A stretch of DNA of 64,000 nt, taken from Lysobacter sp. S4-A87 (GTDB lineage: Bacteria; Pseudomonadota; Gammaproteobacteria; Xanthomonadales; Xanthomonadaceae). Made by a program: the position numbers and the translations under genes. The stretch lies in the NCBI RefSeq assembly GCF_022637455.1, contig NZ_CP093341.1:2604001-2668000 (forward strand), given 5' to 3'. The notes below the pieces were generated by a model. It made no database searches and was not told the origin of the DNA. It saw only the letters and a list, made by a program, of their open reading frames with translations. Below, in pieces: positions 1-64,000 of the stretch. Within the stretch, counting starts at the first letter, position 1; each line of letters begins with the position of its first letter.

Positions 1-1435
1 ACTTCGCCAGCCAGCGAACCATCTTGTCGATCGCGCCGCTGTACGGCGGCTTGAGCAGGTCGCTGGCGGCCATGCGGCGCTGGCGGAAGACCGGCAGCAG
101 CTTGCTGAAGGTGTCGAAACCGGTGCGGCCGTGGATCGCGCCGATGCCACTGGGGCCGATGCCGCCGAAGGGCAGGTCGTGCGCGCCGAAGTGCAACAGC
201 GTGTCGTTGACGGTGACGCCGCCGGACAGCGTGTTGGCGAGGATCTTCTCGACCTTGCTGTTGTCGTTGCTGAACGGGTACAGCGCCAGCGGGCGCTCGA
301 GCGACTGCACCTGCGCGATCGCCTCGTCGAGCGTGCGGTAGCCCAGCACCGGCAGGATCGGGCCGAAGATCTCGTGGCGCATCACCTCGGCATCGCGCGG
401 CGGATCCAGCACCAGCGTCGGCGGGAACAGGCGGTCCTGCGCATTGCGCACGCGCGCTTCGTCATCGAGGTTGGGCGTCACCGGCTCGATCACGGTCAGG
501 CCGCGCGCACGTGCATCGTCGACGTAGCCGCGCAGTCGCGCGAACTGCCCGTCGTTGATGATGCGGGTGTAGTCGTGCGGTGCCTTGAAGTCGCCATAGC
601 GCGAACGCAACTCGGCGTTCATCGCCTCGACGAAAGCGTCGCGGCGCGCCGCATCGATCAGCACATAGTCGACGCCGATGCAGGTCTGCCCGGCGTTGAA
701 CCACTTGCCGGTGGCGATGCGCGCGGCGGCGCGGTCGAGCGGGTAGTCGGCGCAGACGATCGCCGGTGCCTTGCCGCCCAGCTCCAGCGTGACCGGGGTG
801 AGGTTGGGCGCGGCCGCAGCCATCACCTTGCGCCCGACCGCCGTCGAACCGGTGAACAACAGGTGGTCGAACGGCAATCCGGCAAAGGCCGATCCGACTT
901 CCGGCCCGCCCAGCGCAACCGCGACGCGGTCGGCCGGGAACACATCGGCCAGCAGCTCGCGCATCCACAGGCTGGTGCGCGGCGCGTGCTCGGACGGCTT
1001 GAGGTAGACGTGGTTGCCGGCCGCGATCGCCGACACCAGCGGCACCAGGGCCAGGTTCACCGGGTAGTTCCACGGCGACAGGATGCCGACCACGCCAACC
1101 GGCTCCGGGCGGATCTGCGCGCTTGCCGGCCAGAAGCGCCAGCCGACCGCGGCGCGACGCGGGCGCATCCACCGGCGCAGGTGGCCCAGCGCATGGTCGA
1201 GTTCGGCCAGCACGATCATCGCTTCCGACAGCAGGTTCTCGTGCTGGCTGCGATGGCCGAAATCGGCGCGGATGGCCGCGTGCATGTCGGCGATGCGGGC
1301 GCGGAACGCGTCGCGCAGGCGCAACAGGTCGGCGCGGCGCTGGGCGTAGTCCGGCTTCTTCTTCTGCCAGGCCTGGCCCAGGCGCTCGCGGGTAGCGGCC
1401 AGTTCGTCGAGGGGCGTGTCGGCGGTGATGTCCAT
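1..1435 (-). CDS. Coniferyl-aldehyde-type NAD(P)+ aldehyde dehydrogenase (3' end outside window)
   Basis: Oxidises an aldehyde to the acid. The closest family match from memory is coniferyl aldehyde dehydrogenase, whose substrates are lignin-type aromatic aldehydes. The minus-strand frame starts at ATG 1433-1435 (MDITADTPLDELAAT) and runs off the left edge, giving about 478 visible residues, close to the family's usual length. Visible family marks are the NAD-fold stretch GILSPWNYP, the general-base motif ELGGK, the nucleophile motif GQTCIG and the C-terminal GPSGIGAIHG. The start sits 7 nt behind TACACT (1443-1448, minus), so the message may be leaderless. It is divergent from the carbonic anhydrase gene. 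The subfamily assignment is less certain than the ALDH fold. Confidence 0.85.
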   Translation of the reverse strand, partial: MDITADTPLDELAATRERLGQAWQKKKPDYAQRRADLLRLRDAFRARIADMHAAIRADFGHRSQHENLLSEAMIVLAELDHALGHLRRWMRPRRAAVGWRFWPASAQIRPEPVGVVGILSPWNYPVNLALVPLVSAIAAGNHVYLKPSEHAPRTSLWMRELLADVFPADRVAVALGGPEVGSAFAGLPFDHLLFTGSTAVGRKVMAAAAPNLTPVTLELGGKAPAIVCADYPLDRAAARIATGKWFNAGQTCIGVDYVLIDAARRDAFVEAMNAELRSRYGDFKAPHDYTRIINDGQFARLRGYVDDARARGLTVIEPVTPNLDDEARVRNAQDRLFPPTLVLDPPRDAEVMRHEIFGPILPVLGYRTLDEAIAQVQSLERPLALYPFSNDNSKVEKILANTLSGGVTVNDTLLHFGAHDLPFGGIGPSGIGAIHGRTGFDTFSKLLPVFRQRRMAASDLLKPPYSGAIDKMVRWLAK

Positions 1436-1442
1436 ACGGGTG

Positions 1443-1448
1443 AGTGTA
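1443..1448 (-). promoter_or_regulatory. Candidate -10 box for the aldehyde dehydrogenase gene
   Basis: TACACT on the minus strand, 7 nt before the ATG at 1435. Transcription would then start at or next to the start codon. No convincing -35 hexamer is seen. Confidence 0.4.
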
Positions 1449-1517
1449 GACCGCGCCGGGGCGGGCCGAGCAGGGCATTGGCGGACATCGACACCGCCGT
1501 TCAACCCCCCCCTCCGC

Positions 1518-1523
1518 TAGAAT
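1518..1523 (+). promoter_or_regulatory. Candidate -10 box for the gamma-carbonic anhydrase gene
   Basis: TAGAAT, 6 nt before the ATG at 1530. This spacing implies a leaderless or near-leaderless transcript. The same box and spacing occur before polA. No clear -35 is seen. Confidence 0.45.
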
Positions 1524-1529
1524 CGGTCC

Positions 1530-2069
1530 ATGACCATGCGCCCCTACCTCGACACCTTCCCGACGCACGGCGAGCGGGTCTACATCGACCCCTCCGCGGT
1601 CGTCATCGGCGACGTCACCATGGGCGACGACGTCTCCATCTGGCCGATGTGCGTGATCCGCGGCGACGTCAACAGCATCCACATCGGTGCCCGCACCAAC
1701 GTCCAGGACGGCACCATCGTCCATGTCACCCACGAGGGGCCGTTCACCCGTCCCGGCGGAGTACCGACCGTGATCGGCAACGACGTGACCATTGGCCACG
1801 GCGCCATCCTGCACGCCTGCACCCTCGACGACTTCTGCCTGATCGGCATGGGCGCGCGGGTGCTCGACGGCGCCCGCGTGCACCGCTATGGTTTCGTTGG
1901 CGCCGGTGCGGTGATCGCCCCGGGCAAGCAGGTCGGCGAGGGCGAGCTGTGGCTGGGTAATCCGGCCCGGCTGGTGCGCCGCCTCGGCGAGCGCGAGATC
2001 GAGCAACTGCACTACAGCGCCCAGCACTATGTACGATTGAAGGACCGCTACCTGGACATGAACGGGTAG
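1530..2069 (+). CDS. Gamma-carbonic anhydrase family protein (YrdA/PaaY-like hexapeptide-repeat protein)
   Basis: A 179-residue left-handed beta-helix protein of the gamma-carbonic anhydrase/YrdA family, cytoplasmic and expected to be a metal-binding trimer. Imperfect hexapeptide repeats (VVIGDVTMGDDVSIWPMCVIRGD) are followed by the family's metal-ligand region with HVTHEG and later TIGHGAILHACT, which together carry the expected three histidines. Length is typical. The ATG at 1530 follows a TAGAAT box with no room for a Shine-Dalgarno site. Many family members have no proven carbonic anhydrase activity, so the enzymatic role is inferred from the family. Confidence 0.9.
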   Translation: MTMRPYLDTFPTHGERVYIDPSAVVIGDVTMGDDVSIWPMCVIRGDVNSIHIGARTNVQDGTIVHVTHEGPFTRPGGVPTVIGNDVTIGHGAILHACTLDDFCLIGMGARVLDGARVHRYGFVGAGAVIAPGKQVGEGELWLGNPARLVRRLGEREIEQLHYSAQHYVRLKDRYLDMNG

Positions 2070-2144
2070 CACGACGGCAGTCCGCGGCAGGGGGTCGCGG
2101 GCACCGTAGACGCAAGGAAATTCCCGCAAGGGAATGGGGGATAC

Positions 2145-2663
2145 ATGGAAAGTTTCGAGTACCGCAATCCGTATGCGGCGCCGACCGCGCAGGTCCAGCC
2201 CACGGCGGCGGAGCGTTTCGACGACGAACCCACTACCGCCGGACGGCTGCCGCGCCTGCTGGCGGCACTGGTCGATGGCGGCGTGTCGATGGTGATCGCC
2301 ATTCCGGCCATCATCGGTGCACTTCGCTACACGCCGCAGCGCGGCATCGGTGAGCTGGGTGGCTCGCTGATCCTGCTCAGCGTGGTCGGCTACGTGGCCC
2401 TGATCATCTACACGCTGATCCTGCTCAGTCGCGAGGGCCAGACCATCGGCAAGCGCGTGATCGGCATCCGCATCGTGCGTACCGACGGCGACCGCGCCGG
2501 CCTGGGGCGCCTGTTCTGGCTGCGCTACTTCGTGCCGGGATTGATTGGCGCGGTTCCGTACGTCGGCTGGATCTTCAGCCTCGCCAACATCCTGTGGATC
2601 TTCGGCGAGCAGCGCCGCTGCCTGCATGACCACATTGCCGACACGATGGTCGTCAACGTCTGA
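2145..2663 (+). CDS. RDD family membrane protein (first of two)
   Basis: A 172-residue inner-membrane protein. The first 40 residues are polar and proline/alanine-rich. The RDD domain follows, with RLLAALVDG around residue 40 (Arg and Asp of the signature), at least three hydrophobic segments, the EGQTIGKRVIGIRIV stretch between membrane segments and a terminal HDHIADTMVV. The ATG at 2145 has a G-rich ribosome site just upstream. Its stop overlaps the next start by one base (TGATG), so the two RDD genes are translationally coupled. RDD proteins have no single agreed function; here the protein opens a seven-gene operon ending in moxR and DUF58. Confidence 0.88.
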   Translation: MESFEYRNPYAAPTAQVQPTAAERFDDEPTTAGRLPRLLAALVDGGVSMVIAIPAIIGALRYTPQRGIGELGGSLILLSVVGYVALIIYTLILLSREGQTIGKRVIGIRIVRTDGDRAGLGRLFWLRYFVPGLIGAVPYVGWIFSLANILWIFGEQRRCLHDHIADTMVVNV

Positions 2664-3343
2664 TGCTCGACACCTACCGGGAAGTGGTGACACCCGAGGG
2701 TGTCGCCCTTCACCTGCCCGCGGCCGGCCCGGTGCCGCGGTCCCTGGCCTGGTTGCTGGATCTGGCGATCCGGCTGGGCATCGTGCTGTTCTCGGCGATG
2801 GTGCTGGGCTTGCTTGGGCGCAGCGGCGCGGGCTTCAACGCGGTCGTGCTGTTCCTGGTGTACTGGTTCTATCCGGTGCTGTTCGAGGCGATGTGGGACG
2901 GCCGCACGCCCGGCAAGCGCGCGCTCGGGCTGCGCGTGGTCGCCGCCAACGGCGCGCCGGTGGGTTGGCTGGCCGCGTTCACGCGCAATCTGCTGCGCGT
3001 GGTCGACATGCTGCCGTTCGGCTATGCCGCCGGCCTGGTCAGCAGCCTGTTCGATCCCTGGGGCCGGCGCGTGGGCGACATGGTTGCCGGCACGCTGGTC
3101 GTTCATGACGTCCGTGCGCAGGCGCCGACGCCGACCCCGGTCGACCATGTGATGGCACCGCCCGTGCTCCTGCAGCCCTATGAGCAGGCCGCGCTGGTGT
3201 CCTTCGCCGAACGCGGGCCGCGGCTGACCCAGGCCCGGCAGGAAGAACTGGCCGAATTCGCAACGCCCCTGACCGGCGCGCGCGGCACCCTCGCGGTGAC
3301 GCGCCTGTACGGCATGGCCAACTGGCTGCTGGGGCGGCGCTGA
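2663..3343 (+). CDS. RDD family membrane protein (second of two)
   Basis: A 226-residue inner-membrane protein. The RDD domain spans about residues 28-150, with PRSLAWLLDLAIRLG, DGRTPGKRALGLRVV and GRRVGDMVAGTLVV as signature stretches. A hydrophilic C-terminal tail of about 70 residues follows. The ATG overlaps the stop of the previous RDD gene by one base, and the next gene begins one base after this stop. In related bacteria an RDD protein of this length sits immediately before a SpoIIM-family gene in the same operon. Function is unknown beyond the membrane location. Confidence 0.88.
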   Translation: MLDTYREVVTPEGVALHLPAAGPVPRSLAWLLDLAIRLGIVLFSAMVLGLLGRSGAGFNAVVLFLVYWFYPVLFEAMWDGRTPGKRALGLRVVAANGAPVGWLAAFTRNLLRVVDMLPFGYAAGLVSSLFDPWGRRVGDMVAGTLVVHDVRAQAPTPTPVDHVMAPPVLLQPYEQAALVSFAERGPRLTQARQEELAEFATPLTGARGTLAVTRLYGMANWLLGRR

Positions 3344-3344
3344 A

Positions 3345-4361
3345 ATGCGGCAGGAACACTTCATCAAGCGTCACCAGCCCGAATGGAATGCCTTCGAGCA
3401 ATGGCTCGATGCGCGCGGCGAGCATGCCAAGCGCGCGCGCATGTCGCGACGGCAGTGGCACGGTCTTTCCGATCACGACGTTCCGGCGCGCTATCGGCGC
3501 CTGTGCCAGCAACTGGCGCTGGCGCGCCGTCGCGGATACAGCCCGCTGGTGACCGATCGCCTGCAGCTGCTCATGCAGCGTGGCCATGGCCTGCTCTATC
3601 GCACGCCGCCGCCGCGCTGGCGGCGGATGGTGGAGTTCCTGCTGGCCGGCTTCCCGCGCCTGGTGCGCGCCGAGCGCGGCTGCATGGCCGCGTCCGCGCT
3701 GTTGTTCTGGCTGCCGCTGGTGGTGGTGTTCGTCGCCATCCAGCTGACGCCGGAGCTGTCGGCGTCGTTGTTCGATCCGGCCCAGCTGATGCAGTTCGAG
3801 TCCATGTACGACCCGGACGATCCGTTGCGCAAGCTCGGGCGCGACAACGGCACCGACGTGGCGATGTTCGGCCATTACGTGTGGAACAACGTCAGCATCG
3901 GCTTCCGCACGTTTGCCAGCGGCCTGCTCGCCGGAATCGGCGCGGTCGTGGTGCTGATCGTCAACGGCATTGTGATCGGCGGCGTCGCCGGCCACCTGCA
4001 GGCGGTTGGCCACGGCGACCCGTTCTGGCGCTTCGTCGCTGCCCACTCGGCGCCCGAACTCACCGCGATTGTCATCGCCGGCGGCGCGGGCCTGCGCCTG
4101 GGATTGAACCTGGTCGCGCCGGGGCAGCGCCGGCGTATCGATGCCCTCGTCGACGGTGGGCGGCGCGGTGCGCTGCTGTGCCTGGGCGTGCTGGCGATGC
4201 TGGTGTTCGCGGCGTTCGTCGAAGCGTTCTGGTCGTCGATCGCGTGGATGCCGGCGTGGATCAAGTACAGCGTCGGCGGCGTGCTGTGGACGCTTACGTT
4301 CCTCTGGTTGTGGCGAGGTGGACGCAATCTCGACCTCGCTGAGGCCGGCGCCACGCCATGA
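3345..4361 (+). CDS. SpoIIM-family (stage II sporulation protein M-like) membrane protein
   Basis: A 338-residue polytopic membrane protein. The N-terminal 105 residues are cytoplasmic and basic (MRQEHFIKRHQPEWNAFEQW). Hydrophobic segments begin near residue 113 (ASALLFWLPLVVVFVAIQL) and four or five more follow. FRTFASGLLAGIGAVVVL and AHSAPELTAIVIAGGAGLRLG, typical of the SpoIIM/DUF95 family, lie in the second half. The organism is not expected to sporulate: non-sporulating proteobacteria carry this protein in moxR operons. It follows the RDD gene by one base and overlaps the DUF4129 gene by four (ATGA). Confidence 0.88.
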   Translation: MRQEHFIKRHQPEWNAFEQWLDARGEHAKRARMSRRQWHGLSDHDVPARYRRLCQQLALARRRGYSPLVTDRLQLLMQRGHGLLYRTPPPRWRRMVEFLLAGFPRLVRAERGCMAASALLFWLPLVVVFVAIQLTPELSASLFDPAQLMQFESMYDPDDPLRKLGRDNGTDVAMFGHYVWNNVSIGFRTFASGLLAGIGAVVVLIVNGIVIGGVAGHLQAVGHGDPFWRFVAAHSAPELTAIVIAGGAGLRLGLNLVAPGQRRRIDALVDGGRRGALLCLGVLAMLVFAAFVEAFWSSIAWMPAWIKYSVGGVLWTLTFLWLWRGGRNLDLAEAGATP

Positions 4362-6025
4362 AGATCGAATCCCTGACCGTGGCATTGCGACCGCGCACCG
4401 CGTGGGAAGCGATCGAGCTGGGCACCGCGCTCACCCGCCGCCATGCTGCGGCAATCTGGAAACCCTGGCTGGCGCTGACCATACCAATCCTGCTGGCGGT
4501 CAATGCCCTGGCATGGGTGACGGAGTCGTTGTGGCTGGCCGGGCTGGTGATGTGGTGGTTGAAGCCGGTGTTCGATCGCATCCCGCTGTACGTGCTGTCG
4601 CGTGCCGTGTTCGGCGACGTGCCGACCACGCGCCAGACCCTGCAGGCGCAGCGCAGCTGGGGCCTGCGCTGGGCATTGCCGTACCTGACCTGGCGCCGGC
4701 TGGGCCCGGTCCGTTCGCTGTACATGCCGGTCGACCTGCTGGAAGGTGGCCGCGGCAGCGAGGCGGCGGAGCGCCGGCGAACCCTGGGCGCGCCCGCGTA
4801 CGGTGTCGGCGCCGCACTGACGATCGCCTGCGTCCACTTCGAAATCGCGCTGTTGCTGGGGTTCTACGCCACCACGATGCTGTTCGTGCCTGACGAGTAC
4901 CTGTCGCAGTTCGGCAGCACCGTGTGGAAGGTGGTGCAGAACATGCCCGCCTGGCTGCAGCTGGCCAGCAACCTGCTGGCCTGGGTTGCGACCAGCCTGA
5001 TCGAACCGTTCTTCGTAGGCGCGGGACTGGGCCTGTACCTCAACCGCCGCACCGAGATCGAAGCCTGGGACATCGAGCTGGCCCTGCGTCGGCTCGGCGC
5101 GCGCCTGGCCAGTGCCAGTGCGCCGGTGCTGTTGCTGCTGGCGTTCGCGTTCGCGGCGATGCCCGCGGTGTCGCATGCGCAGGACGGGCCACCGCAGGCG
5201 CAGGCGCAGTCCGACGGCGGCAGCCAGGACGAGAGCACGGACGACAGCGCGGACGACAGCACGGACGACAGCACGGACGACAGCGAAGTCGAAGAGGCCG
5301 TGCAGAAGGCCCGCAATCGCAAGATCACGCGCGTCACCCCCGAACAGATCTTCGGCCGATCACTCGTCGACGACGCCAGCCTGCGCAAGGCAGTCACCAA
5401 GGCGTACGCCGATCCCACCGTGAGCCCCAAGCGCACGGTAGCCACCTGGAAGCCGCGCGATCCGAAGAAGCCGGACGAGAAGCGCGAACCGCTGCAATGG
5501 CAGTGGCTGGGTTCGATCGTGGCGCTGATCAGCGAGTTCGGGCTGTGGGTCGTGGTGGGTGTGCTGGTGATCATCCTGCTGCTGACCGCGCCGCGTTGGC
5601 TGGTCTGGTTCCGCGATGGCGTGGCGCGCGAGGAGCGCGAGGTCGGCGGACTGCGCCTGGCCGACCTGGCCGAGCCCGAGCTGCCGTTGCCTGACGACGT
5701 CCCCTCGGTGGTCCGGCGGCTCTGGCGCGAAGGCCGCGAACGCGAGGCGCTGGCGTTGCTCTACCGCGCCAGCGTCGAAGCGATGGTGGCGCGTACCGAA
5801 GCCGTGCTGGTGCCGGGCGCGACCGAGGCCGAATGCCTGCGCGCGTCGCGCAAGCTCGCGCACGCCGAGGATCGCGATGCATTCGCCCGCGCCGTGCGCA
5901 CCTGGCAGTTCGCCGCGTATGCGCAGCGCATGCCCAGCATCGACGACCTCGACACGTTGATCGACGAACTGTCGCGCCGCTTCGCCTGGACGCCGGTCGC
6001 GGCGACGCCGGGGGTGGCGGCATGA
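4358..6025 (+). CDS. DUF4129 domain-containing membrane protein with an acidic tandem repeat
   Basis: A 555-residue membrane protein. Hydrophobic segments lie near residues 35-60, 150-170 and 195-215. A signal-like segment ends near residue 275 (FAAMPAVSHAQDG). An acidic linker of DDST-type repeats follows at about 290-310, then a membrane segment near 390-412 and a cytoplasmic C-terminal DUF4129 domain (VRRLWREGREREALALLYRASVEA). It is longer than a minimal DUF4129 protein; the N-terminal half looks like a separate membrane module with its own secreted linker. Overlaps of 4 nt with both neighbours put it firmly in the operon. Role unknown, presumed part of the MoxR system. Confidence 0.82.
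   Translation: MKIESLTVALRPRTAWEAIELGTALTRRHAAAIWKPWLALTIPILLAVNALAWVTESLWLAGLVMWWLKPVFDRIPLYVLSRAVFGDVPTTRQTLQAQRSWGLRWALPYLTWRRLGPVRSLYMPVDLLEGGRGSEAAERRRTLGAPAYGVGAALTIACVHFEIALLLGFYATTMLFVPDEYLSQFGSTVWKVVQNMPAWLQLASNLLAWVATSLIEPFFVGAGLGLYLNRRTEIEAWDIELALRRLGARLASASAPVLLLLAFAFAAMPAVSHAQDGPPQAQAQSDGGSQDESTDDSADDSTDDSTDDSEVEEAVQKARNRKITRVTPEQIFGRSLVDDASLRKAVTKAYADPTVSPKRTVATWKPRDPKKPDEKREPLQWQWLGSIVALISEFGLWVVVGVLVIILLLTAPRWLVWFRDGVAREEREVGGLRLADLAEPELPLPDDVPSVVRRLWREGREREALALLYRASVEAMVARTEAVLVPGATEAECLRASRKLAHAEDRDAFARAVRTWQFAAYAQRMPSIDDLDTLIDELSRRFAWTPVAATPGVAA
5228..5284 (+). repeat. 12-bp in-frame tandem repeat in the DUF4129 gene
   Basis: About 4.75 copies of a 12-bp unit of the form GACGACAGCACG, encoding repeated DDST/DDSA. 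Being a multiple of three, copy number can change without a frameshift. Confidence 0.9.
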
Positions 6026-7152
6026 GCAGGAACAACCTGCAGGCCGTCGTCATCACCGCGGTGATGCTGGCACTGGTGGGCCTGGGCGTGGCCTGGTGGT
6101 TGAGCCATTACGAGCGCGTCGAGGAATCGGTCGACATGCCGCGCACGGGCGAGGCGCGCAGCAACCCGCTCTACGTGCTGAAGCTGGCGTTGCGCGCCGA
6201 TGGCGTGAAGGCCGAGGCACGGCCAGACCTGCAGCGCGAACGGCATCGCCTCGGCGAACGCGACACGGTGCTGTTGTACAGCGACCCACGCTCACTGAGT
6301 CGCGAAGACGGCCGCGCGCTGCTGGACTGGGTCGCCAGGGGCGGCCACCTGCTGGTGCGCACGCCTCCGCCCGGGCCGTTCGCCGCCGGCACGGTCGTGC
6401 CGGTGTTGTCCCAGCTCGACGTCGTCCCTGCGCGCACACCCATCCAATGCGCCGGCTGGGACGTGCGCGGCCAGGACCCGCACGTGGAATTCTGCAGGGG
6501 CCGCCGCGCCGAACTGCTCGGCACCGCCGGCGAACTCGCGCTGGGCTGGGCCGACAGCACCGGCAACGTGTTCATGCGGCTGGCCCATGGCCGCGGCTAC
6601 GTCGACGTCCTGTCCGACTTCGATTTCCTCGCCAACGACTCGCTCAAGGACATCCCGCACATCGTCCTGGCGCGCCAGTTGCTGGCGCCGAACTACCGCG
6701 CCGGCACCGTGCACCTGATCTACGACGCCGACATGCCGTCGTTCTGGTGGACGCTGGTGCGACACAGCTGGATGGCGTGGCTGCCACTGCTGCTGGCACT
6801 GCTGGCCTGGTTGTGGCTGCGCGCGCAGCGTTTTGGTCCGCTGCAGCCGGCGCCGGCCAGCGAGCGCCGTTCGCTGCTCGAGCATGTCGTCGCCAGCGGC
6901 GAACATGTCTACCGGTATGGCTATGCCCACCTGCTGCACGAAGCCGTGCGCAATGCCTTCCTCGCGCGCCTGCGCCGTCGCGACCCGCAGGCCGCGGAGC
7001 TCGGCGGCGAAGCGCAGGTGGTGATGCTGTCCGAACGCTTCAACGTGCCCGCGGCCGAGATCCGCGATGCCCTGTCCACGCCGATCGCACGCGACCACGC
7101 CGCGTTCCGCAGCCGCATCGCCACCCTGGTGCGCCTGAGGAACCAGCTGTGA
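6022..7152 (+). CDS. DUF4350 domain-containing membrane protein
   Basis: A 376-residue protein with one N-terminal membrane segment (residues about 8-28, AVVITAVMLALVGLGVAWWL) and a second near 250-270 (WLPLLLALLAWLWLRAQRF). The DUF4350 domain lies between them, outside the cytoplasm, with VLLYSDPRSLSREDGRALLDW and GGHLLVRTP. A cytoplasmic tail of about 100 residues follows. The start at 6022 overlaps the DUF4129 stop by four bases (ATGA); a longer in-frame reading from 5833 would overlap that gene extensively and is rejected. DUF4350 proteins are standard members of this type of moxR operon; biochemical role unknown. Confidence 0.85.
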   Translation: MSRNNLQAVVITAVMLALVGLGVAWWLSHYERVEESVDMPRTGEARSNPLYVLKLALRADGVKAEARPDLQRERHRLGERDTVLLYSDPRSLSREDGRALLDWVARGGHLLVRTPPPGPFAAGTVVPVLSQLDVVPARTPIQCAGWDVRGQDPHVEFCRGRRAELLGTAGELALGWADSTGNVFMRLAHGRGYVDVLSDFDFLANDSLKDIPHIVLARQLLAPNYRAGTVHLIYDADMPSFWWTLVRHSWMAWLPLLLALLAWLWLRAQRFGPLQPAPASERRSLLEHVVASGEHVYRYGYAHLLHEAVRNAFLARLRRRDPQAAELGGEAQVVMLSERFNVPAAEIRDALSTPIARDHAAFRSRIATLVRLRNQL

Positions 7153-7186
7153 CCGTCCCGCCCGACTTCACACACGAGTCCACGCC

Positions 7187-8179
7187 ATGAACGCCGACAC
7201 CAACCAACCCCTGGTCCCGATCACCGGCGCCGAGCTGGCCGAACGCGCCGCTGCCGTGCGCGAACAGGTCGGCAAGGCCTTCATCGGCCAGGCCGACGTG
7301 CTCGACCAGATCCTGATCGCGCTGCTCGCCGGCGGCCACGTGCTGATCGAGGGCGTGCCCGGGCTGGGCAAGACGCTGCTGGTGAGGGCGCTGTCGCGCG
7401 CGCTGGACTGCACCTTCGCGCGCGTGCAGTTCACCCCCGACCTGATGCCCAGCGACATCAGCGGCCACGCGGTGTGGAACCCGAAGACGGAGACCTTCAA
7501 CATCCGTCGCGGCCCGGTGTTCACCAACCTGCTGCTCGCCGACGAGATCAACCGCGCCCCGGCCAAGACCCAGTCGGCGCTGCTGGAGGCGATGGCCGAA
7601 CTGCAGGTCACCATCGAAGGCCACAGCTTCCAGTTGTCGGCACCGTTCCTCACCCTGGCCACGCAGAACCCGGTCGAACAGGAAGGCACCTACCCGTTGC
7701 CGGAAGCGCAGCTTGACCGCTTCCTGCTGAAGATCCTGATCGGCTACCCGTCGCGGACCGACGAGAAGCGCATGGTCGCCGCGGTCAGCCAGGGCCGCAG
7801 TGCGTCGGACTTCGACCTGTCGCAGGTGCAGCGCGTGCTCGGCCCGCAGGACATCGCGGCGATGCAGGCCGGCACCGCGCTGACGACCGTGGACGATGCG
7901 GTGATCGACTACGCGGTGCGGATCGTCGCCGCGACCCGTGACTGGGCGGGCATCGCGCTCGGCGCCGGTCCGCGCGGCAGCCTCGCCCTGGTGCGTGCCG
8001 CGCGTGCGCAGGCAGTGCTTGCCGGCCGCGACTTCGTCACCCCTGACGACATCCGCGAGATCGCCAAGCCGGCGCTGCGCCATCGCATCGCCCTGGCGCC
8101 GGAGCTGCAGATCGAAGGGCAGTCGCCCGACGATGTGCTGCACGCGCTGCTGTCGAAGGTGGAGGCGCCGCGCAAGTGA
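7187..8179 (+). CDS. MoxR-family AAA+ ATPase
   Basis: A 330-residue cytoplasmic AAA+ ATPase of the MoxR group, regarded as metal-insertion or complex-assembly chaperones. Walker A is GVPGLGKT at residues 56-63 and Walker B is LLLADE at 115-120, followed by INRAPAKTQSALLEAM. Further marks are TQNPVEQEGTYPLPEAQLDRF (sensor region) and the C-terminal lid GPRGSLALVRAARAQA. Length is typical. It lies 34 nt after the DUF4350 gene and is followed by a DUF58 protein, its usual genetic partner. The rest of the operon encodes membrane proteins, which suggests substrates at the inner membrane; this is inference. Confidence 0.95.
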   Translation: MNADTNQPLVPITGAELAERAAAVREQVGKAFIGQADVLDQILIALLAGGHVLIEGVPGLGKTLLVRALSRALDCTFARVQFTPDLMPSDISGHAVWNPKTETFNIRRGPVFTNLLLADEINRAPAKTQSALLEAMAELQVTIEGHSFQLSAPFLTLATQNPVEQEGTYPLPEAQLDRFLLKILIGYPSRTDEKRMVAAVSQGRSASDFDLSQVQRVLGPQDIAAMQAGTALTTVDDAVIDYAVRIVAATRDWAGIALGAGPRGSLALVRAARAQAVLAGRDFVTPDDIREIAKPALRHRIALAPELQIEGQSPDDVLHALLSKVEAPRK

Positions 8180-8249
8180 GCAGGGCGCCGAAGCGTCGCG
8201 ACATGGACGCTCTCGCGCCTGCGCGATTGGGTCGGGCTGAGGGCATGCG

Positions 8250-9584
8250 ATGACCGACCAGGTCGCCGTGCGCCGTTCCTTGCCGCGTCCTGCGCCGGCC
8301 ATGTTGTGGCTGCTGGTGCTGTGGGCTGCGCTCGGCGTCGCGGTCGCGTCCGGGCACGCGCCGCTGCAGGCATGGTCCACCGCCGGCCTCGGCTTGCTGC
8401 TGCTGGCGCTGTTCGACGCCGCGCAGGTGCTGCGGCGTCCGACGCCGCGCGTGCAGCGCCGGCTCGCCGACACCTGGCCGATCGGCATCGAGCGCCCCGT
8501 CACGCTGGACCTGGACAGCGACGGGCATCGCCAGCGGCTCGATGTGTTCGACCTGCATCCCGGTGGCTGGCGCATGCACGGCCTGCCGCGACGCCTGCAG
8601 TTGCGCGCCGGCGAAGCGGCATCGTTCGACTACCACCTTTGCGCCCATGCCCGTGGCGACTTCCGTTTCGAAGGCGTGCAGTTGCGCCTGCATTCTCCGC
8701 TGCGCTTGTGGTGGCACTCGCGCGTGGCGGCGGTGGAGCAGTCTGTGCGGGTGTTTCCGAACTTCGCTCCGCTCGCGCGCTTTGCCATGTTCAGTGCCGA
8801 GCAGGCCTCGCGCCTGGTTGGCGCGCACCTGCGCCGACGCCGCGGCGAGGGCACCGACTTCCACCAGATGCGCGAGTACCGCATCGGCGACAGCATGCGC
8901 CAGATCGACTGGAAGGCCACCGCGCGTGCGCGGCGACTGATCTCGCGCGAGTACCAGGACGAGAAGAACCAGCAGCTGGTGCTGCTGCTCGACACCGGAC
9001 GGCGCCTGCTGGCGCGCGACGGCGAAGTGGCGCACTTCGACCACGTCCTCGATGCCTCGCTGGTCGTGGCCTACCTGGCGTTGCGCCAGGGCGATGCGGT
9101 CGGCCTGCTCGCCAGTGGTGGCGACAGCGCATGGGTGCCGCCACGTCGTGGCGTCGGCGCGATCGACGAATTGCTGCGCGCCAGCTACGCGCTGCAGCCG
9201 CAGCCGGTGGCCACCGACTTCCTGGCCGCCGCGACCGAGCTGTCGCTGCGCCAGCGCCGGCGTTCACTGGTGATGATGGTGACCAACCTGCGCGACGAGG
9301 ACATGGACGATGTGCTCGCGGCCGTGCAGATGCTGCGCAAGCGCCACCTGGTGTGCGTGGCGAGCCTGCGCGAGGGATCGCTCGACAGCGCGCTTGGCGA
9401 GACGGTGCAGGATTTGTCGCAGGCAATCCGCGCCGGTGCCACCGCGCAATACCTGGAACAGCGCAATGCCGCCCACGAGGCGCTGCGCAATCACGGCGTG
9501 ATGGTGCTGGACGTGGCCTGCGACAAGCTCGCCGCGTCGCTGGTGGAGAAGTATCTTTCGGTCAAGCGCGACGGCTTGCTGTAG
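8250..9584 (+). CDS. DUF58 domain-containing protein (VWA-like partner of MoxR)
   Basis: A 444-residue protein with two N-terminal membrane segments (residues about 12-50) followed by a beta-rich region and the DUF58 domain. The domain signature GTDFHQMREYRIGDSMRQID, followed by WKATAR, lies near residues 208-233. A VWA-like region follows with VLLLDTGRRLL (near 245), a degenerate MIDAS-type start, and LVMMVTNLRDED. The gene is 70 nt after moxR on the same strand and is the last gene of the operon. A 13-bp tandem repeat lies directly after the stop. Function by family: adaptor or partner of MoxR. Confidence 0.92.
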   Translation: MTDQVAVRRSLPRPAPAMLWLLVLWAALGVAVASGHAPLQAWSTAGLGLLLLALFDAAQVLRRPTPRVQRRLADTWPIGIERPVTLDLDSDGHRQRLDVFDLHPGGWRMHGLPRRLQLRAGEAASFDYHLCAHARGDFRFEGVQLRLHSPLRLWWHSRVAAVEQSVRVFPNFAPLARFAMFSAEQASRLVGAHLRRRRGEGTDFHQMREYRIGDSMRQIDWKATARARRLISREYQDEKNQQLVLLLDTGRRLLARDGEVAHFDHVLDASLVVAYLALRQGDAVGLLASGGDSAWVPPRRGVGAIDELLRASYALQPQPVATDFLAAATELSLRQRRRSLVMMVTNLRDEDMDDVLAAVQMLRKRHLVCVASLREGSLDSALGETVQDLSQAIRAGATAQYLEQRNAAHEALRNHGVMVLDVACDKLAASLVEKYLSVKRDGLL

Positions 9585-9588
9585 CGCA

Positions 9589-9636
9589 GACGATCAGCTC
9601 CGACGATCAGCTCCGACGATCAGCTCCGACGATCAG
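9589..9636. repeat. 13-bp tandem repeat after the DUF58 gene
   Basis: About 3.7 direct copies of GACGATCAGCTCC begin five bases after the DUF58 stop codon, in the gap before a convergent gene. No hairpin with a T-run is present, so it is not a plain terminator. Confidence 0.9.
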
Positions 9637-9672
9637 GGAGCAGGCGATGACCCGCACTGCTCCCCCCTCGAC

Positions 9673-10041
9673 TCAGGCAGCTTCCTGCTGGCTCTGCGGC
9701 CAGCCATCGGCCAGCGATTCCGACAGGCGCTTTTCCGGCACCCACTCGCCGAGCGAGTACTTCACGATGTAGATGCCCATGACGGTGCCGATCGGCACCA
9801 CGAGCATCGTGACCGCACCCAGTACCAGCGATGCCGTGCGTCCTTTGCAACCGTCCGCACTGCTGCCGACGATGAAGTGTGCTGCCGCCAGGATTGCCAG
9901 CGGCGCCGCGATCATTGCGGCCACCATTCCCGGATTGGTGCCAACTGCTGCGTAGACGAAAATCGCCGCGAGCACCATGACGACGCAGTAGATGCCCGCG
10001 ATCATCCGGTGTGCGTGTGCTGCTCTTACGTGGTTTGCCAT
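9673..10041 (-). CDS. Hypothetical small membrane protein
   Basis: A 122-residue protein with three hydrophobic segments: MIAGIYCVVMVLAAIFVYAA (residues about 13-32), PGMVAAMIAAPLAILAAAHF (about 38-57) and ASLVLGAVTMLVVPIGTVMG (about 70-89). A polar C-terminal tail EWVPEKRLSESLADG follows. The ATG at 10041 has a purine-rich leader. The layout, with a short loop CKGRT between segments two and three, resembles small uncharacterised membrane proteins common in xanthomonads. It is convergent with the moxR operon. No function assigned. Confidence 0.7.
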   Translation of the reverse strand: MANHVRAAHAHRMIAGIYCVVMVLAAIFVYAAVGTNPGMVAAMIAAPLAILAAAHFIVGSSADGCKGRTASLVLGAVTMLVVPIGTVMGIYIVKYSLGEWVPEKRLSESLADGWPQSQQEAA

Positions 10042-10177
10042 GCCTTCCCCCTGAGATAGTCCCCACTACCCGAAGCCCGGCCGGGCCGTGCTGCCCCAGC
10101 CGGTGCCCGCCTGCAGCCTATGGCAGTTCGGGCGGGTCGGCAAACGCGCGGAAGCCCCTGATTCCGCAGTCCCCTGT

Positions 10178-10993
10178 TCAGCGACGGCGCTGCGAGAACA
10201 GCCACTCCCGCCACCCGTGGCCGGGGTAGATGTCGGCCGGCAACCGGTGATCGAGTCCGTCGTACTCGCGCAGGCGGACCTTGCTGCCTCCCAGGGTGCG
10301 GATCGCGGCGATGAGGCGGCGGTCGGCGTCGATCGGGTTCTCGCTGTCGGCGTTGCCGTGGAGCACCCAGGCCGGCGTGTCGAGCAGTGCCCGGGCCGTG
10401 TCGTCGGCCGGGGCGATGCCCGACACCGGCACGATCGCGGCGAACAGGTCCGGGCGCGCTGCGGCCGCGAGCCAGGTCGCCGAGCCGCCCATCGAGAACC
10501 CGGCGGCGTAGATCCGCTGGCGGTCGACGGGCCGCTGCGAGGCCACGTGCTCGACCAGCTCGAGCGCCGCCGCCAGCGCCGGCGAGGCGACGGCCGACTG
10601 CGGATGCGTCGGCGAGTCGTAGTTGGCGCTGCGCTGTTCGAACTGCGGCACCAGCACATAGGCCGGGTAGCGACGGCGCACGTCGGGCATCGCCCAGGTC
10701 AACGGCATGCGTTCGATCTGTGCGGCGTTGTCGCTGCCGATGCCGCCGGAGGAATGCAGCTGCAGCACCAGCGGGTAGCGCTTGCCGCGCTTGCCATCCA
10801 GCGGCACCAGCAAGCGGTAGCGGATGCGGGTGCCGTCACTGGCAACGAACTCGCCACGCTCGAACGCGTCGGTGCTGGCGGCGGCGAGGGTGTCTCGGGA
10901 CAACGGACCGACACCGAGGATGATCTCGTCGCCATCGCCGGCATGCGAGGTGAACGTAACGAGCAGGAGCACCAGCGCAGCAAGCAGCTTCAT
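10178..10993 (-). CDS. Secreted alpha/beta hydrolase (prolyl-oligopeptidase/esterase-like)
   Basis: A 271-residue hydrolase. Starting at ATG 10993 gives a clean signal peptide (MKLLAALVLLLVTFTSHAG); an upstream in-frame start at 11020 would add nine residues before it. The fold marks are the oxyanion region LVLQLHSSGG, the nucleophile elbow GFSMGG, PAWVLHGNADSENP with a likely catalytic Asp, and GLDHRLP with a likely catalytic His near the end. It resembles the small phospholipase/carboxylesterase and PHB-depolymerase-like group in the prolyl oligopeptidase superfamily. Substrate unknown. A REP-like element separates it from the upstream YkgJ gene. Confidence 0.82.
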   Translation of the reverse strand: MKLLAALVLLLVTFTSHAGDGDEIILGVGPLSRDTLAAASTDAFERGEFVASDGTRIRYRLLVPLDGKRGKRYPLVLQLHSSGGIGSDNAAQIERMPLTWAMPDVRRRYPAYVLVPQFEQRSANYDSPTHPQSAVASPALAAALELVEHVASQRPVDRQRIYAAGFSMGGSATWLAAAARPDLFAAIVPVSGIAPADDTARALLDTPAWVLHGNADSENPIDADRRLIAAIRTLGGSKVRLREYDGLDHRLPADIYPGHGWREWLFSQRRR

Positions 10994-11023
10994 GCGATTC
11001 ACAAGTGAACAGGGAGCCATAGC

Positions 11024-11057
11024 GTAGCCCGGGCAAGGCCAAAGGCCGCACCCGGGG
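11024..11057. repeat. REP-like palindromic element, family 1 (copy 1)
   Basis: GTAGCCCGGG at the left is answered by CACCCGGG at the right, around an inner AAGGCC/GGCC stem. It lies between the 5' side of the hydrolase gene and the 3' end of the YkgJ gene, and belongs to the family also seen at 13216-13295, 28792-28867, 34035-34067 and 49526-49554. Confidence 0.8.
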
Positions 11058-11068
11058 AACGAACAACC

Positions 11069-11323
11069 TCAAGGCAAGGTCAACCGCTCCAGCTCACCAA
11101 GCGAGGCCATCGCCTCGTTGCGTTCACCCCCGCACATGTCGACCGTCGGCCGCAGCGACGCGCAGAACGCTGGCCTCTCGGGCCGGCCAAACAGTCGGCA
11201 ACGCAGCTCATCATCGAGCTGGACGCAGGGCATTCCCGCCGGCTTGCCATGCGGCATGCCGGGAATGGGCGAGGTGATCGAAGGCGCGATGCAGCACGCG
11301 CCGCAGCGGGCGCGGCATTCCAT
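11069..11323 (-). CDS. YkgJ-family cysteine-cluster protein
   Basis: An 84-residue protein of the YkgJ family (putative zinc- or iron-chelating). Cysteines are arranged as CRARCGACC at residues 3-11, then Cys residues around ALDDELRC-type and PAFCASL segments and a last MCGG. The start at ATG 11323 (MECRARCG) puts the cluster at the extreme N-terminus as usual; the longer open frame above it is antisense-like and overlaps aroE. It lies 28 nt downstream of aroE on the same strand, so the two are probably co-transcribed. Metal and role unknown. Confidence 0.85.
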   Translation of the reverse strand: MECRARCGACCIAPSITSPIPGMPHGKPAGMPCVQLDDELRCRLFGRPERPAFCASLRPTVDMCGGERNEAMASLGELERLTLP

Positions 11324-11351
11324 CGGTTGAACTGGTGTGTCGTGTCCGCGG

Positions 11352-12227
11352 TCAGTCCGCGGTGACCAGCACCGCACGGTGCTCGCGCAGGAACTCGAAG
11401 CACGGATCGGTATCCGGGCGCACGCCATGCCAGCGCTGGAAGCTCTCGGCGGCCTGCTCGACCAGCATGCCCAGGCCGTCGATGCGGTCGTGCGCACCGG
11501 CTGCGTGTGCCCATGCCAGGAACGGGATCGCGACCTCGCCGTAGCTCAGGTCCACCGCTGCCGTGCGCGGTCCGGCCAGGGCCACCGGCAGGCTCGGCAG
11601 GGCGGCATCGCGTGCGGCCGAGGTGGCATTGATGATCAGGTCGAACATGCCCAGCGAATTGACGTCGCTGAAGTAGCGCGGATGCACGCGGCCGGGCTGG
11701 GCCAGCACGTCGGCCAGGGCGTCGGCGCGTTCGGGCGTGCGGTTGACGATGTAGAGGTCGCCGATGCCCGCGTCGAGCAGCGCCGGTGCCACGCCGCGCG
11801 CGGCGCCACCGGCGCCCAGCAGCAGGGTTCGGCGCGAGCGCAGGTCCAGGCCATGGCGTTCGGTGAGGTCGCGGACCAGGCCGACGCCGTCGGTGTTGTC
11901 GCCTTCCCAGCCCGTGGCGGAGCGGATCAGCGTGTTGACCGCGCCGGCGCGGCGCGCGCGCTCGGTCAGCGTGGTGCAGCTGGTTGCCGCGCGGGTCTTG
12001 TGCGGCAGGGTGATGTTTGCGCCCAGGCCGCCCTCGGCCGCGAATTCCACCAGCATCGCGTCGAAGTTCTCCGGCGCGGCGTCGAGCGCGATGTACTCCA
12101 GCGCGATCCCGGTCTGCTTGCCGAACGCAGCGTGGATCTTCGGCGACAGCGAGTGCGCCACCGGATGGCCGATGACCGCGAAGCGCTTGACGATGGCGGG
12201 ATTTGCGACAGAGGCGAAATTGGACAC
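11352..12227 (-). CDS. aroE: Shikimate dehydrogenase
   Basis: Reduces 3-dehydroshikimate to shikimate with NADPH, step four of the shikimate pathway leading to chorismate. The 291-residue protein shows the substrate site HSLSPKIH, the catalytic Lys in ITLPHKT, the shikimate-binding Asp in NTDGVG, the Rossmann loop [10 protein letters not shown] and the NRTPERA cofactor-specificity loop. Length is slightly above the E. coli enzyme because of about 13 extra N-terminal residues. The start is GTG at 12227 with GAGGG about 7 nt upstream. Chorismate made by this pathway is the substrate of the XanB2-like enzyme at 20406-21395. It is followed by the YkgJ gene. Confidence 0.96.
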
Positions 12228-12275
12228 GGGGGACCCTCGCTTAGACTTGAGGCCACAGACACAGGAGAACGTTCC

Positions 12276-15400
<3,125 letters not shown>

Positions 15401-15584
15401 GCCGCTCCGTGCCGGGTGGGGCCGGCGGTTGAATGGGGCGGACACGAGCGTGGCAGAGTCCGCGGCCGTGGTCACCTGCGGGGCCTGGGCGGGCCCGCGC
15501 CGCCAGCCGGTGCCGGGGGCGCCGATGTCGGCGGTGTCGGTCACCTCGCCCTCGGAAGCGTGAGCCTCGGGCGCGCGGACACGG

Positions 15585-16439
15585 TCAATGTCGACGATGG
15601 GATTGCGCAAGGGCGTCGCCATGGCGTGCCTCCAGCCAGAACTTCAGGACAAGGGTGATCAGGGCGAGGCCGGCCAGCAGCGACGCGGCGGCGAATGCCG
15701 CAGTGCTGTCGAACTCGTTGTAGAGGATCTCGATATGCAGCGGCAGCGTGTTGGTCAGCCCGCGGATGTGGCCCGACACCACCGACACCGCGCCGAACTC
15801 GCCCATCGCCCGCGCCGCGCACAGCAGCACGCCGTACAGCAGGCCCCACTTGATGTTGGGCAGGGTGACCCGGCGGAACATCGTCCAGCTGCCGGCCCCG
15901 AGTGAGCGCGCGGCCAGTTCTTCGTCGGCACCTTGCTGCTGCATCAGCGGGATCAGTTCGCGCACGACGAACGGGAAGGTGATGAACAACGTCGCCAGCA
16001 CGATGCCCGGCCGCGCGAACAGGATCTTCACGTCATGCTCGGCCAGCAGTTCGGCGAACCAGCCCTGCGAGCCGAACAGCAGCACCAGGCACAGGCCGGC
16101 GACGACCGGCGACACCGCGAACGGCAGGTCGATCAGCGACAGCAGCAACTGCTTGCCGCGGAACTCGAAGCGCGTGACCGCCCACGCGGTGAGCATGCCG
16201 AACACGGCGTTGACCGGGACCACAATTGCCACGGTGAACAGCGTCAGCTTCAGCGCGGACAGTGCATCGGGCTCGGTCAACGAAGCGAACCAGACGCCGA
16301 TGCCCTTGGCAAACGCCGCGCCGAGCACCATCAGCAATGGCATCAGCACCAGCGCGGCCATCACCAGCACGGCCAGCACGATCAGCGTCCAGCGCAGCCA
16401 TGCCGGTTCCTGCAGGTCGTTGCGCGGTCGGTTACTCAT
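15585..16439 (-). CDS. cysW: Sulfate/thiosulfate ABC transporter permease CysW
   Basis: One of two inner-membrane permease subunits of the sulfate importer. The 284-residue protein starts at ATG 16439 ([15 protein letters not shown]) and has about six membrane segments, the first being [20 protein letters not shown]. The ABC-permease EAA-type loop, [20 protein letters not shown], lies near residue 190. The first 8 nt overlap the end of cysT. A gap of 184 nt before the preferred cysA start is bridged only if cysA uses its upstream ATG. Confidence 0.94.
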
Positions 16440-17304
16440 GACGCCGGCTCCGCTTCTCGTGCGCGAACAGCGACGGAATCGCATTGATCGCCAGCAGGCA
16501 AACGAACGAGGCCGCCAGCAGCAGCGCCGCGATCGCGACCGCGCCGGGGTAGTCGTACTCTTCCAGGCGGATGGTGATCAGCAGCGGCGCGATCTCGGTC
16601 TTGTAGGGCAGGTTGCCGGCAATGAAGATCACCGATCCGTACTCGCCCAGTGCGCGTGCGAACGCCAGCGAGAAGCCGGTCAGCAGCGCCGGCAGCAGTT
16701 CCGGCAGCACGACACGGCGCAGCGTGGTCACGCGTGAGGCGCCGAGCGATGCGGCTGCCTCTTCCTGTTCGTGCCCGAGGGCCTCGAGCACCGGCTGCAC
16801 CGTGCGCACCGCGAACGGCAGGCCGATGAACACCAGCGCGATCACGATGCCGATCGGGGTGTAGGCGATCTTGATGCCGAGCGGTTCCAGCCAGCGTCCG
16901 ACCCAGCCGTTGGCGGAATAGATCGCGGTCAGCGAAATGCCTGCGACCGCGGTCGGCAGCGCGAATGGCAGGTCGACCAGCGCATCGAGCAGGCGCCGGC
17001 CGGGAAAGCGGTAGCGCACGATCACCCAGGCCACCAGCGCACCGGCGAACGAAGCCGCCACGGCGGCGACGAATGCCGCGCCGAAGCTCAGCTTCAGCGA
17101 CGCCTGCACGCGCGGGTCATGGATTGCGCGCAGCCAGCCATCGAGGCCAAGGCCGGCGGCGCGGATCGCCAGCGCCGCCAGCGGCAGCAGTACCACCACG
17201 CTCAACCACGCCAGACCGAGGCCCAGGCTCAGGCCAAAGCCGGGCAGCGGCTGGCGAAAGCCCGGGATCCTGAGGCGTGGCAGGGGCAGAGCGTGGGCGG
17301 CCAT
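16432..17304 (-). CDS. cysT: Sulfate/thiosulfate ABC transporter permease CysT (CysU)
   Basis: The other inner-membrane permease of the sulfate importer. About 290 residues with six membrane segments, the first near residues 25-50 (LSLGLGLAWLSVVVLLPLAAL). The EAA loop is QEEAAASLGASRVTTLRRVV. ATG 17304 lies two bases after the sbp stop; a GTG at 17310 would add two residues and overlap that stop. Neither has a strong ribosome site, and the tight junction suggests translational coupling to sbp. The 3' end overlaps cysW by 8 nt. Confidence 0.94.
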   Translation of the reverse strand: MAAHALPLPRLRIPGFRQPLPGFGLSLGLGLAWLSVVVLLPLAALAIRAAGLGLDGWLRAIHDPRVQASLKLSFGAAFVAAVAASFAGALVAWVIVRYRFPGRRLLDALVDLPFALPTAVAGISLTAIYSANGWVGRWLEPLGIKIAYTPIGIVIALVFIGLPFAVRTVQPVLEALGHEQEEAAASLGASRVTTLRRVVLPELLPALLTGFSLAFARALGEYGSVIFIAGNLPYKTEIAPLLITIRLEEYDYPGAVAIAALLLAASFVCLLAINAIPSLFAHEKRSRRHE

Positions 17305-17306
17305 CG

Positions 17307-18332
17307 TCACTTCGGCTGATAGATCTTGTCGAAGAAGCCGCCGTCGGCGAAATGCTCCGCCTGCGCCTTCTTCCAGCCGCCGAACGCGCCGTCAATCGTC
17401 ACCTGCTTCACCTGCGGGAAACGCGCCAGCTCGGCCGCCGGCACCTTGTCCGGTTCGGCCGGACGGTACCCGTGCCTGGCAGCCAGGCGCTGGCCTTCCG
17501 GCGAATACAGGTAGCGCAGGTACGCTTCGGCCTGCTTGCGCGTGCCGTGACGGTCGATGTTCTTGTCGACCCATGCGACCGGCGGTTCGGCCTTGATGCT
17601 AAGGCTGGGTATGACGACCTCGAACTTGTCGCGCGTGTCGGCTTCCGACAACGTCAGCAGCGCTTCGTTCTCCCACGCCAGCAGCACGTCGCCGATGCCG
17701 CGCTCGACGAAGGTCGTCGTCGCGCCACGTGCACCGGTGTCGAGCACCGGCACGTTCTTGAACAGGCGCGTGAGGAAGTCGACCACCTTGCCGCCGTCGC
17801 GATACTCCTGCGACGCCCAGGCCCAGGCCGCCAGATAGTTCCAGCGCGCACCGCCGGAGGTCTTCGGGTTGGGCGTGATCACGGCGACGCCCGGCTTGAC
17901 CAGGTCGCTCCAGTCGCGGATCTGCTTGGGGTTGCCCTTGCGCACCAGGAACACGATCGTCGAGGTGTAGGGCGCGCTGTTGTGCGGCAGGCGCGTCTGC
18001 CAGTTGGCCGGCAGCAGCTTGCCGTTGTTGGCGATCGCATCGATGTCGGCGGCCAGCGCGAGGGTCACGACATCGGCTTCCAGGCCGTCGATCACCGAAC
18101 GTGCCTGCTTGCCCGAGCCGCCATGCGAGGCGCGGATCTTCAGCGTCTCGCCGGTCTGCTGCTTCCATTGCGCGGCGAAACTCTGGTTGACCTCGGCGTA
18201 GAACTCGCGCGTCGGATCATAGGAGACGTTGAGTAGTTCCACGTCCTTGGCCGCGGCGGTTCCGCCCGCCAGTGCGAGTGCGAAGCCGAGGACAAGGGTG
18301 CGTAGCAGGGTGGTGCGTGGAGTACGGGTCAT
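17307..18332 (-). CDS. sbp: Periplasmic sulfate-binding protein
   Basis: Binds sulfate in the periplasm and delivers it to CysTWA. The 341-residue precursor starts at ATG 18332, with a signal peptide ending near residue 27 ([12 protein letters not shown]). The mature start is [19 protein letters not shown]. The substrate-site stretch [20 protein letters not shown] and [20 protein letters not shown] match the Sbp/CysP family. Length is typical. It is the first gene of the import operon and lies only 20 nt after the porin gene stop, so the porin is probably co-transcribed. Confidence 0.95.
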
Positions 18333-18352
18333 GGCACGTTCCTGGGGGAAGG

Positions 18353-19795
18353 TCAGAACGAGAACTGCGCGCGGGTGAAGAAGGCCTTTTCGTCTTCGCG
18401 GTCGGCGCCGGCAGGCGCACCACCGTCGAAGTCGGTCTGTGTGTAGTTGGCTACCAGCTTGAAGTTGCTGTTGAGGTACCAGTTGACGCCCACGCCCCAC
18501 GCCTTGGCGTTGCGTGCGGATACGGCGGGGTCGGCGAACAGCGGGAAGGCATCGTCGTCGATGTCCAGTTCGCCGTAACGCGCCACCAGCTCCCACGCAC
18601 CCCAGCCTGCACTGCCGACCGTAAAAGGATGGTTAGGCCGTGTTACGCCCTTGTATCCGGCGTCCTCGCCAGTGAGCACGACGCCGGCGCTGAGCTGCCA
18701 GGCGCTGTTGTCGATCGATTCGCGCGCACCGGTGGCCGGCAGCACCACGTCCTGGCTGGAGCTGATGTACTCGCCGAGCAGGCCGAATGCGTTGCGGTAG
18801 TAGTACGCCTGCGGCGACCAGCGCGTGTTCTCGCCATCGGCGGCCACGGCGCTGCGGTAGTTGAAGAACTGCACCTGGCCGGACGAGCGGTAACGCGGCA
18901 GGAAATTGTTGCCGGTGCCCTGCTTGTCGCCGGCGCTGCCGGCAATGCCGAAGCCCAGGCCGGACAACGCGTTGCCATCGTTCTTCCACGGCTCGACGAA
19001 GACGCGTGCGGCGACTTCGAAATCGTTGTCCGGGTTGGTGGTCGAACCGTCGCGGCCATCGACCGCACCGTTGTAGACGCCCAGCGCGTAGCTGACGGTC
19101 GAGCTGGCGAACTCGCCCTGCAGCTGCACGCCGATGTCGCGGCCGGGCGCCAGTTCGCCGGGCAGGCCAAGCTCGACCTGTGCAGTCGATCCGCTCGACT
19201 GCAGCCGCTCCAGCCCGACCGGCACCTTGGTCTTGCCGATGCGGACCGTCGCGCGCGGATCGAACTTGAGGTCGAGGTAGACGTCGCTGGTGGTGGCGCT
19301 GTCGCCGGCCAGCTGCGCGGTGATGCGGTAGCCGATCAACGATCCCCACGTGCCTTCGATGGTCGGTTCGATCCGGCGCATCAGGAAGGTGTCGTTCTGC
19401 GGGTACTGGTCGTCATCGAAGTAGAAGCGTCCATCGCCCTGGACCAGCGCTTTGAACTTGACCTCGACATCGCCGGGCGGCGGCGACTTCACCGACAGGC
19501 CCTTGCTGGCGCTGAGGCTGACCGTCGGGGTGCTGGCGGCGCGGGTGGCGGCTTCTTCCGACTGCAGCTCGAGCTTGCGTTCGATCACGCGCAGGCGCTG
19601 GTCGAGGTCGGCCAGGCCGGCGTCGTCGGCGGTGGCGGACGGTGTGGTGCCCAGGCGCTGCTCGATGGCCTGCAGGCGGCGGGCGAGGTCTTCTACGGTC
19701 GGGGCGGTCTGTGCCTGGGTCGGGGCGGCCAGCGCGCAGGCCAGCGCGCCGCTCAGCCAGGCCACGGGGGACGACGTTGGGTGCGGGGTCGGCAT
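18353..19795 (-). CDS. OprP/OprO-type outer-membrane porin linked to the sulfate operon
   Basis: A 480-residue outer-membrane beta-barrel protein. Residues 1-29 are a signal peptide ([11 protein letters not shown]). A coiled-coil segment follows at about 32-80 ([30 protein letters not shown]), then a phosphate-selective porin O/P barrel rich in alternating residues, with [19 protein letters not shown] and [20 protein letters not shown]. It ends in Phe (AQFSF), as expected for BAM insertion. The family name implies phosphate, but its position 20 nt before sbp suggests it passes sulfate or sulfonates here. That is inference from context. Confidence 0.88.
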
Positions 19796-19950
19796 CGCCG
19801 GCTCCTGTTCAGGATTGGGGAAGGGGCAGCAGGGAGCCGCATCCGGGCGGCATCCATGGCGCGACTGTGGCGGCCGCGGCGGGCGGTGGGAAAAGGTTTT
19901 GCGTCATCTGCTCATGCCGAACAGGCATCAGGGCAGGCCGGCAGTCGGTG

Positions 19951-19979
19951 TGGGAAAACCGGCGCCACCGGGCGCCGGT
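19951..19979 (-). terminator. Rho-independent terminator of the small membrane gene at 20029-20277
   Basis: The perfect 9-bp stem ACCGGCGCC/GGCGCCGGT with a 4-base loop lies 50 nt beyond the stop on the minus strand and is followed by TTTTCCC. Confidence 0.6.
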
Positions 19980-20028
19980 CAACCCGGTCTGGTCCGTCCC
20001 TGTCCAGTTCGCCGCAGGGGGCGCGCCG

Positions 20029-20277
20029 TCAGATGACGCCGCCGCCGATACCCAGGCGGACGATGCCGACAATGATCACGATGCCGTTGAGGACCAGTCC
20101 GGTCTTGGCCCGGCCGCGGTTGCCCGGGCTGGTGAAGAGGATGCCGATCGCCGCGATGATCGCGCCGACCGCGGCGAAGGGAATCAAAAGCCAGTTGCCC
20201 CATCCAAGCAGCGGAATCAGCGCGACCACCATCCAGATCATGGCAACGATGCCCCAGAGCAGGCTGATCAAACCCAT
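20029..20277 (-). CDS. Small hydrophobic protein (two membrane segments), unknown function
   Basis: An 82-residue protein starting at ATG 20277 (MGLISLLWGIVAMIW). Three hydrophobic blocks are visible: residues about 3-22, 28-48 (NWLLIPFAAVGAIIAAIGIL) and 60-80 (GLVLNGIVIIVGIVRLGIG), with a basic loop GNRGRAK between the last two. The open frame upstream of this ATG lacks protein-like composition and overlaps a palindromic repeat. It resembles short DUF-type membrane proteins of xanthomonads. No function assigned. Confidence 0.65.
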   Translation of the reverse strand: MGLISLLWGIVAMIWMVVALIPLLGWGNWLLIPFAAVGAIIAAIGILFTSPGNRGRAKTGLVLNGIVIIVGIVRLGIGGGVI

Positions 20278-20359
20278 TGCGGTATCTCCCCAGTCAGGTA
20301 GTGACTGTTGCCTTGGCACCTTAGCCGGGCTGGGCCGCAACGCAAGTGACGGCAAAGCG

Positions 20360-20385
20360 GTCATTCCCGCCTACGCGGGAATGAC
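20360..20385. repeat. Palindromic repeat, family 2 (copy 1)
   Basis: GTCATTCCCGC and GCGGGAATGAC form an 11-bp perfect stem with a 4-base loop, between xanB2 and the small membrane gene. Related hairpins lie at 44767-44790 and 48938-48963. Confidence 0.75.
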
Positions 20386-20405
20386 GATGGACGGGGAAGG
20401 ACCGC

Positions 20406-21395
20406 CTAGGCGTGGACGCCGTCGATCTCGACCCGCAATTCGCGCCGGCACACCGCTGCGTGCAGCAGGATGCGCGGAACGTCCGGGCCCAGGCGCGCGT
20501 CCAGCTCGGCCGCCACGGCCGCCATCTCGTCGAGCTGGCGCACGTAGACCTTCAGGCGCGAGTGCGCGCCGAACTGCGGCGGCAATGCCGGCCGCTGCGC
20601 ACGTGCGGCGGTCAGCAGGCTGTCGAAATTGGCCAGGGTCTCGTCGAGCTGCGTCACCACCGAATCGATATGGCGCGACTCGTGGCCGACGATCGCGGCA
20701 GTGCCCGACAGCAACAGCGGCATCGCGCCGTCGGCCGGGGGCAGCATCGCGCGGGCGAAGCTCGGCGGCTGCGGCCCGTACTGGCGCGGGTAGCGGTACG
20801 CGCTGATCTGGCGCGGGTTCTCCAGCGGCGTGCCCGGCATGCGCGCGGCCAGCCAGTACACCTGCAGGCGGCGCTCGCTGTCGACGCGGCCGATCGCGGT
20901 GGCCGCCGGCAGCGTCGCCGGATCGACCGTGCCCAGGCCGCGTGCGCGGCCCACGCAGAACTGGCGATAGCGCTCTTCGTCGCCTTCGCCGCTGGTGATG
21001 CCGTCGAGGTAATTCCACACCCGCAGCAGGTTCGGGTAGCCGCGCTCCTGCAGGAACGCCGCCAGCCGGGCGTACAGCCGCCCGGATGTGGCCTCGATGT
21101 CGCTCATGCCGTCGGGGCCGGCCGCTTCATCGAGTTCGATCGCGCCGAACTGCAGCGTGCCGTCCTCGGCCCAGGCGACATCGCCGTCGCGGCCGCGCAT
21201 CACCGGGCCACTGCCACGCCAGACTTCGAACGGCGCGGCGCCATGCGGCTGCAGCGCGACGCGCAGGTAGCGCGGGTCGTCGTGGTGCGGGGCGTCGCTG
21301 CCGAAGCCGATCACCGCCAGGGTGTCGTTGCCGTCCAGCAGTTGCTGGGGGCTGGCGTCGACGTAGTCCACCGACAGGTGCGGCGGTTGCAGCAT
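20406..21395 (-). CDS. xanB2: XanB2-like chorismatase (3-/4-hydroxybenzoate-forming)
   Basis: Expected to cleave chorismate to pyruvate plus 3-hydroxybenzoate (and 4-hydroxybenzoate), the starter for xanthomonadin-type pigments and the diffusible factor of Xanthomonas. The 329-residue protein belongs to the FkbO/Hyg5/XanB2 chorismatase family of RidA-like fold. Visible marks are RGYPNLLRVWNYLDGI, RYRQFCVGRARGL, LPAATAIGR and SGTAAIVGHESRH, followed by the C-terminal chorismate-pocket region ending ILLHAAVCRRELRVEIDG. The start is taken at ATG 21395; a GTG at 21413 would overlap the halogenase stop. It is in tandem with the halogenase gene on the minus strand, almost touching. Confidence 0.92.
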   Translation of the reverse strand: MLQPPHLSVDYVDASPQQLLDGNDTLAVIGFGSDAPHHDDPRYLRVALQPHGAAPFEVWRGSGPVMRGRDGDVAWAEDGTLQFGAIELDEAAGPDGMSDIEATSGRLYARLAAFLQERGYPNLLRVWNYLDGITSGEGDEERYRQFCVGRARGLGTVDPATLPAATAIGRVDSERRLQVYWLAARMPGTPLENPRQISAYRYPRQYGPQPPSFARAMLPPADGAMPLLLSGTAAIVGHESRHIDSVVTQLDETLANFDSLLTAARAQRPALPPQFGAHSRLKVYVRQLDEMAAVAAELDARLGPDVPRILLHAAVCRRELRVEIDGVHA

Positions 21396-21409
21396 GGGGC
21401 GTACCGCGC

Positions 21410-22828
21410 TCACGACTGCGATTCTCCACTGCCCGGTTGCAGGGTGTCGCGGCCGCCGCCGAGGCCGACATCGACGCCCACCTGGCGGCGCCGGCGCAGC
21501 CAGCCACGCAGCGCTTCGGGCGCCATGCTCAGGGCCGTCATCGCATAGATGAAGCGGAACAACCGCAACCTGCGCAGCACGCCGGGGTTGTCGAACACAT
21601 CGCCGGCCAGCATCGAGATCACGGCCTGTTCGACCTGCCAGTAGTTGCGCGGGTGGTTGAACAGGTGGCGCATCACCGGCGTGGTGAAGCGATAGATGAA
21701 CCACTGGAAGTGCTTGAGGCCGCGCTTGAGGCGCCTGCTCATCGCGCGCTGCAGCGACGCTTCGCTGGAGGGATCGCGCAGTGCGCCATCGACGACCTGC
21801 GCGGCCTGCTCGGCGCTGTTCATGCCCAGGTACACGCCCGAGGAGAACACCGGATCGACGAAGGCATAGGCATCGCCGACCATCACCCAGCCCGGGCCGT
21901 GCATCTGCGTGCAGGTGTAGGAGTAGTTGCCGGTGACATGCACCGGGGCGATGCGCGTGGCGTTGCGCATGCGCTTCCACACCGACGGTTCGGACTCCAG
22001 CGCCTTCATCAGGAACGCCTCGGTGTCGCCGCGGCGCTGCTTGAGGAACTCCGGGAAGCACACCGCGCCGACGCTCATCACGCCATCGCGCAGCGGGATC
22101 AGCCACATCCAGCCGTGGGCGAAACGCTGCACGGTGATGTTGCCGGCGTCGTCGCCGGGACGGCGCTCGACATCGCTGAAATGACTGAAGATCGCTGCCG
22201 ACTGGTGCAGCGGGTTCTTCCGCTTGAGCTTGAGCTGGCTGCCGAAGAACGCATCGCGGCCGCTGCCATCGACGATGTAGCGCGGCTTGATCGTGAACGC
22301 ATTGCCGTCGCCATCGCGCGCGTGCACCAGCTGCGGGCGCCCGTCGGCGTCGAACTCGACGCGTTCGACGCGATGGCGCTCGCGCGCATCGACGCCGTTG
22401 GCCTGGCTGTGGCGGAACAGGACTTCGTCGAACTCCTCGCGCTTGACCTGGTAGGCGTAGCCGAACTGCGGGTTCAGCGCCCGCTCGAAGCGGAAGGTGT
22501 TGTAGTTGTCGGCGTCGATCGGGAACTCGGCGCCCGGCTTGAACGTGCCGATGTCCTTGACCTGGTCGAGCACGCCCAGGCGCTCGAGGATCGGCAGGTT
22601 CATCGGCAGCAGCGACTCGCCGATATGGAAGCGTGGATGGCGATCCTTCTCCAGCAGCAGCACGCGCCAGCCGCGGCGGGCCAGCAGGGTGGCGGCGGTG
22701 GTGCCGGCCGGGCCGCCGCCGATCACCAGTACATCGGTGTCGATCGGATCCGGGTGGGGGTGCTGCGCATTCAGGTCCGCGGCCGCGGTGGCGTCGGCCG
22801 GTGCGGGGGCAGGTGCGGTTTCGGTCAT
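21410..22828 (-). CDS. FAD-dependent halogenase/oxidoreductase of the pigment locus
   Basis: A 472-residue flavoprotein of the tryptophan-halogenase superfamily. The first 28 residues are a polar alanine/proline tail. The FAD motif VIGGGPAGTTAATLLARRG follows, then LEKDRHPRFHIGESLLP, typical of flavin halogenases. The WxWxIP motif, diagnostic of halogenases as opposed to monooxygenases, is present as WMWLIP near residue 245. MVGDAYAFVDPVFSSGV is the second FAD-binding stretch. Xanthomonadins are brominated aryl polyenes, so aromatic-ring halogenation of the hydroxybenzoate starter or product is the likely role. ATG 22828 is preferred over in-frame upstream codons lying in a tandem repeat. It is co-oriented with xanB2. 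Confidence 0.88.
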   Translation of the reverse strand: MTETAPAPAPADATAAADLNAQHPHPDPIDTDVLVIGGGPAGTTAATLLARRGWRVLLLEKDRHPRFHIGESLLPMNLPILERLGVLDQVKDIGTFKPGAEFPIDADNYNTFRFERALNPQFGYAYQVKREEFDEVLFRHSQANGVDARERHRVERVEFDADGRPQLVHARDGDGNAFTIKPRYIVDGSGRDAFFGSQLKLKRKNPLHQSAAIFSHFSDVERRPGDDAGNITVQRFAHGWMWLIPLRDGVMSVGAVCFPEFLKQRRGDTEAFLMKALESEPSVWKRMRNATRIAPVHVTGNYSYTCTQMHGPGWVMVGDAYAFVDPVFSSGVYLGMNSAEQAAQVVDGALRDPSSEASLQRAMSRRLKRGLKHFQWFIYRFTTPVMRHLFNHPRNYWQVEQAVISMLAGDVFDNPGVLRRLRLFRFIYAMTALSMAPEALRGWLRRRRQVGVDVGLGGGRDTLQPGSGESQS

Positions 22829-22853
22829 GTGCGAATGATACGGGAAGGCACGA

Positions 22854-22955
22854 CCCCTCTCCGCGGGCGCCGCGCGCCCGTCTCTCTCCCCTCTCCGCGC
22901 CCGCCGCGCGCCCGTCTCTCTCCCCTCTCCGCGCCCGCCGCGCGCCCGTCTCTCT
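22854..22955. repeat. 34-bp tandem repeat between the divergent halogenase and ACP genes
   Basis: Three head-to-tail 34-bp copies at 22854-22887, 22888-22921 and 22922-22955, with the start of a fourth. The unit begins CCCCTCTCCGCG and ends CGTCTCTCT, with GCGCGC-rich inner sequence. Copies two and three appear identical; copy one differs at two bases. It begins 25 bp from the halogenase start and fills the divergent control region. Confidence 0.92.
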
Positions 22956-23063
22956 CCCCTCGTCCGGCAGGGGCAGGGCGGCGGCCGGGTGGAGGAGTTG
23001 CGCGCGGCGCCACGATGCCGGATCGTTGCGCCCCTCGCTTGCCCTTTGCCCCTGGATTGCCCG

Positions 23064-23333
23064 ATGTCTGAACAAAGCCCCGTCGAACGCGAGCTGGCGC
23101 AGCTGCTGGTCGAAAGCCTGAACCTCGAAGACGTGGCGCCGGAGCAGATCGAGCCGGAAGCAGCGCTGTTCGGCGAAGGCCTGGGCCTGGATTCGATCGA
23201 CGCCCTGGAGCTGGCGCTGGCGATCTCCAAGCGCTACGGCTTCCAGCTGCGCTCGGACAACGACGAGAACCGCCGCATCTTCGCTTCGCTGCGCGCGCTC
23301 GCCGCGCATATCGAGCAGCACAAGACCGCCTGA
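23064..23333 (+). CDS. xanC: Acyl carrier protein of the pigment polyketide synthase
   Basis: An 89-residue acyl carrier protein; the Ser of LGLDSIDALELA (near residue 43) should carry 4'-phosphopantetheine. Helix I LAQLLVESLNLEDV and helix II IDALELALAISKRYGF are clear. ATG 23064 gives a normal N-terminus (MSEQSPVERELAQ); the in-frame ATG at 22989 would add a poorly coding extension. It corresponds to XanC, the ACP on which the aryl-polyene chain is built. First gene of a rightward run reaching 29626. Confidence 0.93.
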   Translation: MSEQSPVERELAQLLVESLNLEDVAPEQIEPEAALFGEGLGLDSIDALELALAISKRYGFQLRSDNDENRRIFASLRALAAHIEQHKTA

Positions 23334-23347
23334 GGCGGGCTCCTCCC

Positions 23348-24040
23348 TTGAATCCGACCGTGCTGCTGCCGCTGATCCTTGCGGTCGCCTATCCGTTGCT
23401 CGCGCACTGGGCCAGCGAGGATGGCGGCGGCATGCCGGCCGCTATCGCGCTGGCCGACCTGGTGGTGCTGGTGCTGGCCGTGCCGATGCTCGAACGCCGC
23501 GGCTGGGCATGGGCGCTGGCGTTGCTGCTGGGCGCCGGCCTGGTCTGGCTGGCCGGCACGGCCTACGCGCAACTGCTGCTGCTGGCGCCGCCGATGCTGT
23601 TTGTCGCGCTGGTGGCATGGTTGTTCGGGCGCAGCCTGCTGGCGCCGCGCGAGGCGCTGATCACACGGATAGTTGCAGCGATGGAACGCACCATGCCGGC
23701 TGCGCTGGCACCGGAGCTGTACCGCTACTCGCGCCGCCTCACCGCCGCCTGGGCCGCCGTGCTGGCACTGCTCGCGCTGGCCAACGGCGTGCTGGCGACG
23801 ATCGCGGTTCCCGGCGGCGTCCTGGCGCGACTGGGCCATGTCCCGGCGGTGTCGATCACGCAATCGCAGTGGTCGCTGTTCGCCAACCTGGCCAACTACG
23901 GCATCGTCGGCGGCTTCTTCCTCGGCGAGTACGCGCTGCGGCGGCAGCTGTTCCCGCACCGGCCGTACCGCAACCTGCTGGACTTCCTGCGGCAGATGGC
24001 CGCGCTCGGCCCGAAGTTCTGGCGCGACCTGTTCGCCTGA
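23348..24040 (+). CDS. Pigment-locus integral membrane protein (COG4648-like)
   Basis: A 230-residue membrane protein with five or six hydrophobic segments, for example PTVLLPLILAVAYPLLAH (residues 3-20), IALADLVVLVLAVPML and ALALLLGAGLVWLAG. The polar C-terminal helix FLRQMAALGPKFWRDLF follows a last segment YGIVGGFFLGEYALRR. A protein of this type is a constant member of aryl-polyene clusters and is sometimes misannotated as DNA gyrase subunit B. The start appears to be TTG 23348, because the first in-frame ATG would remove the first membrane segment. It starts 14 nt after the ACP stop. Role in pigment assembly unknown. Confidence 0.78.
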   Translation: MNPTVLLPLILAVAYPLLAHWASEDGGGMPAAIALADLVVLVLAVPMLERRGWAWALALLLGAGLVWLAGTAYAQLLLLAPPMLFVALVAWLFGRSLLAPREALITRIVAAMERTMPAALAPELYRYSRRLTAAWAAVLALLALANGVLATIAVPGGVLARLGHVPAVSITQSQWSLFANLANYGIVGGFFLGEYALRRQLFPHRPYRNLLDFLRQMAALGPKFWRDLFA

Positions 24041-24089
24041 GCGAGGCCTTATCCTGTGCGTCCACGCACAGGTGCCCGCCGCTGCCGCC

Positions 24090-24383
24090 ATGGGTTTCGT
24101 GATCGCCGCCGACCATCCCTGCCTGCCCGGGCACTTCCCGGGGCGGCCGCTGGTGCCCGGCGTGGTGCTGCTCGATCACGTCATCGCCGAGATCGAGGCC
24201 GGACACGGTCCGCTGCCGCCGCTCGGCCTGCCGCAGGTGAAGTTCCTGCAGCCGCTGCTGCCCGGCGAGGAAGCGCACATCGAAATCGCCGGCGCCGCGC
24301 CGCGCTGGCGCTTCCGCGTGCTGCGCGGTGACACGCTGCTGGCCAGTGGCGACATCGTCGCCGCCGGGGCGCAGCCGGTGTGA
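24090..24383 (+). CDS. FabZ/FabA-like hotdog dehydratase of the pigment locus (short form)
   Basis: A hotdog-fold protein of about 97 residues. The dehydratase signature HPCLPGHFPGRPLVPGVVLL, with its catalytic His, lies near residues 8-27 and KFLQPLLPGEEAHIEI further on. Expected to dehydrate beta-hydroxyacyl-ACP intermediates, like ApeI-type partners in aryl-polyene clusters. Start uncertain: ATG 24090 is used, but an in-frame GTG at 24072 would add six residues and a CTG at 24054 lies 7 nt after GAGG. The stop overlaps the GTG start of the acyltransferase (GTGTGA), so the two are coupled. Confidence 0.82.
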   Translation: MGFVIAADHPCLPGHFPGRPLVPGVVLLDHVIAEIEAGHGPLPPLGLPQVKFLQPLLPGEEAHIEIAGAAPRWRFRVLRGDTLLASGDIVAAGAQPV

Positions 24384-25399
24384 ACGCGCACTGGAAGCAG
24401 CGTCCCGAAGGCGGCAGTCGCTTCGCCATCTGGCTGATCCGCAGCATCGCCCGCTACGGCGGTCGCGCGGTCGCGCGGCTGTGCCTGTACCCGATCACCG
24501 CCTACTTCCTGCTGGTGCGCGGACCGGAGCGGCGCGCCTCGCGCGACTACCTGGCGCGCGTGCTGCAACGTCCGCCGGCGTGGTGGAACGTCGCACGCCA
24601 CGTCCACACCTTCGCCTCGACCATCCTCGACCGCGTGTTCCTGCTGAGCGGCCAGCTGTCGCGCTTCGACATCCGCGTCGAAGGCCTGGAGGCGCTGGCG
24701 CGGCGGGTGGATCGCGGCGAAGGCGTGCTCGTGTTCGGTTCGCACCTGGGCAGCTTCGACGCCCTGCGCGTGCTGGTGACGACGCGGCCGTCGCTGCGCG
24801 TGCGCATCGTCCTCGACATCTCGCACAATCCTGCGCTGACCCAGCTGCTCGATGCACTCAACCCGCGCCTGGCGCGCGATGTCATCGACGCCGGACAGGA
24901 TGGCGTCGCCATCGTGCTGGCGATCCAGCAGGCGCTGGCGGCGGGCGAGCTGGTCGCGTTGCTGGTCGACCGCGCCGCGCCGGGAGAAACCGTCACGCGC
25001 GTGCCGTTCCTCGGCGACGACGCGCCGTTCCCGAACGCCCCGTGGCTGATCGCCGCGACGCTGCAGGTGCCGGTCGTGCTCGCCTTTGGCCTGTACCGCG
25101 GCGGCAACCGCTACGACCTGCGTTTCGCGGAGTTCAGCGATGGTCGCGATACGCTGCGCCAGCATGTGTCACGCAAGGACCGGCGCGATGCGGTTACCGC
25201 GCAGGTCCGGCGTTACGCGGCGTTGCTGCAGGAGCAGGTGCGCGGTGCCCCCTACAACTGGTTCAACTTCTACGATTTCTGGGACGGCGATGACGCGGCG
25301 GACGAAGAGCAAGCGCAGCAACAACGTGGCCGCGTGGGCGCGGCGACTGGCACCGGTGTGGATGCTGGCCAGCGCGACGCTTTGCGCAGCCGCACCTGA
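24380..25399 (+). CDS. LpxL/HtrB-type lysophospholipid/lipid acyltransferase
   Basis: A 339-residue membrane-associated acyltransferase of the LpxL/HtrB family. An N-terminal membrane-anchoring region (residues about 15-50) includes RLCLYPITAYFLLVRGPERR. The catalytic H(X4)D motif appears as SHLGSFDALR near residue 118, followed by ALLVDRAAPGETVTRVPFLG. Aryl-polyene and xanthomonadin loci normally carry one such enzyme, thought to esterify the polyene to a lipid anchor in the outer membrane. GTG 24380 overlaps the previous stop. The last 110 nt overlap the LolA-like gene, giving a hydrophilic Gln/Ala-rich tail. Confidence 0.86.
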   Translation: MNAHWKQRPEGGSRFAIWLIRSIARYGGRAVARLCLYPITAYFLLVRGPERRASRDYLARVLQRPPAWWNVARHVHTFASTILDRVFLLSGQLSRFDIRVEGLEALARRVDRGEGVLVFGSHLGSFDALRVLVTTRPSLRVRIVLDISHNPALTQLLDALNPRLARDVIDAGQDGVAIVLAIQQALAAGELVALLVDRAAPGETVTRVPFLGDDAPFPNAPWLIAATLQVPVVLAFGLYRGGNRYDLRFAEFSDGRDTLRQHVSRKDRRDAVTAQVRRYAALLQEQVRGAPYNWFNFYDFWDGDDAADEEQAQQQRGRVGAATGTGVDAGQRDALRSRT

Positions 25400-26009
25400 G
25401 GGCGCCGCGGCGGTCGAACCGGAGGTTGGCCCGGCGGTCGACCCGGCGTGGATCCTCAAGGGCATCGCGCGACCGGTGCCGGCGAGCACGCCGTTCGTGG
25501 AAGTGCGCGCATCGAAGCTGCTGAAGGCGCCGCTGCGCCTGTCGGGCCAGTACGTGCGGCCCGACCGCGACACGCTGGTGCGCGAAGTCCGAGCGCCCTA
25601 TGTCGAGACCACCACCCTGCGCGCAGGCGAGGCCACCATCGCGCGCGCCGGACAGTCGTCGCGCAGGTTCGCGCTGTCGCGCGTGCCCGAGCTGGCCGGT
25701 TTCCAGGGCAACTTCGCCGCGCTGCTGGACGGCGATCGCGCCGGCCTGGAGCGTCACTACACGCTGTCCGCACAAGGCTCGCGCCAGCGCTGGACGCTGA
25801 CGATGTTGCCGCGGGATGCGGCGCAGGCGACGCGACTGCAGGCGATCGCGTTGTACGGACGCGGTTCGGAATTGCGCTGCATCGAGACGCGCACCGTCGG
25901 CAACGCACCCCCGCAGCACACGCTCCTGGCCGGCGCCGCGGTCGACGCGGCCGCTGTCGTCGATGCCCCGGCGCTGGCGGAACTCTGCCACGGCGGCGCA
26001 GCACGATGA
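25290..26009 (+). CDS. LolA-like outer-membrane lipoprotein carrier-related protein
   Basis: A 239-residue exported protein related to LolA. The N-terminus MTRRTKSKRSNNVAAWARRL is strongly basic and is followed by the signal segment LAPVWMLASATLCAAAPEG. The mature part shows beta-rich LolA-like features: VEVRASKLLKAPLRLSGQYV and RAPYVETTTLRAGEATI. Such a protein sits beside the MMPL exporter in aryl-polyene loci and may ferry the lipid-linked pigment across the periplasm. ATG 25290 makes a 110-nt overlap with the acyltransferase; GTG 25356 would shorten it but also truncate the basic n-region. Confidence 0.8.
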   Translation: MTRRTKSKRSNNVAAWARRLAPVWMLASATLCAAAPEGAAAVEPEVGPAVDPAWILKGIARPVPASTPFVEVRASKLLKAPLRLSGQYVRPDRDTLVREVRAPYVETTTLRAGEATIARAGQSSRRFALSRVPELAGFQGNFAALLDGDRAGLERHYTLSAQGSRQRWTLTMLPRDAAQATRLQAIALYGRGSELRCIETRTVGNAPPQHTLLAGAAVDAAAVVDAPALAELCHGGAAR

Positions 26010-26019
26010 GCACGAACGC

Positions 26020-28383
26020 ATGAGCGCGCCCCGGCGCCTCGCCCTCGCGCTGCTGTGGCTGGTCGCGTTGCTGATCCTGGCGACGCTGGTCGCACCGCGC
26101 CTGCAGCTCAGCGGCGACCTGCGCAAGTTCATGCCGGCGCCGCAGACCGCCGCGCAGAAGCTCCTGATCGATGAACTCGGCGAAGGCCCGGGCTCGCGCC
26201 TGCTGCTGGTCGGCCTGGCCGGTGCGGACGCGGCAACGCTGGCAACGCAGTCGCAGGCACTGCGCGAGCGGCTGGCGTCGCTGCCGTCGTTCAAGCTGGT
26301 CGCCAACGGTGCCGCGCTCGGGCCCGAGGCCATTCCGCCAAACCTTCGACCCTACCGCTACCTGCTGTCTTCGAAGCTGGACGCGCAGGCACTGGATGCG
26401 GACTACCTGCGTGCCGAGCTCGATGCGCGCGTGCAGGACCTGGGCTCGCCGGCAGCGGCGCTGATCGAACCGCTGCTGGCGGCCGACCCGACCCTGGAAA
26501 CCCTCGCCCTCGCCGAGGCCTGGCAACCGGCGAATGCGCCGCAGCGCCTGCACGGCGTCTGGTTCGACAAGGCCGGCCGCGAAGCGCTGCTGGCCATCGA
26601 GACGCATGCCGCCGGCTTCGACCCGAAGGGCCAGCAGGTCGCCTTCGATTCGATCCAGGCGGCGTTCGCCGACGTTGCCCGCGGCACCGCCACGCGGATG
26701 TCGCTGACCGGACCGGGCGCGTTCTCGGTCGAGATCGGCAACCGCACCGCGCGCGAGGCCAGCCTGATCGGCACGCTCGACAGCCTCGTCTTCGTGCTGC
26801 TGCTGTGGCTGGCCTACCGCAGCTGGAAAGCGCCGCTGCTGGGTGGCCTGCCGTTGGCCAGCGCCGGCCTGGTGGGGCTGGGCGCGGTGGCGCTGGCCTT
26901 CGATGGCGTCCACGGCATCACCGTCGCATTCGGCTTCACGCTGATTGGCGTGGTCCAGGATTACCCGATCCATCTGTTCAGCCACCAGCGCGCCGGTGTA
27001 TCGCCATGGGCGAGTGCGCGCGCGCTGTGGCCGACGCTGGCCACCGGCGTGGCATCGACCTGCATCGCCTACCTGACCTTCCTCGTCTCCGGCGTCGACG
27101 GCTTGCAACAGCTGGCCGTGTTCACGGTAGTTGGCCTGGCGACGGCAGCGCTGGCGACGCGGTTCCTGCTGCCGGCGCTGATCGATCCGGCGCCGCGCGA
27201 TGCCGCCGACTCGGCCTGGCTGGGGCGCTGCTGGGAACGCCTGGCGCGCTGGCCACGCCTGCGCGGCGGCACGGTGCTGGCGATTGCGCTGGTCGCCGCC
27301 GCGGTGGCCGCATTCGCGCCCGGTTCGTTCTGGCAGAACGACCTCGGCCGCCTGACGCCGGTACCGCCGGCCGCACTGGCGCGCGATGCGCAGTTGCGCG
27401 CCGAACTGGGCGCACCCGACGTGCGCTACGTGCTGGTGGTGCAACAGCCGGATGTCGAGTCCGCACTGCGATCCTCCGAGCGGCTGTTGCCGGCGTTGCA
27501 ACGCCTGCGTGCCGACGGCGCCATCGGCGGCTTCGATCTGGCCGCGCGTTACCTGCCGAGCGCGGCGACGCAGCAGGCGCGACAGGCACGGTTGCCCGAT
27601 CGCCCGGCGTTGCGGGCAGCGCTCGACGCGGCGATGGCCGATGGTCCGTTCCAGTCCGACGCCTTCGATGAATTCGTTGCCGATGTCGAACGCGCGAAGA
27701 ACGCGCCTGCACTGGCACCGCGCGACCTCGCCGGCACGCCCTTGTCGGCCAGCGTCGAAGGGCTGCTGCTGCAGCGCGGCGGCCACGTCACCGCGCTGGT
27801 GGCCCTGAGCGGCCTGCACGATCCGGCGGCTGTCGCGCAGGTCGCAAGCCGTCACGGCGCGCAGTTGCTGGACCTCAAGCAGGCGTCGGAGTCGCTGGTC
27901 GCCCAGTACCGCCAGCGCGTGTTGTGGGCGCTGGCGCTGGCGTCGGTGCTGCTGACCGCGGCGGTGTGGTTCGCATTGCGCTCGCCGCGGCGCGTGCTGC
28001 GCGTGCTGGCGCCGATGGCGCTGAGCACGCTGCTGATCCTGGCCCTGCTGCGCGCCGCCGGCGTCGAGCTGAACCTGTTCCACCTGGTGTCGTTGATCCT
28101 CGCCGCCGGCCTGGGCCTGGACTATGCGCTGTTCTTCGATCACGCCGGCGACGACCGCGCCGAGCAGCTGCGCACCCTGCATGCAGTGATCGTCTGCAGC
28201 CTGACGACCTTGCTGGTGTTCGCGCTGCTGGCGGCATCGAGCATCCCGGTGCTGCGCGCGATAGGGGCCACGGTCGCGCTCGGCGTGGTCTGCAACTTCG
28301 TGCTGGCGCTGTTGATCGTGCGCGCGCCGGTGGCGGCGGCGGGCGCGGCGGGCGGCGTGGGCGGAGCGGCCGATGGCGCGTGA
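26020..28383 (+). CDS. MMPL/RND-superfamily exporter of the pigment locus
   Basis: A 787-residue inner-membrane exporter with two-fold RND topology. Segment 1 lies at residues about 7-27 (ALLWLVALLILATLVAP), then a periplasmic domain to about 245, a five-segment block to about 390, segment 7 at about 417-437, a second periplasmic domain, and a last five-segment block at about 633-773. Polar residues inside segments include GFTLIGVVQDYPIHLFSHQR and GLGLDYALFFDH, the MMPL family's Asp/Tyr signature in each half. Probably exports the lipid-linked pigment. It starts 10 nt after the LolA-like gene and overlaps the next by 11 nt. Confidence 0.9.
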   Translation: MSAPRRLALALLWLVALLILATLVAPRLQLSGDLRKFMPAPQTAAQKLLIDELGEGPGSRLLLVGLAGADAATLATQSQALRERLASLPSFKLVANGAALGPEAIPPNLRPYRYLLSSKLDAQALDADYLRAELDARVQDLGSPAAALIEPLLAADPTLETLALAEAWQPANAPQRLHGVWFDKAGREALLAIETHAAGFDPKGQQVAFDSIQAAFADVARGTATRMSLTGPGAFSVEIGNRTAREASLIGTLDSLVFVLLLWLAYRSWKAPLLGGLPLASAGLVGLGAVALAFDGVHGITVAFGFTLIGVVQDYPIHLFSHQRAGVSPWASARALWPTLATGVASTCIAYLTFLVSGVDGLQQLAVFTVVGLATAALATRFLLPALIDPAPRDAADSAWLGRCWERLARWPRLRGGTVLAIALVAAAVAAFAPGSFWQNDLGRLTPVPPAALARDAQLRAELGAPDVRYVLVVQQPDVESALRSSERLLPALQRLRADGAIGGFDLAARYLPSAATQQARQARLPDRPALRAALDAAMADGPFQSDAFDEFVADVERAKNAPALAPRDLAGTPLSASVEGLLLQRGGHVTALVALSGLHDPAAVAQVASRHGAQLLDLKQASESLVAQYRQRVLWALALASVLLTAAVWFALRSPRRVLRVLAPMALSTLLILALLRAAGVELNLFHLVSLILAAGLGLDYALFFDHAGDDRAEQLRTLHAVIVCSLTTLLVFALLAASSIPVLRAIGATVALGVVCNFVLALLIVRAPVAAAGAAGGVGGAADGA

Positions 28384-28795
28384 GGACATCGAGCTGCTGA
28401 TTCCCCACCAGGGTGCGATGTGCCTGTGGGAAGAGATCGTCGAATGGGATGGCGAGCACGTCCGCCTGCGTTCGCATGGCCACCGCGACCCGGCGCACCC
28501 GTTGCGCCACGTCGGCCGGCTGCACGCGGTGCACTTGTGCGAGTACGGCGCCCAGGCGATGGCCGTGCACGGTGGCCTGCTCGCGCGCGCCGCCGGCGAG
28601 ACCGTGCGACCGGGCCTGCTGGTGACCCTGCGCGGCGTCGAACTGCACGTCGAGCGCATCGATGAACTGGCCGGCGCGCTCGAGGTCGAGGCGCGATGCC
28701 TGATCGCCGACGCCACGGGCAGCCAGTACCAGTTCGCGATCCAGCACGGCGGCGTCGAAATCGCCCACGGCCGCGCCGCCGTCCTCTACCGGTAG
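28373..28795 (+). CDS. ApeP-like hotdog 3-hydroxyacyl-ACP dehydratase
   Basis: A 140-residue hotdog protein of the type found in aryl-polyene clusters (ApeP, COG4706). IELLIPHQGAMCLWEEIVEW near residues 6-25 and HLCEYGAQAMAVHGGLLAR (long helix, near 56-74) are family marks. Together with the short hotdog gene at 24090 it would introduce the polyene double bonds. The ATG lies within the 3' end of the exporter gene. Its stop codon TAG (28793-28795) lies inside the left arm of a REP-like palindrome, so the repeat supplies the end of the gene. Confidence 0.87.
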   Translation: MAREDIELLIPHQGAMCLWEEIVEWDGEHVRLRSHGHRDPAHPLRHVGRLHAVHLCEYGAQAMAVHGGLLARAAGETVRPGLLVTLRGVELHVERIDELAGALEVEARCLIADATGSQYQFAIQHGGVEIAHGRAAVLYR

Positions 28796-28867
28796 CCCGG
28801 GTAAGCGAAGCGCACCCGGGGTCCCGTGCCGCCTGAACCCCGGGTGCGCTTCGCTTACCCGGGCTAC
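28792..28867. repeat. REP-like inverted pair, family 1 (copies 4 and 5), perfect 30-bp arms
   Basis: Left arm 28792-28821 (GTAGCCCGGGTAAGCGAAGC...) and right arm 28838-28867 are exact 30-bp inverted copies around a 16-base spacer. The element separates the ApeP-like gene from the ketoreductase gene and could fold into a very stable hairpin acting as a processing or attenuation point within the operon. Confidence 0.95.
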
Positions 28868-28873
28868 GCGGCG

Positions 28874-28879
28874 CACAAT
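28874..28879 (+). promoter_or_regulatory. Possible -10 box for the ketoreductase gene
   Basis: CACAAT, 6 nt before the ATG at 28886 and just after the REP hairpin. Position matches the leaderless pattern seen elsewhere in the window, but the hexamer is weak. Confidence 0.25.
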
Positions 28880-28885
28880 TGCGCC

Positions 28886-29626
28886 ATGAATCCGTCCAGC
28901 TCACATCCCCGTCGCGCCCTCGTCACCGGTGGCAGCGGCGATATCGGCAGTGCGATCTGCCGGCGCCTGGCCGCCGATGGCTGCGAGGTGATCGTCCACG
29001 CCAACCGCAACCTCGAGCGCGCGCAGGAGATAGCCGCTGCGATCGAGGGCGCCGGCGGTCGGGCCGTGGCGGTGTCGTTCGATGTCGCCGACGGCGAGGC
29101 CACCGGCGCGGCGATGGCAGGCCTGCTCGAACACGGCCCGATCCAGATCGTGGTCAACAACGCCGGCATCCACGACGATGCGCCGCTGGCCGGCATGAGC
29201 GACCGGCAGTGGAAGCAGGTCATCGACGTCTCGCTGCACGGCTTCTTCCACGTCACCCAGCCGCTGCTGCTGCCGATGGCGCGCACGCGCTGGGGGCGGG
29301 TGGTGAGCGTGTCGTCGGTGGCGGCGGTGCTGGGCAACCGCGGCCAGACCAACTACGCCGCGGCCAAGGCGGCGCTGCACGGCGCGACCAAGTCGCTGGC
29401 GCGGGAAATGGGCAGCCGCGGCATCACCTGCAATGTCGTCGCCCCGGGCCTGATCGCCGGGCGCCTGGCGGATGCGGCGTTCCCGGCGTCGGCCATCAAG
29501 CAACTGGTGCCGGCGGCCCGCGCCGGCCGGTCCGACGAGGTCGCCGCGCTGGTGGCCTTCCTGTGCTCGGACGCGGCCGGCTACATCAACGGCCAGGTGA
29601 TCGGCATTGACGGTGGAATGACCTGA
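28886..29626 (+). CDS. 3-ketoacyl-ACP reductase (FabG-like, SDR) of the pigment locus
   Basis: NADPH-dependent reduction of beta-ketoacyl-ACP intermediates. The 246-residue short-chain dehydrogenase shows the cofactor loop VTGGSGDIGSAICRRLAADG near residues 12-31, NNAG near 90, the catalytic Ser in VVSVSSVAAVLGN and YAAAK (Tyr/Lys), and a C-terminal GYINGQVIGIDGGM typical of FabG. ATG 28886 (MNPSSSHPRRALVTGG) is chosen; the longer frame would read through the REP hairpin. It is the last biosynthetic gene of the rightward run. Confidence 0.92.
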   Translation: MNPSSSHPRRALVTGGSGDIGSAICRRLAADGCEVIVHANRNLERAQEIAAAIEGAGGRAVAVSFDVADGEATGAAMAGLLEHGPIQIVVNNAGIHDDAPLAGMSDRQWKQVIDVSLHGFFHVTQPLLLPMARTRWGRVVSVSSVAAVLGNRGQTNYAAAKAALHGATKSLAREMGSRGITCNVVAPGLIAGRLADAAFPASAIKQLVPAARAGRSDEVAALVAFLCSDAAGYINGQVIGIDGGMT

Positions 29627-29706
29627 CTGAACGTCAGGAATTTCGCATTGGCCGGCCCGCGCGGCCTGGCGTAGGATCGGCGCATCTTCCAACCCCGGAG
29701 ATCGCC

Positions 29707-30288
29707 ATGCGTCGCGTCCTCCTGTCCCTCGTTCCCCTCCTGCTTGCTGTGCTGGCCGGCTGTTCGTCGACCTCGCAGCTGGTCACCGGCACGCCGCGCA
29801 CGCCGATCGACCCGTCGCAGGTCCGCATCTACTTCACGCCGCCGCCGGGTGGCTACGAAGAGATCGCCCAGCTGGAAACCGCCAGCGGTGGCTTCACCTA
29901 CGGCGAGCAGAACAAGCTCAACGACGTCATCAACAACCTGCGACTCGAGGCCGCCAAGCTCGGCGCCAACGGCGTGCTGTTCGTCGGCAGCGAGAACAGC
30001 TACGGCGGCAGCAGCATCGGCGTCGGTGCCGGTGGCGGCAGCTACGGCGGCTACCGCGGTGGCAGCTTCAGCTCGGGCGGCATCGGCGTGAGCATCTCGC
30101 CGACCAAGAAGTACGCGCACGGCGTGGCGATCTTCGTCGCCAATCCGCCGCCGGAACAGGGTCCGCCGGCGATGCAGCCGCAGCAGGGCGTGCCGCAGCA
30201 GGGCGTGCAGCAGCAAGGTGTGCAGCAGCAGGTCACTCCGCCAAAGGGCACGCCGCCGCAGGGCACGCCGCCGAACGGCAGCAAGTAG
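29707..30288 (+). CDS. Hypothetical lipoprotein with Gly-rich and Gln/Pro-rich tail
   Basis: A 193-residue lipoprotein. The signal peptide ends in the lipobox LAGC (Cys about residue 19, MRRVLLSLVPLLLAVLAGCS). A compact domain of about 80 residues follows, with YEEIAQLETASGGFTYGEQN and VINNLRLEAAKLGANGVLFV. Then comes a Gly/Ser-rich stretch (about 100-125), a short YAHGVAIFVANPP segment and a low-complexity tail of repeated QQGV and TPP units. It lies at the point where the two halves of the pigment locus converge and has its own upstream gap of 80 nt. No link to pigment synthesis can be shown. Unknown function. Confidence 0.75.
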   Translation: MRRVLLSLVPLLLAVLAGCSSTSQLVTGTPRTPIDPSQVRIYFTPPPGGYEEIAQLETASGGFTYGEQNKLNDVINNLRLEAAKLGANGVLFVGSENSYGGSSIGVGAGGGSYGGYRGGSFSSGGIGVSISPTKKYAHGVAIFVANPPPEQGPPAMQPQQGVPQQGVQQQGVQQQVTPPKGTPPQGTPPNGSK

Positions 30289-30296
30289 CCGCGCGT

Positions 30297-31157
30297 CTAC
30301 CGCGTCGCGTCGTCGATCGCGGCAAGCGCCTCGCGGGCGGTCTCGCGCGAAAGCAGCGCTTCACCGTCGTCGATCAGCGGCGGATTGGCGCGGATGCTGC
30401 GGAACATAGCCGGAATGCTGCCGCGGCGGAACACGCCGGCGACGATGTGCGAGGTGATCCGGCTGAAGTCGCGCAGCGGCTTGAAGTGGCTGGCGCGGAA
30501 CTGCTCGTCGCCGTGCACGCTCTGGTAGCGCGATTCGATCGGCACCGACACGCAGCGCGTGCCCAGCTGCTGCGCGGCCGAAATCAGGATCTGCGCCTCG
30601 AACACGAAGTCCTCGCCAGGCGTGTCGGTCAGCGCCGCCACCGCGGCCGGATACAGGCGCTGGCCGCTCTGGCTGTCGGCGATGCCATAACCGGTGCCCC
30701 AGGCGATGCCCCAGTCGGCGAAGCCGTTGGCCAGGCGGCGGTGCAGCGGCTGCTGCGAACGGCGCTGCAGGCGCGCACCGATGACGACATGATCGGGATG
30801 GCGATTGGCGCTGGCGAGCAGGCGCGGGATGTCGCGCGCCAGGTGCTGGCCGTCGCCGTCCATCGTCACGATGGCGCGTGCGCCCATCGTCAGCGCTACC
30901 GCGAAGCCGTGGCGCAGGCTGGCGCCCTTGCCCATGCGCACGGAGTGGCGAAGCACGGTCGCCGGCAGGTCGGCGATGCATTCGCCGGTGCCGTCGTCGG
31001 AACCGTCATCGATGACGATCACGCGCGGGCATTCGGCGAGCGCGCCGCTGACGACCTCGCGGATGCGCAATGCCTCGTTGAGCGCGGGAATGACCACGAC
31101 CAGGTCGTCGCGGGTCAGGCGAGCCGGGCGCGTGGCGATGTGCAGGTCGTCAGCCAT
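30297..31157 (-). CDS. Family 2 glycosyltransferase of the pigment locus
   Basis: A 286-residue GT2-type (DPM1-like) glycosyltransferase. The nucleotide-sugar site VVVIPALNEALRIREVV begins near residue 20. VIVIDDGSDDGTGECI carries the first Asp pair and TMDGDGQH the DXD-type metal motif. GIADSQSGQRLYPAAVAAL and EDFVFEAQILI match the family's acceptor region. Such a gene is found in xanthomonadin-type loci and may glycosylate the lipid or aryl head group. ATG 31157 overlaps the chain-length factor stop by 8 nt, so it belongs to the KS-CLF-GT transcript. Confidence 0.88.
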   Translation of the reverse strand: MADDLHIATRPARLTRDDLVVVIPALNEALRIREVVSGALAECPRVIVIDDGSDDGTGECIADLPATVLRHSVRMGKGASLRHGFAVALTMGARAIVTMDGDGQHLARDIPRLLASANRHPDHVVIGARLQRRSQQPLHRRLANGFADWGIAWGTGYGIADSQSGQRLYPAAVAALTDTPGEDFVFEAQILISAAQQLGTRCVSVPIESRYQSVHGDEQFRASHFKPLRDFSRITSHIVAGVFRRGSIPAMFRSIRANPPLIDDGEALLSRETAREALAAIDDATR

Positions 31158-32007
31158 GCGCGAACTCCAGCAGCGCGCCGGCCACAGGCGCGTCCTCGCT
31201 GGCGGCACCCTGCGCCGGCGTGAGCTCGACCAGCAGGTCGTGGTCGGGGCCGGCGACTAGATGCACGTGACCGTGGCCGCGTGCGAGCAGGTCGAACAGC
31301 GGCAGCATCGGCGCCATGGCATTGGCTGCGGCCAGCGTCGACAACGGTCCGCGGGCGTCGCGACCGCCGCTGCGGGCCGTCAGCTGCACGCGCAGCTGCG
31401 GGCGTCCGGGTGCGGCCTCCCGCGACAGCACCAGCGCACCGCCGAGCAGGCCTTCGCTGGGTGCCATCCGCGCCAGTGGGCCGGCGGCCTGGCCGTCGTA
31501 GGCGACCAGCAGTACCGCCTCGTCGCCGCAGGCCAGCTGCGCCAGTGCATCGAGCAGGCCTTGCGCGAAGCTCGCTTCGCGCGCGCTGATCGCGCTGGCC
31601 GGTGCCATCGCGCCGGTACCGATGGTCCAGTAGCCGGCGGCGGCGTTGTGCACCGAGTTGTGGAAGCGCGTCGGCGACAGCGCCTGCGGATCGCCGGCAA
31701 GCGTCGCGCACATGTAGTCGGTGATGCCCAGGTCGCCGTGGGTCGAGGCGAACACCGACGGCAGCGTGGCCGGATCGCGGCCGGCGTCCTGGCAGGCCGC
31801 CAGGGCGACTTCGAGCGCGACTGCCACGGTATCGGGCGCACGCCGACGCTCGTTGGCGGGCAGCAGCTGCGGCGACGGGCGTGCCGGCGCATCGGCCACG
31901 GGCGTGCCGCCACCGTCGTCGGTGGCGTAGGCGATCGCGGTGCCCCACGAGGGCAATCCGCGCGTCCAGAAACCGATGCCTTCGATGTGGGCCGACAGCG
32001 GCGTCAT
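31150..32007 (-). CDS. Beta-ketoacyl synthase chain-length factor
   Basis: A 285-residue protein of the Ketoacyl-synt_2 / KS-like chain-length factor group. It keeps the thiolase-like N-terminal half: VALEVALAACQDAGRDPATL, VFASTHGDLGITDYMCATL and FHNSVHNAAAGYW, and the region where a ketosynthase would have its active-site Cys lacks one. It should pair with the neighbouring ketosynthase as in type II polyketide synthases and set polyene length. ATG 32007 overlaps the ketosynthase stop by four bases (ATGA), so translation is coupled and stoichiometric. The long frame reaching 32706 is a shadow of the ketosynthase. Confidence 0.88.
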   Translation of the reverse strand: MTPLSAHIEGIGFWTRGLPSWGTAIAYATDDGGGTPVADAPARPSPQLLPANERRRAPDTVAVALEVALAACQDAGRDPATLPSVFASTHGDLGITDYMCATLAGDPQALSPTRFHNSVHNAAAGYWTIGTGAMAPASAISAREASFAQGLLDALAQLACGDEAVLLVAYDGQAAGPLARMAPSEGLLGGALVLSREAAPGRPQLRVQLTARSGGRDARGPLSTLAAANAMAPMLPLFDLLARGHGHVHLVAGPDHDLLVELTPAQGAASEDAPVAGALLEFAHG

Positions 32008-33182
32008 GCGCGACCGAACACCAGCGAGCAGTTGTTGCCGCCGAAACCGAAGGAGTTGTTCATTGCGTATGCGATGTCGACGCGCTGCGGGTGGAAGCGG
32101 ATCTGCGGGCCGCAGGCGGGGTCGGGCGTGGCGCTGTGGAGCGTGCCGGGCAACTCGCCGTGTTCCAGCGCGATCAGCGCGATCACCGATTCGACGATGC
32201 CGGCGGCGCCGAGCGTGTGCCCGGTCCAGCCCTTGGTCGAGCTGGCATGCAGGCTGTCCGGGAACAACCCGGCCACCGCGGCCGCTTCGATCGAATCGTT
32301 GGCGGGCGTGGCGGTGCCATGCAGGTTGAGATAGCCGACGTCGCCGGCGCTGATGCCGGCGCGGGCGAGCGCATCGCGCATGGCCAGCTGCGCGCCCAGG
32401 CCTTCCGGGTGCGGCGACGACATGTGGTGGGCGTCGCTTGACTCGCCATAGCCGCGCAGCTGCAGGCCGCTCTCGCCAGGCTGTGCGCGTTCGAGCACGG
32501 CGAATCCGCCGGCTTCGCCCAGCGACAGGCCGGTGCGTCCGGCGTCGAAGGGCTGGCACGGCCCGCTGGCGACCAGCTGCAGCGAGTTGAAGCCGAACAG
32601 CACGCTGCCGCACAGGGTGTCGACGCCACCGACCAGCGCCGCATCGGCGAGGCCGGCGGCGATCAGTCGCGCGGCCTGGGCGAACACCTTCGCACTCGAC
32701 GAGCACGCCGTGGCCACGGTGACCGCGGGTCCGCGAAGGCCGCTGGCGTGCTGGACGAACTCGCCGAGCGAATGCGGCGTGTGCACGTCGGCGCGCGCCA
32801 GCGCCGGAGGAAATCCACCGTCGACGAGATGGGCGTAGGCATCCTCGGTCGCGCCGATGCTGGACGTCGAAGTACCGACCACGACCGCGATGCGATCGGC
32901 GCCATGGCGTGCGACCAGCGCGGCGATCGCCTCGGGGATGCCGTCCTGGTTCAGCGCCAGCCAGGCAAGGCGGTTGTTGCGCGAATCCCAGCGGCTGAAC
33001 TGCGCCGGCAGCGGCATCTCTTCGAGCCCGTCGACGCGGCCGATCCAGCAGTCCAGTGGCGCCGACCCGAAGTCATTGCGGCGCAGGCCACTGCGCGACT
33101 CGCGCAGCGCCGCCGCCAGTGCCTCGCGACCACGGCCCACGGCGCTGGTCGCGGTGTAGGCGCGGATCGCCAGGGGCGGCAT
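32004..33182 (-). CDS. Beta-ketoacyl-ACP synthase (KS) of the pigment polyketide synthase
   Basis: Decarboxylative condensation that elongates the aryl-polyene chain on the ACP. The protein has 392 residues from ATG 33182. The catalytic Cys is in VATACSSSAKVF, His in LNLHGTATPAND and the second His/Lys region in SSTKGWTGHTLGAAG; NNSFGFGGNN closes the C-terminal half. All three catalytic positions are present. A GTG at 33224 with GAGAG six bases upstream is an alternative start that would add 14 Pro/Ala-rich residues. First gene of the KS-CLF-GT transcript, with TATACT at 33251-33256 upstream. Confidence 0.9.
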   Translation of the reverse strand: MPPLAIRAYTATSAVGRGREALAAALRESRSGLRRNDFGSAPLDCWIGRVDGLEEMPLPAQFSRWDSRNNRLAWLALNQDGIPEAIAALVARHGADRIAVVVGTSTSSIGATEDAYAHLVDGGFPPALARADVHTPHSLGEFVQHASGLRGPAVTVATACSSSAKVFAQAARLIAAGLADAALVGGVDTLCGSVLFGFNSLQLVASGPCQPFDAGRTGLSLGEAGGFAVLERAQPGESGLQLRGYGESSDAHHMSSPHPEGLGAQLAMRDALARAGISAGDVGYLNLHGTATPANDSIEAAAVAGLFPDSLHASSTKGWTGHTLGAAGIVESVIALIALEHGELPGTLHSATPDPACGPQIRFHPQRVDIAYAMNNSFGFGGNNCSLVFGRA

Positions 33183-33250
33183 CGGCACCACAGCGGGACT
33201 GGCAGGACTCGGAGCAGGCGGCACGCGGGACTCTCTTTCCAACAGTGCGC

Positions 33251-33256
33251 AGTATA
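33251..33256 (-). promoter_or_regulatory. Candidate -10 box for the KS-CLF-glycosyltransferase transcript
   Basis: TATACT on the minus strand, with TGG just upstream (extended -10 style). It lies about 27 nt before GTG 33224 and 69 nt before ATG 33182 of the ketosynthase. Confidence 0.45.
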
Positions 33257-33330
33257 GCCAGCGCCCTTGCGGCCTATCCGGCGCGTAAACTGAACGACTT
33301 GTTCCCCGACCGACCACGCGCCCGTTCACA

Positions 33331-34014
33331 GTGACCAGCCGCAGCGCCCACCGACTGGCCCTTTTTGCCGACCGGGACGTCCTCCATGCCATGGCCGTGG
33401 CCGGCGCCGCCTGCCTTTTCAGTGCCGGGCTGGTCTATCTCGGCTACCTGGTCCATGTCCTGCGCGTGGCGCGGCGGGCGTCTTGCCGGCCCCAGCACGG
33501 CAACTGCGTGCTGCTGTTCGGCAAGCATTCACCGCAGGGCCGCATCGACCACGATTTCGAAGCACGCCTGGACCGGGCCGCCTCGCTGTGGAAAAGCAGC
33601 CCGCCGGCGAGCCTGGTGCTGCTCGGTGGCGGCGCGCCGGGCGAGGTCACCGAGGCGGAACTGGCGCGCGCCGGCCTGCGCGCGCGCGGCATGACCGATG
33701 ACACGCCGTTGCTGCTGGAGTCCGATTCGCGCGACACGCTGCAGAACCTGCGCAACGCCAGGACGCTGCTGGGCGAGCGGATGCGCTCGCGCGTGACCCT
33801 GCTGAGCAGCCGCTACCACCTGGCCCGCTGCGCGCTGTTCGCCCGCCAGCTCGGTTTCGATGTCGAATTGTGCGCGGCCGAACCGCACCTGCGCCTGGAC
33901 CCGCGCACCTGGCTGCGCCTGGTCGGGGAGGCCGGATATGTCTGCATGACCGACGTGGGCGCGCGCTGGGCCCGCCTGATCGGGCATCGGCGGATGCTGG
34001 CCCGGGTCAGCTAG
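33331..34014 (+). CDS. DUF218/YdcF-family protein
   Basis: A 227-residue protein with one membrane segment (residues about 20-42, AMAVAGAACLFSAGLVYLGYLV) followed by a DUF218 domain: NCVLLFGKHSPQGRIDHDF, RLDRAASLWKSSPPASLVLLGG, LLLESDSRDTLQNLRNAR and VTLLSSRYHLARCALFARQLG. DUF218 members include SanA, ElyC and YdcF; the latter two bind nucleotides or affect envelope lipid carriers. The start is GTG 33331. It is divergent from the ketosynthase, across a 148-bp region, so it may belong to the pigment locus; this is not proven. Confidence 0.82.
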   Translation: MTSRSAHRLALFADRDVLHAMAVAGAACLFSAGLVYLGYLVHVLRVARRASCRPQHGNCVLLFGKHSPQGRIDHDFEARLDRAASLWKSSPPASLVLLGGGAPGEVTEAELARAGLRARGMTDDTPLLLESDSRDTLQNLRNARTLLGERMRSRVTLLSSRYHLARCALFARQLGFDVELCAAEPHLRLDPRTWLRLVGEAGYVCMTDVGARWARLIGHRRMLARVS

Positions 34015-34034
34015 TCGGGCGTTGAGGCACCGCG

Positions 34035-34067
34035 CCCCGGGTGCGGCCGGGGGCCTTACCCGGGCTA
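34035..34067. repeat. REP-like palindromic element, family 1 (copy 6)
   Basis: CCCCGGGTGCGGCC and the terminal TTACCCGGGCTAC arm, 20 nt after the DUF218 stop. Confidence 0.8.
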
Positions 34068-34093
34068 CGGGGCTGCCCTCACCTGCGCCTGAG

Positions 34094-34117
34094 CCCTCTC
34101 CCGCTGGCGGGAGAGGG
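34094..34117. terminator. Hairpin between convergent DUF218 and DUF885 genes
   Basis: CCCTCTCCCGC and GCGGGAGAGGG are perfect inverted copies separated by two bases. It has no T-run on the plus strand, but lies in the convergent gap and may act as a bidirectional transcript end. A similar hairpin is at 53269-53294. Confidence 0.4.
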
Positions 34118-34136
34118 GTTGGGGTGAGGGCCGCGC

Positions 34137-35960
34137 TTACTTGCTGGCCTTCTGCGCCGGCACGAACACCTCACGCACCGCCTTCGCCAGCAGATCCGGC
34201 GGCAACAGCCCCTGGTCGAGCAGGAAGTTGTTGAAGGCAAGGCGGTCGAACTTGTCGCCCAGCGCCACCTCGGTCTCCATGCGCAGCTCGAGGATGCGCG
34301 TGTAGCCGTAGAAGTAGCTGCCGGCCTGGCCCGGGGCATTGAAGGTGTAGCGGTCCAGCTCCTGCTTGGTCATCGCCTCCGACAGGCCGACCTTCTCGCG
34401 CAGGATCCTGCCCGCGGCTTCGCGGTCGATCAGGCCCAGATTGAGCATCGGGTCGAGCATCGCGCGCGCGGCGCGCATCAGGCGGAACTGCAGCGCGATC
34501 AGCTGCCCGTCGAGCGGCTCGTACGGGACCATCTCGGCTTCGGCATACAGCGCCCAGCCTTCGACGTTGACCGAGTTGAAGGCGAACATCGTGCGCGCCA
34601 GCGAGATGCCGCGCTCGACCATGGCGGTGAACTGCAGCTCATGGCCGGGGCGGCCCTCGTGCGCCGACAGCGTCCAGCGCACTGCATCGAAGTTGAAGTC
34701 GTCGTACGACAGCGCCTTGCCGTCCGGCGTCGGCACCGACACCGGCAGCACGAACTGGCCCTGCTGGCCGGTGTTGCCGATCAGCGGCGCCGGCAGGAAA
34801 TGCGGTGCCGGCTGCGCGGCCGATTCGGCCTCGCTGCCCAGGCGCATCACCATCGGCCGCTGCGGCACATCGACGATGCGCTCCTTGCGGATGATCGGAT
34901 CGATCGCGTCGATGACGGTGCGGTAGCGCGCCTCGAGCTGGTCATTGGGCATGTTCTGCTGCTTGAGCGCGCCGATCACGCCGACGTAGTCGTGCACGTC
35001 GCCGACCTTCAGGCCCTTGTCCTTGGCCACCAGTGGGGCGAGCTGCTGCATCGCCGCGCGGGTTTCCATGAACTCGACCTGGGCGCGGCGGATCAGCAGC
35101 TGCGGATCGATGTCGATGCCGTACTGCTTGAGCTGGTTGGCGTACAGCTCCGCCGGCAGGCGCGTGTCGGTGCGCGCTTCCGGCAGCACGCTGGTTCGCG
35201 CCCACTGGCCGTAGGCCTTGAGCTGCGTGTCCATCGCCGCGAGTGCTTCCTCGGCGCCGGCGACCTTGTACTTGGCGAACAGGTCCTTGATGCCGGCGAC
35301 ATAGGTGTCGACGTTGCCCAGTGCCTGTTCGACTTCAAGCTTCGTCGGCCGCAGCAGCGCCTTGTCGCTGGTGCGTTCCTCGTAGCGCGCACGTGCCAGC
35401 TCGGTGATCGGCGTGGTGCCCGGCGCCTGGCCGACGTAGGCCTTGAGGCGGTCGAGGGCGCGGGCGCGACGTTCCGGCGGCGTCTGGTCGGAGAGCAGTC
35501 CCTGCAGGCCGCTGAAGACCGTCAGCGGTGCATCGGTCCACGGCAGGGTCAGGCGTTCGGTGAGCGCGCTGGTTTCGATGTTCTCGTCGGCGGCCTGGAT
35601 CATGATCGCCAGGTCCTGGCGCACGTTCGGGTCACGCTCGGTGGCGAGCTTGCCCTGCAGCTCGGCCCTGGCCTTGGCGGTGGCGTCGCGGTAGCGCTTG
35701 GCGTTGTCGGGCTTGAGGTCGGCGACGCGGTCGTCGTAGCCCGGCACGCCGAAGAACGACATCTGCTCGGGTGCGAACTCGGCCTGTGCCTTGAGCAGGA
35801 TCTGCGCGTACTCGTTGCTCTTGGTCACCCAGGCCGGCGAGGCCTTGGCGGCAGCGGACTTCGTGGCGGACGTCTTGGCTGCAGGCGTGGCGGCCTGGAG
35901 CAGGGCGGGCGAGCCCGCGGCGAGGGTCAGGGCAATGGCGAGGGTCAGCGGCTTGATCAT
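34137..35960 (-). CDS. DUF885 family secreted metallopeptidase-like protein
   Basis: A 607-residue exported protein. ATG 35960 gives a signal peptide (MIKPLTLAIALTLAAGSPALLQAA); an ATG 33 nt upstream would put 11 residues before it. The mature part is helical, and the DUF885 signature HEGRPGHELQF near residue 450, with EGWALYAEAEMVPYEPLDGQ 25-40 residues later, resembles the HExxxH-type zinc site of carboxypeptidase Taq-like folds. The C-terminal stretch APGQAGSYFYGYTRILELR is also conserved. It probably hydrolyses peptides in the periplasm or outside the cell. Located between two palindrome-rich gaps. Confidence 0.85.
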   Translation of the reverse strand: MIKPLTLAIALTLAAGSPALLQAATPAAKTSATKSAAAKASPAWVTKSNEYAQILLKAQAEFAPEQMSFFGVPGYDDRVADLKPDNAKRYRDATAKARAELQGKLATERDPNVRQDLAIMIQAADENIETSALTERLTLPWTDAPLTVFSGLQGLLSDQTPPERRARALDRLKAYVGQAPGTTPITELARARYEERTSDKALLRPTKLEVEQALGNVDTYVAGIKDLFAKYKVAGAEEALAAMDTQLKAYGQWARTSVLPEARTDTRLPAELYANQLKQYGIDIDPQLLIRRAQVEFMETRAAMQQLAPLVAKDKGLKVGDVHDYVGVIGALKQQNMPNDQLEARYRTVIDAIDPIIRKERIVDVPQRPMVMRLGSEAESAAQPAPHFLPAPLIGNTGQQGQFVLPVSVPTPDGKALSYDDFNFDAVRWTLSAHEGRPGHELQFTAMVERGISLARTMFAFNSVNVEGWALYAEAEMVPYEPLDGQLIALQFRLMRAARAMLDPMLNLGLIDREAAGRILREKVGLSEAMTKQELDRYTFNAPGQAGSYFYGYTRILELRMETEVALGDKFDRLAFNNFLLDQGLLPPDLLAKAVREVFVPAQKASK

Positions 35961-36039
35961 GGCTTCGCGGGCTGGGGACAGTCCGGCGAGCATGGAGGCT
36001 GCGGGGTCTGGCGGCTATACCCCGAAGGTCACGGGGCCT

Positions 36040-36160
36040 GGGCCCCTCCCCCTGCTTGGAGGGGGAGGCTGGAAGGGGGCTGGGTGCGCTCCCGCGCCGG
36101 GGTCCGCGCGCTGCGGCCCACCCCCTGCGAACCCTCCCCTGTCAGCAGGGGAGGGAGCAG
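36040..36160. repeat. C/G-rich hairpin pair between the S9B and DUF885 genes
   Basis: Two hairpins of CCCTCCCC/GGGGAGGG type, near 36043-36075 and 36137-36158, in the gap between two same-strand peptidase genes. Either could end or attenuate the transcript of the S9B gene. Confidence 0.45.
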
Positions 36161-36161
36161 G

Positions 36162-39097
<2,936 letters not shown>

Positions 39098-39249
39098 CGG
39101 TTCACGCCCGGACGATGGGATGTCGGAGTGTAAAGCGGCGGGCGCGGTCAGGGAGCGTGCCGAACGGCCAAAAGGTGCAAGGTCCCGGTTGGCGGCGCCC
39201 GAGGCCGGCCGGTACCCTAGCCGGCCCGAAAACCAACGGCCCACGCCGC

Positions 39250-39858
39250 ATGACGCAGACGTCCGAACGCTCCCTCAATCCCCTTCCGGCCCTGATCTTC
39301 AGCTCGCGATGGATGCAACTGCCGCTTTACCTGGGCCTGATCGTCGCCCAGGGCGTCTACGTCGTGCTGTTCATCAAGGAGCTGTGGCACCTGATGTCGC
39401 ATGCGACGTCGTTCGGCGAGCAGCAGATCATGCTGGCCGTGCTGGGCCTGATCGACGTGGTGATGATCTCCAACCTGCTGGTGATGGTGATCGTCGGCGG
39501 CTACGAGACCTTCGTCTCGCGCCTGCGCCTGGAAGGGCACCCGGACCAGCCGGAGTGGCTGAGTCACGTCAACGCCAGCGTGCTCAAGGTGAAGCTGGCG
39601 ATGGCGATCATCGGCATCTCCTCGATCCACCTGCTCAAGACCTTCATCGCCATCGGCGGCCTCGGTGCCGACCCGGCGATTGCCGCTGCCGCCGCAGCTG
39701 CAGCGACCGACCCCGCGACCAAGGGCATGGTCTACACCGAAGCCGGCGTGATGTGGCAGACGATCATCCACTGCACGTTCATCCTGTCGGCCATCGGCAT
39801 CGCCTACACCGACAAACTGATGGCGCAGTCGGCCAAGCCGCACAAGGCGGCGCACTGA
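39250..39858 (+). CDS. UPF0114 (YqhA) family membrane protein
   Basis: A 202-residue inner-membrane protein of UPF0114 (TIGR00645). Segments lie at residues about 24-45 (YLGLIVAQGVYVVLFI), 60-85 (MLAVLGLIDVVMISNLLVMVIVGGYE), 115-135 and 170-190. VNASVLKVKLAMAIIGISSIHLLKTF is a family signature. An alanine-rich loop with eight consecutive Ala lies near residue 148. ATG 39250 gives the family's usual N-terminus with LIFSSRWMQLPLYLG. No agreed function. Confidence 0.92.
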   Translation: MTQTSERSLNPLPALIFSSRWMQLPLYLGLIVAQGVYVVLFIKELWHLMSHATSFGEQQIMLAVLGLIDVVMISNLLVMVIVGGYETFVSRLRLEGHPDQPEWLSHVNASVLKVKLAMAIIGISSIHLLKTFIAIGGLGADPAIAAAAAAAATDPATKGMVYTEAGVMWQTIIHCTFILSAIGIAYTDKLMAQSAKPHKAAH

Positions 39859-39864
39859 CCGGAA

Positions 39865-40791
39865 CTAGCGTTGTGCGTGCGGCCGCATGATGGCCGCACG
39901 CAGTTTCCGAGCCTCGGCCCGGTCGGAGTACACCAGTCCTCCCGCGCCGCGTTCGATCCCTAGCGCCGAATAGGCGGTTTCCAGCGAAGGAAACTCGCGT
40001 GACTGCGCGTAACGCTTGTAAGCCGGCAGGAACACCGCCGCGCCGGCAAGCTCGTCCAGCTTCGCCATGAACGCTTCGGGCGCGACCTCGCCGGTGCCGC
40101 GCAGGCAGCAGCGCGAGTACTTCGACAGCACCTGGTCCAGGCTGCTGTGGTGCTCGCGCCGCAGCGCCAGGTCCACCTCCAGCCAGAACGCCGCGCCGGC
40201 CCAGTACACCCGCATCGTTCCGCGCCGGCCGAGCCCGTCCAGCGGCATGCCGCTGTGCTCGCGCTGGCCGCGGCTGAAGCCGGCATCGAGCTCCCGCCAC
40301 GCCGCCTCCGGCGCCAGCAGGCCAGCGCGGGCGCGCAGGACGTTCTGGTAGTAGCTGGCCAGGCCCTCGGCCAGCCAGCGCCCTTCGCGGCCGAGATAGG
40401 GATGGAACAGGTGCGACAGCTCGTGCACCGCGGTCCAGTCGGCGCGCAGCTGCGCCAGGTCGGCATCGCGGCGCACGAACAGCAGCACCGATACGTCGTC
40501 GCCGCGCTGGGTCTGGCCCCAGGGCACCGGGCTCTCGTCGTCGCTGTCGATCTGGGTGATGCGGACAGTGGCGTCGGCGAGCGGATAGCGACCGAAGGCG
40601 GTCAGCGTCGCCCCGGCGGCCTCGGCCAGCCAGCGCTGCAGTTCGTCGATCCGCACCGGATCGGTGGTCTCGACCACCTCGACGTGCAGCGAGTTGCCGC
40701 CGGCGCTGAGCACGCGCTGGCTCGGCGCGCTGTCACCGGCCTTCGCCGGGACCGCCGCGAGGAGTGCCAGCAACAGCAATCTGGATTGCAC
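39865..40791 (-). CDS. Secreted HExxH zinc metallopeptidase (gluzincin/M61-like)
   Basis: A 308-residue exported protein. Starting at GTG 40791 gives a short signal peptide (SRLLLLALLAAVPAKAG); an in-frame TTG at 40836 is unlikely. The zinc site is VHELSHLFHPYLG (HExxH) with the third ligand Glu in WLAEGLASYYQN about 18 residues later, the gluzincin layout of M1/M61 and peptidase-MA families. The rest, including WTAVHEL and RVYWAGAAFWLEVDLALR, resembles small M61-related proteins. Substrate unknown. The stop is 7 nt from the convergent UPF0114 stop, and its start faces uvrD. Confidence 0.8.
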   Translation of the reverse strand: MQSRLLLLALLAAVPAKAGDSAPSQRVLSAGGNSLHVEVVETTDPVRIDELQRWLAEAAGATLTAFGRYPLADATVRITQIDSDDESPVPWGQTQRGDDVSVLLFVRRDADLAQLRADWTAVHELSHLFHPYLGREGRWLAEGLASYYQNVLRARAGLLAPEAAWRELDAGFSRGQREHSGMPLDGLGRRGTMRVYWAGAAFWLEVDLALRREHHSSLDQVLSKYSRCCLRGTGEVAPEAFMAKLDELAGAAVFLPAYKRYAQSREFPSLETAYSALGIERGAGGLVYSDRAEARKLRAAIMRPHAQR

Positions 40792-40831
40792 GGCGCGACG
40801 CTCCGGGCGGGGGAGGGGGTGACGGCCCCGG

Positions 40832-40837
40832 TACAAT
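40832..40837 (+). promoter_or_regulatory. Candidate -10 box for uvrD
   Basis: TACAAT, 6 nt before the uvrD ATG at 40844. No ribosome site can fit between them, so a leaderless transcript is likely. Confidence 0.5.
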
Positions 40838-40843
40838 ACCCGG

Positions 40844-43039
<2,196 letters not shown>

Positions 43040-43087
43040 GGTCGCGGCGTGCCGTCCGGGCGCGCCGGCCGGGCGCAGCGCCGGACA

Positions 43088-43792
43088 TCAGTGCCGGCCG
43101 GGGCCTTCGATGCGCTTGCCCCAGTCTTCGACCTCCGCGCGCTGCAGCCGCGTTTCCAGCAGCTTGCGCCAGGACGGCACCAGCGGCAGGTCCAGCGCCG
43201 GGTGCAATTGCGCCGGATCGAGCTGGCGCTCGAACAGCAGCGTGCCCAGGCGCCGCAGCGACCACTGCGGATGCGGCCGCGCCTCCAGCGCCATGGCGTC
43301 ACCGGCGCGCACCGCGCCGGGCTCCAGCACGCGGTAGTACCAGCCGGTGCGGCCGGTGGCCTGCACGCGCCGCGCCAGGTCGGCGACTGCGAAGCGATCG
43401 TTGAGCTTCCAGCACGGCTGCCGGCCCTGACTGACTTCCAGCAGCGCCGTGCCGATGCGGAAGCGGTCGCCCAGACAGACCTCGTCTTCGGTCAGGCCCT
43501 GGCTGCTGAGGTTCTCACCAAATGCGCCTGCGGCCTTGAGGAGATCGAGATCGCCCAGGTCTTCGCGCCAGCGCGCGTAGTGATCGAACGGGTAGTGGTG
43601 CACCGCCTTGTCCGGGCCGCCATGGACGCGCAGGTCGCCCTGTTCGTCGCCGACCAGGCCAAGCGTTTCGATCCGGACCACGCCATCCGCCGGTCGCTTG
43701 TCGATGGCGCTGACGCTGCCGGGCCGCGTGTAGGGCCGTGCCCGGCCGAGCAGGACGGCATCGATGGAGATCGGGCGTGACGGGTCGCGCAT
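43088..43792 (-). CDS. MOSC domain protein (YiiM-like)
   Basis: A 234-residue MOSC-domain protein related to YiiM, which reduces N-hydroxylated substrates with molybdenum cofactor. GLVGDEQGDLRVHGGPDKAV and HHYPFDHYARW begin the domain. FGENLSSQGLTEDEVCLGD and the cofactor Cys in VSQGRQPCWKLNDRF follow, and a three-helix tail ends RLQRAEVEDWGKRIEG. TACATT lies 6 nt before the ATG. Convergent with uvrD, whose stop is 48 nt away. Confidence 0.9.
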   Translation of the reverse strand: MRDPSRPISIDAVLLGRARPYTRPGSVSAIDKRPADGVVRIETLGLVGDEQGDLRVHGGPDKAVHHYPFDHYARWREDLGDLDLLKAAGAFGENLSSQGLTEDEVCLGDRFRIGTALLEVSQGRQPCWKLNDRFAVADLARRVQATGRTGWYYRVLEPGAVRAGDAMALEARPHPQWSLRRLGTLLFERQLDPAQLHPALDLPLVPSWRKLLETRLQRAEVEDWGKRIEGPGRH

Positions 43793-43798
43793 GGGGTG

Positions 43799-43804
43799 AA
43801 TGTA
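43799..43804 (-). promoter_or_regulatory. Candidate -10 box for the MOSC gene
   Basis: TACATT on the minus strand, 6 nt before the ATG at 43792; leaderless geometry. Confidence 0.35.
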
Positions 43805-43824
43805 CCTCCCTCAGGCCGCCACGC

Positions 43825-44565
43825 TCACAGGGCGTCGTGGAAGATCACCCCCAGCGTGTGTCGCCGGCCAGAATGGATGCGGCTGACGCCGTGGCGCATC
43901 CGCACGCGGTAGCTGCCGCGCGCGCCCGTGACCGGCCGCTCCCGCACCGCGAAAACCACGCCATCGCCCTGCTGCAACGGCACCACTTCGGCGCGCGACT
44001 GCATGCGCGGACGCTGCTCGGTCAGCACCAGCTCGCCGCCTTCGAAGTCGCGGTGCGGTTGCGACAGCAGCACCACCAGTTGCAACGGGAACAGGTGTTC
44101 GCCGTAGACGTCCTGGTGCAGGCAGTTGTAGTCGCCCTTGTCGTAGCGCAGCAGCAGCGGCGTCGGCCGGGTCTGGCCGGCCTCGTGGCAGCGGTCGATG
44201 AAGCGCGCATGCTCGTCGGGGTAGCGCGCGTTGATCGCCATGGCCTCGTTCCAGCGATTGGCGATTGCGACCAGATGCGGGTAGATCGCGGTTCGCAGTG
44301 CCGCCACCGTTGCCGGCAATGGATAGGAGAAGTAGCGGTACTCGCCGCGCCCGAAACCGTGCCGGGCCATCGTTACCGTGCTGCGGAAGCCGCCGGGGTG
44401 GTCGTACAGGCCTGCGATCGCGTCGCAATCGGCCTGGTCGAGCAGCGCCGGTATGCGGGCACAGCCATGGGCATCGAGTTGCGCACGGATACCGGGCCAG
44501 TCGACCCAGTCGATGCGCTGCGCCAGGCCGTCGCCGTTCCAGCGTTGTTGCAGCACCGCGTTCAT
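43825..44565 (-). CDS. 2-oxoglutarate/Fe(II)-dependent oxygenase
   Basis: A 246-residue Fe(II)/2OG oxygenase of the prolyl-hydroxylase-like group. The HxD iron ligands are in NCLHQDVYGEHLFPLQLVVL near residue 150, and the distal His plus 2OG-binding Arg in GVSRIHSGRRHTLGVIFHD at the C-terminus. FEGGELVLTEQRPRMQSRA is the family's middle strand region. The start at ATG 44565 overlaps the stop of a 32-codon ORF by four bases (ATGA). That suggests coupled translation. The substrate is unknown; protein or peptide side chains are possible in this family. Confidence 0.88.
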   Translation of the reverse strand: MNAVLQQRWNGDGLAQRIDWVDWPGIRAQLDAHGCARIPALLDQADCDAIAGLYDHPGGFRSTVTMARHGFGRGEYRYFSYPLPATVAALRTAIYPHLVAIANRWNEAMAINARYPDEHARFIDRCHEAGQTRPTPLLLRYDKGDYNCLHQDVYGEHLFPLQLVVLLSQPHRDFEGGELVLTEQRPRMQSRAEVVPLQQGDGVVFAVRERPVTGARGSYRVRMRHGVSRIHSGRRHTLGVIFHDAL

Positions 44566-44660
44566 GCCTGCGCCCCGAGCGCGGTCGCGCCGGCATGGAG
44601 CAGGTCGTTGTGAAGCCAGTCGTTGTGAAGCAGGTCGTTGCGGAAGGTGGGAGTTTTCAT
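44562..44660 (-). CDS. Candidate 32-residue peptide with NDxLH repeats, coupled to the oxygenase
   Basis: A very short ORF, ATG 44658-44660 to TGA 44562-44564. The encoded peptide begins MKTPTFR, continues as three pentads (NDLLH, NDWLH, NDLLH) and ends with AGATALGAQA. GAGG lies 6-7 nt before the ATG, a normal ribosome site, and the stop overlaps the oxygenase start as ATGA. The 15-bp repeat at the DNA level preserves His and Asp while changing Leu to Trp. It could be a real peptide, an upstream coupling ORF, or a chance reading frame. No homologue is recognised. Confidence 0.4.
   Translation of the reverse strand: MKTPTFRNDLLHNDWLHNDLLHAGATALGAQA
44595..44639 (-). repeat. 15-bp in-frame triple repeat in the short ORF
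   Basis: Three consecutive 15-base units, first unit AACGACCTGCTTCAC, with a few substitutions among copies. Confidence 0.85.
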
Positions 44661-44766
44661 CGCGTGCCTCGTTGACGGGGACGCGAATCAATCTAGGTGG
44701 CATGCCGCCGGGCCGATATCCGGTTCTTGCAAGGCAGGCAGTTGTCGCCGGACAGGTGGCCAGCCT

Positions 44767-44790
44767 GGATCCCGGCATGCACCGGGATGA
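44767..44790. repeat. Palindromic repeat, family 2 (copy 2)
   Basis: ATCCCGG and CCGGGAT around a six-base loop, flanked by TGG and GACAG, in the gap between the GNAT gene and the short ORF. Confidence 0.6.
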
Positions 44791-44798
44791 CAGTGCAG

Positions 44799-45248
44799 TT
44801 ACTTCAGCGCAGTTCCGAAGTGGAATGCCTCGATGCGCAGCCCTTCTCGCAGGTAGAACGCATGCGCATCCTGGCGATGGGTGCCGGAGTCCAGCTGCAG
44901 CCGGGCGCAGCCCAGGCGGCGCGCTTCGGCCTTGAGCCAGTGGAGCATGGCCTTGCCATGGCCGCGGCTGCGGGCGTTGGCGTCGGTGACCAGGTCATCG
45001 ACGTAAACGTGCTTTCCGACCGCCAGCATCTCCATGACCCGCCAGCAGGCGAACGCGCGCGGCGCGCCGCCTTCGTCGAACAGCACCGTCGCCCGGCAGC
45101 CCTCGCCGATCTGGCGCTGCATCTGGGTGACGAAGCGGTCCTCGTCGAACTCGGGGCGAAGCTGCGAGACCAGCGGCCAGATCGCGCGCAGGTCGGTTTC
45201 CGCGGTGAGCGTGCGGATCTGGTGTCCGCGGTCGTGCTGTGTCGTCAT
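44799..45248 (-). CDS. GNAT family N-acetyltransferase
   Basis: A 149-residue acetyl-CoA-dependent acetyltransferase. The acetyl-CoA loop RSRGHGKAMLHWLKAEA (R-x-x-G-x-G/A pattern) lies near residue 95, preceded by the strand VYVDDLVTDANA and followed by RLQLDSGTHRQDAHAFYLREG, the usual C-terminal GNAT features. Length is typical. It starts at ATG 45248, 10 nt after the DUF2782 stop, so the two may be co-transcribed. Substrate unknown. Confidence 0.9.
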   Translation of the reverse strand: MTTQHDRGHQIRTLTAETDLRAIWPLVSQLRPEFDEDRFVTQMQRQIGEGCRATVLFDEGGAPRAFACWRVMEMLAVGKHVYVDDLVTDANARSRGHGKAMLHWLKAEARRLGCARLQLDSGTHRQDAHAFYLREGLRIEAFHFGTALK

Positions 45249-45258
45249 CGTGCCTGGC

Positions 45259-45558
45259 TTACCAGCTGAAGAGTTTGTACTGCACCGGCGAGATCGGGCC
45301 CTCGCCCTTGCTGCTGTCGAGGATGCCGTCGCCGTTGCTGTCGGTCAGGTAATAGACCGGGCCGCGGGCCGGGGTGATCTTCACCACGCGCAGCTGGCCG
45401 GCGACGTGGTACTCCTCGATGACATCGCCGCCTTCGATCGTGCGCGTACGCACTTCGGCGCCCTGCAGGCCGGCGGTCGGGTCGTCGCCTGCGCCCATGG
45501 TCGCGCAGGCCGTCAGGGTCAGCGGCAGCAGCACGAGGGCGAGCAGGTGGTTGCGCAT
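45259..45558 (-). CDS. DUF2782 lipoprotein
   Basis: A 99-residue lipoprotein with signal peptide MRNHLLALVLLPLTLTAC ending in the lipobox Cys near residue 18. The mature part carries a DUF2782 domain: EVRTRTIEGGDVIEEYHVAG, MVKITP-like RVVKITPARGPVYYLTDSNG and the C-terminal YKLFSW. ATG 45558 has GGAG six bases upstream and TATCCT around 45593-45598. It is divergent from polA, the arrangement usual in this family of bacteria. The long minus frame above it is antisense to polA and rejected. Confidence 0.88.
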   Translation of the reverse strand: MRNHLLALVLLPLTLTACATMGAGDDPTAGLQGAEVRTRTIEGGDVIEEYHVAGQLRVVKITPARGPVYYLTDSNGDGILDSSKGEGPISPVQYKLFSW

Positions 45559-45659
45559 GGCGGTCTCCAGTCCGGTGGGGGTCGCAGCCCACAGGATACG
45601 CGCTCGCGCTGAAGCGGCGGTGATGGACAGGTGGCCATGTCGCCGTGCAGGCGACCCCG

Positions 45660-45665
45660 TAGAAT
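45660..45665 (+). promoter_or_regulatory. Candidate -10 box for polA
   Basis: TAGAAT, 7 nt before the polA ATG. Same box and nearly the same spacing as before the gamma-carbonic anhydrase gene. Confidence 0.45.
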
Positions 45666-45672
45666 CGGCCGA

Positions 45673-48450
45673 ATGAACCAGCCCGCCCCCCGCCTCGTCC
45701 TGATCGATGGCTCCAGCTATCTGTACCGCGCCTTCCATGCGCTGCCACCGCTGACCAACGACGCGGGTGAACCGACCGGCGCATTGTTCGGCGTGGTCAA
45801 CATGCTGCGGGCGACGCTGAAGGAACAGCCGACCTACGTCGCCTTCGTGGTCGACGCGCCCGGCCCGACATTCCGCGATGAGCTGTACCCGCAGTACAAG
45901 GCCAACCGCCCGCCGATGCCCGACGACCTGCGCGCCCAGGTGCAGCCGATGTGCGACATCGTCGAGGCGCTGGGCATCACCATCCTGCGCATCCCCGGCG
46001 TCGAAGCCGACGACGTGATCGGCACGCTGGCGCTGCGCGCGGCCGAGCAGGGCATCGACGTCACCATCTCCACCGGCGACAAGGATTTCGCCCAGCTGGT
46101 GCGCCCGGGCATCGCCCTGGTCAACACCATGAGCGGCAGCCGCCTGGATTCGGAGGCCACCGTGATCGACAAGTTCGGCGTGCGCCCGGACCAGATCATC
46201 GACCTGCTGGCGCTGATGGGCGACACCGTCGACAACATTCCCGGCGTCGACAAGTGCGGCCCGAAGACCGCGGCCAAGTGGCTGGGCGAGTACGGCACGC
46301 TGGATTCGGTCATCGCCCATGCCGACCAGATCAAGGGCAAGATCGGCGAGAACCTGCGCGCCGCATTGCCGCGGCTGCCGCTGAATCGCACGCTGACCAC
46401 CATCCGCACCGACCTGGAACTGGAGCGCGCGCCGACCGGGCTGTCGCTGCGCGCGCCCCACGCCGACGACCTGCGCGTGATGTACGCGCGCTACGGCTTC
46501 AAGCAGGCGCTCAAGGAACTCGAAGGCGCCAGCGGCGCCAGCGATGACGGCGATGCGCGTGGCGCCGGCGTGCGCAACACCGCCGCCGGCTACGCGCGAT
46601 CGGCGACGGCGGCAGAAGCACCGCATCCCGATCTCGGCATTCCGGGCGAGTACGAAACGATCCTGACCAGCGACCAGCTCGACGCATGGATCACGCGCCT
46701 GCGCGAGGCCGACGAGTTCGCCTTCGACACCGAGACCGATTCGCTCGATCCGATGCAGGCGCGCCTGGTCGGCCTGAGCTTTGCCGTGGAGGCGGGTCGT
46801 GCCGCCTACCTGCCGCTGGGCCACGACTATCCGGGCGCGCCGCCGCAACTGGACCGCACCGGAGCGCTGACTGCACTGGCGCCGCTGTTCGCCGACGCGG
46901 GCAAGAAGAAACTCGGCCAGCACGGCAAGTACGACCTGCATGTCCTGCGCCGCAACGGCATCGAGGTCGCCGGCTATGCCGATGACACGATGCTCGAAAG
47001 CTTCGTCTACAACGCCACGGCGACCCGCCACGACATGGACTCGCTGGCCAAGCGCTACCTGGGCTACGACACCATCAAGTACGAGCAGGTCGCGGGCAAG
47101 GGTGCCAAAGCGATCCCGTTCTCGCAGGTCGCGCTCGACGACGCCACGCGTTACGCCGCCGAAGACGCCGACGTGACCCTGCGCCTGCATCGCGCGCTGG
47201 CGCCGAAACTGGCGGCCGAGGCGGGGCTGGAGCGTGTCTATCGCGACATCGAGATGCCGCTGGTGCCGGTGCTGGCGCGGATCGAGGCCAACGGCGTGAT
47301 GATCGACGGCGACGAACTGCGCCGGCAGTCGGCCGACCTCGGCCGGCGCATGCTGGCCGCGCAGCAGAAAGCGACCGAGATGGCCGGCCGCAGCTTCAAC
47401 CTCGACTCGCCGAAGCAGCTGGGCCAGCTGCTGTTCGACGAACTCAAGCTGCCGGCCCTGGTGAAGACGCCATCGGGCGCGCCTTCGACCAACGAGGAAG
47501 CGCTGGAAGCGATCGCCGAGCAGCACGAGCTGCCGCGCGTCATCCTCGAATACCGCGGTTTGGCCAAGCTGCGCAGCACCTACACCGACAAACTGCCGGA
47601 GATGGTCAACCGCGACACCGGCCGCGTCCACACCAGTTACCACCAGGCCGGTGCGGCCACCGGACGGCTCGCATCGAGCGATCCGAACCTGCAGAACATC
47701 CCGATCCGCACCGACGACGGTCGCCGCATCCGCCAGGCATTCGTCGCGCCACCCGGTCGGCGGATCGTCGCCTGCGACTACTCGCAGATCGAGTTGCGGA
47801 TCATGGCGCACCTGTCGGAGGACGCCGGCCTGTTGCGCGCGTTCGAGTCCGGCGCCGACATCCACCGTGCCACCGCCGCTGAAGTGTTCGGCAAGGCGAT
47901 GGAGGACGTCAGCGGCAACGAGCGCCGCGCCGCCAAGGCGATCAACTTCGGCCTGATGTACGGCATGGGCGCATTCGGCCTGGCGCGCCAGCTCAGCATC
48001 GCCCGCGGCGAGGCGCAGGACTACATTGCGCTCTACTTCAGTCGCTACCCCGGCGTGCGCGATTTCATGGAGCGCACCCGCCAGCAGGCGCGCGAGCAGG
48101 GCTATGTCGAGACCGTGTTCGGCCGGCGCCTGTATCTGGAGAACATCCAGGCACGAAACCAGGGGCTGCGCGCAGGCGCCGAGCGCGCCGCGATCAACGC
48201 ACCGATGCAGGGCACCGCGGCCGACATCATCAAGCGGGCGATGATCACCATCGATGCCTGGCTGGCCGGGCAGGGCGCCCGCGCCCTGATGGTCCTGCAG
48301 GTCCACGACGAACTGGTCTTCGAGGTGGAGGAGGGTTTCGTCGACACGTTGCTGACCGAAGTAGGCTCGCGGATGTCCGGCGCGGCCCAGCTGCGGGTTC
48401 CCCTGGTGGTCGACAGCGGGGTCGGGGCCAACTGGGACGAGGCGCACTAG
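45673..48450 (+). CDS. polA: DNA polymerase I
   Basis: Repair and Okazaki-fragment polymerase. The 925-residue protein has the 5'-3' exonuclease domain (residues 1-290, with LIDGSSYLYRAFHAL and the acidic GVEADDVIGTLA and STGDKDFAQLV), a 3'-5' exonuclease domain near 325-515 with the intact DxE motif FDTETDSLD (proofreading probably active), and the family A polymerase with DYSQIELRIMAHLSED, KAINFGLMYGMGAFGL and VHDELVFEV. Length is typical. A DUF2782 gene is divergent on its left, and a candidate sRNA lies downstream, as spf does in enterobacteria. Confidence 0.98.
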   Translation: MNQPAPRLVLIDGSSYLYRAFHALPPLTNDAGEPTGALFGVVNMLRATLKEQPTYVAFVVDAPGPTFRDELYPQYKANRPPMPDDLRAQVQPMCDIVEALGITILRIPGVEADDVIGTLALRAAEQGIDVTISTGDKDFAQLVRPGIALVNTMSGSRLDSEATVIDKFGVRPDQIIDLLALMGDTVDNIPGVDKCGPKTAAKWLGEYGTLDSVIAHADQIKGKIGENLRAALPRLPLNRTLTTIRTDLELERAPTGLSLRAPHADDLRVMYARYGFKQALKELEGASGASDDGDARGAGVRNTAAGYARSATAAEAPHPDLGIPGEYETILTSDQLDAWITRLREADEFAFDTETDSLDPMQARLVGLSFAVEAGRAAYLPLGHDYPGAPPQLDRTGALTALAPLFADAGKKKLGQHGKYDLHVLRRNGIEVAGYADDTMLESFVYNATATRHDMDSLAKRYLGYDTIKYEQVAGKGAKAIPFSQVALDDATRYAAEDADVTLRLHRALAPKLAAEAGLERVYRDIEMPLVPVLARIEANGVMIDGDELRRQSADLGRRMLAAQQKATEMAGRSFNLDSPKQLGQLLFDELKLPALVKTPSGAPSTNEEALEAIAEQHELPRVILEYRGLAKLRSTYTDKLPEMVNRDTGRVHTSYHQAGAATGRLASSDPNLQNIPIRTDDGRRIRQAFVAPPGRRIVACDYSQIELRIMAHLSEDAGLLRAFESGADIHRATAAEVFGKAMEDVSGNERRAAKAINFGLMYGMGAFGLARQLSIARGEAQDYIALYFSRYPGVRDFMERTRQQAREQGYVETVFGRRLYLENIQARNQGLRAGAERAAINAPMQGTAADIIKRAMITIDAWLAGQGARALMVLQVHDELVFEVEEGFVDTLLTEVGSRMSGAAQLRVPLVVDSGVGANWDEAH

Positions 48451-48664
48451 GGCCCTTCCCGAACGGCTCCAGCCGACGAGCGGAGCGCCCGCGACCCCTT
48501 CCTGGCGGGATCGGGCTCCCGGCGAGTTTCATGCCATCGCATTCAGTGTTTTGCTGAACGGGAAAAGCGCTGGGGTAACCGTTTTCCCAGAATGAATCCG
48601 TCCTGAATCCAACGGATTGTTAACCCCAATCTTCACGAACCATCCATGTACGGAATGGTCATAT
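48451..48664. other. Gene-free stretch after polA
   Basis: Part of the only gap above 300 bp. No ORF with coding character is seen. Near 48540-48592 the bases thin out in GC (TTTTGCTGAACGGG, GTTTTCCCAGAATGAATCC). It probably contains the promoter of the candidate sRNA, but no confident -35/-10 pair is seen; CATATA at 48660-48665 is the best -10-like stretch. Confidence 0.5.
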
Positions 48665-48792
48665 AGGTCGCGACAGGTGCAACGCCTGTCGTAGATCTCT
48701 CCCTCCCCTGGAGTGATCCCCCGGAGCGAAGACCCCTCCCCAGGTCCCGCTCCACCAGCCCCGCCGGCCCCCCCTGCCTGCGGGGCTTTTTA
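48665..48792 (+). ncRNA. Candidate small RNA downstream of polA
   Basis: A non-coding candidate of about 125 nt; the 5' end is approximate. A 7-bp hairpin CGACAGG-TGCAACG-CCTGTCG (48671-48691) is followed by C-rich single-stranded sequence (CTCTCCCTCCCCTGG, GACCCCTCCCC) and a Rho-independent terminator at 48757-48792. The place just after polA is the locus of Spot 42 in enterobacteria and of ErsA beside polA in Pseudomonas. The C-rich tracts could pair with ribosome-binding sites. No sequence match to either RNA is claimed. Confidence 0.5.
48757..48792 (+). terminator. Rho-independent terminator of the candidate sRNA
   Basis: Stem AGCCCCGC/GCGGGGCT (8 bp) with a 15-base loop, followed by TTTTT at 48787-48791. 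Confidence 0.8.
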
Positions 48793-48937
48793 TTGCCTGC
48801 GCTTTTTGCGCAGGGCAAAAAAACCCCAACGTTTGCTGCGCAAACCTTGGGCCCCGCTATGTGCTTCCGATCCTTGGCGGCTGCCGCCGCGCCCCCTTAC
48901 CAAGCGGGCTGATGACTCCAGATGGGTTTCGTCGCCG

Positions 48938-48963
48938 TCATCCCGGCGAACGCCGGGATCCAT
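48938..48963. repeat. Palindromic repeat, family 2 (copy 3)
   Basis: ATCCCGGCG-AA-CGCCGGGAT, a 9-bp perfect stem, 55 nt before the DUF421 gene. Confidence 0.7.
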
Positions 48964-49016
48964 CTTGATCTTGGGCGTGGTGCACAATCGCCGCGAACCT
49001 CGCGCTGGAGCGCCGC

Positions 49017-49508
49017 ATGTTCGAGCTGTCGATGCCGTGGTGGGAGTTCGTCTTTCGTGCGGTCGTGGTCTACGTGGTGCTGCTGGCGATGATCCGCATG
49101 TCGGGCAAGCGCACGATGGGGCAGTTCACTGCGTTCGACATGCTGCTGATCGTGCTGCTCGGCAATGCCGTGCAGAACGCGCTGCTCGGCAAGGACACGT
49201 CGATGACCGGTGGGCTGCTGCTCGCGGCCACGCTGATCATCCTCAACTGGCTGGTCGGTTTCGTCACCTCGCGCAGCAAGACCGCCGAACGCATCCTCGA
49301 GGGCGAACCGGTGGTGCTGGCGCGCAACGGCCACGTCTATCGCGACGTGCTCAGGCGCGAACTCGTCAGTCGCGACGATCTCGCCAAGGCCATGCGCGAG
49401 GCCGGATGCAGCGACATCGAGCACGTAAGGCTGGCACTGCTGGAAACCGACGGCCACATCACGATCATGTCGGCCAACCCGGAAAACGGCGACAGCAACG
49501 TCCCCTGA
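49017..49508 (+). CDS. DUF421 (YetF-like) membrane protein
   Basis: A 163-residue protein. Three N-terminal membrane segments (residues about 8-28, 38-55, 60-80) include FRAVVVYVVLLAMIRMSGKR and FDMLLIVLLGNAVQNALLG. A cytoplasmic DUF421 domain follows with EGEPVVLARNGHVYRDVLRRE and the LRRELVSRDDLAKAMREAGC helix. It ends in a short beta segment GHITIMSANP. Function unknown. ATG 49017 has GGAG about 7 nt upstream. A REP-like element lies 18 nt after the stop, between it and convergent hemF. Confidence 0.9.
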   Translation: MFELSMPWWEFVFRAVVVYVVLLAMIRMSGKRTMGQFTAFDMLLIVLLGNAVQNALLGKDTSMTGGLLLAATLIILNWLVGFVTSRSKTAERILEGEPVVLARNGHVYRDVLRRELVSRDDLAKAMREAGCSDIEHVRLALLETDGHITIMSANPENGDSNVP

Positions 49509-49525
49509 AACGCACCCCACCCCAC

Positions 49526-49554
49526 GTAGCCCGGGTAAGCGCAGCGCACCCGGG
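49526..49554. repeat. REP-like palindromic element, family 1 (copy 7)
   Basis: GTAGCCCGGGTAAGCGCAGC...ACCCGGG in the gap between convergent DUF421 and hemF genes. Confidence 0.85.
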
Positions 49555-49587
49555 ACCCGTCAAGCAGGAAGCCCCGTCACACCCCGC

Positions 49588-50514
49588 TCAACCCACCAGT
49601 TCCCTCAGCCAGTCACGCGGCCGCAGGTAATCGGCCAGGCGCGCCTCGGCACTGCCATCTTCCGGCGTGAAGCCGTACTCCCAGCGCACCAGCGGCGGCA
49701 GGCTCATCAGGATCGATTCGGTGCGGCCGCCCGATTGCAGCCCGAACAGCGTGCCGCGGTCGAACACCAGGTTGAACTCGACATAGCGTCCGCGCCGGTA
49801 CAGCTGGAACTGGCGCTCGCGATCGCCATGGGGTGTGTCGCGGCGTCGTTCGACGATCGGCATGTAGGCATCGAGGAAGCCATCGCCGACTGCGCGCATG
49901 TAGGCGAAGTCCTGGTCGGCGTCCTCATGCAGGTCGTCGAAGAACAGGCCGCCGACACCGCGCGTCTCGGCGCGGTGCTTGAGGAAGAAGTACTCGTCGC
50001 ACCAGTGCTTGTGCTTGTCGTAGCGCTGCTGCCCGCCGAACGGTTCGCACAGGTCGCGCGCGGTGCGGTGCCAGTGCAGCACGTCGGCGTCGAACGGATA
50101 GAACGGCGTCAGGTCGAAGCCGCCGCCGAACCACCACGCTACCGTTTCGCCATCGCGGATGGCGCGGAAGTGGCGGACGTTGGCGTGCGTGGTCGGCAGG
50201 TACGGATTGCGCGGATGGAACACCTGCGACACGCCCACCGCGCGCCACGACGCACCGGCAAGCTCCGGTCGCGCGGCCGTGGCCGACGGCGGCAGTTTGG
50301 TTCCGGACACGTCCGAGAAGCCGATGCCGGCCTGTTCGAACACGCCGCCGTCGCGAAGGATGCGGGTGCGTCCGCCACCGCCTTCGGCGCGCTGCCAGAG
50401 GTCCTGGCTGAAGCGCGCGCTGCCGTCCACCGCTTCGACGGCCGCACAGATGCGGTCCTGCAGGCCGGTGAGGTAGTCGCGGACGGCATCGAAGCCGGGG
50501 GCTGGCTCGGTCAT
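49588..50514 (-). CDS. hemF: Oxygen-dependent coproporphyrinogen III oxidase
   Basis: Oxidative decarboxylation of coproporphyrinogen III to protoporphyrinogen IX, needing O2. The 308-residue protein starts at ATG 50514 ([15 protein letters not shown]). Conserved stretches include [35 protein letters not shown] (His), [51 protein letters not shown] and the C-terminal [11 protein letters not shown]. Aerobic haem synthesis is thus supported; hemB is also in this window but unlinked. ATG 50514 is preferred over a frame extending upstream. Confidence 0.97.
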
Positions 50515-50636
50515 GTTCACAAGAAACTTGCAGGGGTGGTGCGCATGATAGCCGCCGCCTGAACCAGGGGCCGGCCCGGGACCCGTGATCGCCCACCGGC
50601 TGCAGGTTTCAAACGCCACAGCGTTGGGAGTCGTCC

Positions 50637-52349
50637 GTGCGCAACCATCGTCGAATTGGCCTTCTCATGGTCCTGCTGTCGCTGGCCGCGTGCTCCGGCG
50701 ACAAGACTCCCGCGCCAGCGGCGACAGCGCCGGCGCCCACGCCGGCCGCTCCCGCGGCCACGCCCCCTGCTGCGGCACCGGCGGCGGCTCCCGCCTCGAC
50801 ATCGTTCAGCAAGGAAGAGCTCGACCAGATGGTCGCGCCGATCGCGCTGTACCCCGATCCGCTGCTGGCGCAGGTGCTGATGGCGGCGACCTATCCCGGC
50901 AACGTCGCCGATGCTGCGGCCTGGTCGAAGGCGAACCCGAACGCCAAGGGCGATGACGCGGTCAAGCAGGTCGCCTCGCAGCCGTGGGACCCGAGCGTGC
51001 AGGCGCTGGTGGCGTTCCCGCAGGCGCTGGACACGCTTGGCCAGGATCCGGCCTGGGTGCAGCGCCTGGGCGATGCGTTCCTGGCGCAACCGGACGCGGT
51101 GATGGATGCGGTGCAGCGACTGCGTCGCCAGGCGCAGGCCGCGGGCAACCTCTCATCCAACCAGTACCAGAACGTCACCGTGCAGGCCGCCGCGCCGGCT
51201 CCCGCGCCTGCGCCCGCTGCGGCGCCGTCGGACGGTGGCACCACGATCATCCAGGAAGCGCCACCGCCGGCCGAGCAGACCATCATCATCGAGCCGAGCG
51301 ACCCGGAGGTCGTCTACGTCCCGTCGTACAACCCGACCGAGGTCTATGGCAGCTGGGCCTACCCGTCCTATCCGCCGGCCTACTACCCGCCGTCGCCGGG
51401 CTACTACGCCGGCAGCGCCTTGATGGCCGGCCTCGCCTTCGGCACCGGCATCGCCGTCACCAATGCGTTGTGGGGCGACTGCGACTGGGGCAGCAACGAC
51501 GTCGACATCGACGTCAACCGCTACAACAACATCAACACCAACCGCACCATCAACAACAGCAACTGGCAGCACAACTCGCTCAATCGCGACGGCGTGCCGT
51601 ACCGCGACAACGCCAGTCGCGAACGCTACGGCCGCCAGCTCGACGGTGCGCAGAACCGCAACCAGTTCCGTGGTGATGATCCGGGCCGTGCCGACGCGCG
51701 CAACCGTGCCCGCGATTCGATGCAGCAGCGCGGCATCGATTCCCCCGCCAGGAGCAACAGCGAGGCCCGCGCCCGCGCCCAGGCGGCAAACCGCGACGTC
51801 CAGGGGCGTGACCGTGGCCAGGGCGGGGGCCAGTCGCGCGACGCGCAGCGCCAGCGTGCCCAGTCCGCCGCACAGCAGCACGCCTCGCGCGATCGTTCGA
51901 AGCCGACAGATCTGGGTGGCAACCGGCCGAATGCCGCGCAGGACCTTGCCTCGCGCGACCGTTCACACAACGCCGATCGTGACCGTGCCCGCGCAGCGTC
52001 CGGCGGCGGCGCCGGCAACCGCAGCCAGGCCGATCGCCAGCGCGCGCAGCAGACGGCGCAGAACCGCCAGCAGCAGCGGCCGCAACAGCACCGCCAGACG
52101 CAGGGCAACAACCAGGCGCGGCAGCAGGCGCGTTCGCAGCATGCGTCACGGCAATCGCCCAATAACAACGCCTTCGCCGGCGCCCGCAACCCGCAGCAGT
52201 CGCGCTCGCAGGCCAACCGCGGCAGTGCCAGCCATGCCTCGGCACAGCGCTCGCATCAGTCGCGCGGTGGTGGCGGTGGTGGTGGTCATCAGGTTTCACG
52301 TCAATCCCGCCCGCCGCAACGCCAGGGTGGCGGCGGTCGTGGTCGCTGA
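50637..52349 (+). CDS. DUF3300 lipoprotein with long low-complexity tail
   Basis: A 570-residue lipoprotein. The signal peptide ends in the lipobox LAAC (Cys near residue 21); GTG 50637 is the likely start, ATG 50664 the alternative. A proline/alanine linker follows, then the DUF3300 domain (residues about 55-250) with [20 protein letters not shown] and [36 protein letters not shown] closes the ordered part. The last 300 residues are Asn/Arg/Gln/Ser-rich, with repeated basic segments and QQ runs, and probably disordered. DUF3300 genes are often followed by DUF2950, as here 12 nt downstream. Function unknown. Confidence 0.87.
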
Positions 52350-52361
52350 GGGGGCCTATCC

Positions 52362-53264
52362 ATGAAATCCGTCCTGCGCATGCTTCCCGTAGCGATGCTG
52401 ACCCTGTTGGCCGTGCCCGCATGGGCGCAGCAGGCCTATCCCACGCCCGACGCGGCGGCCGAGGCGTTCGTTGCCGCGCTCGGCACCCAGCGCGCCGACG
52501 AGCAGAAGCTGCAGGCGCTGCTGGGCAAGGACTGGCGTGAGTACATCCCGATCGCGGGCGTCGACCGCAGCGATGTCGAGGCGTTCCTGACCGGTTACCG
52601 CGACAAGCACGTGATCCAGACCGGCAAGGACGGGCGCGCCCATCTCGCCGTCGGCAAGGACGCATGGGTGCTGCCGATCCCGCTGGCCAAGGGCAAGGAC
52701 GGCTGGGCGTTCGACACGCACGCCGCCACCGAGGAGATCCGCGTGCGCCGCATCGGGCGCAACGAAGACGACACGATCGAATCGGAGCTGGCCTATCACG
52801 ACGCGCAGACCGAGTACGCGCTGGTCGATCGCGATGGCGATGGCGTGCTCGAGTACGCGCAGAAGGTCCTCAGCACCGATGGCCTGCACGATGGCCTGTA
52901 CTGGGCCGACGACGACAGCGGCGAAGTCAGCCCACTGGGCCCGCTGTTCGCCGACGCAGAGCCGGGCAGCGACTGGCACGGCTACCACTTCAAGATCCTC
53001 ACCGCGCAGGGGCCGTCGGCACCGGGCGGCGCCTACAACTACCTGCTGGGTAAGAACATGAGCCGCGGCTTCGCGCTGATCGGCTGGCCGTCGAAGTACG
53101 GGGACACCGGCGTGATGAGCTTCATGATCAGCCACGAGGGCGAAGTGTTCGAGAAGGACCTCGGGCCCGACAGCGAGAAGCTGGCCAAGGCGATGACGAA
53201 GTTCGATCCGGACAGCAGCTGGAAGGAAGTGAAGCCGGACGCTGCGGCGGCTGCGTCGAAATGA
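52362..53264 (+). CDS. DUF2950 family exported protein
   Basis: A 300-residue exported protein with signal peptide MKSVLRMLPVAMLTLLAVPAWAQQ, cleaved near residue 23. The DUF2950 domain follows: YPTPDAAAEAFVAALGTQRADE, YRDKHVIQ-type repeats, WVLPIPLAKGKDGWAFDTHAA, and at the C-terminus PSKYGDTGVMSFMISHEGEV. Length is typical. It is the second gene of a pair with the DUF3300 lipoprotein, separated by 12 nt and almost certainly co-expressed. Role unknown; both are envelope proteins. A 12-bp-stem hairpin lies 5 nt after the stop. Confidence 0.9.
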   Translation: MKSVLRMLPVAMLTLLAVPAWAQQAYPTPDAAAEAFVAALGTQRADEQKLQALLGKDWREYIPIAGVDRSDVEAFLTGYRDKHVIQTGKDGRAHLAVGKDAWVLPIPLAKGKDGWAFDTHAATEEIRVRRIGRNEDDTIESELAYHDAQTEYALVDRDGDGVLEYAQKVLSTDGLHDGLYWADDDSGEVSPLGPLFADAEPGSDWHGYHFKILTAQGPSAPGGAYNYLLGKNMSRGFALIGWPSKYGDTGVMSFMISHEGEVFEKDLGPDSEKLAKAMTKFDPDSSWKEVKPDAAAAASK

Positions 53265-53268
53265 GCCA

Positions 53269-53294
53269 CCCTTCTCCCGCTCGCGGGAGAAGGG
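53269..53294. terminator. Hairpin between convergent DUF2950 and S9 peptidase genes
   Basis: CCCTTCTCCCGC and GCGGGAGAAGGG form a 12-bp perfect stem with a two-base centre. Same composition as the hairpin at 34094-34117. No T-run follows, so it may be a repeat that also ends transcripts. Confidence 0.4.
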
Positions 53295-53324
53295 GTCGGC
53301 AAGCGGGAGAGGGAGCCGGGCGGG

Positions 53325-55697
53325 TTACTTCAACGTCCGCTCAAACAGCTCATAGATCCGACGGTACTCGTCGTACCAGCTGTCCGGATGCGTGAAGCTG
53401 TGGCGCTCCAGCGGATACGGCGCGATCTCCCACTTGTCCTTGCGCAGCTCGATCAGCTTCTGGCTGAGCATCACCGAGTCCTTGAAGAACACGTTGTCGT
53501 CGATCATGCCGTGGGCGATCAGCAGGTTGTCCTGCAGGCCGTCGGCGAACTCGATCGGTGACGAAACCTTGTACGCCTGCGGGTCGAGCTCGGGCGTGTT
53601 GAGGATGTTGCTGGTGTATTCGTGGTTGTACTGCGACCAGTCGGCCACCGGGCGCAGCGCGGCGCCGGCCTTGAACGTGCCCGGCGAGCGGAACAGCGCC
53701 ATGAACGTCATGAAGCCGCCGTAGCTGCCGCCATAGATACCGGCGCGGTCCTTGTCGCCGCCCTTGTTGGCGACCAGCCAGTCCAGGCCGTCCAGGTAAT
53801 CCTCGAGCTCCGGATGGCCCATCTGGCGGTAGATGGCCGTGCGCCAGTCGCGGCCGTAGCCCTCGCTGGCGCGGTAGTCCAGGTCGAGCACGATGTAACC
53901 CTGCTGCACCAGCAGGTTGTGGAACATCTGCTCGCGGAAGTAGTTCGGATAGCGGTCCGACACGTTCTGCAGGTAGCCGGCACCGTGCACGAACATCACG
54001 ATCGGATACTTGCGCGACGGGTCCGGATTCTTCGGACCGTAGTACTTGCCCCAGACCACGCCGGCGCCGTGCTTGCTCGGCACCTGCACGTACTCGGGCT
54101 TGATCCACTCGCGCGCCTTGAACTCGGGCTTGCGCGTGTCGGTCAGCTGCACCAGGCCGTCACCGCCGGTGTTGACCACTGCCAGTTGCGGCGGCGTGTA
54201 GCTGTCGGAGTGACGCACCAGCACCCTGGAACCGTCCGGCGACAGCGAGAAGTCCTCGACGCCGTCGAGCGAGGTCACCTCGCGCACGTCGCCGCCATTG
54301 CGATCGACCGCGCAGACTTCGTAGTCGCCCGGCCACTTGCGGTTGCAGACGAAGTAGAAGCTGCGGCCATCGCTGGACAGCTGCGGCGCCGACACTTCCC
54401 ACTTGCCCGAGGTCAACGCGCGCGACTTGCTGCCGCCGTCGTTGAGGTACAGGTGGGAGTAGCCGCTGCGCTCGGACAGGAACCACAGCGAACCGTCGGC
54501 GGTCCAGCCGAAGTCGTTGAAGCCCCAGTTGATCCATGCCGGGTCGGTGAGCCGGTCGCGCACGGCGAGCTTCGCATCGGCCGCGGGCGCAACGGTCGCA
54601 ATCCAGCGGTCCTTGTTGTCGATCGCACGGATCAGCACCGCAGCCTGGCGGCCGTCGTTGCTCCAGTGGATCGCCGGGCCGGTGCCATCGCCATCGGTCT
54701 CGATGCGCACGGCGCGATCGCCCTTGAGCGGATCCTTCCTGGCCGCCTTGCGCATGGCCGCGAGCGGGTCGTCGTTGATGCCGGGCAGGGCGTCGAACTT
54801 GAGCTCGGTCGCCTTGGCCGCGTTGACATCCACCAGCCACAGCTTGTGCGCCACCGGCGCGTTGCGGCCGACGCGCACGCGCACGTCTTCGAATTCCTCG
54901 TAACCCGATTCGGTCACGTACTTGGGCATCTTGCCGGCCTTGCCGTCGTCGGCGTCCTTGGCCGAGGTGACCACCAGCAACCACTTCGCATCCGGCGACA
55001 GCGCGCTGTCGACGATCTTGACGTCGTCGCCCAGGTAGGTCGGCGCGGCGGCACGGGTCGGATCGGCCTGGCGCCACTGTTCGTTCTGGGCGCGCGCGGC
55101 GTCCTTCTGGGCGCGGTCGTTCTTGAGCGTGGCGATCATGTCGAGCTGGCGCTCACGCAGGTCGTCGGCCTTCGGCGCGGCTGCCGGATCCTTCTCGGCC
55201 TTGACGATCGCCGCCTGCGCGGTGCCCTGGCCGGCGCGCCACTGATACCAGTCGTTGCCGCTGCGGAAGACCAGGTTGCCGTCGTTGCTCCACTGCGGCG
55301 TGGCCTCGTCCTCGTTGCTGCGCGTGACCTGGGTCAGCGCGCCGTTGCGCAGGTCGCGCACGAACAGGTCGCCGTTGCGCACGAAGGCCATGCGCGTGCG
55401 CTGGGCGTCCATCACCGGGTTGGCACCATCGAGGTCGGCGCGGGCGGCGCCGTCCAGGCGCGCGGCACTGCCGCCGCCGATGCCCTGTTGCCAGGTGTCG
55501 CGGATCGTCGCGCCTTCGCGGCGCAGCTGGTACTGCACGCGCTGGCCGTCCCAGGCCCACCAGGCCTGTTCGACCGGCGGCCCGATCCAGTCCGGATCGG
55601 CCATGGTCTGGGCCAGGGTGATGGGCGTCTGGGCGTGGGCGACGGAAAGCAGCAGCGTCGACAGGGTCAGGGCGGTGGCAAGCGGCGTAAGGCGCAT
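53325..55697 (-). CDS. S9 family prolyl oligopeptidase / dipeptidyl peptidase
   Basis: A 790-residue exported serine peptidase. ATG 55697 (MRLTPLATALTLSTLLLSVAHAQ) gives a signal peptide; the longer frame to 55850 does not. A beta-propeller with PD40-like repeats (SPDAKWLLVVTSA, SSDGRSFYFVCNRK, SPDGSRVLVRHS) extends to about residue 530. The hydrolase domain carries YGGSYGGFMTFM (nucleophile), GMIDDNVFF (Asp) and ERHSFTH (His). It differs from the other S9 enzyme in the window in having a longer propeller insert and the canonical GGSYGG elbow. Divergent from the bd oxidase genes. Confidence 0.92.
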   Translation of the reverse strand: MRLTPLATALTLSTLLLSVAHAQTPITLAQTMADPDWIGPPVEQAWWAWDGQRVQYQLRREGATIRDTWQQGIGGGSAARLDGAARADLDGANPVMDAQRTRMAFVRNGDLFVRDLRNGALTQVTRSNEDEATPQWSNDGNLVFRSGNDWYQWRAGQGTAQAAIVKAEKDPAAAPKADDLRERQLDMIATLKNDRAQKDAARAQNEQWRQADPTRAAAPTYLGDDVKIVDSALSPDAKWLLVVTSAKDADDGKAGKMPKYVTESGYEEFEDVRVRVGRNAPVAHKLWLVDVNAAKATELKFDALPGINDDPLAAMRKAARKDPLKGDRAVRIETDGDGTGPAIHWSNDGRQAAVLIRAIDNKDRWIATVAPAADAKLAVRDRLTDPAWINWGFNDFGWTADGSLWFLSERSGYSHLYLNDGGSKSRALTSGKWEVSAPQLSSDGRSFYFVCNRKWPGDYEVCAVDRNGGDVREVTSLDGVEDFSLSPDGSRVLVRHSDSYTPPQLAVVNTGGDGLVQLTDTRKPEFKAREWIKPEYVQVPSKHGAGVVWGKYYGPKNPDPSRKYPIVMFVHGAGYLQNVSDRYPNYFREQMFHNLLVQQGYIVLDLDYRASEGYGRDWRTAIYRQMGHPELEDYLDGLDWLVANKGGDKDRAGIYGGSYGGFMTFMALFRSPGTFKAGAALRPVADWSQYNHEYTSNILNTPELDPQAYKVSSPIEFADGLQDNLLIAHGMIDDNVFFKDSVMLSQKLIELRKDKWEIAPYPLERHSFTHPDSWYDEYRRIYELFERTLK

Positions 55698-55875
55698 GTA
55701 TTCGGGACCGGGCGTATGGACAAGGCGTATGGGCACAAAACCGGCGCAGCGTATCAGTCCCGGGCTTTGCTGGATCGGGTCATGCGTCATGGGCAACACC
55801 AAATTGCCCCAGGCGCGCGTGACAGCCCCTGTGACGCGGCGCACAATCATGTCCAGGAAGTCATGGAGTCACGCC

Positions 55876-57279
55876 GTGGACGCACTGCTCCTTTCGCGCA
55901 TCCAGTTCGGCTTTGTCATCTCGTTCCACATCCTGTTCCCCGCGTTCACCATCGGCCTGGCGAGCTGGCTGGCCTTCGTCGAATGGCGCTGGCTGCGCAC
56001 CCGCGACACGCTCTGGCGCGACCTGTATTTCTTCTGGACCCGGATCTTCGCCCTGTCGTTCGGCATGGGCGTGGTGTCGGGCATCGTCATGAGTTTCCAG
56101 TTCGGCACCAACTGGGCCACGCTCAGCGAGCAGGCCGGCAACATCCTCGGGCCATTGCTCAGCTATGAGGTGCTGACGGCGTTCTTCCTGGAAGCGACGT
56201 TCCTCGGCGTGATGCTGTTCGGCTGGGGTCGCGTCAACGAACGGATGCATTTCCTCGCCACCTGCATGGTCGCGCTGGGCACGCTGATCTCGACGTTCTG
56301 GATCATCTCGGCCAACAGCTGGATGCAGACGCCGACCGGTTACCGCATCGTCGATGGCGTGTTCGAGCCGGTCAGCTGGATGCAGATCGTCTTCAACCCC
56401 TCTTTCCCGCTGCGGCTGGCACACATGGTGCTGGCGGCGTTCATCACCACGTGTTTCGTGATCGGCGGCGTCGGCGCGTCCTACCTGCTGCGCGGCGTCC
56501 ATGTCGAAGCCGGCAAGCGCATGCTGAAGGCGGCAGTGATATTCGCCGCGATCACCGTGCCTGCGCAGGTGATCGTCGGCGACCAGCACGGTCTGGTTGC
56601 GCTCGAGCACCAGCCGATCAAGGTCGCGGCGATGGAAGGGCACTGGGAGCACTATCCCAAGGGTGAAGGCGTGCCGCTGGTGCTGTTCGCGGTACCCAAC
56701 GAGAAGGCCGAGCGCAACGACTACGAAGTCGCGATACCGAAGCTGGGCAGCGTGATCCTGACGCACACGCTCGACGGCGAAGTCACGCCGCTCAAGTCGG
56801 TGCCGGCCAGCGAACGTCCGCCGGTGAAGCCGGTGTTCTATGCGTTCCGGGTGATGGTCGGCCTGGGCACGCTGATGCTGCTGCTGGCCATGGCATCGTT
56901 GTGGATACTCTGGCGCGGGCGACTGTACGAATCGCGCATCGTGCTGCTGGGCTGGAAGACGCTGATGCTGGCCGGCTTCGTCTGCATCCTCGCTGGCTGG
57001 TACGTGGTCGAGATCGGGCGACAGCCCTATGTCGTCTATGGCCTGCTGCGCACGGCCGATGCGGTCAGCCCGATCCTCGCCGCGGCCAGCGTGATGACCT
57101 CGCTGATCATCTATGCGCTGGTGTACGCGATCGTCTTCGGCGCCGGCATCTGGTACCTGCGCAAGCAGGTGCTGCAGGGCCCGCTGCCGCACGAACCGCC
57201 ACAGCACACCGAAGGCGGCGACAAGACGCCGGCGCGGCCGCTGTCGGCAGCAGTCGACAGCACAGGGGAGGGCGCGTGA
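55876..57279 (+). CDS. cydA: Cytochrome bd-type ubiquinol oxidase subunit I
   Basis: Quinol-oxidising, haem-bearing subunit of a bd-type terminal oxidase (CydA/CioA). The 467-residue form starts at GTG 55876 (MDALLLSRIQFGFVISFHIL) with GGAG 7 nt upstream; an in-frame ATG at 55849 would add nine residues. His near residue 18 (FHILFPAF), GRVNERMHF, the Q-loop, and GWYVVEIGRQPYVVYGLLRTADAVSP near 372-397 match the family. The Q-loop appears short, as in cyanide-insensitive oxidases, but this was judged by eye. The stop overlaps cydB by one base. Confidence 0.94.
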   Translation: MDALLLSRIQFGFVISFHILFPAFTIGLASWLAFVEWRWLRTRDTLWRDLYFFWTRIFALSFGMGVVSGIVMSFQFGTNWATLSEQAGNILGPLLSYEVLTAFFLEATFLGVMLFGWGRVNERMHFLATCMVALGTLISTFWIISANSWMQTPTGYRIVDGVFEPVSWMQIVFNPSFPLRLAHMVLAAFITTCFVIGGVGASYLLRGVHVEAGKRMLKAAVIFAAITVPAQVIVGDQHGLVALEHQPIKVAAMEGHWEHYPKGEGVPLVLFAVPNEKAERNDYEVAIPKLGSVILTHTLDGEVTPLKSVPASERPPVKPVFYAFRVMVGLGTLMLLLAMASLWILWRGRLYESRIVLLGWKTLMLAGFVCILAGWYVVEIGRQPYVVYGLLRTADAVSPILAAASVMTSLIIYALVYAIVFGAGIWYLRKQVLQGPLPHEPPQHTEGGDKTPARPLSAAVDSTGEGA

Positions 57280-58292
57280 TGGACCTGGCGACCGTACTAC
57301 CGGTGGTGTGGTTCGGCGTGATCGGTTTTGGCGTGCTGATGTATGTCGTGCTCGACGGATTCGTGCTCGGCCTGGGCATCCTCGCGCCGTTCGCGGAGGA
57401 CGAGCACCAGCTCGACCACATGATGAACACCGCAGCGCCGATCTGGGACGGCAACGAGACCTGGCTGGTGCTTGGCGGTGCCGGCCTGCTGGCGGCGTTC
57501 CCCAAGGCCTACGCGGTGGTGCTGTCGGCGCTGTACCTGCCGGTGCTGTTGATGCTGATCGCGCTGGTGTTCCGCGGCGTCGCCTTCGAGTTCCGCTTCA
57601 AGGCCCATCGCAGCAAGCCGGCCTGGGGCGCGGCGTTCTCGCTGGGATCGATGCTGGCCGCGTTCGCCCAGGGCGTGATCCTGGGTGCGCTGGTCGAGGG
57701 AATGCCGCTGCAGGGCGGCAAGTACCTCGGCGGCGTCTTCGGCTGGTTCAGCCCGTTCTCGATGCTGACCGGCGTGGCGGTGGTGTTCGGCTATGCGCTG
57801 TTGGGCTCGACCTGGCTGATCCTCAAGACGGAGGGCCGCACGCAGCTGATCGCGCGCAGCCTGACCCGGCCCCTGGTGCTGGTCGTGGTCGCCTTCATGG
57901 GGCTGGTCAGCGCGTGGCTGCCGTTCCTGGACTCGCGGATCATGGCGCGCTGGTTCGACGGCCCGAACTTCTGGTGGCTGGCGCCGGTGCCGCTGCTGGC
58001 CCTGGCCAACGCCTTCGCCCTGTGGCGGGCAGTGATGCGCGAGGGCCGCGACGCGGCGCCGTTCCTGTTGACCCTGTGCTTCTTCGCGCTCGGCTTCGCC
58101 GGGCTGGTGCTGGGCATCTGGCCGAACATCGTTCCGCCCGCCCTGACCATCTGGGATGCGGCCTCGCCGCCGTCCTCGCAGGGCTTCGTGCTGGTCGGCC
58201 TGATCATCCTGCTGCCGGCGATCCTGGGCTACACCTACTGGTCCTACAGCGTGTTCAGGGGCAAGGTCGCGGCGGACGCGGGCTACCACTGA
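57279..58292 (+). CDS. cydB: Cytochrome bd-type ubiquinol oxidase subunit II
   Basis: Second subunit of the bd-type oxidase. The 337-residue membrane protein has about eight segments, the first being [20 protein letters not shown], with [30 protein letters not shown] and [22 protein letters not shown], typical of CydB. The C-terminal [19 protein letters not shown] is also diagnostic. It begins with ATG overlapping the cydA stop (TGATG). A cydX-like small gene is not apparent in the gap after it, which instead has an 11-bp repeat at 58293-58325. Confidence 0.95.
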
Positions 58293-58325
58293 GGTTCTCG
58301 CTGGGTTCTCGCTGGGTTCTCGCCC
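58293..58325. repeat. 11-bp tandem repeat after cydB
   Basis: Two exact copies and a third near-copy of GGTTCTCGCTG directly following the cydB stop. Confidence 0.8.
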
Positions 58326-58494
58326 GGGTTCGCGCCGGCACGTAACCGGCCCGGGCTCACGATCGGGCGCTCAAAACAGGGCGGACGCAGGCCAAAAACC
58401 TGAACCTTTCGTTGTGCGCGCGCGCCACAACGACAGGTATGCTGTGTCCAACATCACGTTGCGGCCGTATTTGCCGCTGCTTTCGTCCGGACCG

Positions 58495-58764
58495 ATGCAA
58501 GCCTACGTCTACAAGAGCCTCCGCAAGGCCGACACCTACTTGTACCTCGCCAAGCGCGATGACTTCGCGCGCCTGCCCGAACCGCTGCGCACGCAACTGG
58601 GGGCGCTGCAGTTCGTCCTCGAAGTGGCGCTGACGCCGGAGCGCAAGCTCGCCCGCGAGGACGCCGTCGTGGTCCGCGAGAACCTGACCTCGCGCGGTTT
58701 CCACCTCCAGTTCCCACCCACCGTGGAAGATCCGATGACGGAGGACTGGGGAACCGATGCCTGA
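58495..58764 (+). CDS. YcgL domain-containing protein
   Basis: An 89-residue cytoplasmic protein of the YcgL (UPF0745) family. ATG 58495 gives the family N-terminus [39 protein letters not shown] and the C-terminal [13 protein letters not shown] are also present. An upstream in-frame ATG at 58414 would add 27 residues without YcgL character. It overlaps the ankyrin gene by 8 nt. Function unknown; in gammaproteobacteria it often lies next to genes for RNase D and cell-division factors, which is not the case here. Confidence 0.9.
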
Positions 58765-61700
58765 GCACACGCCGCTGAGACCTTCGTCTTCGACACAGTC
58801 GATGCGCCTGGGCGGCCTGCTCGCAGGTGCGGTCGGGCTGGGCCTGATCGCCGGCACCGGTGGCGTCGTGGCCGTGATCGCCGGCGTGCTGGCGCAACCG
58901 CTGGCGGCTCTGGCCGTTCGCGGCTGGCGCGACGGCGCGCTGCCGACGCGCAACGAAGCACTGCGCGAAGCCGGCGTGCTGGCACTGCTGTGGACCGCGG
59001 CCGTCGCCGTCCTGGCCGCGGTCATTGCCTGGCCGCTGTCGTCGCTGCTGCAGACCGGTTCCATCTCGTCCGTGCTCGGCCTGAGCGCCCTGGTCGGCGT
59101 TGCCCTGCTCGGGCTGTGGCGGCTGTGGCCGCTGTGGCTGGGCATGGAACGCGAGGGCGGGCCGCTGGGCGAGCACTGGCAGTCCCTGGGCGAGCTGGAG
59201 CTGAGCGCCTGGCGCGGGCTTGGCGTCGCCGCGATCGTGCTGGCGCTGTCGGCCGCCGTGCTGCTGCTGGCCTGGCCGGGCCTGCTGGTGGGCGCAGGCG
59301 CACGCTGGACCGTGGCCGTGCTGTTCGCGCTGGCTGCGCCGGTGCTGCACTACCTGCTGCAACAGGTCGACCCGGCCGATCCACTGCCCGGGTTCGCCTA
59401 CGCCGATGACGACGAGGAAGAGGACGAGCCGGTCGCCCTGGTCGATGGCGAACCGCTGGCGCCCGCGCTGTATGCCGCGGCCCGCAGCGGACGGGTTGAA
59501 CGCGCGCTGGAACTGATCGAGCTCGGCGCCGACGTCAATGCGCCGCCGCCGGCAGACGAGCGCGACCAGCGCAGCCTGGCGGTACTGGCCGCCGTGCTGC
59601 CGGACCTGCGCCTGCTGCGCACGCTGATCGCCCACGGCATCGACCTCAACGCCACCCATGCCGGCATGAATCCGTTGCTGGCCGCCACCCGCGACAGCTG
59701 GCACGGCCGCCCCGACGCGGTCATGACCCTGCTCGCCAACGGCGCCGACCCGCGCCGCACCGACGCCGAAGGCAACACCCCGCTGCACCACGCCGCGCGC
59801 AGTTCCGACCCGGGCGTGGCGGCGCTGCTGCGCGATGCGGCGGCCGAACTGGATCCGCTCAACCACGACGGCCTGTCGCCGCTCGGCGTTGCCTGCGCAA
59901 GCGGCAACTGGCGCCTGGCCAAGTTCCTGCTCGAGCGCGGGGCCCGTCCCGAGCCGGCCGGCGGCCAGCCGGTGCTGCTCGCCGCCGCCGGTGGCGACGA
60001 GGACGACGTCGCTGGCGTCGGCCTGCTGCTCAAGCACAAGGCGCGCGTGGATGCCCGCGATCGCCGCGGTCGCAGTGCCCTGCACGAGGCCGCATTCGCC
60101 GGCCATCTCGACATCGCTGCGGCGCTGCTCGCCGCCGGTGGCGACGCCGATGCACGCGATCTTGAAGGCCGCAGTCCGTTCCTGGAGGCCGCCCGTGGCG
60201 GCCATCTCGAGATGCTCGAGCGCCTGCTCGCGCAGCTGCCGCGCGCCGGCGCCGAGGCCGCGCGCGCACTCGACACCCGCGGCCGGAACGCGCTCGTGCT
60301 GGCCTGCATGGCCGACGCGCCGTCGCCGGCGCTGGTGCAGCGCCTGCTCGACCTGGGCGTGGATGCCGAACAGCGCGACGCCGACGGCAAGCGCGCGATC
60401 GATCGCGCCGCCGAAGCTGGGCGCTGGTCGCTGGTGGCCGCGCTCGACCGCGCCTACCCGTTGCCTTCTGCGCTCAGCGAAGACGGCGAAGACGATGCGC
60501 CGCTGCCCGACCGCGCCCCGACCGTGCTGCTGCGCGACGGCCTGCGCGACGGTCGTGCCGGCGAGCTCGGTGGCCTGGCGCAGTTGCTCAGCGCCAGCGA
60601 GCGCGGCGCGCTGCTGCATGACGAAGAGTCGGCGACCTCGGCGCAACGCGTGCACTGGCTGCTCGACCAGGGCGCCGATGCGGAAGCACGCAACGCGGCC
60701 GGCGACACGCCGGTACAGGCATTGATGGCGCGCGGCCGCGACGCCGTGCCGTCGCTGCGGGCGCTGCTGCAACGCGGTGCGTCGCCGGCAGGCGCCGGTG
60801 GCGTGGCGCGTTTCCTCGCCGCCTGCCACGGTGACGATGGCGACGACGCAAGCCTGGAACTGCTTGCGCTGGAACTGATCGAACGCGGTGCCGACCCGTT
60901 CGCACGCTCGCCGGCGGGCGACCCCGCGCTGGCGCTGGCGGTGCGCCTGGGCTGGACGCGCCTGGTCGAACGCCTGTTGGCGATCGGCATCGACCTCAAC
61001 GCCCGCGACAGCCATGGCATGAGCGCCCTGCACCTGGCCGCCGCGCTGGGCCGTGACGAAATGCTCAAGCGCCTGGTGGCGCAGGGTGCTGCGCCCGACC
61101 TGCTGGCCGCCGACGGACAGACCCCGCTCGGCGTGGCCCTGGCCTCGGGCCGCCGCGACCTCGCCGACTGGCTCGACTGGCGCGGCTGGCCGCTTCCCAG
61201 GCGTCCGCTGCAGGCGCAGGACGTACCCGCCGCCGCGATCATGGGCGACGCCGACGCGGTGCGCCGCCTGCTCGACCTCGGCCTCCCGGTCGATGCGATC
61301 GACGCGCAGGGTTGCACCGCACTGCTGCGCGCGGCCGGTGGCGGCCATCGCGCCGTGGTCGACCTGCTGCTCGCGCGCGGCGCCGATCCGAAGGCCACCG
61401 CAAACTCCGGCGCGACGCCGCTGTCGGCGGCGGTCAGCATGCGCCACGCCGAGATCGTCGACCGCCTGATCGCGGCCGGCGCGCCGCTGGAGCAGCGACT
61501 GCCTGGCGAACTGACCGTGCTGATGGTCGCCTGCGCCCTCGGCCTGACTGACCTGGCCGCGCGCCTGCTTGCTGCCGGCGCCGACGTCCAGGCCTGCGAT
61601 GCGCAGGGCCGACAGGCGCTGCATTGCGCGGCGATGTTCGGCTTCAATGCGCGCGAGCGTTCACGCCTGGTGGCACTGTTCGACACGCTGCTGCTGGCCG

Positions 61701-62077
61701 GCGTCGATGCCGATCACCCGGCCGCCGGTGCGACGCCGCTGCTGCTGTTGCTGGGCGCACGCGCCGAGCCAGGCACCGGCGCCGACGAGGATGTGCTGAT
61801 TGCGGGCATGCAGCTGCTGATCGACCACGAGGCCGCGCTCGACGCCAAGGACCCGCGTGGCTTCGGCCCGCTGCACCTGGCGGCGCTGCACGGCCTGCTG
61901 CGCGTGGTCCAGTTCCTGATGCGCGCCGGTGCCGACCCGGACCTGCGCGATGCGCTCAACCGCACCCCGCGCGAGATCGCGGTGATGCGTGGCTTCATCG
62001 ACATTGCCGCGGAGTTCGCACCGCCGGCATCGGGCCAGAACATGTCGATGGCGCGGTTCCTGCGCGAGCCGCGCTAG
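58757..62077 (+). CDS. Large membrane-anchored ankyrin-repeat protein
   Basis: An 1106-residue protein. The N-terminal 215 residues hold about six hydrophobic segments (for example [20 protein letters not shown] and [20 protein letters not shown]), then an acidic stretch [17 protein letters not shown], then the ankyrin region to about residue 1080. Clear repeats include [79 protein letters not shown] and [19 protein letters not shown]. About 15-18 repeats are estimated; some are degenerate. It overlaps YcgL by 8 nt. Role unknown; repeats face the cytoplasm or periplasm depending on the even number of membrane segments. Confidence 0.88.
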
Positions 62078-62082
62078 GCGCC

Positions 62083-63912
62083 TCACTCCTCGTCCAGCAC
62101 GTTCTCTTCGTTGCGCGTCGCATCGGCGATCTCGCCGAGCACGCCTTCGCCGAAGTCGGCGTTGAACAGTTCTTCCAGTTCGCGTCGCGCGTCCTGCGTT
62201 GATTGCAGCAGTGCGTCTTCGTCGTCGCGGATCAGGTACTGCGCACGCAGCAGGCGCTGGTCGTGCTCGCGGAAGCGTTCGGCGTGGTCGCGGGCAACGT
62301 CTTCGGGCAGGCCCAGCTCGACCAGCACCTTCTCGCCCATGCGCAGGCTGCTGTAGAACGTCTCGCGCAGCGCCCGCGCACCCAGGTCCATCAGTTCCCA
62401 GGCATGGCGGCGATCGCGCGCGCGGGCGAACACCGTCGCCTCCGGGTACAGGCGACGGATCGTGCGCACCGTGTGCAGGTTCTCCTCGACGCCGTCGATG
62501 GCGACCACGAACACCTTCACGTGGGCCGCGCCGGCCGACCGCAGCAGCTCGGCCTTGGCCGGATCGCCGTAGTACACCGGGTTGCCGAAGCGGCGCACGA
62601 AATCGACCTGGTCGGCGCTGTGCTCGATGCCGATGAACGGAATCTTCTGCGCGACCAGCAGTCGCGCGACGATCTGGCCGAAGCGGCCAAAGCCGGCGAT
62701 CAGCACCTGCGGGTGCCCATCGTCGGGGAGCGTGTCGAACTCGCGCTCCTTGCGACGTGCCGGATTGGCCGCGAGCAGTCGCGATATCGCGATCAGCAGC
62801 AGCGGCGTCAACGCCATCGACACACCGACCGCGGCAGCGAGCCGATCGCGCATCGGGTCGTCGATCAGGCCCGACTTCACGCCTTCGTTGAACAGCACGA
62901 ACGCGAACTCGCCACCCAGTGCCAGCACACCGCCCAGCTGCAGCGCAGCCCGTGGATCGAGCCCGCCCGGGCGGCGCCCGATCAGGTAGAGGATGGCGAA
63001 CTTCACCACCATCAGCACCACCACCAGCCCGGCGATCATCCACGGCTCGGACAACACCCGCTGCAGGTCGATGCTCATGCCGACGGCAATGAAGAACAGG
63101 CCCAGCAACAGGCCCTTGAACGGATCGATCTGCGCTTCGAGTTCGTGGCGGAATTCCGAATCGGCCAGCAGCACGCCGGCGATGAAGGCGCCCAGGCCGG
63201 CCGACAGTCCGGCGATCTGCATGATCCAGGCGCTGCCCAGTACCGTCAGCAGTGCCGCGCCGGTGAACACTTCCGGCATCTGCGCGCGGGCGACCACGCG
63301 GAAGACGTGCCGCAGTACCACGCGGCCGCCGATGACCAGTGCGACCACCGCGCCGACGGCCTTGAGCACATCGTCCCAGCCGAACTCGGCGGCGCCGGCG
63401 CGACCCAGCAACGGGATCGCCGCCAGCAACGGGATCGCGGCAAGGTCCTGGAACAGCAGCACGCCGAACGCCACGCGGCCGTGGTCGGTGGTCAGCTCCT
63501 TGCGCTCGGACAGCAGCTGCAGCCCGACCGCCGTCGACGACAGCGTCAGTCCCAGGCCGACCAGCAGCGATGCCTGCCAGCTCAGTCCGGCCACCATCGC
63601 CAGGCCGCCCAGGGCCAGTCCGCACAGCAGCACCTGCAGGCCGCCGACGACGAAGACCGGCTTGCGCATCACGCGCAACCGCGCCGCCGACAATTCCAGG
63701 CCGATCACGAACAGCAGCATCACCACGCCGATCTCGGCGGCGGTGAGCACCCGCTCGGCCTCGGTCACGACGCGCAGGCCGTAGGGGCCGAGCACCACGC
63801 CGGCGGCCAGGTATCCCAGTACCGCGCCCAGACCGAAGCGGCGGAATATCGGCACCGCGATCACGGCAGCCAACAGGAATACCAGAGCAAGTTCCAGACC
63901 ACCGCTGTGCAT
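62083..63912 (-). CDS. KefB/KefC-type monovalent cation:proton antiporter with RCK domain
   Basis: A 609-residue CPA2 antiporter, probably K+ efflux coupled to H+. About 12 membrane segments span residues 5-385, including MLLFVIGLELSAARLRVMRKP and LGAFIAGVLLADSEFRHELEAQ, both typical of KefB/C. A cytoplasmic RCK/TrkA-N NAD-binding domain begins near residue 408 with VLIAGFGRFGQIVARLL and FIGIEHSADQVDFVR. The C-terminal tail is acidic. ATG 63912 follows AGGAGG at a five-base spacing; a GTG two codons upstream would lie in the ribosome site. TATACT is at 63931-63936. Whether glutathione adducts gate it cannot be seen. Confidence 0.93.
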   Translation of the reverse strand: MHSGGLELALVFLLAAVIAVPIFRRFGLGAVLGYLAAGVVLGPYGLRVVTEAERVLTAAEIGVVMLLFVIGLELSAARLRVMRKPVFVVGGLQVLLCGLALGGLAMVAGLSWQASLLVGLGLTLSSTAVGLQLLSERKELTTDHGRVAFGVLLFQDLAAIPLLAAIPLLGRAGAAEFGWDDVLKAVGAVVALVIGGRVVLRHVFRVVARAQMPEVFTGAALLTVLGSAWIMQIAGLSAGLGAFIAGVLLADSEFRHELEAQIDPFKGLLLGLFFIAVGMSIDLQRVLSEPWMIAGLVVVLMVVKFAILYLIGRRPGGLDPRAALQLGGVLALGGEFAFVLFNEGVKSGLIDDPMRDRLAAAVGVSMALTPLLLIAISRLLAANPARRKEREFDTLPDDGHPQVLIAGFGRFGQIVARLLVAQKIPFIGIEHSADQVDFVRRFGNPVYYGDPAKAELLRSAGAAHVKVFVVAIDGVEENLHTVRTIRRLYPEATVFARARDRRHAWELMDLGARALRETFYSSLRMGEKVLVELGLPEDVARDHAERFREHDQRLLRAQYLIRDDEDALLQSTQDARRELEELFNADFGEGVLGEIADATRNEENVLDEE

Positions 63913-63930
63913 GAGCACCTCCTGCCTTCG

Positions 63931-63936
63931 AGTATA
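63931..63936 (-). promoter_or_regulatory. Candidate -10 box for the Kef-type antiporter
   Basis: TATACT on the minus strand, 18 nt before the ATG, leaving a short leader that still includes AGGAGG. Confidence 0.45.
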
Positions 63937-64000
63937 AGTGCCGACCCCCGCAGGCAGACCGTGATGCCTTCACGCCATTGCGCGCGGAAGGTGCCGTGGG

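Follow-up and report, generated by a model that had tools for sequence, protein, structure and literature searches.

Results

The window analysed was a stretch of 64,000 nucleotides from Lysobacter sp. S4-A87, and positions are counted from its first letter unless they are given as genome positions. The results showed that positions 20406–33224 contain an intact-looking xanthomonadin-type aryl-polyene locus, as judged by open frames and by profile or structure-sequence matches. The genes, all of them open frames and most of them backed by a family or structure match, fall into three blocks: xanB2 with a xanB1-type halogenase gene on the reverse strand, a forward-strand block from the acyl carrier protein (ACP) gene to a lipoprotein gene, and a reverse-strand block for the ketosynthase (KS), the chain-length factor (CLF) and a GT2 glycosyltransferase. 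Every gene listed in the original prediction was found as an open frame, and the three-block geometry that it described (xanB2 and halogenase leftward, ACP to ketoreductase rightward, KS-CLF-GT2 leftward) was recovered.

The first gene (20406..21395, −) encodes a XanB2-type chorismatase (PF21168, E 6.2e-40), predicted to convert chorismate to 3- or 4-hydroxybenzoate. It matched the FkbO structure 4bps with E 1.5e-43 and scored 207 bits against TIGR04444, below the NCBIfam cut-off of 325. Beside it lies a flavin halogenase gene of xanB1 position and type (21410..22828, −; PF04820, E 7.9e-30), whose product matched PDB entry 3e1t, named 'Halogenase', with E 4.6e-60 and contains the WxWxIP, FxxPxxSxG and GxGxxG flavin-halogenase motifs. 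The halogenase lysine column held Lys in 56/56 aligned rows, a count taken from the alignment of another, overlapping set, a regular expression for this lysine having overlooked several sequences. FAD2, a second halogenase-like gene, was absent from the genome, where a 338-aa FAD2 piece matched only the xan halogenase (29%). An AMP-ligase gene lies outside the window, at genome positions 2598150–2599502 and 37 kb from the CLF gene; its similarity and its place beside xanB2 in relatives suggest that it is the orthologous starter ligase, predicted to activate 3-hydroxybenzoate (3-HBA). Another AMP-ligase gene, at 409751, was considered for this role and was set aside in favour of the 2598150 gene because it has a different gene neighbourhood. 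No type III PKS (PF02797) was found in the genome.

The rightward block begins with the ACP gene (23064..23333, +; NF006617, 148 bits, cut-off 70; PF00550), followed by the gene for a xan-locus membrane protein (23348..24040, +), for which a TTG start was assumed and the membrane nature was read from the sequence. The latter had no match in Pfam or NCBIfam; it occupies the same place in 49 of the 51 family-genome loci holding xanB2 and ACP. Next come hotdog dehydratase 1 (DH1; 24072..24383, +), conserved in place and weakly matched to FabA (E 7.7e-4) and to PDB chains, FabZ among them (best E about 2e-6), an LpxL-type acyltransferase (24380..25399, +; PF03279, E 2.7e-9), a LolA-like carrier (25326..26009, +; PF19574, E 2.5e-81) with its start uncertain between 25290 and 25362, and an MMPL-family exporter (26020..28383, +; PF03176, E 1.2e-10). 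Dehydratase 2 (DH2; 28373..28795, +) is named by its position, which is conserved, and had no match in Pfam, NCBIfam or PDB sequences. The block is completed by a FabG-like ketoreductase (KR; 28886..29626, +; NF004200, 328 bits, cut-off 273) and a lipoprotein with 15-bp repeats and a DUF4156-like stretch (29707..30288, +; PF13698, E 7.2e-4, below cut-off). NCBIfam gave no name to the membrane protein, DH2, LolA, CLF or the lipoprotein.

The third block consists of GT2 (30297..31157, −; PF00535, E 9.1e-20), a short CLF (31150..32007, −; PF13723, E 8.2e-29) and KS (32004..33224, −; NF006618, 510 bits, cut-off 407; start codon uncertain). KS carries a CSSS motif, and its stop overlaps the CLF start. 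The two proteins matched opposite chains of two solved heterodimers, KS chain A of 6qsp (E 1.1e-68) and chain B of 7f28 (E 3.3e-72), CLF chain B of 6qsp (E 1e-10) and chain A of 7f28 (E 1.4e-8); both structures are described as ApeO-ApeC complexes in PMC8358021. CLF residues S111 and Q157 are 46 residues apart, as are S120/Q166 of L. enzymogenes ORF16, the match being one of spacing and not of alignment. Beyond the genes of the original prediction, positions 20406–34014 also carry the membrane protein, the lipoprotein and a DUF218 gene (33331–34014).

Homology of KS and CLF to ApeO-ApeC would also be expected if the locus specified a different aryl polyene, either an Ape-type one as in E. coli/Xenorhabdus or an arcuflavin-like hybrid, and Ape clusters (ApeO-ApeC) share the KS-CLF heterodimer and the KR and DH logic (PMC8253772, PMC8358021). 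However, the locus includes XanB2 and has a single ACP and a single KS, whereas Ape clusters, as described in the two papers, have a second ACP and the FabB-like ApeR, neither of which is in the window locus. Gene order moreover agrees with xan loci from the genera Xanthomonas, Pseudoxanthomonas and Lysobacter. On these grounds, a different aryl polyene is highly improbable.

Promoter-like elements were found at the head of each block. A TATCAT box (22835..22840, −), the possible −10 element of a leaderless transcript, lies 6 nt before the halogenase ATG; TATNAT at 4–9 bases before ATG/GTG was present in 36/83 unique halogenase upstreams compared to 0.15% of control windows. Before ACP stands the promoter-like element TTGCGC-N17-GATCGT (22998..23026, +). 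The form TTGCNN-N17-GATCNT was seen in 54/109 unique ACP upstreams, with 0 or 1 at spacers of 12–16 and 18–22, and a longer form gave one zero-mismatch match genome-wide. Before KS lies a TATACT box (33251..33256, −), a possible −10 element, which was found in 90/111 unique KS upstreams compared to 0.2% of 4000 control windows. Such conservation makes separate transcripts plausible, with a separate promoter probable for each of the blocks. The proposal that the three blocks may be separately controlled is thereby partly supported, although a consensus sigma-70 scan returned 0 promoters (0.4 expected), a scan that is uninformative at this GC, as is the terminator scan (2 compared to 4.3 expected). 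A 34-bp repeat before ACP was considered as a shared regulatory array and rejected, its core matching only in this gap (3 places genome-wide); a search of the gaps in 12 related loci, including two with the same sequence, did not turn up the unit.

Gene order was compared in two overlapping sets, 60 stretches from family genomes and 80 fetched named loci, 61 of which hold both ends. The KS/CLF-facing layout was present in 59/60 family-genome stretches and in 61/61 named loci with both ends. Exact core order was found in 48 of the 51 family-genome loci with xanB2 and ACP, the exceptions being L011 (extra KR match) and L023 and L028 (no MEM match; L023 additionally shows a second GT match), and in 60/61 named loci with both ends, the exception, L124, having KR split into two matches. 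The order thus recurs across the family and is far beyond chance. Broken-up or separated clusters were seen in L018, L085, L095, L100, L128 and L136. In G002, the CLF and halogenase genes share one contig but are separated by about 79 kb, and in L017, L059 and L060 KR is beside KS/CLF and the ACP-to-DH2 genes are absent from the fetched stretch.

An unusual strain-specific arrangement, in which KS/CLF/GT2 were flipped to face the rest and three functional modules were controlled apart, would account for the three blocks and the promoter-like element before each, and the G002 cluster indicates that a KS-CLF-GT block is able to stand alone. However, the facing is identical in nearly all family-genome stretches and in all named loci with both ends, and the gene order matches the one reported in L. 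enzymogenes (PMC3691225). Nor are functions sorted by block into starter supply, modification with export, and elongation, as had been proposed: ACP, KR and both DH sit with the acyltransferase, LolA and MMPL genes, and the ligase gene is far away. The block borders also vary, as shown by KR staying with KS/CLF in L017, L059 and L060. Such an arrangement is therefore very unlikely. The facing layout was inherited and carries no particular significance for this strain; the claimed oddity is the family standard.

For L. enzymogenes OH11, PMC3691225 (2013) describes a yellow-pigment locus, ORF5-ORF17, whose gene content and order agree with those of the window locus, with ORF16-17 (CLF-KS), ORF15 (GT), LolA, the exporter and two DH in common and with sulfate/phosphate transporters alongside. 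A named L. enzymogenes record (L080) agrees in order and strands apart from the halogenase. The halogenase gene, between xanB2 and ACP in the window, is lacking in L080 and in OH11 as described there. In the Xanthomonas pig/xan cluster, as presented in PMC3838355, order and facing are as in the window, and XanB1, a putative reductase/halogenase, adjoins XanB2. The AMP-ligase gene is adjacent to xanB2 in Xanthomonas, unlike in this genome, and adjoins it in 27/68 named loci. Xanthomonas loci whose stretch reaches GT2 have FAD2 to its left, whereas this genome lacks FAD2. The Azoarcus arc loci (PMC3949708) share ArcB (XanB2-type), the halogenase ArcA, LolA, exporter, acyltransferase, ACP and AMP-ligase; they form two unlinked clusters, with the ligase gene between arcU and a dehydratase gene.

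Families, structures and the order conserved in Xanthomonas, Pseudoxanthomonas and Lysobacter loci bear out the xanthomonadin/aryl-polyene gene set and the gene-order comparison proposed for it. Taken together, the observed genes and their conserved order indicate, with a probability of about 0.93, that this is an ordinary xanthomonadin-type aryl-polyene locus on a Lysobacter chromosome. A foreign origin was considered and rejected, as the locus GC of 0.69–0.72 is inside the window range of 0.65–0.74 and there was no transfer sign.

Discussion

The cluster is the usual set of yellow light-protecting pigment genes of Lysobacter, Xanthomonas and relatives, ordinary save for small new details. 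In L. enzymogenes, deletion of KS, ACP, KR or CLF (ORF16) resulted in loss of pigment (PMC3691225). From relatives and published work, we infer the reactions, the product and its role as follows. XanB2 would convert chorismate to 3-hydroxybenzoate, which the distantly encoded AMP-ligase would activate for ACP. The KS-CLF heterodimer would then add malonyl units to the starter, and reduction by KR followed by dehydration by DH1/DH2 in every round would give an aryl polyene, which the halogenase may brominate. The acyltransferase, GT2, LolA and MMPL proteins may attach the pigment and deliver it to the outer membrane; there, the pigment would protect from light and oxidants. For cloning, the distant starter ligase matters, because the 13.6 kb by itself lacks the ligase gene.

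The halogenase gene was present in 40/51 family-genome loci and 51/68 named loci, which are overlapping sets; whole-genome matches to the halogenase query (197/197) were unspecific and were left out of these counts. Presence in most sampled loci predicts brominated pigments beyond Xanthomonas. Bromination is nevertheless uncertain, because the X. populi pigment is called nonbrominated in the title of a paper cited by PMC8253772, whereas the halogenase and FAD2 stretches of the X. populi record, whose strain may differ from the paper's, are free of stops. It is possible, although we hold it rather doubtful, that many Lysobacter, including this strain, make brominated xanthomonadin-type pigments, so that bromination would be ancestral, repeatedly lost and no mark of Xanthomonas, and that each of the three blocks is driven by a different conserved promoter, one of which is leaderless. 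The three promoter-like footprints predict the transcript start sites.

Gene content of the locus

Gene calling placed the locus in three blocks. The leftward first block consists of xanB2 (20406-21395, minus strand) and a flavin halogenase gene (21410-22828, minus), with a spacing of 14 bp. The second block, on the plus strand, carries genes for an ACP (23064-23333), a membrane protein (23348-24040), a putative dehydratase (DH1, 24072-24383), an LpxL-like acyltransferase (24380-25399), a LolA-like protein (ending at 26009), an MMPL protein (26020-28383), a second putative dehydratase (DH2, 28373-28795), a FabG-like ketoreductase (KR, 28886-29626) and a lipoprotein (29707-30288), the last with 15-bp repeats at 30177-30271 that encode a Gln-rich tail. 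The third block, on the minus strand, comprises GT2 (30297-31157), the chain-length factor (CLF, 31150-32007) and the ketosynthase (KS, 32004-33224), with overlaps of 4 bases between KS and CLF and 8 bases between CLF and GT2. Within blocks, neighbouring genes overlap or are separated by no more than 90 bp. On the strand opposite KS, a DUF218 gene (33331-34014) begins 106 bp beyond it. Left of xanB2 (14357-18500) lie sulfate transport genes cysA, cysW and cysT and a sulfate-binding protein gene, then a porin gene; transporters also adjoin the L. enzymogenes locus. The source genome is one contig of 3.89 Mb (window, G000:C1:2604001-2668000), and the top-scoring species-named relatives of the MMPL protein are mostly Lysobacter, e.g. 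L. prati (91%), L. changpingensis (81%) and L. soli (80%), in a listing that may omit the source genome itself; Lysobacter is therefore the probable genus.

Searches of Pfam, NCBIfam and PDB sequences backed all locus genes except those for DH1, which gave a weak family match only, and for the membrane protein and DH2, which gave zero matches. Two solved complexes, 6qsp and 7f28, were matched by both KS and CLF, each on a different chain; PMC8358021 identifies both complexes as ApeO-ApeC. KS carries a CSSS motif. CLF has 285 residues, with Ser111 and Gln157 46 apart; S120 and Q166 are equally far apart in ORF16 of L. enzymogenes (PMC3691225), a match by spacing only. The predicted xanthomonadin-type gene set was borne out, and the locus is a well-formed one of known kind.

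Conservation of the facing layout

With CLF as query, matches at E ≤ 0.001 were obtained in 164 of 197 family genomes. Strong matches reached down to E 1.5e-72 with identity of at least 55%; the remaining matches listed were weak, with E no better than 8.6e-19, and could represent a different aryl-polyene type. Sixty strong matches, each from a different genome and hand-picked for spread over genera, were examined in stretches of 14.7-18.3 kb (set 1) together with 80 loci of species-named records (set 2), the two sets sharing genomes. The results showed that KR is rightward and CLF/KS leftward in 59/60 set 1 stretches, the sole exception (L018) having no KR within its stretch. Both xanB2 and ACP are present in 51 set 1 loci, 48 of which keep the exact core order; the deviants are L011 (extra KR match), L023 (no membrane protein match and a second GT match) and L028 (no membrane protein match). 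In set 2, the 61/80 loci containing xanB2, ACP, KR, GT2, CLF and KS all face, and 60 have the exact core order. The exception is L124 of Xanthomonas phaseoli, in which KR matches as two pieces; FAD2, a second halogenase-like gene left of GT2 known from Xanthomonas loci, does so too, and the two genes may carry breaks or frameshifts in this record. In fourteen of the 19 incomplete set 2 loci, the sequence flanking MMPL is shorter than 9 kb on one side. The other five have more than 9 kb on both sides yet miss GT2-CLF-KS (L085 and L100), KR to KS (L095) or the genes left of MMPL (L128 and L136), which indicates occasional fragmentation of the cluster.

The facing layout is therefore the family norm. 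A 2013 paper on L. enzymogenes OH11 gives an identical gene list and order, with pigment lost after deletion of KS, ACP, KR or ORF16 (CLF) (PMC3691225). The original prediction that KS and CLF face the rest of the pathway is accordingly true but already known. What is new is small: promoter-like footprints, the halogenase distribution and a detached ligase. A literature search, with subscription papers mostly outside it, yielded no description of such footprints and none of brominated pigments from Lysobacter. On contig G002:C14, which carries L018 and L085, about 79 kb separates CLF from the halogenase, making this a naturally split cluster.

Functions and transcription of the blocks

It had also been proposed that the blocks separate starter supply, modification with export, and elongation. 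This did not hold, as functions are mixed across blocks: the rightward block combines chain-building ACP, KR, DH1 and DH2 with export and attachment genes, GT2 travels with KS/CLF, and starter supply is divided between xanB2 in the locus and a putative ligase encoded far from it. In L017, L059 and L060, KR remains on the KS side with no ACP-to-DH2 gene found within the stretch, and in L018 the lipoprotein alone remains there.

Upstream of ACP, TTGCNN-N17-GATCNT was found in 54/109 unique upstreams, with 0 or 1 match for each other spacer from 12 to 22 and 73 matches in total in 4.27 Mb of locus strands. Xanthomonas rows lack it, as do some of the Lysobacter and Luteimonas rows. An extended version, TTGC-N12-GATGCCGGATCGT, has a single exact match in the genome; at ≤3 mismatches there are 19 places vs 4 for the reversed pattern. 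TATACT precedes KS in 90/111 unique upstreams vs 0.2% of 4000 random windows, and TATNAT lies 4-9 bases before ATG/GTG in 36/83 halogenase upstreams and 10/25 upstreams of xanB2 without halogenase vs 0.15% background; since the rows are related, these counts are not independent. A consensus promoter scan found no promoter. The conserved upstream elements suggest that the blocks are likely separate transcripts. Seven transcriptional units are cited for the Xcc cluster in PMC3838355. The divergent halogenase-ACP gap holds 3.3 copies of a 34-bp repeat (22854-22966), whose core had no match elsewhere in the genome and whose unit was absent from the gaps of 12 related loci.

Distribution of the halogenase

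A halogenase lies between xanB2 and ACP in 40/51 set 1 loci and 51/68 set 2 loci (52/69 counting the window). Unlike the window, an L. enzymogenes record (L080) lacks it, as does OH11 (PMC3691225). Presence and absence on the MMPL tree gave 8 changes, 7 forced by starred branches, with 21/66 inner branches open, a pattern consistent with repeated loss, gain or replacement. WxWxIP and FxxPxxSxG, the latter a further halogenase mark, were found in 44/44 halogenases of a first motif set, the window's included. The same Lys was present in 56/56 rows of a second, overlapping alignment, two rows being gapped at the other two motifs. The closest solved structure by sequence is 3e1t, labelled Halogenase. 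Halogenase marks named in PMC5945002 are GxGxxG, a conserved Lys and WxWxIP.

In PMC3838355, the Xanthomonas gene adjoining xanB2 is XanB1, a putative reductase/halogenase, with a separate halogenase farther along the cluster; by position, these were equated with the window halogenase and FAD2, respectively. FAD2 lies directly left of GT2 in at least 34/60 set 1 loci, a lower bound because the halogenase served as query, and is present in 44/61 set 2 loci with both ends. A FAD2 query found none in the source genome. A 1982 paper, as cited in PMC8253772, calls the X. populi pigment nonbrominated in its title, whereas halogenase and FAD2 are both free of stops in an X. populi record, which counts against a simple prediction of bromination. 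In L154 (4233-6984; genome G101), two halogenases of different types stand in tandem and share 75% and 66% identity with that of the window, which hints at duplication with differential loss. Three strong tryptophan-halogenase-family genes lie elsewhere in the source genome (398211, 2997272 and 3000672), with about 3.4 kb between the last two.

A detached putative starter ligase

The locus itself showed no AMP-ligase, and none of the nine AMP-binding matches in the genome falls inside the window. A XanA2/ArcT-like AMP-ligase lies outside it at G000:C1:2598150-2599502 (L009:2151-3503), between an RsmG-like and an exonuclease-III-like gene, both named from reading translations, and has close relatives across the family. 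The ligase query matched 186/197 genomes at E ≤ 0.001, a count that takes in unrelated ligases. The ligase adjoins xanB2 in 27/68 set 2 loci with xanB2, no species-named Lysobacter being among the 27, and PMC3838355 places an AMP-ligase at this position in the Xanthomonas cluster. The distance between ligase and CLF is 37 kb here and 38 to 63 kb in six same-genus genomes.
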